Assembly (NCBI GenBank): GCA_035285325.1
Contig: JAYKJB010000059.1
Coordinates: forward strand, 1-51,581
DNA length: 51,581 nucleotides
Direction: 5' to 3'
Source: Candidatus Sericytochromatia bacterium
GTDB taxonomy: Bacteria > Cyanobacteriota > Sericytochromatia > S15B-MN24 > JAQBPE01
Shown piece by piece: positions 1 to 51,581 of this stretch (position 1 is its first letter; each line of letters starts with the position of its first letter). Under the pieces are notes generated by a model that searched no databases, was not told the origin of the DNA, and saw nothing but the letters and a program-made list of their open reading frames with translations. Made by a program: the position numbers and the translations under genes.

Positions 1-529
1 CAGTGGAACCACCGGCGGTGCCGAAGTCGATGATGTTCTTCTTGCCGGTGGCGGCCTTCTGGAAGGAGCCGACGCGACGACGGCTGGTCCAGCCATCCTT
101 GGACGCGATGATCTCGACGTTCGCACCTTCGGGCACGCTGTTCAGAACGTACGAACCCTGGGTGGTGGTGGTGGAGAACTCGTAAGGCGCGGTCTTGTCG
201 AGCGACTTGACGATGATGGTGGCGCCGTCAACGGTGGCACCCTTCTCGTCGTAGACGTTGCCGGAGACAATCACCTTCTCGCCGGAAGCGGCGGGAGCGG
301 CGGGAGGCAGCGAAGGCGCGGCGGTGCCGGTCGCGTCCGTCGAAGGCGACGCGATGGGAGCGGCCGCCGAAGGCGACGCCACAGGGGCGACCGGCGAGGC
401 CGCAGGAGTGGCGGCCGCAGGCGCGGGAGACTGGGTGGCGGTGGGGGTACCCCAAGGGCAGCCGGTCAGCATTGACAGGGACAGGGTCCCCGCAACGGCG
501 GCAGCCATCTGCTTACGCGAGAATGCCAT
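1..529 (-). CDS. Lipoprotein with carboxypeptidase-regulatory-like (Cna-B-type) domain, 3' end outside window
   Basis: The N-terminus is a lipoprotein signal: Lys/Arg-containing start, hydrophobic stretch and lipobox LTGC with the lipidated Cys at residue 24. A low-complexity Ala/Pro/Ser/Thr linker follows (about 30-80). From about residue 85 there is a beta-sandwich motif with the sequence pattern VSGNVYDEKGATVDGATIIV, then GSYVLNSVPEG and a GWTSRR stretch, typical of the carboxypeptidase-regulatory-like/Cna-B superfamily of transthyretin-like folds. The ATG at 529 is preceded by AAGAGGA about 9 bases upstream. The gene runs off the left edge, so 176 codons are visible and the C-terminal function is unknown. 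It has its own near-consensus promoter (650-678). Likely an envelope-anchored surface or periplasmic protein. Confidence 0.85.
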   Translation of the reverse strand, partial: MAFSRKQMAAAVAGTLSLSMLTGCPWGTPTATQSPAPAAATPAASPVAPVASPSAAAPIASPSTDATGTAAPSLPPAAPAASGEKVIVSGNVYDEKGATVDGATIIVKSLDKTAPYEFSTTTTQGSYVLNSVPEGANVEIIASKDGWTSRRRVGSFQKAATGKKNIIDFGTAGGST

Positions 530-649
530 TTCTGTACAATCCTCTTTCTTGTGTGTGGGACGACTTGCCACTGAAACCCGACGCGGGACCGCCGGACTCG
601 AGTGCAGAACGATAAGGGTGGATTTACCGGTAGTTAAACTGGCTTCCGA

Positions 650-678
650 ATCATAAATTGTTTGCTTGATGCTGTCAA
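650..678 (-). promoter_or_regulatory. Sigma-70-type promoter for the lipoprotein gene ending at 529
   Basis: On the minus strand the -35 is TTGACA (673-678, perfect), the spacer is 17 bases and the -10 is TATGAT (650-655, 5 of 6). The predicted start near 643 gives a leader of about 115 bases before the ATG at 529. The gap 530-827 holds nothing else I can support. A CACGG...CCGTG inverted repeat near 756-777 has no U-tract behind it. Confidence 0.75.
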
Positions 679-827
679 ATGCATCCGGGGGACCATCTGG
701 CCCGCTTGAGGCACTCGCCAGTTCGGTATCAGTTCAACCATCGTTTTTATAACACGGGGCATGATCGCTCCGTGTGCGGGCCGTCACATCGCTCATGTGA
801 AAGTCACCACATGATCGCGTGAGGCCC

Positions 828-3692
828 TCAGCGCGTCGGAGACGCCAAGGGTTGCCACAAGGCGCGCGGCAGGCGTTTGACCTGGTCCAGTTCGAGGATG
901 TACAGGTCGCCCGCCGGGTCAAACAACATGTCGCGCACATCCTGCAGGGTGTCGTCGCGCAAGGCACCGGCCAGCAGCGGCGCTCCGGGCCCGGCCACCA
1001 GCTGAAGCGCTCCCCCCGCAGGTTTCCGCCACACCCGGCGATCGCCACCCAGCCAGAGCGCCTCGTCAGGCCCCCAGGCCAGCGCCCGCAGATCCGACAT
1101 TGCGACATGAGAGGCCAGCTCCGCCTCGCCCAGCAGCACCTCCCGTTCGCGCCCGCGCAGGCGCAGGACCCTGGCGGTGCCGGCCTCGAGGCACAGCCAG
1201 CTGCCCTCCGGCCCCGGGGCAAACGCGCGTGGCGCGCGCAGGTCGGCCCACTCGGCCGCGGCCTGCAATTCACCCCGCGCATCCAGCTGCACGATCCGAT
1301 CCGGTCCCGGCTCGATGATCGCCAGTCGCCCATCCGGCCAGAAGGCCAGCTCGCGCGGGTTGGCCAGCGAGGCCCCCAGCGCGGGGCCATAGGGCACGCG
1401 CTCATAGCCACTGCGGCCATCGCCCGCGATCGTCGTCAGGGTGCCGGAGGCGTCCAGGCGCTTGAGGCAGGGCGCCTCGCCCGTCACGGCAAAGACCAGG
1501 CTGCCGTCCGGGGCGATCGCCAGCGCGGTCGGGTTGCCCATCGGCGTCTGCAGGGGCGGTAACCCGCGCAACAGGAAGCCATCGCTGCCCGAACCGACCA
1601 GCGGCTCCGTCGCTCCGTCGGGGGCGATCGCATACAGGCGTCGCTGGGTGAAATCGGCCACCACCAAGCGGCCATCGGGCATTCGCACGAAGCGCGTCGC
1701 GCCCACAAACCCGCGCCCGTGCCGCCCGGGAGCGGTGCCGGCCAGCCAGGTGAGCTGATCGGCGGCCCGATCCAGCGCGAAAACCGGTCCCCGCGGCCGC
1801 GCCAGCAGGCCGCGTCCTTGCGCCCAGGCCAGCGCCACCGGCTGATGCAGGCTCCCGAGGTGGCCAGCGGGGAGGGCCCACGGGGTCACCGTTCCCCGGT
1901 CCCAGAACACCAGTCCCCCGGGCAGGTGTTCCAGCACGCATACCCCGTCGCCGTCCGGGCCGAGGGCCATGGGGGCACGGAGGGCCGGCGAGGCCGGCAC
2001 GTCTTGCAGGGTGCCACGCGCCAGATCGAGCCGGCGCAGGCGATCGTGCCCGCGATCGCAGATCCACAGGGCCTCCCCGATCCGCGCCAGGCCCTGAGGC
2101 GACTTCAGGGCCACCTGAAGCGGGTCGGTGGGCGCGCCGGCATCCACGTTCGGGCCGCCGCCCACCAGCACGCGCAGGCGTCCGTCGGCCTCGCGCACCA
2201 GCACGCGGTCGGCCCCGCTCTCGGCGATCGCCAGGCGGCCCTCGCCCAGATCGGCCAGCCCCGTCGGCGTGTTCAGACGCACCTGGGTGGCCCAGTCGCC
2301 TGCCGCCGGGAGCGACTGCTCGCCTCCCCCCGCCAGCACGCGCACCCCCGTCGGCCCCGCCTCCACCACGCGATCGTGGCGCGAGTCGGCCAGCACCACC
2401 CGAGCGGCGCCGGCCACCATGCCGCTGTGCACCGCGGGCGCGTCCGTCGGCGGGTCGCGCCGCTCGGCATAGCCCCAGGCACCGCTGGGCACCACCGTCT
2501 CGACTCGCTGGTCGGCACCGATGCGCCAGAGCACATGCTTGGTTTCCGAGAAGATCCAGCTGTCCGGGCCCTGCGTGGCCACCCCCGCCACCTCGCCCAG
2601 CACGAGTTCCGAGGCGGGTCGCCCGTGGCCCTCGCGCGTCACGCCGGCGAAGGTCAGCAGGGCGGCGATGCGGGCGTGCACCGCCGCCAGTTCGGGGCGC
2701 TTGGCCTGCGCCTGCGCCAGCAAGGTGTCGAGGCGATCGCCCGCCAGATCGGGCGCGGCCGACGGCAGATCGGGGCCCAGGGCGATCGCCAGCTCCCGCT
2801 GCGCCTCGTCGGTGAGGGCGGGCGTCAGGCGTTCGAGCACCTCCTGACGGCCCTGCACGTGCTGTCGCAACACGCGCGACAGGGTCATCGTGGAGAACAG
2901 ATCCACCGTCACCAGACGGCTCACGGCGTCGGGGCCCTGCGGCAACAGGGCCAGCAGGGGGCCGCCCCAGGCCGGCGCATCGATCGCGATCAGGGCCTGT
3001 TGGAGACCGGCCGGCACCGTCAGCTCGAACTGTCCTTCGTCTCCCGACACCGCCGTGATCGGGAGCCCCGCACCGTCGCGGACCGGTTGCAAGGCCGCAT
3101 CGACCAGACGCAAACTGACGTTGCCCAGCCGCGCCGAGGCAAAGCGCGCGAGCGAACCGCCATTCTGGCCCACCACGGAGCCACCGTTCTGCCCCACCAC
3201 CGAACCGCCGTTCTGCCTCACCACGGAGCCACCGTTCTGCCCCACCACGGAACCACCGTTCTGCCCCACCACGGAGCCACCGTTCTGCCCCACCACGGAG
3301 CCACCGTTCTGCCCCACCACGGAGCCACCGTTCTGGCCCACCACCGAACCGCCGTTCTGGCCCACGACGCGGGCCCCTTGGCGTACGGTGGGGGTCGCCT
3401 GCACCGGGTCGAGCGAGATGCCGCCGAGCCAGGCCAAGGGAACCCAGATGGCACCGCGCACGCGGCCCGTCTCGGCCTTGCGCGTCAGGGGCTGGGGGGC
3501 GATCGCCGTGGCCGTCTCGCCCGCCGCTACCGGCAAGGCAGGGCCTGACGGAGGATTCCCGCGCACCACCTTGCGCTGGGGGGAGCGCACGCGAGAGGCC
3601 AGGTCAGCCGCGGGCGCGCCGCAGGCCGTGAGGCCGCAAGTCAGGAGCAGCGCCGCATCCGTCCAGCGGCGCCAAACAGGCCCCAGGCACAT
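828..3692 (-). CDS. Lipoprotein with nine VVGQNGGS tandem repeats and a C-terminal NHL-type beta-propeller
   Basis: 954 residues from the ATG at 3692, chosen because AGGAGAGG lies 8 bases upstream; a TTG 33 bases earlier has no comparable site. The signal sequence ends in a lipobox LTAC followed by Gly. Residues 109-180 are nine copies of the octapeptide VVGQNGGS, one copy reading VVRQNGGS. A Cna-B-like segment (NVSLRLVDAALQPV, then GDEGQFELTVPAG) follows. From about residue 380 to the end there are repeated blade-like units (for example LNTPTGLADLGEGRLAIAES, LKSPQGLARIGEALWICDRG, LANPRELAFWPDGRLAIIEP) matching NHL/SMP-30-type propellers. Probably an outer-surface lipoprotein whose propeller binds a ligand or partner. 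No catalytic residues were recognised. It lies 107 bases beyond the outer-membrane protein gene, on the same strand. Confidence 0.85.
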   Translation of the reverse strand: MCLGPVWRRWTDAALLLTCGLTACGAPAADLASRVRSPQRKVVRGNPPSGPALPVAAGETATAIAPQPLTRKAETGRVRGAIWVPLAWLGGISLDPVQATPTVRQGARVVGQNGGSVVGQNGGSVVGQNGGSVVGQNGGSVVGQNGGSVVGQNGGSVVRQNGGSVVGQNGGSVVGQNGGSLARFASARLGNVSLRLVDAALQPVRDGAGLPITAVSGDEGQFELTVPAGLQQALIAIDAPAWGGPLLALLPQGPDAVSRLVTVDLFSTMTLSRVLRQHVQGRQEVLERLTPALTDEAQRELAIALGPDLPSAAPDLAGDRLDTLLAQAQAKRPELAAVHARIAALLTFAGVTREGHGRPASELVLGEVAGVATQGPDSWIFSETKHVLWRIGADQRVETVVPSGAWGYAERRDPPTDAPAVHSGMVAGAARVVLADSRHDRVVEAGPTGVRVLAGGGEQSLPAAGDWATQVRLNTPTGLADLGEGRLAIAESGADRVLVREADGRLRVLVGGGPNVDAGAPTDPLQVALKSPQGLARIGEALWICDRGHDRLRRLDLARGTLQDVPASPALRAPMALGPDGDGVCVLEHLPGGLVFWDRGTVTPWALPAGHLGSLHQPVALAWAQGRGLLARPRGPVFALDRAADQLTWLAGTAPGRHGRGFVGATRFVRMPDGRLVVADFTQRRLYAIAPDGATEPLVGSGSDGFLLRGLPPLQTPMGNPTALAIAPDGSLVFAVTGEAPCLKRLDASGTLTTIAGDGRSGYERVPYGPALGASLANPRELAFWPDGRLAIIEPGPDRIVQLDARGELQAAAEWADLRAPRAFAPGPEGSWLCLEAGTARVLRLRGREREVLLGEAELASHVAMSDLRALAWGPDEALWLGGDRRVWRKPAGGALQLVAGPGAPLLAGALRDDTLQDVRDMLFDPAGDLYILELDQVKRLPRALWQPLASPTR
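3153..3368 (-). repeat. 24-bp tandem repeat, nine in-frame copies
   Basis: Nine contiguous 24-base units, each encoding VVGQNGGS, with scattered synonymous changes and one Gly-to-Arg change in the third unit from the plus-strand side. The unit length is a multiple of three, so copy-number change keeps the frame. There are no spacers, so it is not a CRISPR array. Confidence 0.95.
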
Positions 3693-3799
3693 CGCTGCCA
3701 CCTCTCCTGCCAAGCGAGCGTGCAACGACGGATCTATTCCCGGTTTGGCAACGAACGATCCGTTTTCAGGTCAGCGGTGCCTTCGGAAGGGGAGCTCGA

Positions 3800-5200
3800 T
3801 CAGAAAAGAAAGCTCACCCCGAGGCGCGCCACGCCGCCAAGCAGGCTCAGCAAGGGGCCTTCCGCCTCTGCCTGGAAGGGCAAGGCGTTGTAGCCGTCCA
3901 GATCCGCCGCCAGCAAGAGGTGTTCACTGAGGTGATACTCGCCACCCAGCGAGCCAGCGGCCCCCGGGACGAACCGCCCCAGCGTGGCCTGCCCGAACAT
4001 CGCGAGATTGCCCTTGAACCCGATCCGCAGCACGTTGCGACCCCAGTAAAACTTCTTGGCCAGCCCCAGATCCGCCAGCATGCCAGGACCAGCGGCGGAG
4101 ATCAGGCCCGCGGAGCCAAAGGTGGCGTAGGTCTCGGTGGGACCGGGCAGTAGCGGGGCCATGTCCCATTCCGCCGACACGCCACCGCCGGCGAAAGTGG
4201 CGCTGTAGCCGTCTGAGCGGCGCACGTAGGCCAGCGGCGCACGCAGGCCCAGATGCAGGCCCCACTTGGCGTCTTCCAGCAGTCGCTGGGAGGGGTCCAA
4301 GCGTTCGGTCAGGTAGAGCGGCTGGGCTTCACTGCGTTGGTCTCCAAGTTCGCGCAGCTTGACATAACCCGTCTGACGGGAGCCCTTCATGACCCGAAAG
4401 CCGGCATCGCGAGACAATCTCACGTTGCGCCCCAGGTTGAAGGCGATCCGGTCTCGGGCCACCGACCAGCCAGCCAGGCCGATCTCCAGGCGAAAACAGG
4501 CCTGCCGGGCCACGGCCCGTGCGGTGTCCTCTGCCAGTTCCTCGCAGCGATCCGCATAATCGCCGAAGGCCCGCTCAGGAGACTGCAGCGAAGCCACTGT
4601 CGCATCGCTCGCCAGCTGCTGAATCTGCAGCTGCAAGGCGTCCTGGCTGGTCTTTTCATCGTAGTTGAAACTGAAGGGCCGCTTGAGCGTCAGCGACTCG
4701 CTCAGGAGGGCCACCTCCCCGCCGGTGCTCAGGTCGTACAGCGCGACCCGCCACTCGATCGGACAGACCAGTTCGATCAGGGCAACCGCCTGGAAGCCGC
4801 CGCCCTCTCGCGGCTTCTGCTTCGTCTGGAGTCCCGTGCGCTCGATCCGCCCCACGCGCAGCGTCGGCACCAACACATAGCCGGAACCCGAGCTCCGGTT
4901 CTGGCTGCGCGCCTGCTGAAGCATGGCCGAGAGCCGAGCCCCACGCGCCAGCGGGACCTCGGCCAGGGCAAAGCGCCCCGTCTGACGCAGGGCCCGCAGC
5001 AATCCATCCCCCAGCGGCTGTTCGGCAGGCAAGGCCACGCCGAGCCAGGGGGCCTGATACTGCACGCTCGGGTCGTTGGGCGAGGCCTGGTAATCACCGG
5101 GCGCCGCCCAGGCGCCCGTCGGGTTGGCCAGCGCCAGCAGCAGGACGAGCACCAGGCGCCCGCCCCAGCGCTTGGACTCGTTCAAACGACTTGCCAACAT
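3800..5200 (-). CDS. Secreted outer-membrane-barrel-like protein with CsgG/FlgT-like N-terminal region
   Basis: 466 residues. A Sec signal peptide (RLVLVLLLALANPTGAWA) gives predicted cleavage near residue 33. Residues of about 50-230 carry the pattern LGDGLLRALRQTGRF, GYVLVPTLRVGRIE, then WRVALYDLSTGGEVALLSE, resembling the CsgG/TolB-N-like fold used by curli secretion and FlgT-type proteins. The next part, DRIAFNLGRNVRLSRDAGFRV, resembles the small C-terminal domain of FlgT. The last 170 residues alternate polar and hydrophobic residues in strand-like stretches and the chain ends in GVSFLF, a terminal-Phe signature of outer-membrane beta-barrels. Family assignment is inference. The start has no strong ribosome-binding site and lies only 10 bases after the stop of the 85-residue gene, suggesting coupled translation. 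Confidence 0.65.
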   Translation of the reverse strand: MLASRLNESKRWGGRLVLVLLLALANPTGAWAAPGDYQASPNDPSVQYQAPWLGVALPAEQPLGDGLLRALRQTGRFALAEVPLARGARLSAMLQQARSQNRSSGSGYVLVPTLRVGRIERTGLQTKQKPREGGGFQAVALIELVCPIEWRVALYDLSTGGEVALLSESLTLKRPFSFNYDEKTSQDALQLQIQQLASDATVASLQSPERAFGDYADRCEELAEDTARAVARQACFRLEIGLAGWSVARDRIAFNLGRNVRLSRDAGFRVMKGSRQTGYVKLRELGDQRSEAQPLYLTERLDPSQRLLEDAKWGLHLGLRAPLAYVRRSDGYSATFAGGGVSAEWDMAPLLPGPTETYATFGSAGLISAAGPGMLADLGLAKKFYWGRNVLRIGFKGNLAMFGQATLGRFVPGAAGSLGGEYHLSEHLLLAADLDGYNALPFQAEAEGPLLSLLGGVARLGVSFLF

Positions 5201-5210
5201 CGCGGGGGAC

Positions 5211-5468
5211 TCAGTCGTCGCGACGCGCCGGGCGAATCTGGCGGATCTTGGAACTGGGGGGCTTGGGTGGCGCGGGCGGCGGGGGCTCCCGATCGGGACC
5301 CATCCGGCGGCGCGCTTCCCCGATCATGGTGGCGAAGTGGGCAAAGTCGTCCACGCTGAAGTACAGCGCCGCCTGGTAGGCGTTGACCACGACCTTGCCT
5401 TCCCCCTCGACGAACCAGACCGTCCCGAACTCGCACTCGCCCAGGGTCCGAAAGCCGTTGCCTTCCAT
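5211..5468 (-). CDS. Small conserved-looking hypothetical protein (85 aa)
   Basis: The frame stays open far upstream into the next gene. The ATG at 5468 is selected because GAGGAG lies about 7 bases before it and an extended -10 promoter lies about 50 bases before it. The N-terminal 50 residues are compact (GTVWFVEGEGKVVVNAYQ, then FSVDDFAHFATMIGEARRR) and look like a small alpha/beta domain. The tail is Pro-rich then basic and ends in Asp-Asp. No family recognised. It is followed after 10 bases by the outer-membrane-protein gene, so the two are probably co-transcribed. Confidence 0.7.
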   Translation of the reverse strand: MEGNGFRTLGECEFGTVWFVEGEGKVVVNAYQAALYFSVDDFAHFATMIGEARRRMGPDREPPPPAPPKPPSSKIRQIRPARRDD

Positions 5469-5517
5469 CTCGCATCTCCTCGTGCCCCCGACGCTTCGTC
5501 CGGCCGGGTTGGCCGCC

Positions 5518-5526
5518 ATTTTAGCA
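5518..5526 (-). promoter_or_regulatory. Extended -10 promoter element before the 85-aa gene
   Basis: The minus strand reads TGC followed by TAAAAT (TGnTAAAAT, extended -10 type), about 50 bases upstream of the ATG at 5468. No good -35 is visible in the very GC-rich sequence upstream. The same TGnTAAAAT form recurs ahead of rpsH. Confidence 0.45.
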
Positions 5527-5550
5527 CGCGCGCCCGACCCGAGGGACAGC

Positions 5551-7167
5551 TCACCCGCGCGCCAGCAGCATGCGGCCGAGCCGGCGCCAGTGTCGAGTGA
5601 GCAGACACAGCCGGCTCGCCTTTTCGCCGCTGGCCGCCACATAGTGCTGGCGCAGCCAGGTGTCCGTGGGCCAGAGGCCGGCCCAGAGGCCGCCGAAGGC
5701 CCAGCGCCAGCGATCAACCAGCAGCAGTTGCAACAGCAGCGACCGCACGTCGGCCCGCTCGGCGAAGGTGCCCGCGACCCGTGCCCAGGCCAGCTGGGTG
5801 ATCAGGGCCACGCGCAGCGAATCGGGTGCCAGTGCCCGCAGGGCCGCCACCGGCACCGGCGCGGCATACAGGTGGCGGGCCAGCGACAAGGTCAGCCAGA
5901 TGAAGCTGGCCGTGCCATCCGTGCGGGCATCATCGACCAGCTTCTGCCAGTCGAGCCCGGGGCGCCCCGCCATCAGGGCAATGTCGAGCAACCAGACCGA
6001 ATTGTAGAAGTGATGCTGGGCCCAGTGCGTGCTGGCGTAGGCGAGGGCATCCTCGGGGGCCAGGGTCGCGACGCAGGAGCCGTTCACGTCGAGCGTCACG
6101 GCCTCCTGCCAGGCCCGCCGGGCGTCGACCTCGCCGCGCACGGCGAGCCGCTCGGACAACATCTTGAGATCGCGGTGCAGTTCGATCGCGGCGATCGCCG
6201 GCCCCAGCGGTTTGAGCAGGGCCACCTGACCGGTCAACCGCTCGGTCAGGCGCGCCCAGTCGGAATGCTCGGCCAGAAAGCCACTGGCCTCCAGCAGGGC
6301 CATGGCCTCGTCCCAATCCTCCGGCGCCACCAGCAGATCCAGATCGACCATGGGGCGCCAGAACGGGTTGGGATAGAGCGGCTCGGCATGCGTCGGGCCC
6401 TTCACCACCAGCACCGGCAGACCGACGGCCTCGAAGCGCGCCAGCACCTCGCTCAGCTGCTGATCGATCAGCAGGCGGTGCGCCTGGTTTTCTCGTAGAT
6501 CACGCCGGCAGCGGGCACTGAACCAGTCGGGCGCCCCTGGAATCGCCTTGTGCGAGAGCATGGGCGTGAAGCGCCCGCTGCGCGCCAGATCGTACAGCGC
6601 CTCCCAGTCGAGGGCGGCCGGCAGGGCCGGCACGGCGACCCAGTCGAGCGTGTAGGCAATCAGCTGGTTCAGGGCGATCGCCTCAGGCGACACCGTCAGC
6701 GGGCCGGCCAGCATCCCGGCCACCCCGGTGGCCAGGGCATCCTGCAGCCGCGAGCCCCAGGCCCGGGCGCGCGCCCCCCGCTGCAATTCGCGGGCATAGA
6801 CCAGCTGGCCCCCGCGGCGGGCCTCCTCGACGCGCCCGACCACCTGCTCGTAAAACACCGGCGGATCGGCAAATGCCTTGCGATCGCCTTTCGTCACCAG
6901 CATGGCCCGGCCACTCTCGATGTAGACCTTGATCACCCGGTGCGCCAGCAAGAGCGGCAGGGGCTCCTCGCCGTTCTCTCGCGGGGCCCAATGATGGACG
7001 AGCAGGATGTCACCGGGTGCGATCGCGTCATAGGTGACGTGCACCAGGCGCAGTTCGTCGCCCGCCCGCAGTTCGGGCCACATGCTCGAACCGACGGCGG
7101 AGAGACGCAACTCCCCGTTTTGATGGAGGCATGCTTCGAGCATGGCCCTTGGGTCTGGCGCGGACAT
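5551..7167 (-). CDS. Fusion of S26 signal-peptidase-like domain and NTP_transf_5 nucleotidyltransferase domain
   Basis: 538 residues. Residues 20-115 carry a signal-peptidase/S24-S26 fold signature: SAVGSSMWPELRAGD (nucleophile Ser near 28), PGDILLVHH, then AHRVIKVY with a His where SipW/ER-type peptidases have the general base, and TKGDRKAF. Residues of about 165-520 match the uncharacterised NTP_transf_5 family: VLVVKGPTHAEPLYPN, WRPMVDLDLLVAPEDW with a DxD metal-binding pair near 272-274, ASTHWAQHHF and a helical C-terminus. Such peptidases and nucleotidyltransferases are known as neighbours in peptide or exopolysaccharide loci; here they are one chain. No PqqD-like partner is adjacent. 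A GTG at 7170 directly precedes the ATG at 7167. No clear ribosome-binding site, so the start is uncertain. The substrate is unknown. Confidence 0.75.
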   Translation of the reverse strand: MSAPDPRAMLEACLHQNGELRLSAVGSSMWPELRAGDELRLVHVTYDAIAPGDILLVHHWAPRENGEEPLPLLLAHRVIKVYIESGRAMLVTKGDRKAFADPPVFYEQVVGRVEEARRGGQLVYARELQRGARARAWGSRLQDALATGVAGMLAGPLTVSPEAIALNQLIAYTLDWVAVPALPAALDWEALYDLARSGRFTPMLSHKAIPGAPDWFSARCRRDLRENQAHRLLIDQQLSEVLARFEAVGLPVLVVKGPTHAEPLYPNPFWRPMVDLDLLVAPEDWDEAMALLEASGFLAEHSDWARLTERLTGQVALLKPLGPAIAAIELHRDLKMLSERLAVRGEVDARRAWQEAVTLDVNGSCVATLAPEDALAYASTHWAQHHFYNSVWLLDIALMAGRPGLDWQKLVDDARTDGTASFIWLTLSLARHLYAAPVPVAALRALAPDSLRVALITQLAWARVAGTFAERADVRSLLLQLLLVDRWRWAFGGLWAGLWPTDTWLRQHYVAASGEKASRLCLLTRHWRRLGRMLLARG

Positions 7168-7265
7168 CACCAGGCAAATATCGGCCCAGCTATGGCCAAA
7201 CTTGAACGCCCGGCGCGAGCCTCAAACCGGCGAAAAACGTCCGCCCCGGGCTCGTTTCAGCCCTC

Positions 7266-9434
7266 TCAGCTCGGTCGCACCACGGAGGCCGGCGCCACGT
7301 CTTCGTCGCCGGCGCCCGGGTCCTCGGTCAGCACCTCGACCACGCTGGCGGGATGCACCGTGGTGGCCATGTCGGCGAACTTGCCATCGACCGTCACGAG
7401 CCATTCCTCGCCCTCGTCGCCGTCCAGTTCCCGCTGAATCAGGGGCAACACGTCAGCCACCGTCAGGCGGTTGGCGAAGTCGCGGCGCAGCTGGGCCCCC
7501 TCCGGCAAGGCCAGGTCGAGCGCCACGGGCTCGCCCGCGAGCAACACCTGCAAGTTCGGGTTGCGCACCCGCAGGGGGCGATCGTTGACCTTCACCTGAA
7601 GGCGATCGCTGCCGGCCGGCAACACGTCGGCAATGGTCGGATGTGGGAACAGTTGCTGGGTCACCTCGACCGTTTCCCCGCCCGCGATCGACTCATTGAT
7701 ATCGGCCTCCCGCCCGTCGATCACGACCTTGATGCTGCGCAGCAAGTACTCCTGCGGCTCCCCGTCGAAGTAGTAACGCAGCACGGAATCGGGCGTCTCC
7801 ACCAGGCCCGCCTGCACCATGAGCGCCCGCACGCTGCGGTCGACGGTCATGATATCGCCGTCCTGCACGTGGCGATCGCCCATGATCGATTGGCCATTCA
7901 CCTTGACCAGCGGCGGGAAGTCGAGTTGCAGGCCATTGATCTGCACGCGCACGGGGCTCATGTCGACGATGTCTGACACCTGCAGCGGCGTGTTCTCATC
8001 ACCCGGGCGCGGACGCACGACCTCGATCGCCGAGCCGTCCGACAGCAGCTGGTCGGGCGTGGTCGGCTGGCCGTTCAGCAAGATCCGGGTGTAGCCCCCC
8101 GGCGTGCTGGGGAAGGAGCGTGCCTCGCCATTGACCGAGACCTGGATCAGGTGGACGGGACGCGGCATGAGCGCCTGCATGTCGTAACCGGCGGCCAGCA
8201 AGGCATCCTGGACCTTGGTGGTGCCCCAGTCTTCCAGGCTGATCACCTTGCCGTCGAGATAGACCGTCAGGAAGCGGAAGCCGGGGGCTTCCAGCGCGGC
8301 CAGGGCGATGCCCACCGGCGTCACGCCCATCGGGCCCTCCAGCAAGGGCGGGCAGCTCTCGATCCGACGCACCATCTCGGTGCCCCGCACGGCCACGCGG
8401 TTATCGGGCAGGCCGAGCGCCATCGCCAGCAAGGGGGCAATGCCCGGGAAGAGCGCCCCCCCACCGATCAGGATGATGGCCGAGGGTGGGGCCCCGTTCA
8501 TGCCGACGATCTGCTCGGCAATCTGCTTGACCAGGGTTTCGAGCGTCGGACGCACGGCCTGGCGAATCGCCTCGGCCGCGAAGGTGTGCGTCAGGCCGAG
8601 CACGTCGGTGAAGGTCACCGCGCCCTCGGTGGAGAGGGCATGCTTGACCCGCTCGGCCTCCATGAAGTCGAGCAGGTGCGCCTCGGCGATCGCCTCGGTC
8701 AGGGAATCGCCCGCCTGAGGCACCATCGCATACGCCGTCACGGTCCCGCCCTGGGTCAGGGCAATGTCCGAAGTGCCCGCCCCGATGTCGATCAGGGCCA
8801 GGTTGAGCGCCCGCATGTTGGCCGGAACCGCCGCATTGATGGCGGCGATCGGTTCGAGCGTGAGATTCACGACCTCGAGGCCCGACTGATGGCAGACCGC
8901 CACCAGCGAGTCCGTCACGACACGCGGCAGGAAGGTGGCAATCAGTTCCACCTCGATGCGCTTGCCACGCTGGCCTTCGAGGTTGGCGATCGGCTGCCCG
9001 TCGAGGTAGTAATGGACGATCGAGTAGCCGACGCAGTGGTTCTCATCCGAGCGCAGCGAGCCCACCGCCGCCTGGATCGCGGCCAGTTCCAGTGAACGAA
9101 GCCGCTCCTTGTCGATCATCGTGTCGAGACCAACGTCCTGACTCGAACGGGCCCGATGGGTCTTGAGCGCCCGCCCGGCCGCGGCGATCGCCACTTGGGA
9201 GAGCCGCTGGCCGGTCTGCGTTTCCAGGCGCTGGCGCACCGCCCGCACGGCCCGCACGACCTTGGGGATGTCGTGGATCTGCCCGTCCCGCATGGCCCGC
9301 TCTTCATGGGCTTCCAGCGTGATGTCCAGAATGCGCAGGCGATCGCCATCCGGTTGCGCCACCATGCCGATCACGTTGCGGGTGCCGATGTCCAGGGCAA
9401 AAATCGGGGCTCCGGGAGCAACCACAGGAGACAT
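7266..9434 (-). CDS. Large FtsA/PilM-like actin-fold ATPase with C-terminal beta-grasp-like region
   Basis: 722 residues, against about 420 for classical FtsA. The N-terminal 370 residues carry actin-superfamily signatures: FALDIGTRNVIGMV (phosphate 1), an inserted segment in the position of the FtsA 1C/SHS2 module, LIDIGAGTSDIAL (phosphate 2) and ILIGGGALFPGIAPLLA (adenosine motif). The C-terminal 350 residues contain short repeated units of the type VKVNGQ...VQDGDIMTV and ILLNGQPTTPDQLLSDG, suggesting ubiquitin/ThiS-like beta-grasp repeats. Similar long FtsA-domain proteins are known from Firmicutes and may act in envelope or pilus assembly rather than the divisome; no ftsZ or pil gene is adjacent. 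GAGGT lies 5 bases before the ATG at 9434. A TACAAT at 9467-9472 is a possible -10 without a clear -35. Confidence 0.75.
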   Translation of the reverse strand: MSPVVAPGAPIFALDIGTRNVIGMVAQPDGDRLRILDITLEAHEERAMRDGQIHDIPKVVRAVRAVRQRLETQTGQRLSQVAIAAAGRALKTHRARSSQDVGLDTMIDKERLRSLELAAIQAAVGSLRSDENHCVGYSIVHYYLDGQPIANLEGQRGKRIEVELIATFLPRVVTDSLVAVCHQSGLEVVNLTLEPIAAINAAVPANMRALNLALIDIGAGTSDIALTQGGTVTAYAMVPQAGDSLTEAIAEAHLLDFMEAERVKHALSTEGAVTFTDVLGLTHTFAAEAIRQAVRPTLETLVKQIAEQIVGMNGAPPSAIILIGGGALFPGIAPLLAMALGLPDNRVAVRGTEMVRRIESCPPLLEGPMGVTPVGIALAALEAPGFRFLTVYLDGKVISLEDWGTTKVQDALLAAGYDMQALMPRPVHLIQVSVNGEARSFPSTPGGYTRILLNGQPTTPDQLLSDGSAIEVVRPRPGDENTPLQVSDIVDMSPVRVQINGLQLDFPPLVKVNGQSIMGDRHVQDGDIMTVDRSVRALMVQAGLVETPDSVLRYYFDGEPQEYLLRSIKVVIDGREADINESIAGGETVEVTQQLFPHPTIADVLPAGSDRLQVKVNDRPLRVRNPNLQVLLAGEPVALDLALPEGAQLRRDFANRLTVADVLPLIQRELDGDEGEEWLVTVDGKFADMATTVHPASVVEVLTEDPGAGDEDVAPASVVRPS

Positions 9435-9500
9435 GAGATACCTCGGGTCAGGAACAGTTGGTGACCATTGTACCCCTGACGCGGCCTGCGCGCCCAGGAA

Positions 9501-10835
9501 TCACGACTCTTGGCGCGGGACCCGCAGGCGAATTCGGCGCAGGGGGCGCTCGGCGGGCAGATCCTCGGAGAGCAGCGGATGAATGGGCGAAGCGAGCCCT
9601 GGCGCATCCGCACTCGGCTCCTCAGGGGGCCTCGCCGCAACCTCGGGAGTCGTCAGGGTGAGCGCAGCGGGGCGGTCCTCGGCCAGCTGAGCCGAAGGGG
9701 CCGGCACCTCGTCCTGGCTCGCCGGTAGAACGCGAGGCAGACCGAGCACAGGTGGCGCAAGCGGGACGTCCGCCGGCGGTCGCGACTCCTCTGCAGGAAT
9801 CACCGTCGGCACGGGTTCGTAGCGTGGGTGGGCCACGAAAGGAGTCACCAGCCGCACACACAGCATCTCGCCCCCCAGGCGTCGCACCGAGGGACCGGCA
9901 AAGGCCTCAACCGCCCGCTGCACGCTCGCCAGGATCGGCTCAGGCGCGCAACCGGGGCGCTCCCGCAAGACCTGCTGCAGGCGCTCCAGGCCGAAGGCCT
10001 CCCCCTCCCGGTTCTCCACCCGCAGCAGGGCTTCCGTGAACAGCAACAGGCTGTCCCCATCTGCCAGCCCGGCCTGCCCCTGGTCCAGCGGCGGCCCCGG
10101 CTCAGCCGGCAGCCCCCCCAGGGCGCGACTGCTCAGCAGGGTCAAAGAACCACCCCGGTGCAAGATGCAAGCCCCGTGAAAGCCAAGCCCCGCAAACAAC
10201 AACTGACCGGTGGACAGATCGAGCTGCGCGCTGAAGGCCCGCCAGGCCGACGGGGGCTCCCCCTCCTGGAGCAGGCGGGCCTGCATATCGAGCAGCAGGC
10301 GGCCCGGCGGCTGCGCCGCAGTGGCCAGCGCATCCCAGAGCAGCAGGCTGCCGGCTCGCTGCAACCCGCCGGCCAGATCCCTGGCCCGGCTCTCCCCGAC
10401 GAAAATGCCCAGCTGGGAGCGATTGTACAGTCGCCAGGTGCTCCAGGCGGCAGCCGGGGCGCCCCAACCCCGCGAGGCCAGTTCGACCCGCCAGGGAGAG
10501 GTCACGGCGTCCGGCGACCAGGCGGTGGGTGTCGGCGCCAAGGCGCGCTGCACCTGGGCTCGCGCGACCTGTCGCCACTCAAGAAGGTCACCCTGCCGAC
10601 GCCGCTGCCAGAGCCAGAGTGCGCCTCCCCAGAGGGCCCCGGCTCCCACCCCAGCCATCAACGCCAGCCCCAGCGGGCCTTTCAGGTCCGGAGACGCGGG
10701 GGGTAATTGGCGCGCCAGGGCATAGACCCAGCCCCCCACCCAGGCGACCTGAGCGCTCCCGATTCCCAGCACCCCGAGCCAGGTTCGGGGCGTCCAGGAG
10801 AATGAAGACGAAAAACGAAGGGGAGAGTGGGACAT
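9501..10835 (-). CDS. Membrane protein with degenerate SpoIIE/RsbU-type PPM phosphatase domain
   Basis: 444 residues from the ATG at 10835; a GTG nine bases earlier is possible and neither has a good ribosome-binding site. Two hydrophobic segments (about 16-40 and 54-76) precede a cytoplasmic domain. Its order of motifs follows SpoIIE-family phosphatases: LGIFVGESRARDLAGGL where the family has a metal-binding GDVSGHG-like motif, LFAGLGFHGACILHRGG, and GDSLLLFTEALLRVENREGEAFGLERL where the family has YTDGv.E...FG. The usual Asp residues are replaced (GES, TEA), so metal binding and catalysis are doubtful. The C-terminal 110 residues are Pro/Ala/Glu-rich. It follows the kinase/HD-GYP gene by 42 bases, suggesting a joint signalling role. 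Confidence 0.65.
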   Translation of the reverse strand: MSHSPLRFSSSFSWTPRTWLGVLGIGSAQVAWVGGWVYALARQLPPASPDLKGPLGLALMAGVGAGALWGGALWLWQRRRQGDLLEWRQVARAQVQRALAPTPTAWSPDAVTSPWRVELASRGWGAPAAAWSTWRLYNRSQLGIFVGESRARDLAGGLQRAGSLLLWDALATAAQPPGRLLLDMQARLLQEGEPPSAWRAFSAQLDLSTGQLLFAGLGFHGACILHRGGSLTLLSSRALGGLPAEPGPPLDQGQAGLADGDSLLLFTEALLRVENREGEAFGLERLQQVLRERPGCAPEPILASVQRAVEAFAGPSVRRLGGEMLCVRLVTPFVAHPRYEPVPTVIPAEESRPPADVPLAPPVLGLPRVLPASQDEVPAPSAQLAEDRPAALTLTTPEVAARPPEEPSADAPGLASPIHPLLSEDLPAERPLRRIRLRVPRQES

Positions 10836-10877
10836 CAAAGGCACATCGGCCAGCGGGCGGCGAGCCGATGGCCTCGC

Positions 10878-13800
10878 CTAGCCGGCCGTCTGGGGTTGCG
10901 TCGACTCGCTCGGGGTTTCCTTATCGTACATCACCACGCCCTCTTCCTCGATCATGGCGATGAATTCCGGGCCCAGTTCCGGATCGAAATGGCTGCCGAT
11001 GCCCTGCCGGATGATGTTCAGGGCCTGGGAAAGCGGCATGGCCTCGCGGTAGTCGCGCTTGGAGGTGATCGCGTCGAACACGTCTCCCAGGGCCAAGATG
11101 CGACCACCGAAGGGAATCTCCTCGCCCGCCTGATTGTTGGGGTAGCCCTTGCCATCCCACTTTTCGTGGTGGGCCCCGGCCATGGCGGGAATGTGCCGCT
11201 GGGCTTCCGGGAAGTGGATGTTGTCGAGAATCTCCCGGGTGTGGACCACATGCCGCTTCATGATCTCGTACTCCTCATTGGTGAAGGAGCCGGGCTTCTT
11301 GAGAATCTCGTCGGGCGTGCCGATCTTGCCCACGTCGTGAAGCAGGCCTGCGATGCGGATGTTCTCCACCTCCTCCTCGGGCAAGCCGATACGGCGGGCC
11401 AGGCGCACGCTGTACTCCGTGACGCGCGCGGAGTGACCTGCCGTGAGGGGGTGCTTGGCGTCGATCGACGCGCCGAGCGCGTGGACGAAACTGTAGAAGG
11501 TCTTTTTGAGGTCGTCGGCCAGTTGCATCGTCTTGGCGTGCAACTTGGCATTTTCGATCGAGACGGAGGCGTGGCCGGCGATCGCCTTGAGCAATTCCAG
11601 GTCCTTCTCGCCGAAGGCATTCACGACGGCCTGACTGTCGACGTAGAGCAAGCCGATCACCTCGGCCTTGGCCACGATCGGCACGCACATCACCATGCGC
11701 AGGTTCAACGCCATGATCGATTGCTGGAATTGGAATTCCTCGTCGTTCAGCGCATCGGCGACGTTCTCCGCCTCGCCCGTCTGGAGCACCTTGGCGCAGA
11801 TCGACTGGCTGACCTCGTGGTCCTGGTCCAGCGGCAGGCTGCTGCGGGTATCCCGCGCGGCGCGGCAGATCAGCTTGGAACCGCGATCCACCAGGAACAG
11901 GAAGCCCCGTTCGGCGCGCGACACCTCCAGGGTCATCTTCACAATCAGGTCGAGGACCTCTTCCATGTCCAGGGAACTGCTGATGGTCTTGCTGAGATGG
12001 TTCAGCATCTCCAGGCGTTTGCTCTTGTCGATCCACTCCTGATGCAAGCGGGCATTCTCGATTGCCCCGGCCGCCTGGGCCGCGAGGCTGAGCACCATTT
12101 CGAGATCGCTCGGCGTGAAGTTCTCGTTGACCGATTGCCGGTCGACGTAGATGGCGCCGACCACCTTGCCCTTGACGCGCATGGGGACGCAGATGACCGT
12201 GCGCAGATTGAGGTCGACCACCGACTGGCTCTGGTTAAAATTCTGGTCCGCAAGAGCGTCGAACACGCAGACCACCTCGCCCGTGCTGAGGACCTTCTCC
12301 GCGATCGACTTGGAGAACTGCCAGTCCAGCGGCGGCCGGCGATCGACATTGACGCGGCTGACCTGGGAGCGAATCTGGCCGTTCTCGAAGAACAGCAGGA
12401 AACCTCGCTCCGCCTCCGTCAGTTCCACGATCATGTCCACGGCCTGCTCCAGGATCTTGTCGAGGTCGTGCAGGTTGCTGACGGCCATCGAGAAGCGAAT
12501 CAACTGCTCCATGCGGCGATTGCTGGCCTGCAGCTCGCTGATCTCTTGCGTCTGCACCGACACCGTCCGCGCCATGACGTCGTATTCCTGCACCAGCGAG
12601 GCGATGCGTCGCGCCTCGTTGGCCGCGGCACTGGCCGCGTGGCCGAGTTCACGGCCGATCCAGCTGGTGCGTTCCTCCATCGGGGCATCTTCGGGCATGG
12701 CAGGGGAGACCTCCGGAATGGGGCCGGCCACGGGGGCAGGCGCCGGTTCGCTGACAGTGGCGGTGGCGCGGGCCAGCTGGGCCCGTTCGGTGAAGGACAG
12801 GAACTGGTCACGTTCATCCGCAGAGAGCGGTTCGAGCAATTCGTTGAGCTTGGCCAGGGCCTGCTGGCACCAGCGTGCCGACCGCTTGGGGTCAGCATTG
12901 GCGCGGGCCATGCCGTGCGCGGCGATCGCCTCGGCCGCCGGCAACCCGAGATCGATGGCCATGTCGACCGCTTCCTGGAAGTAGCCGAGCGCTTCGGGGC
13001 GCTCTCCCTTGGCCAGGGCCCACTCCCCCATCAGCCGCTCGCACTCCATCCGCAGGTGGCGCATGCCAAGCTGGCGAGCCGCTTCTGCCGCCCGTGTCAG
13101 GCGCTCGCCGGCCGCATCCAGACGGTTTTCGGTCAGGTCGAGCCAGGCGAGCCCCTTTTCGGCACGCACCACCACGTGCGGCTCGTGCCCTTTCAGGCCA
13201 TGCTCCTGAGCTCGCTCGAAATAGCTCCGGGCAGCGGGCGTCTCGCCCAGACGCGCGTGAATCTCGCCCATCAAGATCCAGAGCCGCGTCTCGATCTCGG
13301 TGTTGCCCGTGGAGACGACCAGGTCGCGCGCTTCCTGCGCCGCCCGCAAAGCGTCGTTCAGCCGGCCGAGGTAGAGCAGGGACTCGATCAAGTAAGGAAT
13401 CATCGACGAGAGCACGTAGCCACTGGTTTCCCGTGCCTCCGCCTCGAAACCGCGCAGGCGTTGCAGCACCCCGGCCCCTTGGCCCCGGTACAGTTCAGCC
13501 AGACACACCAGCACCCCGGAATAGGGCATGGTGACCTTGTGGTGGACCTCCAGGGCGATCTTCCGGCAGTCCTCGGCCACGGCCTGCATGCGGGCAAAGT
13601 CGCCGCGTTCATGCAACACCAAGGCGTGGTTCAGCAGCGCCACGGCCAGGTCATCGGAACAACCCAGTTCGCGCATGATCTCCGCGTTGCGGACGGTCGC
13701 GGCCTCGGATTCCTTGAACATCCCGCTGTGCAGCAGCACGTTCGCCATCACCATGTAGGTGTAGCCCTCGCCGTACTTGTCGCCCACCGCCTGCTGCGTG

Positions 13801-16391
13801 TCGACGGCCGCGCGCAGGTGCGTCAAGCCCGCCTCGCGGGTGTCGGGGGAAAGCGTCAACAGGTAACCCAGCAAACAGGCGCTGCGCGCCCCGTAGAAGG
13901 ACTCGCCCTCCGCCCGGCAGAAACGCACCCCCTCCTCGAACACCTCGCGGGCCCGGTCATTTTGGCCCAGGAAGAACAAGGCCCGGCCCAGATTCGAGAG
14001 CGCCCGCGCCTTGGCTCGCGTGGCCCCGATCTCCGTCGCGATGGCGATGCAGCGCTCGTTGAGTTGGGCTGAGCGCTGCAGATCTTCGGCGCCCCCCTTG
14101 AGCTGCGCGGAGTGGGCCAGATACACCAGAATTTCCAGGGACCGGGGCTTGTCACCAGCCTGTTCCGCCAAGGCCCTGGCCTGATCGAGGGTCTTGATCG
14201 CCATGTCGAGGTCATGGCGCACCTGGTACAAGTACCCAATCAATTGCAGATAATGGCTGCGCAGGTCTTCCGCCTCGGGCACGCTCTGCAACAAGGCCCA
14301 ACCTGGTTCAATCAGCGCTCCGGCCATCTCGACGGAGTAGCGCAACAGGCCTTCCCCGGCCTTGAGGGCAAATCGGACCGCCTTCTCTCGCGCCTGACCG
14401 GCCAGATGGTGGCGTGCCACGGTGCTGAGCAGGTCGAGGTCGCCTTCTCCTTCCGGCGGCAACCGCTCTTCCAAGGCCTCGGCCACGCGGGTATGCAGGG
14501 CGGCCCGGGCGTCCGTGGCCAGGTTCTGGTACACCGCCTCCCGCATTTCACTGCCCACATAGGCATAGGCCACCCCATCCACCTGCAGGACGCGGGCCTG
14601 GCAAAGGTCATCCAGAACGTCCAACAACACGTCTTCAGACAGACCACTGAGCTGCTTCACCGTCCCGAAGGGCACGGGTTGCCCGAAGACGGCGATCAGG
14701 TCGAGCACCCCGCGCGCATCGGCGCCAATATCGGCCAGGCGAGCCAGGAACATCTCCGCGACATCGGACGGAAGTTGAGAGGTGGCCACCGTGGCCGGAA
14801 GATCCCACAGGCCCTTGGCCTTCCCGAACACCCCGGTGCGCACCAGATGCTCCAGCAGGCTGTTCAAGCGGGACGCCACCCCATCGGACCAGTCGGCCAG
14901 TTGCTGCACGAGGCTATCGGGAAGCGTCTTGGTGCCCAGCATGCTGCTGAGCATGGCTCGCACTTCGGACAGGTCGAAGGGCTTGACCTCCATCTTCTGG
15001 GCCGCAGTCGCTTCGGCGCGCCCGTGCGTGAACAGCAACAGCAGGGGCGTGCCCTGCAAGTTGCGCTGCAGGTAGGTGACGGTCTCGAGCGACAGCGGGT
15101 CCGCCAGGTCCCAGTCTTCAAAGACCAGCACGCCACCGCTCTGTTTCAGCGTCGCTGTCACCAGGTTGGTGATGGCGGACTGAATCAGCAGACGTTCCTG
15201 GTCCGGTTCCATCGCGGCCGGGGCCTCGGAGGCCTGGCCCAGTTCCGGCAGCAATTTCCGCAGCACCGGCGTCACGTCGGCCAGCACGGTCGGGCAGACC
15301 TCTCGTGCCCTGACGATGATGCCCTTGAGGATCTGAATGAAGGGCCCGTAGGGCAGCCGGGACGGGACGGCCCGCCCCAGGTAGTAGGGCACGTTTTCGA
15401 GCTGAACCGAGAAACGAAACTCCTCCAGCAGCCGGCTCTTACCGACGCCGGACAGACCAAACACGGCCAGGCTGGTGCCCTCGCCCCGCTGGATCAGGCT
15501 ACCGAGCGCCGACTGCAGGGCGTCCAGCTCTGTGCGGCGCCCCACGAACTCGCTGGTGAGCAGCGTGGCATCCAGGCTCTCCTCCGTATCCACCCCCAGC
15601 GCCGCGAGCACCTCCGCCACAGCCTGGTAACGGGCCACGGGCTCTTTTTCGAGCATCCGCAACAGGATCGCCTGCAAGCCATCGGACACCGGCCCGCAAG
15701 CGCCCTTGAGCGGCGGCACCGGCGCCTGGGCATGCGCACGCAGCACCGCCACGGCGTTCTCGGAGGTGAACGGGGGATGGCCGGCCAGCAGGTGATAGGC
15801 CACAGCCCCCAGGGCGTAGATGTCGCTGCGCTGGTCGATCCGCCCCCCCTTGGCCACCTCGGGGGCCATGTAGGCAATCGTGCCCCGGATTGTTCCGTGG
15901 GCCGTTCCGGCCACGTCCACCAGGCCGAAGTCCATCAGCTTGACCACCCCGTCCGGTCGAATCCGGATGTTCTCGGGCTTCAAGTCGCCGTGCACGAAGC
16001 CCTGCTGGTGAATGAAGGAGAGGGCCAGGCAAAGCTGCCGCAGAATCGGCAGCACGTCGGCTTCCGGGAGCGGGAGCAGTTCGTCCAGCCCCTTGCCCTC
16101 CACCAGTTCCATGGTGAAGTAGGGCTTGCCATCGGGCAGCAGGCCAAAATCGAACACCTGGCAGTTGTTCGGGTGGCGGAAGCGGGACATGGCGCGGAAT
16201 TCGCGTTTCATGAACAAGCCAGCGTTTTCGACCGCCGCGGCGTCCGCACCCGGCTTCGGGTTCAAAAGTTTGAGGGCCACGCGGTCCCCGCTGGTCTGGT
16301 CCTCGACCAGCAGCACCGAGCCCATGCCGCCTTCACCCAGGCTGGAAAGCGCCTTGTAGCGCGTGCCGACGTCCGCGAGTATGTCTGCCAT
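10878..16391 (-). CDS. Ser/Thr kinase - STAND-type ATPase - helical repeats - GAF - GAF - HD-GYP signalling protein
   Basis: 1837 residues from the ATG at 16391, with CAGGT upstream. Residues 10-270 are a eukaryote-like protein kinase: glycine loop GEGGMGSV (19-26), ALK lysine 41, catalytic loop HGDLKPEN with Asp136, DFG 154-156, APE 176-178. Residues of about 282-560 are an AAA/STAND ATPase: FVGRRTEL, Walker A GLSGVGKS (312-319), Walker B-like GVLVFEDWD. Residues of about 600-1180 are TPR-like alpha-helical repeats. A coiled coil leads to GAF 1 (about 1300-1440) and GAF 2 (about 1467-1617), each with the FxxxxS(I/M)xxLNLRxV(M/I)CVP pattern. Residues 1627-1837 are HD-GYP, with HDVGKIG near 1683 and HHEKWDGKGYP near 1737, the signature of c-di-GMP phosphodiesterases. 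The N-terminal layout resembles cyanobacterial HstK-type kinases, which usually end in a histidine kinase instead. Soluble; all catalytic motifs look intact. Confidence 0.9.
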   Translation of the reverse strand: MADILADVGTRYKALSSLGEGGMGSVLLVEDQTSGDRVALKLLNPKPGADAAAVENAGLFMKREFRAMSRFRHPNNCQVFDFGLLPDGKPYFTMELVEGKGLDELLPLPEADVLPILRQLCLALSFIHQQGFVHGDLKPENIRIRPDGVVKLMDFGLVDVAGTAHGTIRGTIAYMAPEVAKGGRIDQRSDIYALGAVAYHLLAGHPPFTSENAVAVLRAHAQAPVPPLKGACGPVSDGLQAILLRMLEKEPVARYQAVAEVLAALGVDTEESLDATLLTSEFVGRRTELDALQSALGSLIQRGEGTSLAVFGLSGVGKSRLLEEFRFSVQLENVPYYLGRAVPSRLPYGPFIQILKGIIVRAREVCPTVLADVTPVLRKLLPELGQASEAPAAMEPDQERLLIQSAITNLVTATLKQSGGVLVFEDWDLADPLSLETVTYLQRNLQGTPLLLLFTHGRAEATAAQKMEVKPFDLSEVRAMLSSMLGTKTLPDSLVQQLADWSDGVASRLNSLLEHLVRTGVFGKAKGLWDLPATVATSQLPSDVAEMFLARLADIGADARGVLDLIAVFGQPVPFGTVKQLSGLSEDVLLDVLDDLCQARVLQVDGVAYAYVGSEMREAVYQNLATDARAALHTRVAEALEERLPPEGEGDLDLLSTVARHHLAGQAREKAVRFALKAGEGLLRYSVEMAGALIEPGWALLQSVPEAEDLRSHYLQLIGYLYQVRHDLDMAIKTLDQARALAEQAGDKPRSLEILVYLAHSAQLKGGAEDLQRSAQLNERCIAIATEIGATRAKARALSNLGRALFFLGQNDRAREVFEEGVRFCRAEGESFYGARSACLLGYLLTLSPDTREAGLTHLRAAVDTQQAVGDKYGEGYTYMVMANVLLHSGMFKESEAATVRNAEIMRELGCSDDLAVALLNHALVLHERGDFARMQAVAEDCRKIALEVHHKVTMPYSGVLVCLAELYRGQGAGVLQRLRGFEAEARETSGYVLSSMIPYLIESLLYLGRLNDALRAAQEARDLVVSTGNTEIETRLWILMGEIHARLGETPAARSYFERAQEHGLKGHEPHVVVRAEKGLAWLDLTENRLDAAGERLTRAAEAARQLGMRHLRMECERLMGEWALAKGERPEALGYFQEAVDMAIDLGLPAAEAIAAHGMARANADPKRSARWCQQALAKLNELLEPLSADERDQFLSFTERAQLARATATVSEPAPAPVAGPIPEVSPAMPEDAPMEERTSWIGRELGHAASAAANEARRIASLVQEYDVMARTVSVQTQEISELQASNRRMEQLIRFSMAVSNLHDLDKILEQAVDMIVELTEAERGFLLFFENGQIRSQVSRVNVDRRPPLDWQFSKSIAEKVLSTGEVVCVFDALADQNFNQSQSVVDLNLRTVICVPMRVKGKVVGAIYVDRQSVNENFTPSDLEMVLSLAAQAAGAIENARLHQEWIDKSKRLEMLNHLSKTISSSLDMEEVLDLIVKMTLEVSRAERGFLFLVDRGSKLICRAARDTRSSLPLDQDHEVSQSICAKVLQTGEAENVADALNDEEFQFQQSIMALNLRMVMCVPIVAKAEVIGLLYVDSQAVVNAFGEKDLELLKAIAGHASVSIENAKLHAKTMQLADDLKKTFYSFVHALGASIDAKHPLTAGHSARVTEYSVRLARRIGLPEEEVENIRIAGLLHDVGKIGTPDEILKKPGSFTNEEYEIMKRHVVHTREILDNIHFPEAQRHIPAMAGAHHEKWDGKGYPNNQAGEEIPFGGRILALGDVFDAITSKRDYREAMPLSQALNIIRQGIGSHFDPELGPEFIAMIEEEGVVMYDKETPSESTQPQTAG

Positions 16392-16521
16392 CCCATTCGA
16401 CCTGTTCAGGCGCACGGGTCTAGGTTCGTGCAACCAGAGGAATTCACCCAGGTCATATACCCGTGAGAGGCAGTTTAACCGCGCCGCTGCGATTTTCGTC
16501 GCGAGAGGCGACCTTGCGGGG

Positions 16522-17664
16522 TCAGAGCGGCAAGCCGGGCCAGAGCGGAGCCAGCAGCGCCGGAGCGAGCGGAGCCTCAGACGTGGCCGGCAAGGGCTCG
16601 GCGCCCTTGAAATCCTGTTCCAGGGCGCGGGCGAGCGCGCTGGCCAGCTCCGGTGCCTGCACCAGCACCCCCAATTCCCGGTTGTTGTTCATGGAATTGC
16701 TGGTGAAGTTGACCGATCCTGTATAGAAAGTGCCACCATCCACCTGAATGGCCTTGGCGTGCAAGTGCGGCTTGCGCTGGAAGAGCACCTCCACCCCGGC
16801 CGCGCGCCAGGCCCGCGCCACGTCCAGGTTCGATCGGTAAACGGGGTCTTGAGAGGGAGCGAGCCGGCGCAGGTCGGCCAGCAGGGCCCTCACCTTGACG
16901 CCTTCCTTGACCTTCGCGGCCAGCACGCTGTCGAGTTCCGGGTCGCCCGCCACCTCGACCTGCAGAAACACCTCGCGCCGGGCCGAGCGAATCAGCTCGA
17001 ACAGCTTGGTCCGGCTGTTGTCCGGGCTCAGCACCAGGTCCGGGTCGGTCGGCGTATAGGCGCGCCGCTCCCAATCGGCCTCGAACAACGCGGCGATCGC
17101 CGCCACGTCAGAGGGTGAGCGGTCCTCCAGGATATACTCCCGCGCCCCTTTTCCCTCGGCATTCAAGCCACTTTTGGTGAAGTTGGCGGTAGAGACGAAC
17201 GAAACCGTCTCATCCAGCGTGACCACCTTGGCGTGGGTGTAACGAAAGCGCGGATTGGTCCAGCGACACGCCACGCCAGCGTCGGTCAGGCGCTTGGCCG
17301 CGGCCCGATTGGTGGGCAGCGGGGCCCCCGGATTGCCTGGGTTGTAGGGCTTCTCCTCCAACAACACCTTGACCTCGACCCCGCGCTGGTGGGCGGCAAT
17401 CAAGGCGTCGATCACGCCCGCGTGCGTCAGGATGTAAACCTGCAGTTTGATCGAGCGCTTGGCCGACGCCAAAGACTGCAGGAAAAAGGCATCCCGCTCA
17501 TCTGGCATCACGTGCAGTTGGAGCCCGGTCGACGGTGACGACATCGGTGCCCGCATCACGCGCGCCGGAGCGATCGACGTCAGCTGTGACGGGGGAATCC
17601 GCCCGGCCCCGCACCCGAGCAGCAGCAGGGCGCAAGCGCTGGCGCCCAGCGATAGCCGCCGCAT
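16522..17664 (-). CDS. Phospholipase D-superfamily lipoprotein with two HKD motifs
   Basis: 380 residues. A short signal with lipobox LLGC puts the lipidated Cys at residue 18. Two PLD half-sites are present: THAKVVTLD near residue 142 followed by STANFTKSG, and LHAKAIQVD near residue 301 followed by TGSVNFTSNS. Both keep the HxKxxxxD residues, so an active pseudo-dimer is expected, acting on a phosphodiester substrate (lipid or nucleic acid, not distinguishable from sequence). The ATG at 17664 overlaps the upstream TGA by one base (TGATG), indicating translational coupling with the DUF3465 gene. The C-terminus is Pro/Ala/Leu-rich. No terminator was recognised after the stop. Confidence 0.85.
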   Translation of the reverse strand: MRRLSLGASACALLLLGCGAGRIPPSQLTSIAPARVMRAPMSSPSTGLQLHVMPDERDAFFLQSLASAKRSIKLQVYILTHAGVIDALIAAHQRGVEVKVLLEEKPYNPGNPGAPLPTNRAAAKRLTDAGVACRWTNPRFRYTHAKVVTLDETVSFVSTANFTKSGLNAEGKGAREYILEDRSPSDVAAIAALFEADWERRAYTPTDPDLVLSPDNSRTKLFELIRSARREVFLQVEVAGDPELDSVLAAKVKEGVKVRALLADLRRLAPSQDPVYRSNLDVARAWRAAGVEVLFQRKPHLHAKAIQVDGGTFYTGSVNFTSNSMNNNRELGVLVQAPELASALARALEQDFKGAEPLPATSEAPLAPALLAPLWPGLPL

Positions 17665-18119
17665 CAGTTGGCCGAAGGGCGATCGTAGACGCGGCCCCGG
17701 TACTTGATGTAGCCGCCCTCACCCCCCTTGGGGTCGTAGTGAGTCCAGTGCGCCACGTCGTAGGGGTTCGAGCGAATGTACTCGCACTTCACTTCCACCG
17801 GCTCACCGACCGCCACCGGCACCTTGGGCGCCAGTTCCAGGTTATGGGCCACCTTGATGTAACGGCCCTGCACTGACACCAGGAAATGCTGGTGACGATT
17901 CCCCAGATTGTCATCGGGGAGCAACTTGGTAACCGTCCCGTTCAGGACCTTCCAGTCCTTGTTCGCCCGCGAGGGGGGCTGCGTGTGCCCCTTCTTCTTC
18001 CGCAGGGCCTCCAGCGCCGAGGCCGAGGCGGAAACGCCCCAGCTGGCGCTGGCCGTTCCACAGCCTTGCAGGCCGAGCATCAGGGCAATGGTCAGAATAA
18101 AGGCCGGGTTTCGGTTCAT
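17664..18119 (-). CDS. DUF3465 family lipoprotein
   Basis: 151 residues with a lipoprotein signal (lipobox LQGC, Cys 20). The mature part follows the DUF3465 pattern: GTVTKLLPDDNLGNRHQHFL, VAHNLELAPKV, GEPVEVKCEY, HWTHYDPKGG, GYIKYRGRVY. The family has no established biochemical role. The conserved HQ, HN and HWTH residues suggest a metal- or nucleic-acid-related site, which is inference. GAGAGGG lies about 9 bases before the ATG at 18119. It is the first gene of a two-gene unit with the PLD lipoprotein, preceded by a strikingly AT-rich promoter region. Confidence 0.85.
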   Translation of the reverse strand: MNRNPAFILTIALMLGLQGCGTASASWGVSASASALEALRKKKGHTQPPSRANKDWKVLNGTVTKLLPDDNLGNRHQHFLVSVQGRYIKVAHNLELAPKVPVAVGEPVEVKCEYIRSNPYDVAHWTHYDPKGGEGGYIKYRGRVYDRPSAN

Positions 18120-18179
18120 CGATGGTGTCCCTCTCGGATTGAACTTCGGTGATCCCTGCGGTCTGCCTGCGTGGACAGA

Positions 18180-18240
18180 GGCGTTTTTTATTAAATTTAA
18201 ATTATCTTATACTCAATCTTAACCAGCACAGTATACAAGC
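18180..18240 (-). promoter_or_regulatory. AT-rich promoter region of the DUF3465/PLD operon
   Basis: A 60-base block of very low GC in an otherwise GC-rich sequence. Within it the minus strand offers TTGAGT (18211-18216), a 17-base spacer and TAATAA (18188-18193). Other -10-like hexamers overlap (TATAAG, GATAAT), so the exact promoter is uncertain. The remaining part of the gap, 18241-18367, holds only GC-rich inverted repeats without a U-tract. Confidence 0.4.
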
Positions 18241-18367
18241 TCCTTCCCTGAGCAGCAAGAGGGCCCCACGCAATCGGCCCGTCCCCCCCGTTGACGGGAC
18301 CCGGCGCGATGACCAGGGGCGTGCCCGCGGGAGCGAGCAGATGCGCTCCCCGATGGCGGGATGGCGC

Positions 18368-19552
18368 TCACCGGGCGTAGAGTCGCACCGTCTGCTGCAC
18401 CGCCAGTCCGGCGAGCTTGCCGCCGCCCCCCGTGGCACGACTGGCCAACGCCAAGCGCACGAGCGCTTCACGCCCGGTCACCGGCCCCCCGATCAGGACC
18501 TCGAAGCCAAAGGGACGGTGTTCAGACGCCAGGGCATAGCGAGGGGTCTGCAACTGGCCACCCTGCAACAGGTCCACGGCGGGAACCGCGGGGGGCGACA
18601 ACGCCGTGCCGTTGTTGAAGGCGACCATGGCCAGCGCCCGTCCGTCCTGAACGCCGAAGTGGATGGCCCCCCGATAATCACTGGCCGTCAGGCGCGAGGT
18701 GGCGGGGGAGAGGTCCGAGGCCCCGTCTCGCAGCAGTTGATAGAAACCGGCGGGCGTGAGGCCGGCGGTCGCGTCGGACACGCTGAGGTCGACCGCCCCG
18801 GCATAGGTCTGCCGCAATGTCGCCAATTTCTCGTCGAGATACAGGTCGGGCGCCGTGGCACCCGCGCGCACCCGGACGACCCAGGAGCGCACCTCCTCGT
18901 AATCGAGCACGGGCTGACTGGCCCAGCGCATGAGCGTGTAAGTATAGCCATCCACGGCGGGGTCACTGCCGCGCACCAGCGGCTCGCCTCCCGCCAGCGG
19001 CTTCTTGGCCAGGAAGTAAAAGTAGAACTTGTAAACGCTGAAACGATGGCTGTCAGTGCCGAACACCTGCGCCAGAGGCCCCTGGCCGGCAGGCAGCGCG
19101 GCGTCGTCCGCCACCGTGATGCCAGGTTCGACACAGACCATCCACAGGGCGTTGCCGACGCTGCCGGCGACACTGCCCCCCGAGGAGAAATTCGCCTCCG
19201 GCAGGAACTCGGGCAGCACCAGCTCGGTGGTCTCGACCTGCGGCGTCAACCCAGCGGCCAGGTAGGGGCGCAGATCCGTGCGCGCCAGCCAGCTGTTGGC
19301 CGCATCCCCCCTCGCAAAGACCTTGCGGACCGCCTTGAGACGCCGGAACAGTTCATCCAAGGCCTGGTCGCCGGTCTGCTTGATCTGGCTAGAGCCCACC
19401 GCCGCGTTCATGGTGGTGCTGGCTCCGAGGTAGGTGTTGATCAGGGTCCCACCCACGAACAGGGCGATCGCCGCGGCGAGCAAGACCTCGACCAGGGTGA
19501 AACCACCCGCGGCGAACCTAATAGAGCGAGACCGGAATTTCATGGAAGACAT
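18368..19552 (-). CDS. Type IV prepilin-like protein (third of three)
   Basis: 394 residues. A short basic leader ends in AAGG followed by [18 protein letters not shown]: prepilin-peptidase cleavage after Gly, N-methylated Phe, Glu at +5 and a single hydrophobic helix, as in PulG/PilW-type pseudopilins. The remaining 350 residues form an unrecognised globular part, larger than usual for a minor pilin. The start overlaps the end of the 1356-residue prepilin gene by 35 bases (ATG at 19552) or 26 bases (ATG at 19543), showing that the two are one transcription unit. It is the last gene of the trio. Confidence 0.8.
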
Positions 19553-22500
19553 AATGCCCCGGTAGGGTGTAGGCGGCGGAGCCGTCCAGAGGATCGAGAT
19601 CGCTGTGGCGATAGCCCTCGACGCGCAGTTGATAGGTGCCCGGCGTCAGTCCTGTTACATCCCAAGAGGCGGTAAAGGAAGGGGGGTAGCTTCCGGTCGG
19701 CTCAATCCCCGCTATATTTGGCGGAATTCCGGGCTCGGTTGCCCCATCGACGCTCAGGCCCCCGGATAGCGAGGCCGTTCGCCACTCGCCATCGGGTAGA
19801 CGACGGAGCTTCACGAAACAGCGTACCTCAGCGGGGCCAGAGGAACCAGGTGGATAGACGGCCGGCAAGTCATACAGGGGGCTGTGAGGACGCCCATCCG
19901 AGCGAACCCATTTGGCATACACCTTGATGCTGGGAGAGGTTCCGGATATGGAGAATTTCTCCCCCCGCGTGGGACTGATCATCTTGATGCGGGGCAACAG
20001 TTTGATGTTGTACTGACCCAGATCCGGCAATCCGGAGGTTCGACCGCCATCCAGGTAAGTCGCCAGCATGCCGGCTACCGCCGTATCGAAGATGCGAGGC
20101 ACCTCGCTCACGCTGTTCGGCACCAGGGTATTGGGGACCACCACGGCCTGCAAGTCGAACGGATAGGGCACCGCACTGGGGTTGGCGGGCGGTGATGCGT
20201 ACCGGAGATACATCGGCGCCAAGGCCAGACCTGAGGTGGTATGGTCGTAGTAGGCCGCAGGCGCAGGGCTCCCGGTCAGCAAGGGCGCGGCGGTGGTGCG
20301 CGCAGCCGGGTAGAGCGCCAGCCCCCAATCATCGGGCGTGCTGCTGGGTTGAGGCGCGATGCCGAAGCGAGCCTGGCCCGCAGCCAGCACGGACAGGCCC
20401 AGCGAGTCGGCCCAGGCTCGGCCCGCCGTGGTCAACGATGCCGCCGCCGCGTCCCCGGCATCAAACACACTGACAGGCGCCCCGAGCAAGGCCGCCAGAC
20501 CGGTCAACCCCACTTCCTTTCGGTTATGCGCGGGATTCCCGTCAGCGCGGGCATCCCAGCCCGTCGCATCGCCGATCGCCACTCGGCGATACAGCGAGGA
20601 GGAGAGATTGCCTTTGGTGGCCCATTCGGCCGTAAAACGCCCCGAGGGATAGAGTTCTCCCAACCAGGGAAGCGACAACCATTCACCCGGGTTGGCAGAG
20701 CGCACCAGACGGGTGCGCTCCCCGAACAATTCGTCGAACTCCTCAGGATTCGAACTCAAATAAGGAGCCGCCTCGGGCGACAGGCCGCTCACGCCGTCAA
20801 TCGAGCCCGAAAGCGAAAATTCGCCCCCCAGCCCGATGTATCGGGCGGGAGCACCCGTCGGATTGACAAACACCACCCCATTGCGCAGCAAGGCCTCTCG
20901 CAACAGCCGGTAGAACAGTGGTGCATTGACATGCGAACCATTCCAGCTATCCGCCGAGTGAGAGAATGCCGTGTTGACGCTATCGGAGGCGGCGGTCCCC
21001 ATCTCGGCGAGCTCGCCGCTGCTCAGGAAGGGGTTGGCCGGCGCCACGAACGTCGTGCTGTTGTTCACTCCGGAATAGACGGCTTGACCAGGCCGATAAT
21101 CCTTCCAGAAGACGTTCAACAGCGGATTGGAGGGACTCTGATTGGCCTTGATTCGCAGGTCGAGATAGGGGCTGTGCCGCGGATCTCCCAGCAGCGAAAT
21201 CTGATCTGTGGGAGGAACCCCCGCATAGCGCCCCCCTCCCGACCACCAGCCACCGTCAGAGGCCGCTCCGACATAGGCATAGGTGCGACTCACACTGGGC
21301 ACACGCTCCTGCAGGCCCGCGTAGCCTGAACCGGTGGCCAGTTGAGTGACCACTTCAAAACGCCGCCCCGCCGCCGCCGCCAGCAGCGAGAGTTCAATGC
21401 CGATGCGCGCGGTGTTGCGTGGGCCGCGATAGTTCGGGTTGCTGCTCGCGGCCGTTGAGGGGGTTGGAGTCGGGGTCGGCGTTGGAGTTGGAGTCGGCGT
21501 CGGAGTTGGAGTTGGAGTCGGGGTCGGCGTCGGAGTTGGAGTCGGCGTCGGGGTCGGAGTTGGAGTCGGCGTCGGAGTCGGAGTCGGGCTCGGAGTGGGG
21601 GTGGGGGGGGGGTTATTGCCCCCCCCTTGGCCCCCGCCCTGGCCCCCGCCCTGGCCCCCGCCTGAGCCCCCGCCTTGCCCACCGCCCGGTTTGCCCTGAG
21701 CGAGTTGAAACGAATCCCCGCCGCCGCCGCCGCCTGCCGGCACGCCGGCATCCAGGAAGGGGAGCAGCGGGTCGGGGAAGTACTGCAAGCCGTGCAATTT
21801 GGCCTCTGCGCTGGCGTGGTCGATGCCGTAAACACTGCCGTCGTCCACGGTCTGCCGAGCGTCATAATCCAGATCGCTGACCTGAATGATCAGGTCGTCC
21901 CCGTCGAAGACCGGATCCGCGTCCCCCTCTCCGGCCGCAGGTGCCTCGCTGCCATGATGCGAGACACCGTCAGAATGGGCCGTCACGTGCGGCCCGCTGT
22001 GCTCGCCGCGCCCGGCGGCGCCTTCGCCAGCGAGGGTCGCGCCGGCTGCCAGCGCGGCGGCCGCAGCGGGTGGCCAGGCGGCAACCCGCACGTAACGTGT
22101 CCCCGCACCGGTGGTTCGCTCGCGCTGCACCGTCCAGATTTTCACGTCCTCGGCGGTGATGGTGCCATCGCCATTCTGGTCTTGCAGGTAGGGACGGATG
22201 CCCTTGATCACGATGCGCGCCTCGCTGGCGTGATGAAGGGACCCACTGTTCAGCCAGTCCGACTTGATGAAGCGGTTGGCATCCCCGGCGTCTGAGCTGG
22301 GATAGAACGTGTTTTCAGAGGTCGGCTGCCCATCCGCCATGAAGGGATGCACCAGCAAACGCAAGGGCTCATCGACTGGCGTGACCAGCTTGTAGGGATG
22401 GGTCACCAGGCGGCGCTCCTTGACGCGGGCATCGGAACTGGTATCACCAGGGTCCTTGGCCGCGTCGCTGTAATTGCGCAAGGGAACGACGGGCAACAAT

Positions 22501-23588
22501 TCCCCGTGCAGATTGACGAGCACGGCCTGGGCATATTTCCCGGTGTCATCCCGCAGCATGTCCTCCAGCAACTGGCGATAACTCAGCGGACTGACATCAG
22601 GACCATCCGCCGCAGCACCCGTGGGGAGCTTCACCGTGCCGAAAGCCTCTTCGTCGGCCGTCGTGAACTCATCCGCGTAACGCACGGCGTGATTGAACTG
22701 ATCGGCCATCGCATAATGGGTGTCATTGGCAGATTCAGCGATGGCACGACCGCGCAGATATCGCCCGCCGAAGGACTCGAGGTCGAGGTATCGCGGACTG
22801 TCGACCCCATCTTGAAGCCGCCCGGGATAAAAGTAGGTCCAGGCCATGGGGTCCGACTCGGCCCCATCCAGCGGTTTCTCATCATTGATGTAAGGCTGAT
22901 ACTGGGGGTCTCGCCCCTCACTCAGGCGCGTCACAAAATGAGTTCGGAATTGAAATCCCGGGTGCTGGGAGGCGAGTTTCGACAGCGCAGCGCTGAACAC
23001 GGAGCGCGCCGCCGAGGGCGACGGGTAAAACGCCTCGGTGTCGTCCTTGCGGATCAGGTGGGGCAGGTTCTCGAGCGACAGGACATAAATGTCGATCACC
23101 TGGCGGGCCCCCAAGGCGAGGCCATCGGTGCGGACCACGTTCGAGACATCGACCAACGGCTCCCCGGCCGGCACGGATACTTGATCCGAAGTGTTGTGCC
23201 AAATCTTGACCGACACGAGATAGGCCTGAGAATCACCGGCCACCGACGTCACCGTGATGGCCCGCACGTATTTGTAGCGCTGTGTCCTCGCATCCTTTGG
23301 ATTCGCGCTGAGGGAATCATCCGCGGACAGGCCAGGCAAGGTGGAGAGCACGAAGGATTGGCTGTTGTGAAATCGCAGGGGCGAAGTCGCGTTGGGGGCC
23401 GACCCCCCTCGCGAACTGATCTCCTCGATCATCTGCAGGCCCTTTTGCATGGCGAACGCACGGTCACGCTCGTTGACTCCAGCGCGAAGGCCGCTGGTGA
23501 TGAACGCCCCCAAAGCCAGTAGAACCAAGCCGGTCACGGTCACGGAGATCAGGACTTCGATCAGATTGGCGCCACGGCGACCCAGCAT
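19518..23588 (-). CDS. Giant prepilin-like surface protein with EF-hand-like loop, Gly-rich and Pro-Thr repeats
   Basis: 1356 residues. The leader MLGRRG is followed by [21 protein letters not shown]: class III signal with Glu at +5 if cleavage follows Gly 6. Residues of about 467-480 read [13 protein letters not shown], an EF-hand/dockerin-type calcium loop. Residues of about 633-658 are a Gln/Gly-rich GGGQGGG repeat, followed by a Pro-Thr repeat of about 50 residues (to about 708), a flexible wall- or space-spanning linker. A second large ectodomain ends in a Ser/Pro-rich beta-sandwich-like part ([15 protein letters not shown]). Minor pilins are normally 150-400 residues, so this is exceptional; a tip adhesin role is inference. 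AGGGG lies about 10 bases before the ATG at 23588. The upstream prepilin stops 13 bases before. Confidence 0.8.
21461..21611 (-). repeat. Pro-Thr coding microsatellite
   Basis: About 150 bases made of near-exact hexamers encoding alternating Pro and Thr (with one Ser), adjacent to a Gly-rich 12-base-unit repeat at about 21612-21690. Hexamer and 12-mer units keep the reading frame when copies are gained or lost. Confidence 0.9.
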
Positions 23589-23601
23589 CTACGTGCTTCC
23601 C

Positions 23602-24945
23602 CTACAAGGCCGGCACAGGTGGTTCGTCGAGCACCCGCACACTGGAATAATCGAGTCTGTAGCCTGCAATCGCGGCGAGGGCCGCATCCAGTTCCGCCTG
23701 AGAATAGCGCAGGGAGGCCTCACTCCCCACACGTCCCAGCAAAGTGACAGGTCCCCCCGCAACCACGCCGCCGAGCACCTGGGTCAGGTTGCGCTGAGTA
23801 TAGGCCCCCGTGGTCACGATCAACCCTCGCCAGGCAATACCACCTGGCACGCTCAGGCCGTCAAGCGAAAGATCTCCCTCCACGAACAACAGACCGCTCC
23901 CCGCAAGAGGTTGGCTGGCGTCGAAGGTTGCTGAGCCTTTCAGATACAGAAAAACCTGGTCTGGAAGGTTGGCCGGCAAGGTCTCACTTGCCGTGAGGTC
24001 AACCACCGGGGTGGCCAGTCCCTGAATGGCGGCCAATTCGCCACTGCCGAAGAGTTCCCGCCATTGATTCGCCGCCACCCCGTCCACGTGCGTGACCAGG
24101 TTCGCATCTGACTGGCCGGCCAGCGGCGGCAACGCCGAGTTGCCGTAGTCGATGGTGCCGCTCTCGCTCACGCTGGCCGTCCGCAACCAGTAGGGGCGTC
24201 CCGTCCCATCCAGCACGTCGAGGCGCAACGCGGCGGTGCCATCCACCGCCGTCAGGCTGGTGGCACTGTTGGAGAAACCATAGAGCGCGGCCTCCCGGTA
24301 ACGTGGATGGACGAGCGGCAACTCGGCCTCCACCGTGAGGCTACGCTTGCGTGGATCCGTGTCGAAGGTCAACCCGTCGGCCTGGCTGAACACGTAGGCG
24401 CGACATCGCACCAGCCAGACCTCGCCGGGCTGACGCCCGCGCTCCCGTCCGATGTCCCGGGCCACCCATGTCACCCCGCTGGCATAGCGGTCCGGATCGG
24501 CCGCGCCCGCTTGAGCGAGCCCATTTCGAGCAGGCGCGTCAGCCGAGCGTCCAATTTCGTAGCGGGCGTGAACCTGTCGGCTGGCATCCAGGACGTACTC
24601 GTTGACCAGCCCCAGTTGCTCCTCACCTTCCAAGGTGTCGGCCGTCTCATCCGGGTCGATCGAGCCGGAGGCCTTCGGGTCGAACATCGCCACCGGTTGG
24701 TAGGGCTGACGTTTCAGCCAGGCCAGGGCGTGGTTGACGCCCGTGAGGGCAACATTGAAGAGTTGGGTGTCTTGTCGGGCGCGCCGCCCCTGTTTCAAGG
24801 AATCCGTCAGGTACTGGGTGCCTGCCAAGATGAAGACCGTGGTGAGTGCCGCGAACAGGACCACCTCGAAGAGGCCAATTCCGGGCCGAGGGCGCTTCGG
24901 TGCCAACGGGCGAGCAGCAGCGGCCACTGTCCCAGCGTGGTGCAT
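23602..24945 (-). CDS. Type IV prepilin-like protein (first of three)
   Basis: 447 residues from the ATG at 24945. The basic Pro-rich leader ending PKRPRPG is followed by IGLFEVVLFAALTTVFILAG, a prepilin signal with Glu at +5 when cleaved after Gly. The frame is open to a GTG at 25044, only 21 bases after the dnaX stop; none of the starts has a good ribosome-binding site. The long start would give an unusual 55-residue leader. The C-terminal half has a PilX-like/parallel-beta flavour (SGLLFVEGDLSLDGLSVPGG, then GVVAGGPVTLLGRVG), seen in proteins with polymer-forming beta-solenoid segments. It opens the prepilin trio and may be read from the dnaX transcript. Confidence 0.75.
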   Translation of the reverse strand: MHHAGTVAAAARPLAPKRPRPGIGLFEVVLFAALTTVFILAGTQYLTDSLKQGRRARQDTQLFNVALTGVNHALAWLKRQPYQPVAMFDPKASGSIDPDETADTLEGEEQLGLVNEYVLDASRQVHARYEIGRSADAPARNGLAQAGAADPDRYASGVTWVARDIGRERGRQPGEVWLVRCRAYVFSQADGLTFDTDPRKRSLTVEAELPLVHPRYREAALYGFSNSATSLTAVDGTAALRLDVLDGTGRPYWLRTASVSESGTIDYGNSALPPLAGQSDANLVTHVDGVAANQWRELFGSGELAAIQGLATPVVDLTASETLPANLPDQVFLYLKGSATFDASQPLAGSGLLFVEGDLSLDGLSVPGGIAWRGLIVTTGAYTQRNLTQVLGGVVAGGPVTLLGRVGSEASLRYSQAELDAALAAIAGYRLDYSSVRVLDEPPVPAL

Positions 24946-25065
24946 CCAGGCCAACAGGAAAGCACGCGTCAAGGGGCGCCGCAACACGGGTGTTTTCCCG
25001 AAAGCACAGTCATAAAAAAGATATTCCCGACAAGGAGCAGGCACTCACGCCGTCCGGCGCGCGCG

Positions 25066-27327
25066 TCACCCGCCCGGTGGGGACATCAAGCGCCCGTTGA
25101 ACAGTTCCATCGCGAGCCGGATCGCGCTGTCTTCGTGCGGGAGAGGCGCCTCGGTCTGTCCCCTGGCAGCCGCGGGACCCGAGGCAACGGGGCCTGTCTC
25201 GAGCGGCGGGTCGTGCGCCACGTCATCATCCCACGCGGAGGGGGCATCGGGGGGTTGATAGTCGAAGGTCTCCTCGGGCGGGGCCGCCGTTGAAGGAGGG
25301 GCCGCCACCGGCCTGGCCGGGGTCACCCCCGGCGCCGCGGGGGGGGCAGACGTTTCACGCGGAGGGGGTGCCGCGGGCCTCGCAATGGGGACGGGCGCAG
25401 CCGGGGCGGGAGGCAGCGGCGTGGCCGAGGGAGCCGATGGCGAGGGGGCGGCACGCGAGGCTTCCTGCGTGTCGATCCGCAGATACGCGTCGGGGCCGAA
25501 CACCGCCCTGATCGCCTCCACCAGCAAGGTCTTCTTGGGCGCTTGGCGGTCGAACTGGTCCTTGAATGGCTTGGCCATGCGCAGCACCACCGCCCCGTCA
25601 CCCTCCCACGCGGCGATCGCCACCTTCTGCGCCAGCAAGGCGGCCGTGGGGACGCTGCGCGCCCGCACGTAGGCCTGAACCGAATCCCAGGCGCCGGGCG
25701 GGACCGCTCGGCTCCCCCCCGCGAGGGACCCGGGCGAGCGCGGGGGCGCCGCCGGCGGTGGATTCACGGCAGGTGGCTGGGGCGCCTGCGAGGCCCCACC
25801 GGGTAACACCGCCAGCGGGGGGCGCGGGGGCAACCCGCCCGCCCCATCGTCTGGCGCCGGAGGCGGCGAAGCCGTCGGCCGTCCTGACGGGCCCGCGTCT
25901 GAGCCCTCCCCGGGCGCAGGGGCCCCCTCGGCGCTGGGCGTGGGCGCTGGGGGGGGGGCGGCGGCCGGCACGGACGCGGACGCCAAGGGCGACGCCGCGA
26001 CGGTCGCGGGCGCCGGAGACTCAGGCCGCGAGGCCGGCTCAGGGGGCGCGGCCTCCGAATCCGAACTGGCTGCGCGAGCGGGGGGAGGTGGCGCCGCGGC
26101 CGGAGAAGCCTGGGGCGCAGGTGGCCGAGACACGCTCGGTCGGGCAGGCGCAGCGGGGCCTCGGGGGACCCCGCCGGTCAACGCCGCCTCGAGCGCCTCG
26201 ACCCGGCCCGCCAGTTCCAACAGGCTCGGAATGGCCGGTCGGCTCGCCAGGCGAATCAGGCCCAGCTCAAGCCAGATGGCCTGCTGAGGAGAACGGCGCA
26301 GCAGACCGTCGGTCTCGTTCAGGCTTTCAAGCATCCAGGCCAGCTCCGGCAACGAGACACGCGCCGCTTGGGCCCGCAAGGTTTGCTGCTGCGACAGCGG
26401 CACCTCCAACTCGTTGGCACGCTCTGGGGCCGCAAGCAGCACCATCAAGTGGCGAAAATGGTTCATCAGTTCCCGCACGATCGCCCCGTGATCGTGTCCG
26501 GCCGCCAGCAGGCTGGCCGCCACGGTCAGCGCATCGGGGATGGCGGCGCCGATCAGGGCCTCCCCCAAGGTCGCCACCTCCTCGCCGCCCACCAGGCCCA
26601 GGCCCTGATTGACGCGAGCCAGCGTGAGCGTCTCGCCGCCCAGGCCCGCCGCCAGCTGGTCGAGCAGGCTCAACGCATCGCGCAGGCCCCCCTGCGCGCG
26701 CCGGGCGATCGCCTCGAGGGCGGCCGGTTCCGCGGCGATCGCCTCCGCCTGCGCCACTTGCGCCAGCCTCGCCACGAGGGCCGCCAGGGGAATCCGGCCA
26801 AAGTCGAACCGCTGGCAGCGCGAGACGATCGTCGGCAACACCTTGTGAGGGTCGGTGGTCGCCAGGATGAACATCACGTGAGGCGGCGGCTCTTCCAGCG
26901 TTTTCAGCAGGGCGTTGAAGGCCCCCTGAGACAGCATGTGGACCTCGTCGATGATATACACCTTGCTGCGTCCCAGCACCGGCGCCAGCGCCACGCGATC
27001 CTGCAGGTCCCGGATGTTGTCGACCCCGTTGTTGCTGGCCGCGTCAATCTCGATCACGTCGAGGTGCGCGCCGGCCGTGATATCGCGGCAATTCGGACAA
27101 GCCCCGCAAGGCGTCGCGGTTGGGCCCTCCTGGCAGTTGACCGACTTGGCCAGGATCCTGGCCACCGATGTTTTGCCCGTCCCGCGTGGCCCGCAGAAGA
27201 GGTAGGCGTGGGCCAGACGGCTCTGGGCCAGCGCCCGGCTCAACGTGCTCGCCACCGCCTCCTGGCCCACCAGGTCGGCAAAGGTCCCGGGACGGTATTT
27301 GCGATACAGGGCAAGGTAGGGGGTCAT
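25066..27327 (-). CDS. dnaX: DNA polymerase III subunit gamma/tau
   Basis: 753 residues from the ATG at 27327 (MTPYLALYRKYRP, the conserved DnaX start). AAA+ clamp-loader motifs: Walker A GPRGTGKT (46-53), a four-Cys zinc module (CQEGPTATPCGACPNC), Walker B IIDEVHML, sensor 1 ATTDPHK, arginine-finger SRC. The collar domain extends to about 370. A roughly 220-residue Pro/Ala-rich linker follows, then a C-terminal domain (SVQAYVRARSVPTAALL ... KTLLVEAIRAVFGPDAYLRID) resembling the tau-specific part that contacts polymerase and helicase. No A-rich slippery run was seen in the linker, so a programmed frameshift to make gamma is not indicated. A TACAAT hexamer lies 6 bases before the ATG. A strong inverted repeat separates it from serA. 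Confidence 0.95.
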   Translation of the reverse strand: MTPYLALYRKYRPGTFADLVGQEAVASTLSRALAQSRLAHAYLFCGPRGTGKTSVARILAKSVNCQEGPTATPCGACPNCRDITAGAHLDVIEIDAASNNGVDNIRDLQDRVALAPVLGRSKVYIIDEVHMLSQGAFNALLKTLEEPPPHVMFILATTDPHKVLPTIVSRCQRFDFGRIPLAALVARLAQVAQAEAIAAEPAALEAIARRAQGGLRDALSLLDQLAAGLGGETLTLARVNQGLGLVGGEEVATLGEALIGAAIPDALTVAASLLAAGHDHGAIVRELMNHFRHLMVLLAAPERANELEVPLSQQQTLRAQAARVSLPELAWMLESLNETDGLLRRSPQQAIWLELGLIRLASRPAIPSLLELAGRVEALEAALTGGVPRGPAAPARPSVSRPPAPQASPAAAPPPPARAASSDSEAAPPEPASRPESPAPATVAASPLASASVPAAAPPPAPTPSAEGAPAPGEGSDAGPSGRPTASPPPAPDDGAGGLPPRPPLAVLPGGASQAPQPPAVNPPPAAPPRSPGSLAGGSRAVPPGAWDSVQAYVRARSVPTAALLAQKVAIAAWEGDGAVVLRMAKPFKDQFDRQAPKKTLLVEAIRAVFGPDAYLRIDTQEASRAAPSPSAPSATPLPPAPAAPVPIARPAAPPPRETSAPPAAPGVTPARPVAAPPSTAAPPEETFDYQPPDAPSAWDDDVAHDPPLETGPVASGPAAARGQTEAPLPHEDSAIRLAMELFNGRLMSPPGG

Positions 27328-27333
27328 GAGGGC

Positions 27334-27339
27334 ATTGTA
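27334..27339 (-). promoter_or_regulatory. -10 hexamer placed for leaderless dnaX transcription
   Basis: TACAAT on the minus strand ends 6 bases before the dnaX ATG, so initiation about 7 bases downstream would start at or next to the A of ATG. No good -35 and no strong ribosome-binding site are seen, both consistent with a leaderless or near-leaderless mRNA. Confidence 0.35.
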
Positions 27340-27363
27340 GCCGATCCGGCCAACCCACGCGGA

Positions 27364-27411
27364 CAGGCAGATCGTTGGCGGCACGTTGAGAGGCCGGCAA
27401 CGATCTGCCTG
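27364..27411. repeat. Long inverted repeat between serA and dnaX
   Basis: Perfect 14-base arms (27364-27377 and 27398-27411), then one mismatch, then four more pairs (27379-27382 with 27393-27396) and a 10-base loop. On the minus strand it lies 30 bases after the serA stop and 36 bases before the dnaX start. No U-tract follows on either strand, so it is not a classical intrinsic terminator. It may be an mRNA 3'-end stabiliser, a Rho-assisted terminator or an operator. Confidence 0.75.
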
Positions 27412-27441
27412 AGCGAACGGGCCGGCCGCGCCAGCCGAAGG

Positions 27442-29073
27442 TCAGAGCTCGACGACTTTGATGTCGAAGAAGCCCGGCAGGGCCCGAATCTGGTCAATGA
27501 CCGGTTCCGGCACGGTCTGGTCCAGGTTCAAGACCATCAGCGCCGGGCCACTGACCGCCCGCCGCCCCAGCTGCATGCCGAAGATGTTGAGCTGATGGGT
27601 GCCAAGCAAGGTGCCCAGCTTGCCCACCGAGCCCGGCACATCCTGGTGCGGCGCGAAGAGCAGCACGCCGCGTAGGAACAGGTTGAAGGCGTAGTCGTCG
27701 ACCTGCACGATCGTCGGCAGGTCGGCGTGCAGCAGGGTCCCGGCCACCACCCGCTCGCGCGTCGGCGTGCGCACCTGAACCCGCACCAGGCCGACATAGT
27801 CATCGGCATCGGCGGCCCGCACCTCCGTCACCTGAATGCCGCGCTCCTTGGCCAGGAAACTGGCGTTGACGAAGTTGACGCCTTCCGCCAGGGCCGGTGT
27901 CAGCAGGCCTTTCAGCAGGGCATTGGAGAGGGGCCGCGATTCCACGTCGGCCAGATCCCCGGCATAGGTGATGGTTACGGCCTCGATCGGCCCCTCGGCG
28001 AGTTGCGCCGCCACCACGCCCAGCTTTTCCACCAGGGCCATGGTCGGCTTGAGCGAGGCCATGACCTCCGCCCGCAGATTGGGAATGTTGACCGCGCTAC
28101 GGGCTTCGCCCCCGCCCAGAACCTCGGCGATCTGTTCCGCCACGTCGATCGCCACGTTGAGCTGGGCCTCCTCGGTGCTCGCACCCAAGTGGGGCGTGAG
28201 CAGGACCTTGTCCCCCATGGCCCGCAACGCCTCGTTGACGAGCGGTTCCTGGGCGAACACATCCAGCGCCGCACCCGCCACCTGGCCACTCTCAAGGGCC
28301 GCCACCAGCGCCGCTTCATCGATGATGCCCCCGCGCGCGCAGTTCACGATGCGCAGGCCCCGGCGCGCCTTCGCCAGCATGTCGGCGTTGATCAGGTTGG
28401 TCGTTTCGGGTGTCTTCGGCACATGCAAGGTCAGGAAATCCGCCTGAGCCACAACCTCCTCAACGCTTGCCAGCGTGCAGCCCAGCTCCGCCGCGCGCTC
28501 GGGCGTCACGAACGGGTCATAGGCCACGATGCGCATGCCCGCCGCGCGGGCCACGTTGGCCACGTGCGAGCCGATCTTGCCCAGACCGATCACCCCGAGG
28601 GTTTTCTGGAACAGCTCGGTGCCCGTGAACTGACTGCGCTTCCACTCGCCTCGCTTGGTCGAGGCATCCGCGGGCGCCACGTGCCGGGCCAGGGCGAACA
28701 GCAGGGCCAAGGTATGCTCGGCCGCAGCGATCGTGTTGCCGCCAGGCGAGTTGACCACCACCACCCCGCGCCGGGTCGCGGCCGGCACGTCGATGTTGTC
28801 GACCCCCACGCCGGCGCGCCCGATGATGCGGAGCTTGTGCGCCGCCTCGATCAACTCGGCCGTCACCTTCGTCTGCGACCGCACCATCCAAGCGTCATAT
28901 TCGCCCACCACGGCTTTGAGTTGCTCCGGGGTCAGGTCCGTGCGCACGTCGAGCTCCGCCACGCCCTCCAGGGCGGACAGGCCGCTGGCCTCGATCGGGT
29001 CGCTCACCAGCACCCGCGGCAGGGCCCGCACCGGCGCCACTGCCTGGGCCGTGGTCATCATCGCATCTGTCAT
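27442..29073 (-). CDS. serA: D-3-phosphoglycerate dehydrogenase
   Basis: 543 residues, the long type 1 form. Substrate/cofactor domain motifs: GRAGVGVDNIDVPAATRRG, NAD-binding LGVIGLGKIGSHVA, NCARGGIIDE (catalytic Arg), TPHLGASTEEAQ (catalytic His). An allosteric substrate-binding domain follows (about 320-455), then a C-terminal ACT domain (LFAPHQDVPGSVGKLGTLLG) for feedback by serine. It catalyses the first step of the phosphorylated serine pathway. AAGGAG lies 7 bases before the ATG at 29073. It is 33 bases after a class V aminotransferase that can supply the second step. The Met-rich N-terminus (two further Met at 5 and 6) leaves a small start ambiguity. Confidence 0.97.
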   Translation of the reverse strand: MTDAMMTTAQAVAPVRALPRVLVSDPIEASGLSALEGVAELDVRTDLTPEQLKAVVGEYDAWMVRSQTKVTAELIEAAHKLRIIGRAGVGVDNIDVPAATRRGVVVVNSPGGNTIAAAEHTLALLFALARHVAPADASTKRGEWKRSQFTGTELFQKTLGVIGLGKIGSHVANVARAAGMRIVAYDPFVTPERAAELGCTLASVEEVVAQADFLTLHVPKTPETTNLINADMLAKARRGLRIVNCARGGIIDEAALVAALESGQVAGAALDVFAQEPLVNEALRAMGDKVLLTPHLGASTEEAQLNVAIDVAEQIAEVLGGGEARSAVNIPNLRAEVMASLKPTMALVEKLGVVAAQLAEGPIEAVTITYAGDLADVESRPLSNALLKGLLTPALAEGVNFVNASFLAKERGIQVTEVRAADADDYVGLVRVQVRTPTRERVVAGTLLHADLPTIVQVDDYAFNLFLRGVLLFAPHQDVPGSVGKLGTLLGTHQLNIFGMQLGRRAVSGPALMVLNLDQTVPEPVIDQIRALPGFFDIKVVEL

Positions 29074-29106
29074 GTCGGTCTCCTTCGAATCAGGCGCTTG
29101 CGCCCG

Positions 29107-30300
29107 TCACACCCGCGTCGCCGTCTCGCGCTCTCCCACCCCGAGCAAGCTGGCCTGCGCCGCACGCACTCCCGCACCCAGCGGAACCGCGGCACCAAGG
29201 CGGTGGCAGACGACCTCCAGGGCCGCCAGCACCGTGAGCATGTCGAGCGGTTGGTAGAAGCCCAGGTGACCGATGCGGAAGATCTTGCCCGCCATCTTGC
29301 CCTGGCCCCCCGCCAGCACCAGGCCAAACTGCTCCTGAACGGCCTTACGCAGCTGCTCGGCATCAATCCCCGCAGGCGGATAAACCGCCGTCACGGAGCG
29401 ACTGGCGATATCGTCACGGGTCACCACCGGATGCAGCCCGAGCGCCGCCAGACCGGCCCGCAACATGCGCGTCATCGTTTCATGGCGCTCGAACAGCGCG
29501 TCCAGTCCTTCCCCGCGCATGATGCCGAAGGCCTCGTACAGGCCGTAAATCTGGGGCAGCGCCGGGGTCCAGGGCGTCTGGTTCTTCGCATCGAACTGCT
29601 TGTGCTGGGTGAAATCGAAATAGTAGCGTGGCGCCGTGGCCGTCTCGTGGGCCTTCCAGGCCCGCGCGGAGACGGAGGCCATCGCCAGACCCGGCGGAAT
29701 CATGAAGGCCTTCTGAGAACCCGTCACCACGATATCGAGATCCCAGGCGTCCACCGGCAGGGGCACGACGCCCAGGCTGCTGACGGCATCCACCAGAATC
29801 AGGATGTCGGGATTGGCGCGGCGGGCAGCCCGGGCGATCGCCTCGAGCGGCTGCATGACGGCCGTGGAGGTCTCGTTGTGCGTCACCAGCAGGACCTTGA
29901 AGGCCCCCGTCGCGAGCGCCGCCTCGATCGCCTCGGGAGCAAAGGCCTCACCGTATTCCACGCTCATCCGGGTCACCTTGCCGCCAAACCGCTCGGCCAT
30001 GTCGGCAAAGCGAGCCCCAAATTCCCCGGCGACCAGCGCCAGCACCTGATCGCCCGCGCTGAGAACGTTGGAGACGGCGGCCTCCAGGCCCCCGGTACCC
30101 GAGCTGGCACCCAGCAACAACACATCCCCTTCGGTCTGGAAGAGCCAGCGAATGCCATCGATGCAGGCGCGGTACATCGCACCGAACTCAGGGCCACGGT
30201 GATTGATCATCGGGCGCCCCAGCACCTGACTCACCCCCGGCGGGATGGGCGTCGGGCCCGGCAACATCAAACGCATATGTTCACGCATGTGTTCGTTCAC
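29107..30300 (-). CDS. Class V PLP aminotransferase (serine/alanine-glyoxylate or phosphoserine type)
   Basis: 397 residues from a GTG at 30300, selected because GAGGA lies 7 bases upstream; the in-frame ATG at 30288 and longer starts have none. Motifs: LMLPGPTPIPPGV, INHRGPEF, GASSGTGGLEAAVSN, VDAVSSLG (PLP-ring Asp), TGSQKAFM with the Schiff-base Lys197, and FRIGHLGF near the end. This is the small-subunit hydrogenase-linked/AGXT-like family. Paired directly with serA, it most likely converts 3-phosphohydroxypyruvate to phosphoserine in place of classical SerC, as proposed for several lineages. A photorespiratory-type serine-glyoxylate role is the alternative. A strong hairpin lies in its leader. 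Confidence 0.85.
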   Translation of the reverse strand: MNEHMREHMRLMLPGPTPIPPGVSQVLGRPMINHRGPEFGAMYRACIDGIRWLFQTEGDVLLLGASSGTGGLEAAVSNVLSAGDQVLALVAGEFGARFADMAERFGGKVTRMSVEYGEAFAPEAIEAALATGAFKVLLVTHNETSTAVMQPLEAIARAARRANPDILILVDAVSSLGVVPLPVDAWDLDIVVTGSQKAFMIPPGLAMASVSARAWKAHETATAPRYYFDFTQHKQFDAKNQTPWTPALPQIYGLYEAFGIMRGEGLDALFERHETMTRMLRAGLAALGLHPVVTRDDIASRSVTAVYPPAGIDAEQLRKAVQEQFGLVLAGGQGKMAGKIFRIGHLGFYQPLDMLTVLAALEVVCHRLGAAVPLGAGVRAAQASLLGVGERETATRV

Positions 30301-30323
30301 GGAAACATCCTCAATACATCCCA

Positions 30324-30353
30324 CCCGTGAGGACCCAGTCAGGGCCTCACGGG
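30324..30353 (-). promoter_or_regulatory. Stable hairpin in the leader of the aminotransferase-serA operon
   Basis: Arms of nine bases (30324-30332 and 30345-30353, perfect), continued after a one-base bulge by CCC/GGG (30334-30336 with 30342-30344) and a 5-base loop. Its base is 23 bases upstream of the GTG start. No U-tract follows on the minus strand. It may be a translational or attenuation element, or the 3' end of the upstream gene. The rest of 30301-30485 holds nothing else I can support. Confidence 0.5.
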
Positions 30354-30485
30354 GACCATTATGCCACGTCGAGAAAACGAGCGACACGCCAGGCCGGCCA
30401 GGAACGTGGCGTGCAAGGCGGGCCACAAGTCACGCGAGGGCGTTCTGTGGTTCGAGCTGACGCTTCAGACGAATCGATGCCTGAT

Positions 30486-31190
30486 TCAGTGGGTGTTGGT
30501 TCCGGCAGGTTGCTCGCCGATGGCACGAGGGTTTCGACGTCCGGCCCACTCGCGGTTGTAAGCCTCCAGCGCCTGGTCGAGCAACGCCTCGTTCGAGTGC
30601 GCCGTCGCAGCGGCCCCAGCCCAGAAGCCAAAGCCCGCCAGGGCCGTCAGGGCGGTGGCCACGAAAAAAATCGGCTGCATCTCGCGCGTGGCATTGGTCA
30701 GATTATAAGCCAGTCCCCCCGCGGTACCCGCGAGCCCCCCCAACCCGACCAGTGCCCCGATCCGGGCGAAGCCGGTGGTGTGACCGGCCATTTCCTGATA
30801 GCGCGTCAGATAGCTGGCCCCCGCGGCCGACACCGCGACCAGGTCCCAGACGGCCGGAGACACACCGTGATTCGGCCAGATCCAGTCCGTGACCGGATGG
30901 CTGCCAAGGCCATAAAAGACGCTACTCTCCTGGCCCGCGACCCGAAACCAGTGGCCCCCGCGGCTGCCGCGCTCCCCATCCGCCACGAACACGGTGCCGT
31001 TGTCAAAGGTCACGTACTCGCCGCGTTCCAGATAGGCACTGGGGCGCACATCCGAGGCCCAGGAGGGCTGCGGTGCCGACGCAACCAGCGCACCCGCCAG
31101 CCCCACGCGAAGGCAAACAAGCCCCGTGCGGCCAGCCTTGGGGAGCCACCAAGCCTGCGAGCGAGTGGCCCGCGTCGTTCGGTTCAACAT
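30486..31190 (-). CDS. Hypothetical secreted/membrane protein
   Basis: 234 residues with a signal peptide (VCLRVGLAGALVASAPQPSWA, cleavage near residue 46). The mature part has an Arg/Gly-rich beta-like stretch (YVTFDNGTVFVADGERG) and DWIWPNHGVSPAVWD, then two or three Gly/Ala-rich hydrophobic segments (about 112-125, 140-160, 172-192) that are probably membrane helices. The C-terminus is hydrophilic. No family recognised. The start codon ATG at 31190 has GAGG 5 bases upstream, directly after a perfect TATAAT. It is divergent from the GH36 gene. Confidence 0.7.
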   Translation of the reverse strand: MLNRTTRATRSQAWWLPKAGRTGLVCLRVGLAGALVASAPQPSWASDVRPSAYLERGEYVTFDNGTVFVADGERGSRGGHWFRVAGQESSVFYGLGSHPVTDWIWPNHGVSPAVWDLVAVSAAGASYLTRYQEMAGHTTGFARIGALVGLGGLAGTAGGLAYNLTNATREMQPIFFVATALTALAGFGFWAGAAATAHSNEALLDQALEAYNREWAGRRNPRAIGEQPAGTNTH

Positions 31191-31198
31191 AACGCCTC

Positions 31199-31204
31199 AT
31201 TATA
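31199..31204 (-). promoter_or_regulatory. Perfect -10 hexamer next to the start of the 31190 gene
   Basis: TATAAT on the minus strand ends 8 bases before the ATG at 31190. The expected transcription start falls one or two bases before the start codon, giving a near-leaderless mRNA. No recognisable -35 at 16-18 bases. Confidence 0.4.
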
Positions 31205-31342
31205 CGGGTTTTCTGCCGGCCGGCGGTGACCGATACCCTCGCGCGGGCGAACCCCCGTCCGACGCTAGGTTGGGGCTGTCCGACGCGCCATGCTCGAGCC
31301 GCAAGTCCCGCGCCCCGCTCGCGCGAGGACAGGGAGCGGAAC

Positions 31343-33840
<2,498 letters not shown>

Positions 33841-33859
33841 CTTCGGGTTGCTCCTTCAA

Positions 33860-34297
33860 TTACTGCGCGGACAGATCGAACGCGGTCGGCTGCTGAGAGG
33901 CATGCGGATGCTCGGCACCAGCATAAACCTTCAGCTTACGATACTGAGCCGCGCCCAGCTTGGTGTGGGGCAGCATCCCGCGAACCGCCTTCTCGACGAC
34001 CCGAATGGGCTTGGCAGCCAGCAATTTGTTGAAGGTCGTCTTGCGGAAACCACCGGGCCAGCCGGTGTGATGGATATATTCTTTATCCGTCGACTTCTTG
34101 CCCGTCACGACAATCTTGTCGGCATTGATCACGATGACGAAGTCGCCCGTGTCGACGTGGGGGGTGTAAATGGGTTTGTGCTTTCCCCGGAGGAGGGTGG
34201 CAACGACGGTTGCCAGCCGGCCCAGGGTCTGCCCTTCGGCGTCGACGAGGTGCCAGGTACGGACAACCTCGCCTTCCTTGGCCATTGTGGTCTGCAT
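33860..34297 (-). CDS. rplM: 50S ribosomal protein L13
   Basis: 145 residues from the ATG at 34297 ([22 protein letters not shown]), with AGGAG 10 bases upstream; the frame is open further but adds non-homologous sequence over truA. Family motifs: [57 protein letters not shown]. It binds 23S rRNA early in 50S assembly. An in-frame ATG at 34285 is a weaker alternative start. 46 bases after truA. Confidence 0.97.
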
Positions 34298-34343
34298 GTG
34301 GTCTGTTCTCCTGCTCGCGGTGGGCCTGCCCACCACAGAGCGA

Positions 34344-35141
34344 TCACAATGTGGGTAAAACGGGGGGGGAAACGAAGTTAAAAGTCTGAGACCAGGCGTG
34401 CTGAGCGGGATAACCGACCGACACGAAGGTAAGCCCATGAGGAGGCGCCGTCGGACCAGACGGCCGTGGCGCCACACCTTCCCAGGTGTTTCGAAAACCT
34501 TCCACCGACAGCACCCCCCTCCCTACGCGCAGAGCCGTGCCAACCAGGCGACGCACCATGTGATAGAGAAAGTGATCGGCGGTGATATGGAAAAAGAGCG
34601 TGCTGCCTTCCTCTTGAATCTCTGCCTGGCTTACCCGGCAGATCGGGCTGACTGGATCACTGCCCGTGCTGGCAAAATGCGTGAAGTCGTGGGTTCCCAG
34701 AAGCGAGGACCAAACCTCCCGCAACGCCACCAGGTCAAGAGGCCCCTCGACCCAGCTAGCGAACCGCGCCTGCAGTGGCGAACGCGGCCCCCTGTGCACA
34801 ACGGCGTACCGATAACTCCGACTGATGGCCGAATGGCGAGCGTGAAAGTCCGGGGAAACCTCTTCAGCACGCAACACGGCGATATCCCGTGGCAAAACCG
34901 AATTCAGCGCCGGAATCCAAGCTTCTTGAGGCAAGAGCTTCGGAGTCTGGAAACTGACGACCTGCCCAGCGGCGTGAACACCGCTGTCGGTCCGACCGGC
35001 AGCCGCTGTGCGCACAGGTGACTTGAGCACCTTGCCCAAAGCGGATTCCAGAAGCCCTTGAACCGTACGGCCTCGGGTCTGGACCTGCCAACCGAGCAGG
35101 TCGGTGCCGTCGTAACTCACGAGCAGACGCATCGTGTGCAT
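34344..35141 (-). CDS. truA: tRNA pseudouridine(38-40) synthase
   Basis: 265 residues from the ATG at 35141; the ATG at 35132 ([10 protein letters not shown]) is equally possible. Catalytic Asp52 in GRTDSGVHA. Other motifs: [53 protein letters not shown]-like terminal motif ([14 protein letters not shown]). It modifies U38-U40 in the tRNA anticodon arm. It sits between rplQ (19 bases) and rplM, the same rplQ-truA-rplM-rpsI order found in Bacillus and Cyanobacteria. Longer in-frame starts would overlap rplQ. Confidence 0.95.
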
Positions 35142-35160
35142 CAGGACGGCACCAACGAGT

Positions 35161-35514
35161 TCACACTTCCAACGACACGATGGCCATGGGAGCGGCATCG
35201 CCACGACGGGGGGCCGTCTTCACGATGCGCGCGTATCCGCCGTTACGAGTAGCGAACCGCGGGCCCACTTCCTCAAACAGACGCTTGACCACGTCGTTGT
35301 CATACACGAAGCCAGCGACCTGACGGCGAGCGTGCAGATCGCCCCGCTTGGCGAGGGTGATCATCTCATCGATAACGGGGACCACGGCCTTGGCCTTGGC
35401 TTCCGTCGTCTCGATCTGGTCGTGGCGCAGCGCAGCAGTCGTGAGGGCGCGCAGCAGAGCCTTGCGCTGGTCAGACGGCCTGCCCAGCAGGTGACGCTTC
35501 TTTTGGTGACGCAT
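35161..35514 (-). CDS. rplQ: 50S ribosomal protein L17
   Basis: 117 residues: [24 protein letters not shown], then [22 protein letters not shown] and [15 protein letters not shown] at the end, all typical of bacterial L17, which sits near the exit tunnel. 31 bases after rpoA. Confidence 0.98.
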
Positions 35515-35545
35515 AATCTAATCCCTTATCTCGCAAGAGCGACGC

Positions 35546-36520
35546 CTAGTCGGCGTGCGCCACTTCTTCGTCCTTGTCCCTGGCCATCGAGTAACCGAAA
35601 GCGCGCAGGCGCTCGATCACCTCGTCAGCGGACTTCTTGCCGAAGTTCTTGATGTCCATGAGCTCGCGCTCGCTCTTCTTGAGCAGATCGCCAACCGTGT
35701 AGATGTTGGCGCGCTTGAGGCAGTTGTAAGCGCGAACGGAGAGCTCCAGCTCTTCGATCGACAGATCGAGGGGCGAAGCAGCCCCCGCCGAAGCACCCGC
35801 CACGTGCTCGTGAGCGGCGAAATCGGCCTCATCACGACCCAGCAGGGCAAAGGGCCGGAACTGATCAATCAACGACTCGGCGGCCTTGGAGAGGGCCTCC
35901 TCGGCGCTGAGCGAGCCGTTGGTCCAGATCTCGAGATTGAGACGATCGAAATCCACGGACTGACCGACCCGCGTATCTTCCACCGTGTAGTTCACCTTGC
36001 GCACAGGCATGAAGATGGCATCGATGGGAATCACCCCGACCGTCTGCGGACCCTTGCGGTTCCGTTCAGCCGGAACGAAGCCCTTGCCGCGCTCGACGTG
36101 GAACTCGACATCCAGCGTGGCGCCGGCATCGAGCGTCGCAATGTGCCAATCCGGGTTGAGAATCTCGACATCCGGATCGGTGACGATGTCACCAGCCGTG
36201 ACGGGCCCTTCGCGACTCACGCGCAGGTGAGCACTCTTGGCTTCGGAGCCGTGCAACTTCAGCACCACACCCTTGAGGTTGAGCACGACGTCCACCACAT
36301 CCTCGGACACGCCAGGGATGGTGGTGAATTCATGGGGAACCCCATCGATGCGAATGGCCGTGATGGCAGCGCCTTCGAGGTCCGAAAGGAGCACGCGACG
36401 GAGTGCATTGCCCAGCGTCGTGCCATACCCACGCTCGAGGGGCTCAGCGACGAAGCGACTGTAATGGAGACCTTCCTCGGTGGTGCGGGTCTCGACGCAC
36501 TGGATATTGGGCTTATCCAT
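35546..36520 (-). CDS. rpoA: DNA-directed RNA polymerase subunit alpha
   Basis: 324 residues. The N-terminal domain (1-235) has the dimerisation/assembly motifs PLERGYGTTLGNALRRVLLSD and GKGFVPAERN, then INTIPIDAIF-like VIPIDAIFMPVRKVNYTVEDTRVGQ. The flexible linker is Ala-rich. The C-terminal domain (about 250-315) reads LELSVRAYNCLKRANIYTVGDLL and NFGKKSADEVIERL, with the Arg that binds UP-element DNA retained. Alpha initiates polymerase assembly and contacts activators. AGAGGT lies about 9 bases before the ATG. 61 bases after rpsD. Confidence 0.98.
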   Translation of the reverse strand: MDKPNIQCVETRTTEEGLHYSRFVAEPLERGYGTTLGNALRRVLLSDLEGAAITAIRIDGVPHEFTTIPGVSEDVVDVVLNLKGVVLKLHGSEAKSAHLRVSREGPVTAGDIVTDPDVEILNPDWHIATLDAGATLDVEFHVERGKGFVPAERNRKGPQTVGVIPIDAIFMPVRKVNYTVEDTRVGQSVDFDRLNLEIWTNGSLSAEEALSKAAESLIDQFRPFALLGRDEADFAAHEHVAGASAGAASPLDLSIEELELSVRAYNCLKRANIYTVGDLLKKSERELMDIKNFGKKSADEVIERLRAFGYSMARDKDEEVAHAD

Positions 36521-36581
36521 TTGAGAATCTACCTCTTTCGGCTAGACCGACCGTCAGGACGGCCAGAAGGAGCGACAAAGC

Positions 36582-37202
36582 TTAGCGTGAGTAGTACTCG
36601 ATGATGTACTGCTCGTTCGCGGGAGTGTCATTCTCCTCACGGGTCGGCATGTTGACGACCGAGCCTTGCAGTTTGTCGGCTTCGAACTGGAGCCAGCTGG
36701 GTACGCGCGGGGCGGTCACGCCCTCGAGACGCTTCTTGAAGAAGTCCGTCTTCTTCTCGACCACCTTGAGCACCATCCCGGGCTTCACCTGGAAGCTGGG
36801 GATGTCGGTGCGAACGCCATTGATCTCGATCATCCCGTGGCGAACGAACTGACGGGCCTGAGACCGACTGGAGGCGAGCCCCAACCGGAAGACCACGTTG
36901 TCGAGGCGACGCTCGAGCAACGCGAGCAGCACTTCACCCGTCACGCCGCGCTGGCGGACAGCCTCGGCGTAGTAGCGGCGGAACTGCTTTTCCAGCACAC
37001 CGTAGACCCGACGAACCTTCTGCTTCTCGCGAAGACGGATGGCATACTCGGACGGCTTGTGACGGGCCTGACCATGCATGCCAGGGCGATAAGCCCGGCG
37101 AGCGATGGGGCACTTGGCGCTATTGCACTTGTCGCCCTTCAAAAAGAGCTTGATTCCTTCAGCCCGGCACAACCGGCAACGGGCATCTGTATAACGAGCC
37201 AC
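36582..37202 (-). CDS. rpsD: 30S ribosomal protein S4, zinc-ribbon (C+) form
   Basis: 206 residues from a GTG at 37202 with GGAGG 9 bases upstream. Cys9, Cys12, Cys26 and Cys31 form the zinc-binding C+ type. The S4 RNA-binding domain reads RRLDNVVFRLGLASSRSQARQFVRHGMIEING. Primary 16S binder and often the translational autoregulator of its operon. Its place between rpsK and rpoA matches the E. coli-like alpha operon rather than Cyanobacteria or Bacillus, where rpsD is elsewhere. Confidence 0.98.
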   Translation of the reverse strand: MARYTDARCRLCRAEGIKLFLKGDKCNSAKCPIARRAYRPGMHGQARHKPSEYAIRLREKQKVRRVYGVLEKQFRRYYAEAVRQRGVTGEVLLALLERRLDNVVFRLGLASSRSQARQFVRHGMIEINGVRTDIPSFQVKPGMVLKVVEKKTDFFKKRLEGVTAPRVPSWLQFEADKLQGSVVNMPTREENDTPANEQYIIEYYSR

Positions 37203-37229
37203 TTGGCAATTCCTCCTTGCAGGAACCTG

Positions 37230-37280
37230 AAAAAAACGGGCTCGAAGGGCGAACGGGTCTCCTAGGACGCGGGCGTTCGC
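37230..37280 (-). other. Hairpin plus U7 tract between rpsK and rpsD
   Basis: On the minus strand, arms GCGAACG/CGTTCGC (37274-37280 and 37249-37255) are followed 12 bases later by seven U (37230-37236), then the rpsD ribosome-binding site. The distance is too long for a standard terminator; a leader attenuator controlling rpsD-rpoA-rplQ is possible. Confidence 0.3.
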
Positions 37281-37296
37281 ACCTCCATCGACCGAG

Positions 37297-37686
37297 TTAC
37301 ACGCGACGACGCTTGGGCGGACGGCAACCGTTGTGAGGGATCGGAGTCACGTCTTTGATCAGGGTGATCTCCAATCCGGCGGCTTGCAGTGCGCGAATCG
37401 CGGTTTCACGGCCCGAGCCAGGACCCTTCACCAACACTTCGACCTGCTGCATGCCGTGTTCCCGGGCGCGCTGCGCGCAACCGTCGGCGGCCATCTGGGC
37501 CGCGAACGGCGTACCCTTCTTGGCGCCCTTGAAACCGGCCGTACCGGCGGAACCCCAGGAAATGGTGTTCCCCTGCGTGTCGGTAATGCTGACAATGGTG
37601 TTGTTGAAGGTCGACGAGATATGAACCACGCCATTGGCGATGTTCTTGCGTTCGCGACGCTTCGGTTTGGCGGTGGGCTTAGCCAC
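37297..37686 (-). CDS. rpsK: 30S ribosomal protein S11
   Basis: 129 residues from a GTG at 37686 with GGAGG 7 bases upstream. Motifs: [49 protein letters not shown], and the C-terminus [12 protein letters not shown]. It lies in the platform near the mRNA exit site. It is separated from rpsM by 191 bases, unusually wide for this pair; that gap contains only short hairpins such as GCCTGC/GCAGGC directly after the rpsM stop. Confidence 0.98.
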
Positions 37687-37877
37687 GGATGAACCTCCAA
37701 TGAGCCGGGCGGTTTCCGGTTACAAAAGGCCGGACCTGACCCGAAGAGACGAGTTTCTGAACAGAGAATGTGGCTTGCGCCGGTGAGGGACCAGCGCGAT
37801 TGCAAGGAGTTGGTGGCGAGTTCCCCGGGGCAGCCTACCCGAAGAATCACCAACCCGTGCCTGCCGGAGCAGGCGGA

Positions 37878-38246
37878 TTACTTCTTCTTACCGGCGACGG
37901 TCTTCTTGACGCCGCGGCGCGTACGCGCGTTAGTCTTGGTACGCTGACCGCGAAGGGGCAGACCCCGACGGTGCCGGATTCCGCGGTAAGAACCGATTTC
38001 GATGAGACGCTTGATGTTCATCGCGACTTCACGACGAAGATCGCCTTCCACCTGGTGGTTGCGGTCGATCTCCTCGCGCAGGCGACCGATCTCGTCTTCC
38101 GTCAGGTCCTTGGTACGCGTGTCCGCATTGATGCGGGTGCGGCCAATGATCTGAGCGGCCTTGTAGGGACCGATGCCAAAGATGTAGGTCAGCGCGACTT
38201 CAATCCGCTTTTCGCGTGGAAGGTCGACGCCTGCGATGCGGGCCAT
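37878..38246 (-). CDS. rpsM: 30S ribosomal protein S13
   Basis: 122 residues from the ATG at 38246 ([21 protein letters not shown]), AGGAGG 10 bases upstream. The frame continues upstream over the rpmJ gap without homology. Motifs: [13 protein letters not shown], the helix-two-turn-helix [21 protein letters not shown] and a Lys-rich tail. It bridges the head to the 50S and touches the P-site tRNA. Confidence 0.98.
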
Positions 38247-38297
38247 GGGGTACGTTCCTCCTGGTTTTAAGAACTCTTTAAATATCTCATAGTAGAC

Positions 38298-38330
38298 AAA
38301 AAGGCGCAAGCAGCCGCATTTTCCGGCTGC
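38298..38330 (-). terminator. Hairpin with delayed U-tract between rpmJ and rpsM
   Basis: Minus-strand arms GCAGCCG/CGGCTGC (38324-38330 and 38310-38316) with a 7-base loop, then seven bases, then five U. It is 8 bases after the rpmJ stop. An AT-rich segment (38270-38297) follows before the rpsM ribosome-binding site. Partial terminator or attenuator. Confidence 0.35.
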
Positions 38331-38338
38331 CGGCCGGA

Positions 38339-38452
38339 TCAACCCTGACGCTGTTTATGCTTCGGGTTCTCGCAAATCACCATCACACGGTTGTGGCGCT
38401 TGATCACGCGGCACTTTTCGCAAATGGGCTTGACTGAGGCACGGACCTTCAT
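38339..38452 (-). CDS. rpmJ: 50S ribosomal protein L36, zinc (C+) form
   Basis: 37 residues. Starts [14 protein letters not shown] and ends NPKHKQRQG. The zinc ligands Cys11, Cys14, Cys27 and His32 are all present. AAAGGAG lies about 8 bases before the ATG. In most genomes infA lies between map and rpmJ; here only 53 bases separate them and carry a promoter. Confidence 0.97.
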
Positions 38453-38481
38453 GGACCGACTCCTTTCTGGTGAAACACCTT

Positions 38482-38511
38482 ATTTTAACCTTAGCTTTGA
38501 CTTAATCACAA
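38482..38511 (-). promoter_or_regulatory. Candidate internal promoter for rpmJ-rpsM-rpsK-rpsD-rpoA-rplQ
   Basis: Minus strand TTGTGA (38506-38511, overlapping the map stop codon), an 18-base spacer and TAAAAT (38482-38487), in a locally AT-rich stretch 30 bases upstream of the rpmJ ATG. Confidence 0.45.
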
Positions 38512-39270
38512 GGCCAAAACGCCAGATCGACGCGTCGTGATCTCAGGTTCCCCTTCCGTCACGATGATCGTGTGCTCAAAATGAGCCGACCAAGACCCGT
38601 CCGTCGTGACGACCGTCCAGCCGTTTTTCTTGACCTTGACTTGATGTCCCCCGATATTGACCATCGGCTCGATCGCCAGTGCATCCCCAGGAACCAGGAT
38701 CGGGCCCTCTTCGGCTGTCCTGAAATTGGGAATCTGAGGGGACTCGTGCAAATTCTTACCAATGCCGTGGCCGACAAAATCGCGAACCACGGAGAAACCT
38801 GCCGCTTCAACCACGTCCTGAACGGCCCCACTCACAGACCGCAGCGGCAATCCGCCACGCGCCTCGGCGAGACCAGCCATCAAACTCTGCTCCGTCACTT
38901 CGAGCAGCCGCTGCACGTCAGGCGCCACTCGCCCCACCGCATAGGTCCAGGCGGAGTCTCCGTAGTAGCCATCCACGATCGCCCCGATGTCGACCGAGAT
39001 GATGTCGCCCTCCTCCAACCGACGGCGACTGGGAATGCCGTGAACGACCTCCTCGTTGTAAGAGGCACAGATCGTGGCGGGAAAACCGTGGTAGCCCTTG
39101 AATGCGGGAACACCGCCGCCGGAGACAATCACCCGCTCGGCGATCGCATCCAGCTCCTTACTGGACACGCCTGGCTTGACCGCTTCAGCGATGGCCTCGT
39201 GAGCCATGGCGACCAAGCGACCGGCAGCCCGCATCGCTTCGAATTCAGAGGTTTGGGTCAAGCGACTCAT
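38506..39270 (-). CDS. map: Methionine aminopeptidase, type I
   Basis: 254 residues. The five metal ligands are recognisable: Asp in ISVDIGAIVDGYYGDSAW (two Asp), His in VGHGIGKNLHE, Glu in LAIEPMVNIG and Glu in SAHFEHTIIVTE. The substrate-pocket His is in VVHGIPS. It removes the initiator Met from nascent proteins. Its start overlaps the adk stop by four bases (ATGA), so the two are translationally coupled. No N-terminal zinc-finger extension. Confidence 0.97.
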   Translation of the reverse strand: MSRLTQTSEFEAMRAAGRLVAMAHEAIAEAVKPGVSSKELDAIAERVIVSGGGVPAFKGYHGFPATICASYNEEVVHGIPSRRRLEEGDIISVDIGAIVDGYYGDSAWTYAVGRVAPDVQRLLEVTEQSLMAGLAEARGGLPLRSVSGAVQDVVEAAGFSVVRDFVGHGIGKNLHESPQIPNFRTAEEGPILVPGDALAIEPMVNIGGHQVKVKKNGWTVVTTDGSWSAHFEHTIIVTEGEPEITTRRSGVLAL

Positions 39271-39926
39271 GACAGGGCCTTCAACGACTCGAGCATCCGG
39301 GCAAGTTCCGCGCGGACCTCATCCATGGCGCGGTTCCCATCCAACCGCTGCAACAGACCTCGCTGCTCGTAACGCTGCGAAATCGGCGCGGTCTGTTCCA
39401 GATAGACCCGCAAGCGATTCCGCACCGTCTCGGCAGCATCGTCCGCCCGCTGGTAAAGCTCGCCTTGGCAATACTCACAGTGGTCACCGGCCGCAGACGG
39501 GTTGAAGGCGACATGAAACGACGCCCCACAATCGCGGCAAACGCGACGCCCAGACAAGCGTTCCACCAGTTCATCTTCGGGCACATATACGTCGATGACC
39601 AGCTGCACGTCCTGATGAATGCCAGCCAGCATCCCGTCCAAAGCTTCCGCCTGGGGAGCCGTCCGCGGAAACCCATCCAACAAAAAGCCCTGCCGCGCGT
39701 CGGGCTCAGCGAGACGCTCCTTGATCAACCCACACATCACCTCATCGGGCACCAGGTTTCCGGCATCCATGTAGCGCTTGGCCTCGAGTCCCAGGGGAGT
39801 CCCCGCCTTGACGGCGGCGCGCAACATGTCACCAGTGGAAATCTGCGGAATGCCATAATCGGCCGAGAGCATCCGCGCCTGGGTGCCCTTGCCGGCACCG
39901 GGTGCCCCTAACAAGACAATTCGCAT
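39267..39926 (-). CDS. adk: Adenylate kinase, zinc-lid form
   Basis: 219 residues, long-lid type. P-loop GAPGAGKGTQ at 7-16, GFPRTAPQAEALD, and a lid with two CxxC pairs (CRDC...CEYC, about 129-153) that bind structural zinc. It interconverts ATP+AMP with 2 ADP. It follows secY by 45 bases and overlaps map, the standard secY-adk-map order. Confidence 0.97.
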   Translation of the reverse strand: MRIVLLGAPGAGKGTQARMLSADYGIPQISTGDMLRAAVKAGTPLGLEAKRYMDAGNLVPDEVMCGLIKERLAEPDARQGFLLDGFPRTAPQAEALDGMLAGIHQDVQLVIDVYVPEDELVERLSGRRVCRDCGASFHVAFNPSAAGDHCEYCQGELYQRADDAAETVRNRLRVYLEQTAPISQRYEQRGLLQRLDGNRAMDEVRAELARMLESLKALS

Positions 39927-39971
39927 CCTACACTCCTTGAAAAGAACCTGAGAAACCGCCTGAGCAAAGCG

Positions 39972-41360
39972 CTAGGACATGAATCCTTCGTACTGCCGCG
40001 CAATCAGGTGCGTCTGCAATTGATTGTAAAGGTCAATCGCCACGCCGACCATGATCAACAAGGCTGTCGAACCAAGCCCCTGAAGGGTCGTAACCCCTGT
40101 CGCCCGCTCGACCAGATAGGGGAGCACGGCAATCAAACCCAGGAAAACGCCCCCAGCAAAGGTGACGCGATTCAACACCCACTCGATAAAGTCTGCGGTG
40201 GGTTTGCCTGGTTTGTAGCCCGGCACGAAGGACCCATATTTTTTGAGGTTCTCAGCGAGGTCATTGGGATTCAAAACCAGGCTCGCGTAGAAGTACGCAA
40301 AAAACATGATCAGGGCGAAATAGACGAAGAAATACAGGTAACCGCTGGGCGACAGTGCAGCCATGAAGTGATTGAGTCCATATTGGAGCACCGCCTTGAC
40401 GTTTTCCCACTGCCAAAAAACCGCCTGCCCCACTTGCCAGTTCACCGCGCCGGTTTTGGCCGCGCCCAGCAACTGACTGACGGTCGCAGGAAAAATCAAC
40501 AGTGAGGACGCGAAAATGAGCGGCATGACGCCCCCCATATTGACACGCAACGGAATGTAACTCTGCTGGGCCGGAACAAACCGACCACCGGCGCTTTGAC
40601 GCTTGGCGGACTGCACCGGAATCCGACGCTGCCCTTCCTGGACAAATACGATGGCGACGAGCATGGCGAGCAAGGCAAGGAGAAGCGCTCCCACCGCCAT
40701 GCCGGAGATACCGCCGCTTTGCATGAGCTCGCCGGTCTTGGCGAAGTAGCTCGGGAACGCGGCGATAATACCGGCGAAGATCATCAAGGAAGCACCGTTA
40801 CCGATACCCCGCTCGGTGATCACCTCCCCGAGCCACATGATGAAGGCAGAGCCGGCCACCAAAATCGACACCGTCGAGATCATGAACCACCATGGATAGG
40901 GACCAGCCGGGTCGTGGCCAAGGGCAGCGCCAGACTTCCACAACCAGTTGGTCATTCCGAACGACTGAATCGTCGCCAGGACCAGCATCAGGTAACGGGT
41001 CCATTGCTGAATTTGCTTCCGTCCGGCCTCGCCCCCCTCCTTCTGGAGTTCCTCCAGTTTCGGGATGACGCCCGTCATCAGCTGCATGATGATGCTGGCA
41101 TTGATGTAGGGAGTGATTCCCATCGCAACGATGGAGAACTTCGCCAGGGCTCCGCCGCTGAAGAAATCAAGAAAGCCACCCAAAAAGTTCATCTGATTGA
41201 ACAGCGCGTCCAGAACCTGGTGGTTAATGCCGCTGATCGGAATGTGGACCACAAAGCGGAAAACGAGAACCATTCCGAGGGTCCAAAACACCTTCTCTCG
41301 CAACCCTGGGGCGTGCCAGAGATCGCGAAGGACCCCGATCACCTTATTTTGTTCTTGCAA
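39972..41360 (-). CDS. secY: Preprotein translocase subunit SecY
   Basis: 462 residues from a TTG at 41360 (LQEQNKVIGVLRDLWHAPGLR), chosen because CAGGGAG lies 8 bases upstream and homology starts there. No ATG is available before the first helix; the longest frame would overlap rplO. About ten transmembrane helices are visible. Motifs: GITPYINASIIMQLM, ITERGIGNGASLMIF, RRIPVQSAKRQ, LRVNMGGVMPLIFASSLL, and VPGYKPGKPTADFIEWVLNR. It forms the SecYEG protein-conducting channel. The N-terminus and start codon merit checking. Confidence 0.93.
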   Translation of the reverse strand: MQEQNKVIGVLRDLWHAPGLREKVFWTLGMVLVFRFVVHIPISGINHQVLDALFNQMNFLGGFLDFFSGGALAKFSIVAMGITPYINASIIMQLMTGVIPKLEELQKEGGEAGRKQIQQWTRYLMLVLATIQSFGMTNWLWKSGAALGHDPAGPYPWWFMISTVSILVAGSAFIMWLGEVITERGIGNGASLMIFAGIIAAFPSYFAKTGELMQSGGISGMAVGALLLALLAMLVAIVFVQEGQRRIPVQSAKRQSAGGRFVPAQQSYIPLRVNMGGVMPLIFASSLLIFPATVSQLLGAAKTGAVNWQVGQAVFWQWENVKAVLQYGLNHFMAALSPSGYLYFFVYFALIMFFAYFYASLVLNPNDLAENLKKYGSFVPGYKPGKPTADFIEWVLNRVTFAGGVFLGLIAVLPYLVERATGVTTLQGLGSTALLIMVGVAIDLYNQLQTHLIARQYEGFMS

Positions 41361-41457
41361 TGCTGGAACTCCCTGATCGTGAACGCCCGAACAACCTTGT
41401 GCCTGGGGCACGTTGGCGTCGGGCGTTCCACGAATGAGCGATACCAAGCCGTCCGGC

Positions 41458-41928
41458 TTAGTTGCTCTCTGCTTCCGAGGTGACACCGAGCAGCTCGATG
41501 CTGCCGCCAGCCGCCTCGATCTTCTCGCGAGCCGAGGCCGACACGTGGTGGGCCTTGACCGTCAGCGCGACGGACAACTCGCCAACGCCGAGAATCCGAA
41601 CCCCGTCCCGCTCCCGCTTGATCTTCCCAGCCTCGATCAGCGCCAACGCGTCAACGACGCTGCCCTTGGCGAAATCCGCCAAGTCGGCGACGTTGATCAC
41701 CGACCACTCGGGCCGGTAAGGCATACGGAAATGCTTCTTCTTGGGAAGCCGACGATAGAGCGGCATCTGACCACCTTCGTGACCGAGCTTGATGCTGCGA
41801 CCACTCCGCTGACCCTGGCCGTTGTAACCCCGCGTGGAGGTCTTACCCATGCCCGAGCCGTGGCCACGCCCCACCCGCTTGTCGGGATGAGTCGCGCCCT
41901 CGGCGGGGCGAAGATCCGTGAGATGCAT
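41458..41928 (-). CDS. rplO: 50S ribosomal protein L15
   Basis: 156 residues: MHLTDLRPAEGATHPDKRVGRGHGSG, then the Gly-rich QRSGRSIKLGHEGGQMPLYRRLPKKK and a C-terminal domain (KVKAHHVSASAREKIEAAGG). It follows rpmD by three bases. The 97 bases between its stop and secY hold no recognised element. Confidence 0.97.
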   Translation of the reverse strand: MHLTDLRPAEGATHPDKRVGRGHGSGMGKTSTRGYNGQGQRSGRSIKLGHEGGQMPLYRRLPKKKHFRMPYRPEWSVINVADLADFAKGSVVDALALIEAGKIKRERDGVRILGVGELSVALTVKAHHVSASAREKIEAAGGSIELLGVTSEAESN

Positions 41929-41931
41929 AAC

Positions 41932-42123
41932 TCAGTTCTCCTCCGCGACCGTCACGAGGTGACGAACCTTGTTGATCATGCCGCGAATGATCGGGGTGTC
42001 GAAATGTGAAACCGTGCTGTTGGTTCTGCCGAGGCCAAGCGACTCCAGCACACGGTGCTGCTTGTAACAGTAGCCGATCCGACTACGAACCAACTTGACG
42101 CTGATCTTCTTCGTCTCAGGCAT
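41932..42123 (-). CDS. rpmD: 50S ribosomal protein L30
   Basis: 63 residues: [31 protein letters not shown] and [13 protein letters not shown], the full bacterial L30 pattern. Its start overlaps the rpsE stop by eight bases. Its presence is taxonomically useful because Cyanobacteria and plastids lack L30. Confidence 0.95.
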
Positions 42124-42703
42124 GCTTCACCTTCCCCAACAACTCTTCAACGGTCTTGCCCCGGTCAGCAGCGACCTCTGCGGCACTGCGCAGGCGACGA
42201 AGTCCGTCGATGGTGGCCCGCGCGCTGTTCAGAGGCGACGAAGCGCCCAGGTTCTTGCTAAGAATGTCATGGATCCCAGCCAGTTCCAGCACGGAACGAA
42301 CGGCCCCACCGGCGATAACGCCGGTACCCTTCGAGGCAGGCTTGATCATCACGCGGCTAGCATCGGACGCACCGACGATCATGTGCGGGATGGTCGAACC
42401 CACCATCGGAACGGTGACGAGTTCTTTCTTCGCGTCGGCGATCGCCTTCTGGATGGCGGAGATCACCTCGTTGGCCTTGCCAACACCGATCCCGACTTGC
42501 CCCTTCTGGTTGCCGACGGCGACGATGGCCCGGAAGCTCATTTTCTTACCGCCCTTGACGACCTTGGTCACGCGACGGATCTGAATAACCTTCTCCTGCC
42601 ATTCGGAGGGCTCGGCCACTTCGCGCTCACGGCGATCGCCTGGCCGGCCCGTATCACGCCCGCGACGGGCGCGATCCCGGTTTTCATTCATACGATTGTC
42701 CAT
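42116..42703 (-). CDS. rpsE: 30S ribosomal protein S5
   Basis: 195 residues. A charged, Arg-rich extension of about 35 residues precedes the conserved domain [35 protein letters not shown]-like [17 protein letters not shown], and [19 protein letters not shown]. The ATG at 42703 has AGGAG 9 bases upstream, overlapping the rplR stop. It functions in decoding fidelity and mRNA entry. Confidence 0.97.
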
Positions 42704-42715
42704 GGTTCAACGCTC

Positions 42716-43072
42716 CTAGAAGTTCAAACCGGCTTCGCGCGCGGCATCGGCCAGGGCGGCAATGCGCCCGTGATACAGGTTGCCCCCACGGTCGTAGACG
42801 ACCGCCTCGATACCGGCGGCCTTGGCCCGTTCAGCGACGACCTGACCCACCTGGCGCGCCGCGTCGACGTTGCCACCCTTTTCGAGCTTCAACTCGAGCG
42901 AGGAAGCGGCCACCAGCGTGCGACCGGCAATGTCGTCGATCACTTGGGCGTAAACGTGTTGATTCGAGCGGTAGACCGCCAGACGGGGACGCGAACCGCT
43001 GCCCGAAACGCGCTTGCGGATGCGCTCGTGACGGATGGAAGTCTGCGCCTTGCGACTCTTCTTGGTAATCAT
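42716..43072 (-). CDS. rplR: 50S ribosomal protein L18
   Basis: 118 residues: [66 protein letters not shown]. It binds 5S rRNA with L5. Twelve bases before rpsE and 11 after rplF. Confidence 0.98.
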
Positions 43073-43083
43073 CGCGCGCCTCC

Positions 43084-43656
43084 TTACTTCTTCTTACCGC
43101 CGGACTTGCCGGCCTTGCGACGAATGACTTCGTAGTCATACTTGATGCCCTTGCCCTTGTAGGGCTCAGGCGGACGAACCGAGCGGACCTTGGCGGCCAT
43201 ATCGCCCACCAATTGCTTATCGATCCCTTCCACCACCACCGAGGGCTTGGGGCCGGGTGGGACGGTGAAGGTGATACCAGCAGGCGCCTCGATCTCGACA
43301 GGGTGGGAGTACCCCATCTGGAGGGTGAGTTTGCTGCCGGCGACAGCGGCACGGTAGCCGACGCCGTTGATCTCCAGCACCTTCTTGAAGCCGTTGGTAA
43401 CGCCTTCGACCATGTTGAAGACCAGGGTCCGAGAGAGACCATGCAGCGAGCGGGCGGTCTTGGTATCGCCGCCAGGCGAGACGAGCAGCACGCCGTCTTC
43501 GAGGGAGACGGAAACCTCCGGACGCAGGGTCCGGCTCAGGGAGCCCTTCGGGCCGGTCACGAGAACGGTCTGACCAGTACCCCGACCGGCCGAAATCTCG
43601 ACCTTCACGCTGGCGGGCACGGTGATCGGACGCTTTCCGATACGAGATTGTGACAT
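43084..43656 (-). CDS. rplF: 50S ribosomal protein L6
   Basis: 190 residues with the two L6 repeats: [18 protein letters not shown] and, in the second half, [36 protein letters not shown] and a Lys/Gly-rich tail. It lies near the factor-binding site at the base of the L7/L12 stalk. Nine bases after rpsH. Confidence 0.98.
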
Positions 43657-43665
43657 GGGTGCCTC

Positions 43666-44067
43666 CTACCAAACGTACGCGAGGACTTCGCCGCCCACGC
43701 CATGCTTGCGGCAGTCCCGGTCAGTCAGGACGCCCCGTGGCGTGGACAGGATCGCGATGCCAAGTCCACCAAGGACCCGGGGAAGATCATGCTTGCCGAC
43801 ATACACCCGCAAGCCAGGCTTGGAGATGCGCTTGATGCCGGTAATGACGCGCCGCTTGCCGGACACGTACTTCAGATCGACGCGAATGCGGGGCTTACCC
43901 GACTCAGCGTTGACCAACTCGAAACCGTCGATGTAACCCTCAGATTGAAGGACGCGTGCAATTTCGTGCTTAAGTTTGGAGTTCGGAAACTCCGTGCTGC
44001 CCAGGTTCGCCGTGTTGGCGTTCCGAATGCAGGTCAGCATATCCGCGATGGGATCGGTGACGGGCAT
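43666..44067 (-). CDS. rpsH: 30S ribosomal protein S8
   Basis: 133 residues: [71 protein letters not shown] and the C-terminal GGEVLAYVW. Central 16S binder and the spc-operon autoregulator in E. coli. It begins a probable separate transcription unit: the 206-base gap upstream has a terminator-like hairpin and an extended -10 promoter. Confidence 0.98.
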
Positions 44068-44181
44068 GGTTACCTCTCAAACAGGCTGCGTTTGCGGGAC
44101 GCGATGGCCCTCGCACAGCCAGCCAGTGGGACCCAGTTCGCCAAATTCAAGCTGGTTAAAGCGTGAACAAGCGAGAATTAA

Positions 44182-44212
44182 ATTTTACCACGAACCCGGG
44201 CGTTCACGCCAA
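44182..44212 (-). promoter_or_regulatory. Extended -10 promoter for rpsH and downstream genes
   Basis: Minus strand TTGGCG (44207-44212), a 19-base spacer and TAAAAT (44182-44187) directly preceded by TGG, giving TGnTAAAAT. It is about 115 bases before the rpsH ATG and just after the rpsN terminator hairpin. Confidence 0.5.
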
Positions 44213-44229
44213 GGACGGGATCTAACCAC

Positions 44230-44264
44230 AGAAGAAGAGGGGCGCCCCTGCCGGGAGCGCCCCT
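44230..44264 (-). terminator. Terminator-like hairpin after rpsN
   Basis: Minus-strand 8-bp stem (44257-44264 with 44238-44245), extended inward by CCC/GGG, with a small loop, starting about 10 bases after the rpsN stop. It is followed by a pyrimidine-rich CTCTTCTTCTG tail. The tail is not a pure U-run, so partial termination is likely. Confidence 0.55.
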
Positions 44265-44273
44265 TCCGTCCAC

Positions 44274-44579
44274 CTACCAGGAAGACTTGACGACGCCAGG
44301 CAGCTTGCCTTCGTGAGCGAGCTTGCGCAGCTGATTGCGGCAAAGACCGAAATCGCGATAGTACCCGCGCGGCCGACCCGTCAGCTGGCAACGATTGTGC
44401 AACCGAACCGGGTTCGAATCGCGAGGAAGGTCAGCCAGCTTCTGGCGAGCATCGTTGTACTCGTCCACACTCTTGGCCTTGCCGTTGATGATTGCCTTGA
44501 GCTCGGCGCGCTTGGCCGCGAACTTGGCAATCGCCCGTTGCTGGCGTGCATGCTTGGCCCACTTGGACTTCTTAGCCAT
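44274..44579 (-). CDS. rpsN: 30S ribosomal protein S14, long zinc-free (C-) form
   Basis: 101 residues, the long form: [48 protein letters not shown] and the C-terminus LPGVVKSSW. The four zinc-ribbon cysteines of the short form are absent. It sits 28 bases after rplE. Cyanobacteria normally keep rpsN outside this cluster. Confidence 0.97.
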
Positions 44580-44607
44580 ATGATGAATCTCCTACGTCAA
44601 CAACCGG

Positions 44608-45186
44608 TCAGGAGGCGGAGACGGCGCCAGCCGCGCTGCGGAAAGGCATGCCCATCAGCCGAAGCAGGGCTCGCGCTTCCTCGTCCGTGCGGGCTGTGGT
44701 CACGAACGTGATGTCCATGCCACGAACCTTGTCCACCTTGTCATACTCAATTTCAGGAAACAGGATCTGCTCCTTGAGCCCGAGGGTATAGTTGCCGCGG
44801 CCATCAAAGGCCCGGTCGCTCACCCCACGGAAGTCACGAATGCGCGGCAACGCAAGCGTAAAGAGGCGGTCGAGGAACTCGTACATCCGACGCCCACGCA
44901 GGGTGCACATCGCGCCGATGGGCATACCAGCACGAAGCTTGAAGGTGGCGATCGACTTCTTGGCGCGCGTCACCATGACCTTCTGACCCACGATCGAGGT
45001 CAGGTCACGAACGGCGACATCCAGCGACTTGGGGTTTTGAACGGCTTCGCCGAGCCCCATGTTGACCACAACCTTCTCCAGCCGGGGCACCATCATCGGG
45101 TTCTCATAGTTGAACTCCTTGATGAGGGCAGCGACGACGTCTTTCTGGTACTTTTCCTGGAGGCGAGCAAGCGCCTGGGTACTCAT
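44608..45186 (-). CDS. rplE: 50S ribosomal protein L5
   Basis: 192 residues: [64 protein letters not shown], and [22 protein letters not shown]. It binds 5S rRNA and contacts the P-site tRNA. The 133-base leader to rplX is long for this pair and carries a hairpin (45230-45265). Confidence 0.98.
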
Positions 45187-45229
45187 AGATATTCTCCGAA
45201 TTCAGGAACTGGGCGTCAGACGATTGACG

Positions 45230-45265
45230 AGGAGGTCTTCCGGGCAAAACCGGGAGCGACCTCCT
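45230..45265 (-). promoter_or_regulatory. Hairpin in the rplX-rplE gap with SD-like and anti-SD-like arms
   Basis: Perfect 8-base arms AGGAGGTC and GACCTCCT (45258-45265 and 45230-45237 on the minus strand) enclose a 20-base loop that can form an inner CCGG/CCGG helix. One arm is a full Shine-Dalgarno sequence and the other matches the 16S 3'-end core. No start codon follows the SD-like arm at a suitable distance. Confidence 0.45.
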
Positions 45266-45319
45266 GGTGACGTATCCAGCTCGCGAGGGTTAAAGTGCGC
45301 GAATCAAGCCTCGCGCGGC

Positions 45320-45652
45320 TTACTTGTCGAGCTGTTCGCCCGACTTGGCGATGCGAACCTTGGTTCCATCGGCCAACGTCTTGACCTTGACCCGGGTCGG
45401 CTTTTTGGTGGCGGGATCGATCGGCATGAGCTTGCTCATATCAACCGGCATTTCCTGCTTCACGATGCCGCCCTGAGGATTGGTCATGGAAGGCTTCTGG
45501 TGCTTGGTCCGGACGTTGACGCCCTGCACCACCGCCTGATTGCTCTCTGGATTGACCCGCAAGACCTCACCGGTCTTGCCGCGGTCGCCACCCTCGGCCT
45601 CCTTGCGGCCGGCGGTGACCATCACGATGTCACCCTTCTTGATGCGCTGCAT
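45320..45652 (-). CDS. rplX: 50S ribosomal protein L24
   Basis: 110 residues: MQRIKKGDIVMVTAGRK, KTGEVLRVNPESNQAVVQGVN, HQKPSMTNPQGGIVKQEMPVDMSKL. KOW-type RNA-binding fold; one of the assembly initiators of the 50S. 24 bases after rplN. Confidence 0.97.
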   Translation of the reverse strand: MQRIKKGDIVMVTAGRKEAEGGDRGKTGEVLRVNPESNQAVVQGVNVRTKHQKPSMTNPQGGIVKQEMPVDMSKLMPIDPATKKPTRVKVKTLADGTKVRIAKSGEQLDK

Positions 45653-45676
45653 GGTCGCTGATCTCCAATCGTCTGA

Positions 45677-46045
45677 CTAGATGACTTCCGGAGCCAGCGA
45701 GATGATCTTCATGAAGTTCTTGTCACGAAGCTCGCGGGCGATCGGACCAAACACGCGGGTCCCCCGGGGGTTGTTGTCTTTGTTGATGATGACGGCCGCG
45801 TTCTCATCGAACTTGATGTAAGAGCCGTCGACCCGACGCACGCCCTTGCGGGAGCGAACGACGACGGCCTTGACCACGTCCGACTTCTTCACGGGCATGT
45901 TGGGAATGGCATCCTTCACGACGGCCACGATGATGTCGCCGATGTTGGCGAAGGTGCGGTTACCACCACCCACGACGCGAATGCACATCAGCTCGCGCGC
46001 GCCGGTGTTGTCGGCAACCGTCAATCGGGATTGTTGTTGGATCAT
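45677..46045 (-). CDS. rplN: 50S ribosomal protein L14
   Basis: 122 residues: [69 protein letters not shown]. It forms an intersubunit bridge with the 30S. AAGGA lies about 8 bases before the ATG. 39 bases after rpsQ. Confidence 0.98.
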
Positions 46046-46084
46046 GATGAGTGTCCTTCGGTAGCGCCCGACCGGGCGAAAGCC

Positions 46085-46330
46085 TTACTGGGCGCGTTCC
46101 ACGATCTCGATGAGCCGCCACGACTTGTCCTTCGACAGCGGGCGAGTTTCCTCGATCCGGACGACGTCTCCTTCACGCGCGGTGTCTTCCTCATCATGCG
46201 CCTTGAAGGTATTGGTGCGCTTGACGAGCTTCTTGTAACGGCCGTGCGGAACGGTGCTCTCGACCGCCACAACGACAGTCTTTTGCATCTTGTCCGAGAC
46301 GACCTTGCCAGTAATTACACGCTTGGGCAT
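46085..46330 (-). CDS. rpsQ: 30S ribosomal protein S17
   Basis: 81 residues: [72 protein letters not shown]-fold primary binder of the 16S body. 20 bases after rpmC. Confidence 0.98.
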
Positions 46331-46350
46331 TGGTTGGTTTCCTTAGTGGT

Positions 46351-46575
46351 CTATTGCGCGGCAGCGGTCGCCTGGGTCTCGCGGAGAACCGTCTGTAAAA
46401 CCGCGATGCGGTTCCGAACTTCGCCGATCTGGGCGGTGTTCTCCAACTGACGGATGGCGAGCTGGAAACGAAGTTTGAACAAGTCTTCCTTGGCTTCCTT
46501 GAGTTTGGCGCGAATGTCGGCCTCCGGCAGGCCTCTGAACTCTTGCAGTTCCTTTTTGCTGGTCTTAGTCTTCAC
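46351..46575 (-). CDS. rpmC: 50S ribosomal protein L29
   Basis: 74 residues from a GTG at 46575 ([17 protein letters not shown]) with GGAGG 7 bases upstream. Longer frames read through rplP in another frame. Two helices with [22 protein letters not shown], the L29 signature, located at the tunnel exit. The start lies 11 bases inside the end of rplP, so translation is coupled. Confidence 0.95.
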
Positions 46576-47020
46576 GGGCGCCTCCTTCAGCGGCCGCCAA
46601 CTGGGCTTGTTGCTCGGCACGGCTGACAAACTTCGTCGCGATCGGAAGCTTGTGAGCCGCCAAGCGCATCGCTTCACGGGCCAACTCCTCCGTCACCCCG
46701 TTCATCTCGAACAGGATGCGGCCAGGCTTGACCACGGCCACCCAGTACTCGGGCGCACCCTTACCGGAACCCATGCGGGTTTCAGCAGGCTTGGCCGTCA
46801 CGGGCTTGTCAGGGAAAACACGAATCCAGATCTTCCCACCACGCTTGATCGAGCGAGTCATCGCGCGACGCGCGGCCTCGATCTGACGGGAGGTGATCCA
46901 GGCGGGGTCGAGCGCAACCAGGCCGAAATCGCCAAAGTTGACCTGCGTGCCCCGGGTTTCGTGGCCAGAACGGTCGCCACGGTGGTGGCGCCGGAATTTG
47001 GTGCGTTTAGGCATCAACAT
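46565..47020 (-). CDS. rplP: 50S ribosomal protein L16
   Basis: 151 residues: [84 protein letters not shown]. It helps form the A-site tRNA-binding region. The C-terminus has an Ala/Glu-rich extension of about 12 residues. 64 bases after rpsC. Confidence 0.98.
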
Positions 47021-47084
47021 GGATGAAATCCTCGGTATAGGGAGCCGCCTCTGGAGGACCAGAGGCGGTCACACCAGCATGCAA

Positions 47085-47837
47085 CTAGTCTTCAGCAGCG
47101 TCTTTCGACTCCGCGGCCCGCTCACGCCGACCACGACCCTCGCCACGCTCGCCCTTATCAGTCCGCTCGCGACGACGCGGTGCGGCGGCTTCGGGAGCCA
47201 CCTCGGCACCAGGGATAACCTCGCCCTTGAAGACCCAGACCTTGACGCCGATCACGCCGTAAACAGTCTGTGCGGTGGCAACGCCATAGTCGATGTCAGC
47301 ACGAAGGGTATGGAGGGGAATCCGCCCCTCGCGCATCCACTCGGTGCGGGCAATTTCAGCGCCACCAAGACGCCCGGCCACCATGACCTTGATGCCCTTG
47401 GCACCCGACTTCATGGCCCGCATCATGGCCTGCTTCATCGCGCGACGGAAAGCGATTCGCTTCTCGAGCTGAGACGCGATGGACTCAGCCACCAGAACGG
47501 CGTCGGCCTCGATGCGCGTCACTTCCTGCACGTTGATCTGAACCTTCTTGTTGGTCAGACCCGCCAGGTCCTTGCGAAGCTGGTCGATACCTTGACCGCC
47601 ACGACCGACGATCACACCAGGCTTCGCGGTGAAGATGTTGACGTCCACCTGATCGGCCTTGCGCTCGATGTCGACCCGAGAAATCCCGGCAGCATGAAGC
47701 TTGCTCTTGACGAAGGAACGAATCTTATCGTCTTCCAGCACGATGGCCGGATAGTTCTTGGGTTCCGCGAACCAGCGGCTGGACCAGGTCCGGTTGATCC
47801 CCAGGCGCATGCCAATGGGATGAATCTTCTGCCCCAT
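47085..47837 (-). CDS. rpsC: 30S ribosomal protein S3
   Basis: 250 residues: [20 protein letters not shown]-domain [17 protein letters not shown], and C-terminal domain [24 protein letters not shown], then [14 protein letters not shown]. It ends in a roughly 35-residue Arg/Glu-rich acidic-basic extension beyond the family core. Forms the mRNA entry site with S4 and S5. Six bases after rplV. Confidence 0.98.
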
Positions 47838-47843
47838 GACGCG

Positions 47844-48206
47844 TTACTCCTTGCTCTCGCTGCCGCGCACGCCAAGCGTGTCGGAAACGACAATGGTGAT
47901 GTGACTGGTGCGCTTCTTGATCGGGAAGGCGCGGCCCTGCGCGTGGGGTTGGAACCGCTTCAACGTGGGCCCCTGGTCGACGAAAGCTTCCTTGACGAAA
48001 AGCTTGGCGGCAGGAACCTGGTGGTTGTTTTCCGCATTGGCGATCGCCGACTTGAGGATCTTGCCGAGCACCTGGGCCGCAGCGTGCGGCAAGAAGTTCA
48101 GCATGGTCTGAGCCTCGAGCGCCTTCTTGCCCCGAATCTGGTCCAGCACGCGGCGGACCTTCAAGGGGGACATCCGGACGTATTTCACACTCGATTGAGT
48201 TTGCAT
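47844..48206 (-). CDS. rplV: 50S ribosomal protein L22
   Basis: 120 residues: VKYVRMSPLKVRRVLDQIRGK, SAIANAENNHQVPAAKLFVKEAFVDQGPTLKRFQPHAQGRAFPI with the conserved loop reaching into the exit tunnel, then KKRTSHITIVVSD. 19 bases after rpsS. Confidence 0.98.
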   Translation of the reverse strand: MQTQSSVKYVRMSPLKVRRVLDQIRGKKALEAQTMLNFLPHAAAQVLGKILKSAIANAENNHQVPAAKLFVKEAFVDQGPTLKRFQPHAQGRAFPIKKRTSHITIVVSDTLGVRGSESKE

Positions 48207-48225
48207 CTAACTATCCTCCCCTGAC

Positions 48226-48498
48226 CTAGCGACCGCGCTCTTGGCCAGCATGCCCCTTGAAGAGGCGCGTGGGAGCAAACTCGCCCAGCTTGTGACCAAT
48301 CATCTGTTCGGTGATGTAGATGGGCACGTGCTTCCGGCCGTTGTACACGGCAATCGTGTGACCAATCATGGCGGGCACGATGGTCGAGGCGCGTGACCAG
48401 GTCTTGACGACCTTCTTTTCGTTTCGGCCGTTCATGACCTCGATGCGCTTGGCAAGCGAGGGATGAATGAACGGACCCTTTTTCAGTGAACGAGACAT
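48226..48498 (-). CDS. rpsS: 30S ribosomal protein S19
   Basis: 90 residues: [70 protein letters not shown]. Binds the 16S head with S13. 13 bases after rplB. Confidence 0.98.
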
Positions 48499-48511
48499 CG
48501 ATGGCTCCTAA

Positions 48512-49336
48512 TTAACGGGACCGCTCACGGACGATGAACTTGCTCGAGACCTTCTTCCGAACGGTCTTGAAGCCCATCGCGGGTTTGCCCCAGGGGGTCT
48601 GCGGCTTGCCACCAATGGGTGACTTGCCCTCACCACCGCCATGGGGGTGGTCGCACGCGTTCATAACCACGCCACGCACAGTCGGGCGAACGCCCATCCA
48701 CCGCTTACGCCCGGCCTTACCAAGCTTCATGTTCTTGGCGTCGATGTTACCGACCTGGCCGATCGTCGCGATGCAATCCATATGGACCATACGCTGCTCC
48801 CCGCTAGGGAGCTTCACCTGAGCATATTCACCGTCTTTGGCCACCAGCTGAGCCATCGCACCGGCAGCGCGAACGATCTGTCCGCCCTTCCCCTTGCGCA
48901 GCTCGATGTTGTGGATATTGGTACCAAGCGGAATGTTGCGCAAAGGCAACGCGTTGCCCACCTTGATATCGGCATCGGGAGAGGCGATGATCACCATCCC
49001 CACTTCGAGACCGACGGGGGCGAGCACATAACGCTTCTCACCGTCCACGTAATTGACCAAAGCGATGCGGGCGTTGCGGTTGGGATCGTACTCGATGGTG
49101 ACGACCTTACCGGGAACTCCGACTTTGTTGCGCTTGAAGTCGATCACACGGTAATGACGCTTGTGGCCGCCGCCGCGATGACGAGTGGTGACGATGCCCT
49201 GGGCATTGCGACCAGCCTTGGACTTCAGTGGCGTGAGAAGTGACTTCTCCGGGCGATCCGTGGTGAGTTCTTCGAACGTGCTCTTGCTCATGCCCCGCTG
49301 TCCGGGGGTCATGGGCCGTAGCTTCTTGATAGGCAT
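48512..49336 (-). CDS. rplB: 50S ribosomal protein L2
   Basis: 274 residues: [69 protein letters not shown], the last containing the conserved His of the peptidyl-transferase neighbourhood. Needed for subunit association. 16 bases after rplW. Confidence 0.98.
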
Positions 49337-49352
49337 TTGCTTTCAGGCCTCC

Positions 49353-49649
49353 CTAGACCGAACCGTAGAAGTCGATCGTGCTGCCCTCAGCGAGCTTCAC
49401 GTAAGCCTTCTTGGTCTTAACGAGCGACTCAATCCTACCGCCCGTGCGTTTGCGAACCTTCTTCACGCGCTTCATCGCGGACGTGTTGACATCCACCACG
49501 TCGACGTTGAAAAGCAACTTCGCGGCGCGCGCGATGTCGATCTTGTTCGCCTTCCGATCCACTTCGAAACAGTAGGTGTTGTTCTCGTTGAGCGCCGTGT
49601 TCTTCTCAGTGATCAGGGGGCGCTTGATCACATTGTACAGGTCGGTCAT
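49353..49649 (-). CDS. rplW: 50S ribosomal protein L23
   Basis: 98 residues: NVIKRPLITEKNTALNENNTY, FEVDRKANKIDIARAAKLLFNVDVVDVNT, and the extended loop KKVRKRTGGRIESLVKTKKAYVKL. It docks trigger factor and SRP at the tunnel exit. Its ATG overlaps the rplD stop by four bases (ATGA). Confidence 0.98.
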   Translation of the reverse strand: MTDLYNVIKRPLITEKNTALNENNTYCFEVDRKANKIDIARAAKLLFNVDVVDVNTSAMKRVKKVRKRTGGRIESLVKTKKAYVKLAEGSTIDFYGSV

Positions 49650-50269
49650 GCCTTGAACACCTCTTCGATATGACGGAGGGCTTCTTCAGTCGCGACGACC
49701 CGATCGGCCGCAAGGAGGTCCTTGACGCTGAGATTGGAAGCCAGCACCAGCTTGACGTCTTTCAGATTACGAGCCGAGAGCGAGAGCGCCTGGTCGGCCG
49801 ACTTGACCAGCAACAACACCTTACCTTGGACCTGAAGCTTGCCCAGGAAAGCCACCAGCGATTTGGTGGATGGGGCTTCGATACCGAAAGAGGAGACGGC
49901 GATGGTGTCGGCAATCTTGGCCAACAGGGCGGAGCGGAGAGCCAACCGACGGGACTTCACCGACAGGTTCAAAGAGAACTTGCGGGGCTTGGGCCCGAAG
50001 ATGACGCCGCCATGACGCCACAGGGGGGAGCGAATGGAGCCAGCGCGAGCATTGCCCGTTCCCTTCTGCTTCCAAGGCTTCTTCCCGCCGCCACTCACCT
50101 CGGAGCGGGTCAGCGTGCTGGCGGTACCGGCCCGCTTGTGACGCAGTTGACGAATCACGTGGAGGTGCATCAGGTGCACGTGGGGGGCCTCAGGCAAGAA
50201 AGCCTCGGCGAAGGCAAAGGAGCCAGCCTTGGTGCCCTTGGCATCAAAAATTTGAATCGTTCCAGCCAT
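49646..50269 (-). CDS. rplD: 50S ribosomal protein L4
   Basis: 207 residues: HVIRQLRHKRAGTASTLTRSEVSGGGKKPWKQKGTGNARAGSIRSPLWRHGGVIFGPKPR, the tunnel-loop signature, then LALRSALLAKI and ASNLSVKDLLAADRVVATEEAL at the end. In E. coli L4 is the S10-operon autoregulator. Nine bases after rplC. Confidence 0.98.
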   Translation of the reverse strand: MAGTIQIFDAKGTKAGSFAFAEAFLPEAPHVHLMHLHVIRQLRHKRAGTASTLTRSEVSGGGKKPWKQKGTGNARAGSIRSPLWRHGGVIFGPKPRKFSLNLSVKSRRLALRSALLAKIADTIAVSSFGIEAPSTKSLVAFLGKLQVQGKVLLLVKSADQALSLSARNLKDVKLVLASNLSVKDLLAADRVVATEEALRHIEEVFKA

Positions 50270-50278
50270 GTCGGCCTC

Positions 50279-50911
50279 CTACTTCCCAACTCGAACGGTC
50301 GGGCGAACAATCAAGATGCCACCCTCGGCGCCAGGCAAGCCGCCCTTGATCAAAAGAAGATTGCGGTCCGCGTCCACGCCAACCACTGTCAGCTTCTTTA
50401 CGGTGACCTGCTCGGCGCCCATGCGGCCAGCCATCTTGCGGCCCTTGTAGACGCGACTCGGCGTGGTGCCCGCACCGATCGAGCCAGGATGCCGGTGGAA
50501 CTTGGAACCGTGCGACATCGGCCCGCGGCCGGCGTTCCACCGCTTCTGAAGACCCGCAAACCCTTTACCGATGGACGTGCCGGTCACATCGACCAGCTGC
50601 CCGGCCGAAAACAGGTCCGCCTTGATCTCGGAACCCACCTCGTAGCCAGCGACGTCGAGACGGAACTCACGCAACACCTGGGCAGGCTTCAAGCCGGCCT
50701 TGGCGAAGTGACCCTTCTCACCCTGGGACAGACGCGATTCCTTCGCCGAACCGTAGCCAACCTGGACAGCGTCATAGCCGTCGGTCGCCGCGGTCTTCTT
50801 TTGAACGACCGTGCAAGGACCAGCCTGCACAACCGTCACGGGGATGGCGCGCCCCTCTTCATCAAAGATCGTCGTCATGCCGACCTTTTGGCCAATCAAA
50901 CCCATCGCCAT
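50279..50911 (-). CDS. rplC: 50S ribosomal protein L3
   Basis: 210 residues: [79 protein letters not shown] (the tip reaching the peptidyl-transferase centre). AGGAGG lies 12 bases before the ATG at 50911, a rather long spacing; the ATG at 50905 is a possible second start. The 125-base leader from rpsJ holds a small CTATCT/AGATAG hairpin and no convincing promoter. Confidence 0.97.
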
Positions 50912-51036
50912 ATACTTTCTTTTCCTCCTAGATGCCGGGCGTTTGCTGCCGGGAATCTATCTATCTGAATGAGATAGCCCTGCGGCTGTGAACACAGGGG
51001 GGTCCTCACCCAGGATGCCAATCGCGAGACTGACAG

Positions 51037-51345
51037 TTACAGCTTGACCACGATATCCACACCGGCGGGGAGATCCAAGCGCATCAGCGCCTCAGCCGTC
51101 TTGTGCGTCGGCTCGAGAATGTCGATCAACCGCTTGTGGGTCCGGGTCTCAAAATGCTCACGAGACTTCTTGTCCACGTGTGGGGAACGATTCACGCAAT
51201 AGATGGCCTTGTGGGTCGGAAGGGGAATAGGCCCCACGACCGCAGCACCCGTGCGCTTGGCAGTCTCCACAATCTGCTCGGACGACTTGTCCAGCAAGCG
51301 ATGGTCAAAAGCCTTGAGCCGAATACGAATCTTTTGTTGAGCCAT
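51037..51345 (-). CDS. rpsJ: 30S ribosomal protein S10 (NusE)
   Basis: 102 residues: [72 protein letters not shown]. It also acts in transcription antitermination with NusB. It follows tuf by 107 bases, which contain a strong hairpin. GAGGT lies about 10 bases before the ATG at 51345. Confidence 0.98.
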
Positions 51346-51413
51346 TTTAACAGAACCTCTAGGGTGGCGTCCAATCAGCCCTTCGGCTTACAGGAACGCA
51401 TAAAGTGAGCGAA

Positions 51414-51440
51414 GGCGTGGGCGACCAGGCCGCCCACGCC
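51414..51440 (-). terminator. Hairpin after tuf
   Basis: On the minus strand, 13 bases after the tuf stop, a perfect 10-bp GC-rich stem (51431-51440 with 51414-51423) with a 7-base loop. The following sequence TTCGCTCACTTTATG is only moderately U-rich, so termination may be partial, lowering readthrough from tuf into rpsJ. Confidence 0.5.
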
Positions 51441-51452
51441 GCCCGAGGAGGA

Positions 51453-51581
51453 TCAGACCTTGATGGAGGCCACGACGCCAGCACCCACCGTGCGGCCGCC
51501 CTCGCGGATCGCGAAGCGCATGCCCTGCTCGATGGCCACCGGCGTGATCAGCTCGATCTCCATCTGGATGTTGTCGCCGGG
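51453..51581 (-). CDS. tuf: Elongation factor Tu, C-terminal fragment (cut by window edge)
   Basis: 43 codons at the right edge read from the minus strand: [40 protein letters not shown] and terminal KV, identical in pattern to the end of domain 3 of bacterial EF-Tu. The 5' part lies outside. A str-operon-type neighbourhood (fusA, rpsG, rpsL) is expected beyond the edge. Confidence 0.97.

Follow-up and report, generated by a model that had tools for sequence, protein, structure and literature searches.

A Sericytochromatia protein with a Ser/Thr kinase, a STAND-type ATPase and an HD-GYP domain in one chain, probably formed by replacement of a GGDEF output

The window analysed here, a stretch of DNA of 51,581 nucleotides from a Sericytochromatia bacterium, encodes a single protein of 1837 amino acids in which a Ser/Thr kinase, a STAND-type ATPase, a TPR region, two GAF domains and an HD-GYP domain follow one another in that order. 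Considered together with its relatives, this protein is probably a cytoplasmic, HstK-like receptor in which an HD-GYP phosphodiesterase has taken the place of the original diguanylate cyclase (GGDEF). The wiring of Ser/Thr kinases to c-di-GMP signalling is little known, and here both are found in one chain together with an ATPase, in a lineage related to the Cyanobacteria that has received little study.

The gene is one uninterrupted frame from the ATG at position 16391 (Table 1), a start which is supported by the orthologue, since the frame of the latter opens just two codons before the matching Met. This orthologue, on contig JAQBPE010000345.1 of 'Cyanobacteria bacterium RYN_339' (G001), comes from an independent genome of the same family and another genus, and it has the same architecture with 59-60% identity overall. 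Chance is excluded as a source of the architecture by the E-values of the domain matches and by the conserved orthologue. The source is a draft genome (3.83 Mb, 138 contigs, 98.6% complete), in which an assembly might join two neighbouring genes into a chimera, but the same architecture and junction recur in the independent genome, with 88% identity across GAF2 and HD-GYP, and the probability of such an error is negligible. The initial annotation had proposed a kinase, an ATPase, two GAF domains and an HD-GYP domain in one 1837-residue chain, as the frame, Pfam and the orthologue confirm, and had correctly placed K41, D136, DFG (D154), GLSGVGKS (312-319) and HHEKWDGKGYP (1741-1751); it overlooked the MalT-like TPR region of about 520 amino acids that Pfam detects.

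Table 1. Features of the kinase–HD-GYP gene and of the adjacent gene in the window.
Feature	Residues	Window positions	Strand	Evidence
Whole gene, kinase-STAND-TPR-GAF-GAF-HD-GYP, 1837 aa	1-1837	10878..16391	-	Stop-free translation; Pfam; orthologue of same architecture
Ser/Thr protein kinase domain	8-268	15588..16370	-	Pfam Pkinase (PF00069) at 12-257, E 2.2e-39; PknB/StkP structures; motifs; invariant columns
STAND-type NTPase	269-560	14712..15587	-	Pfam AAA_16 at 281-452, E 1.8e-17; motifs
Winged-helix/arm region of STAND module	561-690	14322..14711	-	Position and pattern; co-aligns with STAND paralogues; model not confident
MalT-like TPR sensor region	691-1215	12747..14321	-	Pfam TPR_12 1.8e-20 and TPR_MalT 7.5e-9, at about 690-1215
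GAF1	1300-1448	12048..12494	-	Pfam GAF at 1309-1444, E 1.3e-34; BLAST
GAF2	1460-1620	11532..12014	-	Pfam; BLAST; GAF tree
Long helix from GAF2 to output	1595-1644	11460..11609	-	AlphaFold2, helix 140-189 of model
HD-GYP domain	1626-1815	10947..11516	-	Pfam HD_5 at 1643-1806, E 1.7e-41; PmGH 3.8e-60; fold search; residue tables
SpoIIE-like membrane protein, 33 nt past the stop of the kinase gene		9501..10844	-	Pfam SpoIIE 9.2e-11

The kinase domain, which matches the PknB and StkP structures with E-values of 1e-42 to 1e-39, has the complete catalytic set of a Hanks-type kinase (K41, E64, D136, N141 and D154, from the motif table and the invariant columns) and is of the non-RD type, reading HGD here and HCD in the orthologue and most relatives. 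In the ATPase, Walker A (GLSGVGKS) and Walker B (VLVFED, 421-426) are followed by the helical repeats of the TPR region, which is the arrangement that marks a STAND module; its GxP motif is degenerate (GVA, against GNP in the orthologue and most relatives), and it is for this reason that the module is called STAND-type rather than canonical STAND. The Walker B of the orthologue reads LEA, with no acidic pair, and these departures indicate that ATP-driven assembly may be weak. In a structure model covering residues 1-690 just the kinase is acceptable; the STAND part is of low confidence and too poor for a fold search. Residues 270-823 match the middle of the TIGR03903 model (TOMM system kinase/cyclase fusion; E 1.3e-47), but membership of that family is not indicated, because the score is 162 bits against a cut-off of 706 and the output is an HD-GYP domain rather than a cyclase. 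A Pfam search of the protein for HisKA and HATPase domains gave no match, so the output that defines the HstK/cbSTKIII group is absent. A reading of the gene as part of a defence system was rejected, the PADLOC matches being generic kinase matches.

The origin of the output domain is indicated by the relatives of the front end. The same genome encodes many paralogues, whose outputs, assigned by Pfam and phmmer, are GGDEF in L009, L013, L042/L016, L047 and L021 (the last at a contig edge) and a histidine kinase (HisKA and HATPase) in L046, the others having GAF domains only or nothing after the TPRs. Elsewhere in the class the same front end mostly ends in GGDEF or SpoIIE and rarely in a histidine kinase. 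The expectation that HstK-type proteins normally end in a histidine kinase holds for the cyanobacterial cbSTKIII proteins (PMC2176072) but not for this lineage, in which GGDEF and SpoIIE outputs dominate. At the loci L009-L022 and L042-L047 of the genome, HstK-like proteins have undergone a lineage-specific expansion in which the outputs are interchangeable; SpoIIE is added to these outputs in other members of the class.

One paralogue, L009 (G000:C63, 17-23 kb), has the order kinase-STAND-TPR-GAF-GAF-GGDEF and is 37% identical to the window protein over residues 8-1638; both it and its orthologue L048 carry an intact GGDEF domain. When 46 proteins were compared from the kinase to the TPRs in a tree made by a quick method and read as unrooted, the two HD-GYP proteins formed a pair (support 100) inside a group (support 100) with the GGDEF-ended L049, L013 and L050, and the output label requires a single change on this tree; L049 and L050 retain GGEEF and the metal motifs. 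GAF1 is 51% identical to GAF1 of the GGDEF-ended L056 (BLAST), and GAF2 with its linker is 58% identical to GAF2 of the GGDEF-ended L057 (BLAST and GAF tree). The HD-GYP domain is at most 50% identical to domains of unrelated GGDEF-HD-GYP or GAF-HD-GYP proteins, and identity to the family stops in the helix that joins GAF2 to the output. Because the front end, both GAF domains and the linker match GGDEF-ended relatives and the HD-GYP domain does not, the simplest history suggested by these alignments is the replacement of GGDEF by HD-GYP at the helix after GAF2. The fusion of a ready-made GAF-GAF-HD-GYP protein to the front end is disfavoured, since the GAF pair and the linker resemble those of HstK-GGDEF proteins, and the free GAF-HD-GYP proteins (L039-L041) group elsewhere (support 97).

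The assignment of the terminal fold, on which the initial annotation had staked its proposal, is supported by sequence and by structure prediction. Among solved structures, GAF2-HD-GYP has its best match in PmGH (4mcw; E 3.8e-60), a GAF-HD-GYP protein that is active as a c-di-GMP phosphodiesterase, followed by V-cGAP3 (5z7c; E 8.5e-45). An AlphaFold2 model built from the window protein and its relatives has pLDDT 92-99 over the HD-GYP domain (residues ~1656-1815), and in a Foldseek search this model retrieves 4mcw first (8.6e-19), with further matches to DvhD (9rbz; TM 0.84) and PA4781 (4r8z; TM 0.81); the terminal domain is thus an HD-GYP fold, as proposed. All seven ligands of the dinuclear class are present (H1653, H1685, D1686, H1714, H1741, H1742 and D1770), as are the lysine of HDxGK (K1689), D1773 and the GYP motif (1749-1751). 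The initial annotation had called all catalytic motifs intact, which is a slight overstatement: besides the GxP motif, the exceptions are two positions that correspond to D183 and E185 of PmGH and are occupied by H1647 and L1649, both changes being shared by the two orthologues. The third metal of PmGH is bridged by E185; replacing this residue with Ala strongly lowers activity and replacing D183 with Ala abolishes it, and HD-GYPs without E185 are predicted to be dinuclear (PMC4159591). The trinuclear (E/D-T-G) subgroup has Glu or Asp at the E185 position, where both orthologues have Leu. Ligation is complete for the dinuclear type only, and a dinuclear site is predicted. The loss of D183 and E185 is not in itself decisive for inactivity, because V-cGAP3, annotated as a cGAMP-specific phosphodiesterase, has Ser and Tyr at these positions. 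Dinuclear HD-GYPs are said to halt after one hydrolysis step (PMC8177086), and the domain would hydrolyse c-di-GMP probably at a two-metal centre, and chiefly to pGpG.

The draft genome encodes 14 GGDEF, 7 HD-GYP and 4 PilZ domains, and a search of it for EAL domains found none; c-di-GMP appears, from this draft inventory, to be both made and read in the cell. Among the seven HD-GYP proteins (L001-L007), only the window protein and L004 (337 aa) retain all seven ligands and the lysine, the other five deviating at core ligand or lysine positions; one of these proteins, L003, is a GGDEF-HD-GYP protein with HDVGM in place of HDxGK. Subject to the H1647 and L1649 replacements and to the draft state of the genome, the window protein is therefore one of the two best candidates for c-di-GMP degradation, and as one of two HD-GYP proteins with a complete core in a genome without EAL it could matter for the c-di-GMP balance of the cell.

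Two other functions of the domain have to be weighed against hydrolysis of c-di-GMP. The HD-GYP domain may be a non-hydrolytic module, either a receptor for the messenger or a docking site whose GYP loop binds a GGDEF partner, in which case the kinase would be the real output. The replacement in both orthologues of two residues important in PmGH is consistent with such a role, as are the deviations in five of the seven HD-GYPs of the genome and the example of DvhD, which is close in fold, has been solved in complex with c-di-GMP and aligns SQ with the HD pair. A pure receptor would, however, be expected to shed its ligands as DvhD has done, and this domain has lost none of the seven dinuclear ligands, retains both the lysine of HDxGK and the GYP motif and is 93% conserved between genera, in a genome which, having no EAL domain, needs some competent HD-GYP; a receptor role is on this evidence unlikely, though the most probable of the alternatives. 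It is improbable that the domain is an active phosphodiesterase for 3'3'-cGAMP or pGpG instead of c-di-GMP: some HD-GYPs prefer cGAMP and PA4781 prefers pGpG (PMC8177086), and V-cGAP3 likewise lacks D183 and E185, but the GGDEF outputs of the sister receptors are canonical, and PilZ proteins are encoded in the genome.

A comparison of the two orthologues shows how unevenly selection has acted along the chain. Identity between the two genera is 58% in the kinase, 44% in the NTPase, 35% in the winged helix and 49% in the TPR region, against 89% in GAF1, 86% in GAF2 and 93% in HD-GYP. Fourfold-degenerate sites match at 0.47-0.69, compared with 0.41-0.57 expected at saturation (winged helix 0.30). 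Since the HD-GYP domain is 93% identical while silent sites are near saturation, the conservation of GAF-GAF-HD-GYP mainly reflects strong purifying selection on the output and not recent exchange; the possibility that the C-terminal half had recently passed from one genome to the other, considered in view of its 86-93% identity, was rejected, because the fourfold sites are near saturation there too. The front and the output differ greatly in their rates of evolution, as though the output were held while the input changed. This pattern bears on the idea that the protein is an HstK relative like any other, which works through its kinase and ATPase and whose C-terminal domain is a mere appendage subject to drift. 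Outputs do switch often in the family (GGDEF, SpoIIE, histidine kinase or none), but a domain that is the best conserved part of the chain at near-saturated silent divergence is the opposite of drift, and the idea is very improbable.

The combination has a narrow distribution in the material searched. A search of all 18 genomes of the class for HD_5 found an HD-GYP output on this front end only in the window protein and its G001 orthologue; among the matches listed, the remaining frame of more than 1300 aa (G007:C69) is a GGDEF-HD-GYP protein without a kinase. The latter frame (L135, G007:C69:9500-17500) has 1604 aa, and its HD-GYP is degenerate, the HD pair reading CD. When the phylum was searched (386 genomes), the front-end matches that were long and reached E <= 1e-30 lay in this class; outside it, matches were in frames of less than 800 aa. 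In 72,556 plasmid records no place covers 80% of the query, and the best places listed end before or just inside the HD-GYP domain; in ten genomes of other phyla none of the listed frames combines kinase and HD-GYP. A non-exhaustive scan of genome contigs with six short patterns yielded, among the matches listed, no HD-GYP-ended member besides the orthologue. The kinase-ATPase-GAF-HD-GYP architecture was not found in the full-text papers searched.

The SpoIIE-like gene next to the kinase gene also adjoins the orthologue (L055 6138-8048, - strand; E 5e-37). In the alignment the metal-binding Asp positions of the phosphatase are lost in the window copy and partly lost in the orthologue, so that the window protein is likely to be a pseudophosphatase, and it is possibly a partner of the kinase protein. 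The version in L055 includes a LysM-like stretch as well. Further products that recur on the orthologous contig, in a rearranged order, are a PilM/FtsA-like protein, a nucleotidyltransferase and a PLD protein. The window also encodes, at 7266-9434 (-), an actin-fold protein of 722 aa which matches FtsA, PilM and MreB models, has a long extra C-terminus and is 72% identical in the orthologous contig. The 1356-aa product of 19518-23588 (-) has a prepilin-like N-terminus (GANLIEVLI), a long Thr-Pro repeat and no Pfam match, and the adjacent 18368-19552 has a weak N_methyl match; these products are possibly giant pilin-like surface proteins. Large open frames at 828-3725, 3800-5200 and 23602-25044 (all -) match no Pfam family above the cut-off.

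Domain order, fold, conservation, the swap of the output and the enzyme inventory come from the data above, whereas enzymatic activity, the substrate, clustering and any influence of phosphorylation are inferred from known STAND, GAF and HD-GYP proteins; it is plausible that phosphorylation and ATP-driven clustering govern the HD-GYP domain. In such a mechanism the TPR region would read a ligand or partner and the two GAF domains would read small molecules; this sensing would lead to nucleotide exchange in the STAND ATPase and to self-assembly, and the assembly would activate the non-RD kinase. The change would then travel along the two GAF domains and the long helix behind them until it reached the HD-GYP dimer; this dimer would hydrolyse c-di-GMP, and chiefly to pGpG because its centre probably holds two metals. 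Sister receptors with intact GGDEF in the same cell would do the opposite, so that the family could raise or lower c-di-GMP according to the receptor engaged. A bolder and rather improbable extension is that synthesising and hydrolysing paralogues co-assemble through their common STAND, TPR and GAF parts into mixed clusters, where the local c-di-GMP level would be fixed by the kinase state and by the proportion of GGDEF and HD-GYP subunits; if this were true, the family would constitute an ATP-driven, kinase-tuned c-di-GMP rheostat built by a one-domain swap.

Several known systems share parts of this design. The HstK/cbSTKIII proteins (Anabaena Alr2258 and relatives; PMC2176072) also have an N-terminal Ser/Thr kinase, one or more GAF domains and a C-terminal output in one chain, but are defined by a HisKA and ATPase output, whereas the window protein ends in HD-GYP and its close relatives in GGDEF or SpoIIE. 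PmGH shares the GAF-helix-HD-GYP module, the core metal ligands and the GYP motif; it differs in having a trinuclear iron site with E185 and D183, where the window protein has Leu and His and a predicted dinuclear site, and in having no kinase, STAND or TPR part. The TIGR03903 fusions likewise join a kinase to a nucleotide-messenger enzyme, but form a cyclase family. Clostridium thermocellum has a kinase-TPR-GGDEF protein of 1826 aa (PMC1262709) which, by its description, likewise combines a Ser/Thr kinase and TPRs with a c-di-GMP enzyme in a chain of about 1830 aa; it is a synthase where the window protein is of the hydrolase type, and GAF or ATPase parts are not described there. Because that protein has been in print since 2005, the coupling of a kinase to a c-di-GMP enzyme has a precedent, and what is new, relative to the papers and collections searched, is the hydrolytic output. 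The paralogue L009 and its orthologue L048 have the same chassis as the window protein with the opposite enzyme, GGDEF, and such sister proteins form a natural pair for the study of how one body controls the synthesis and the breakdown of a messenger.
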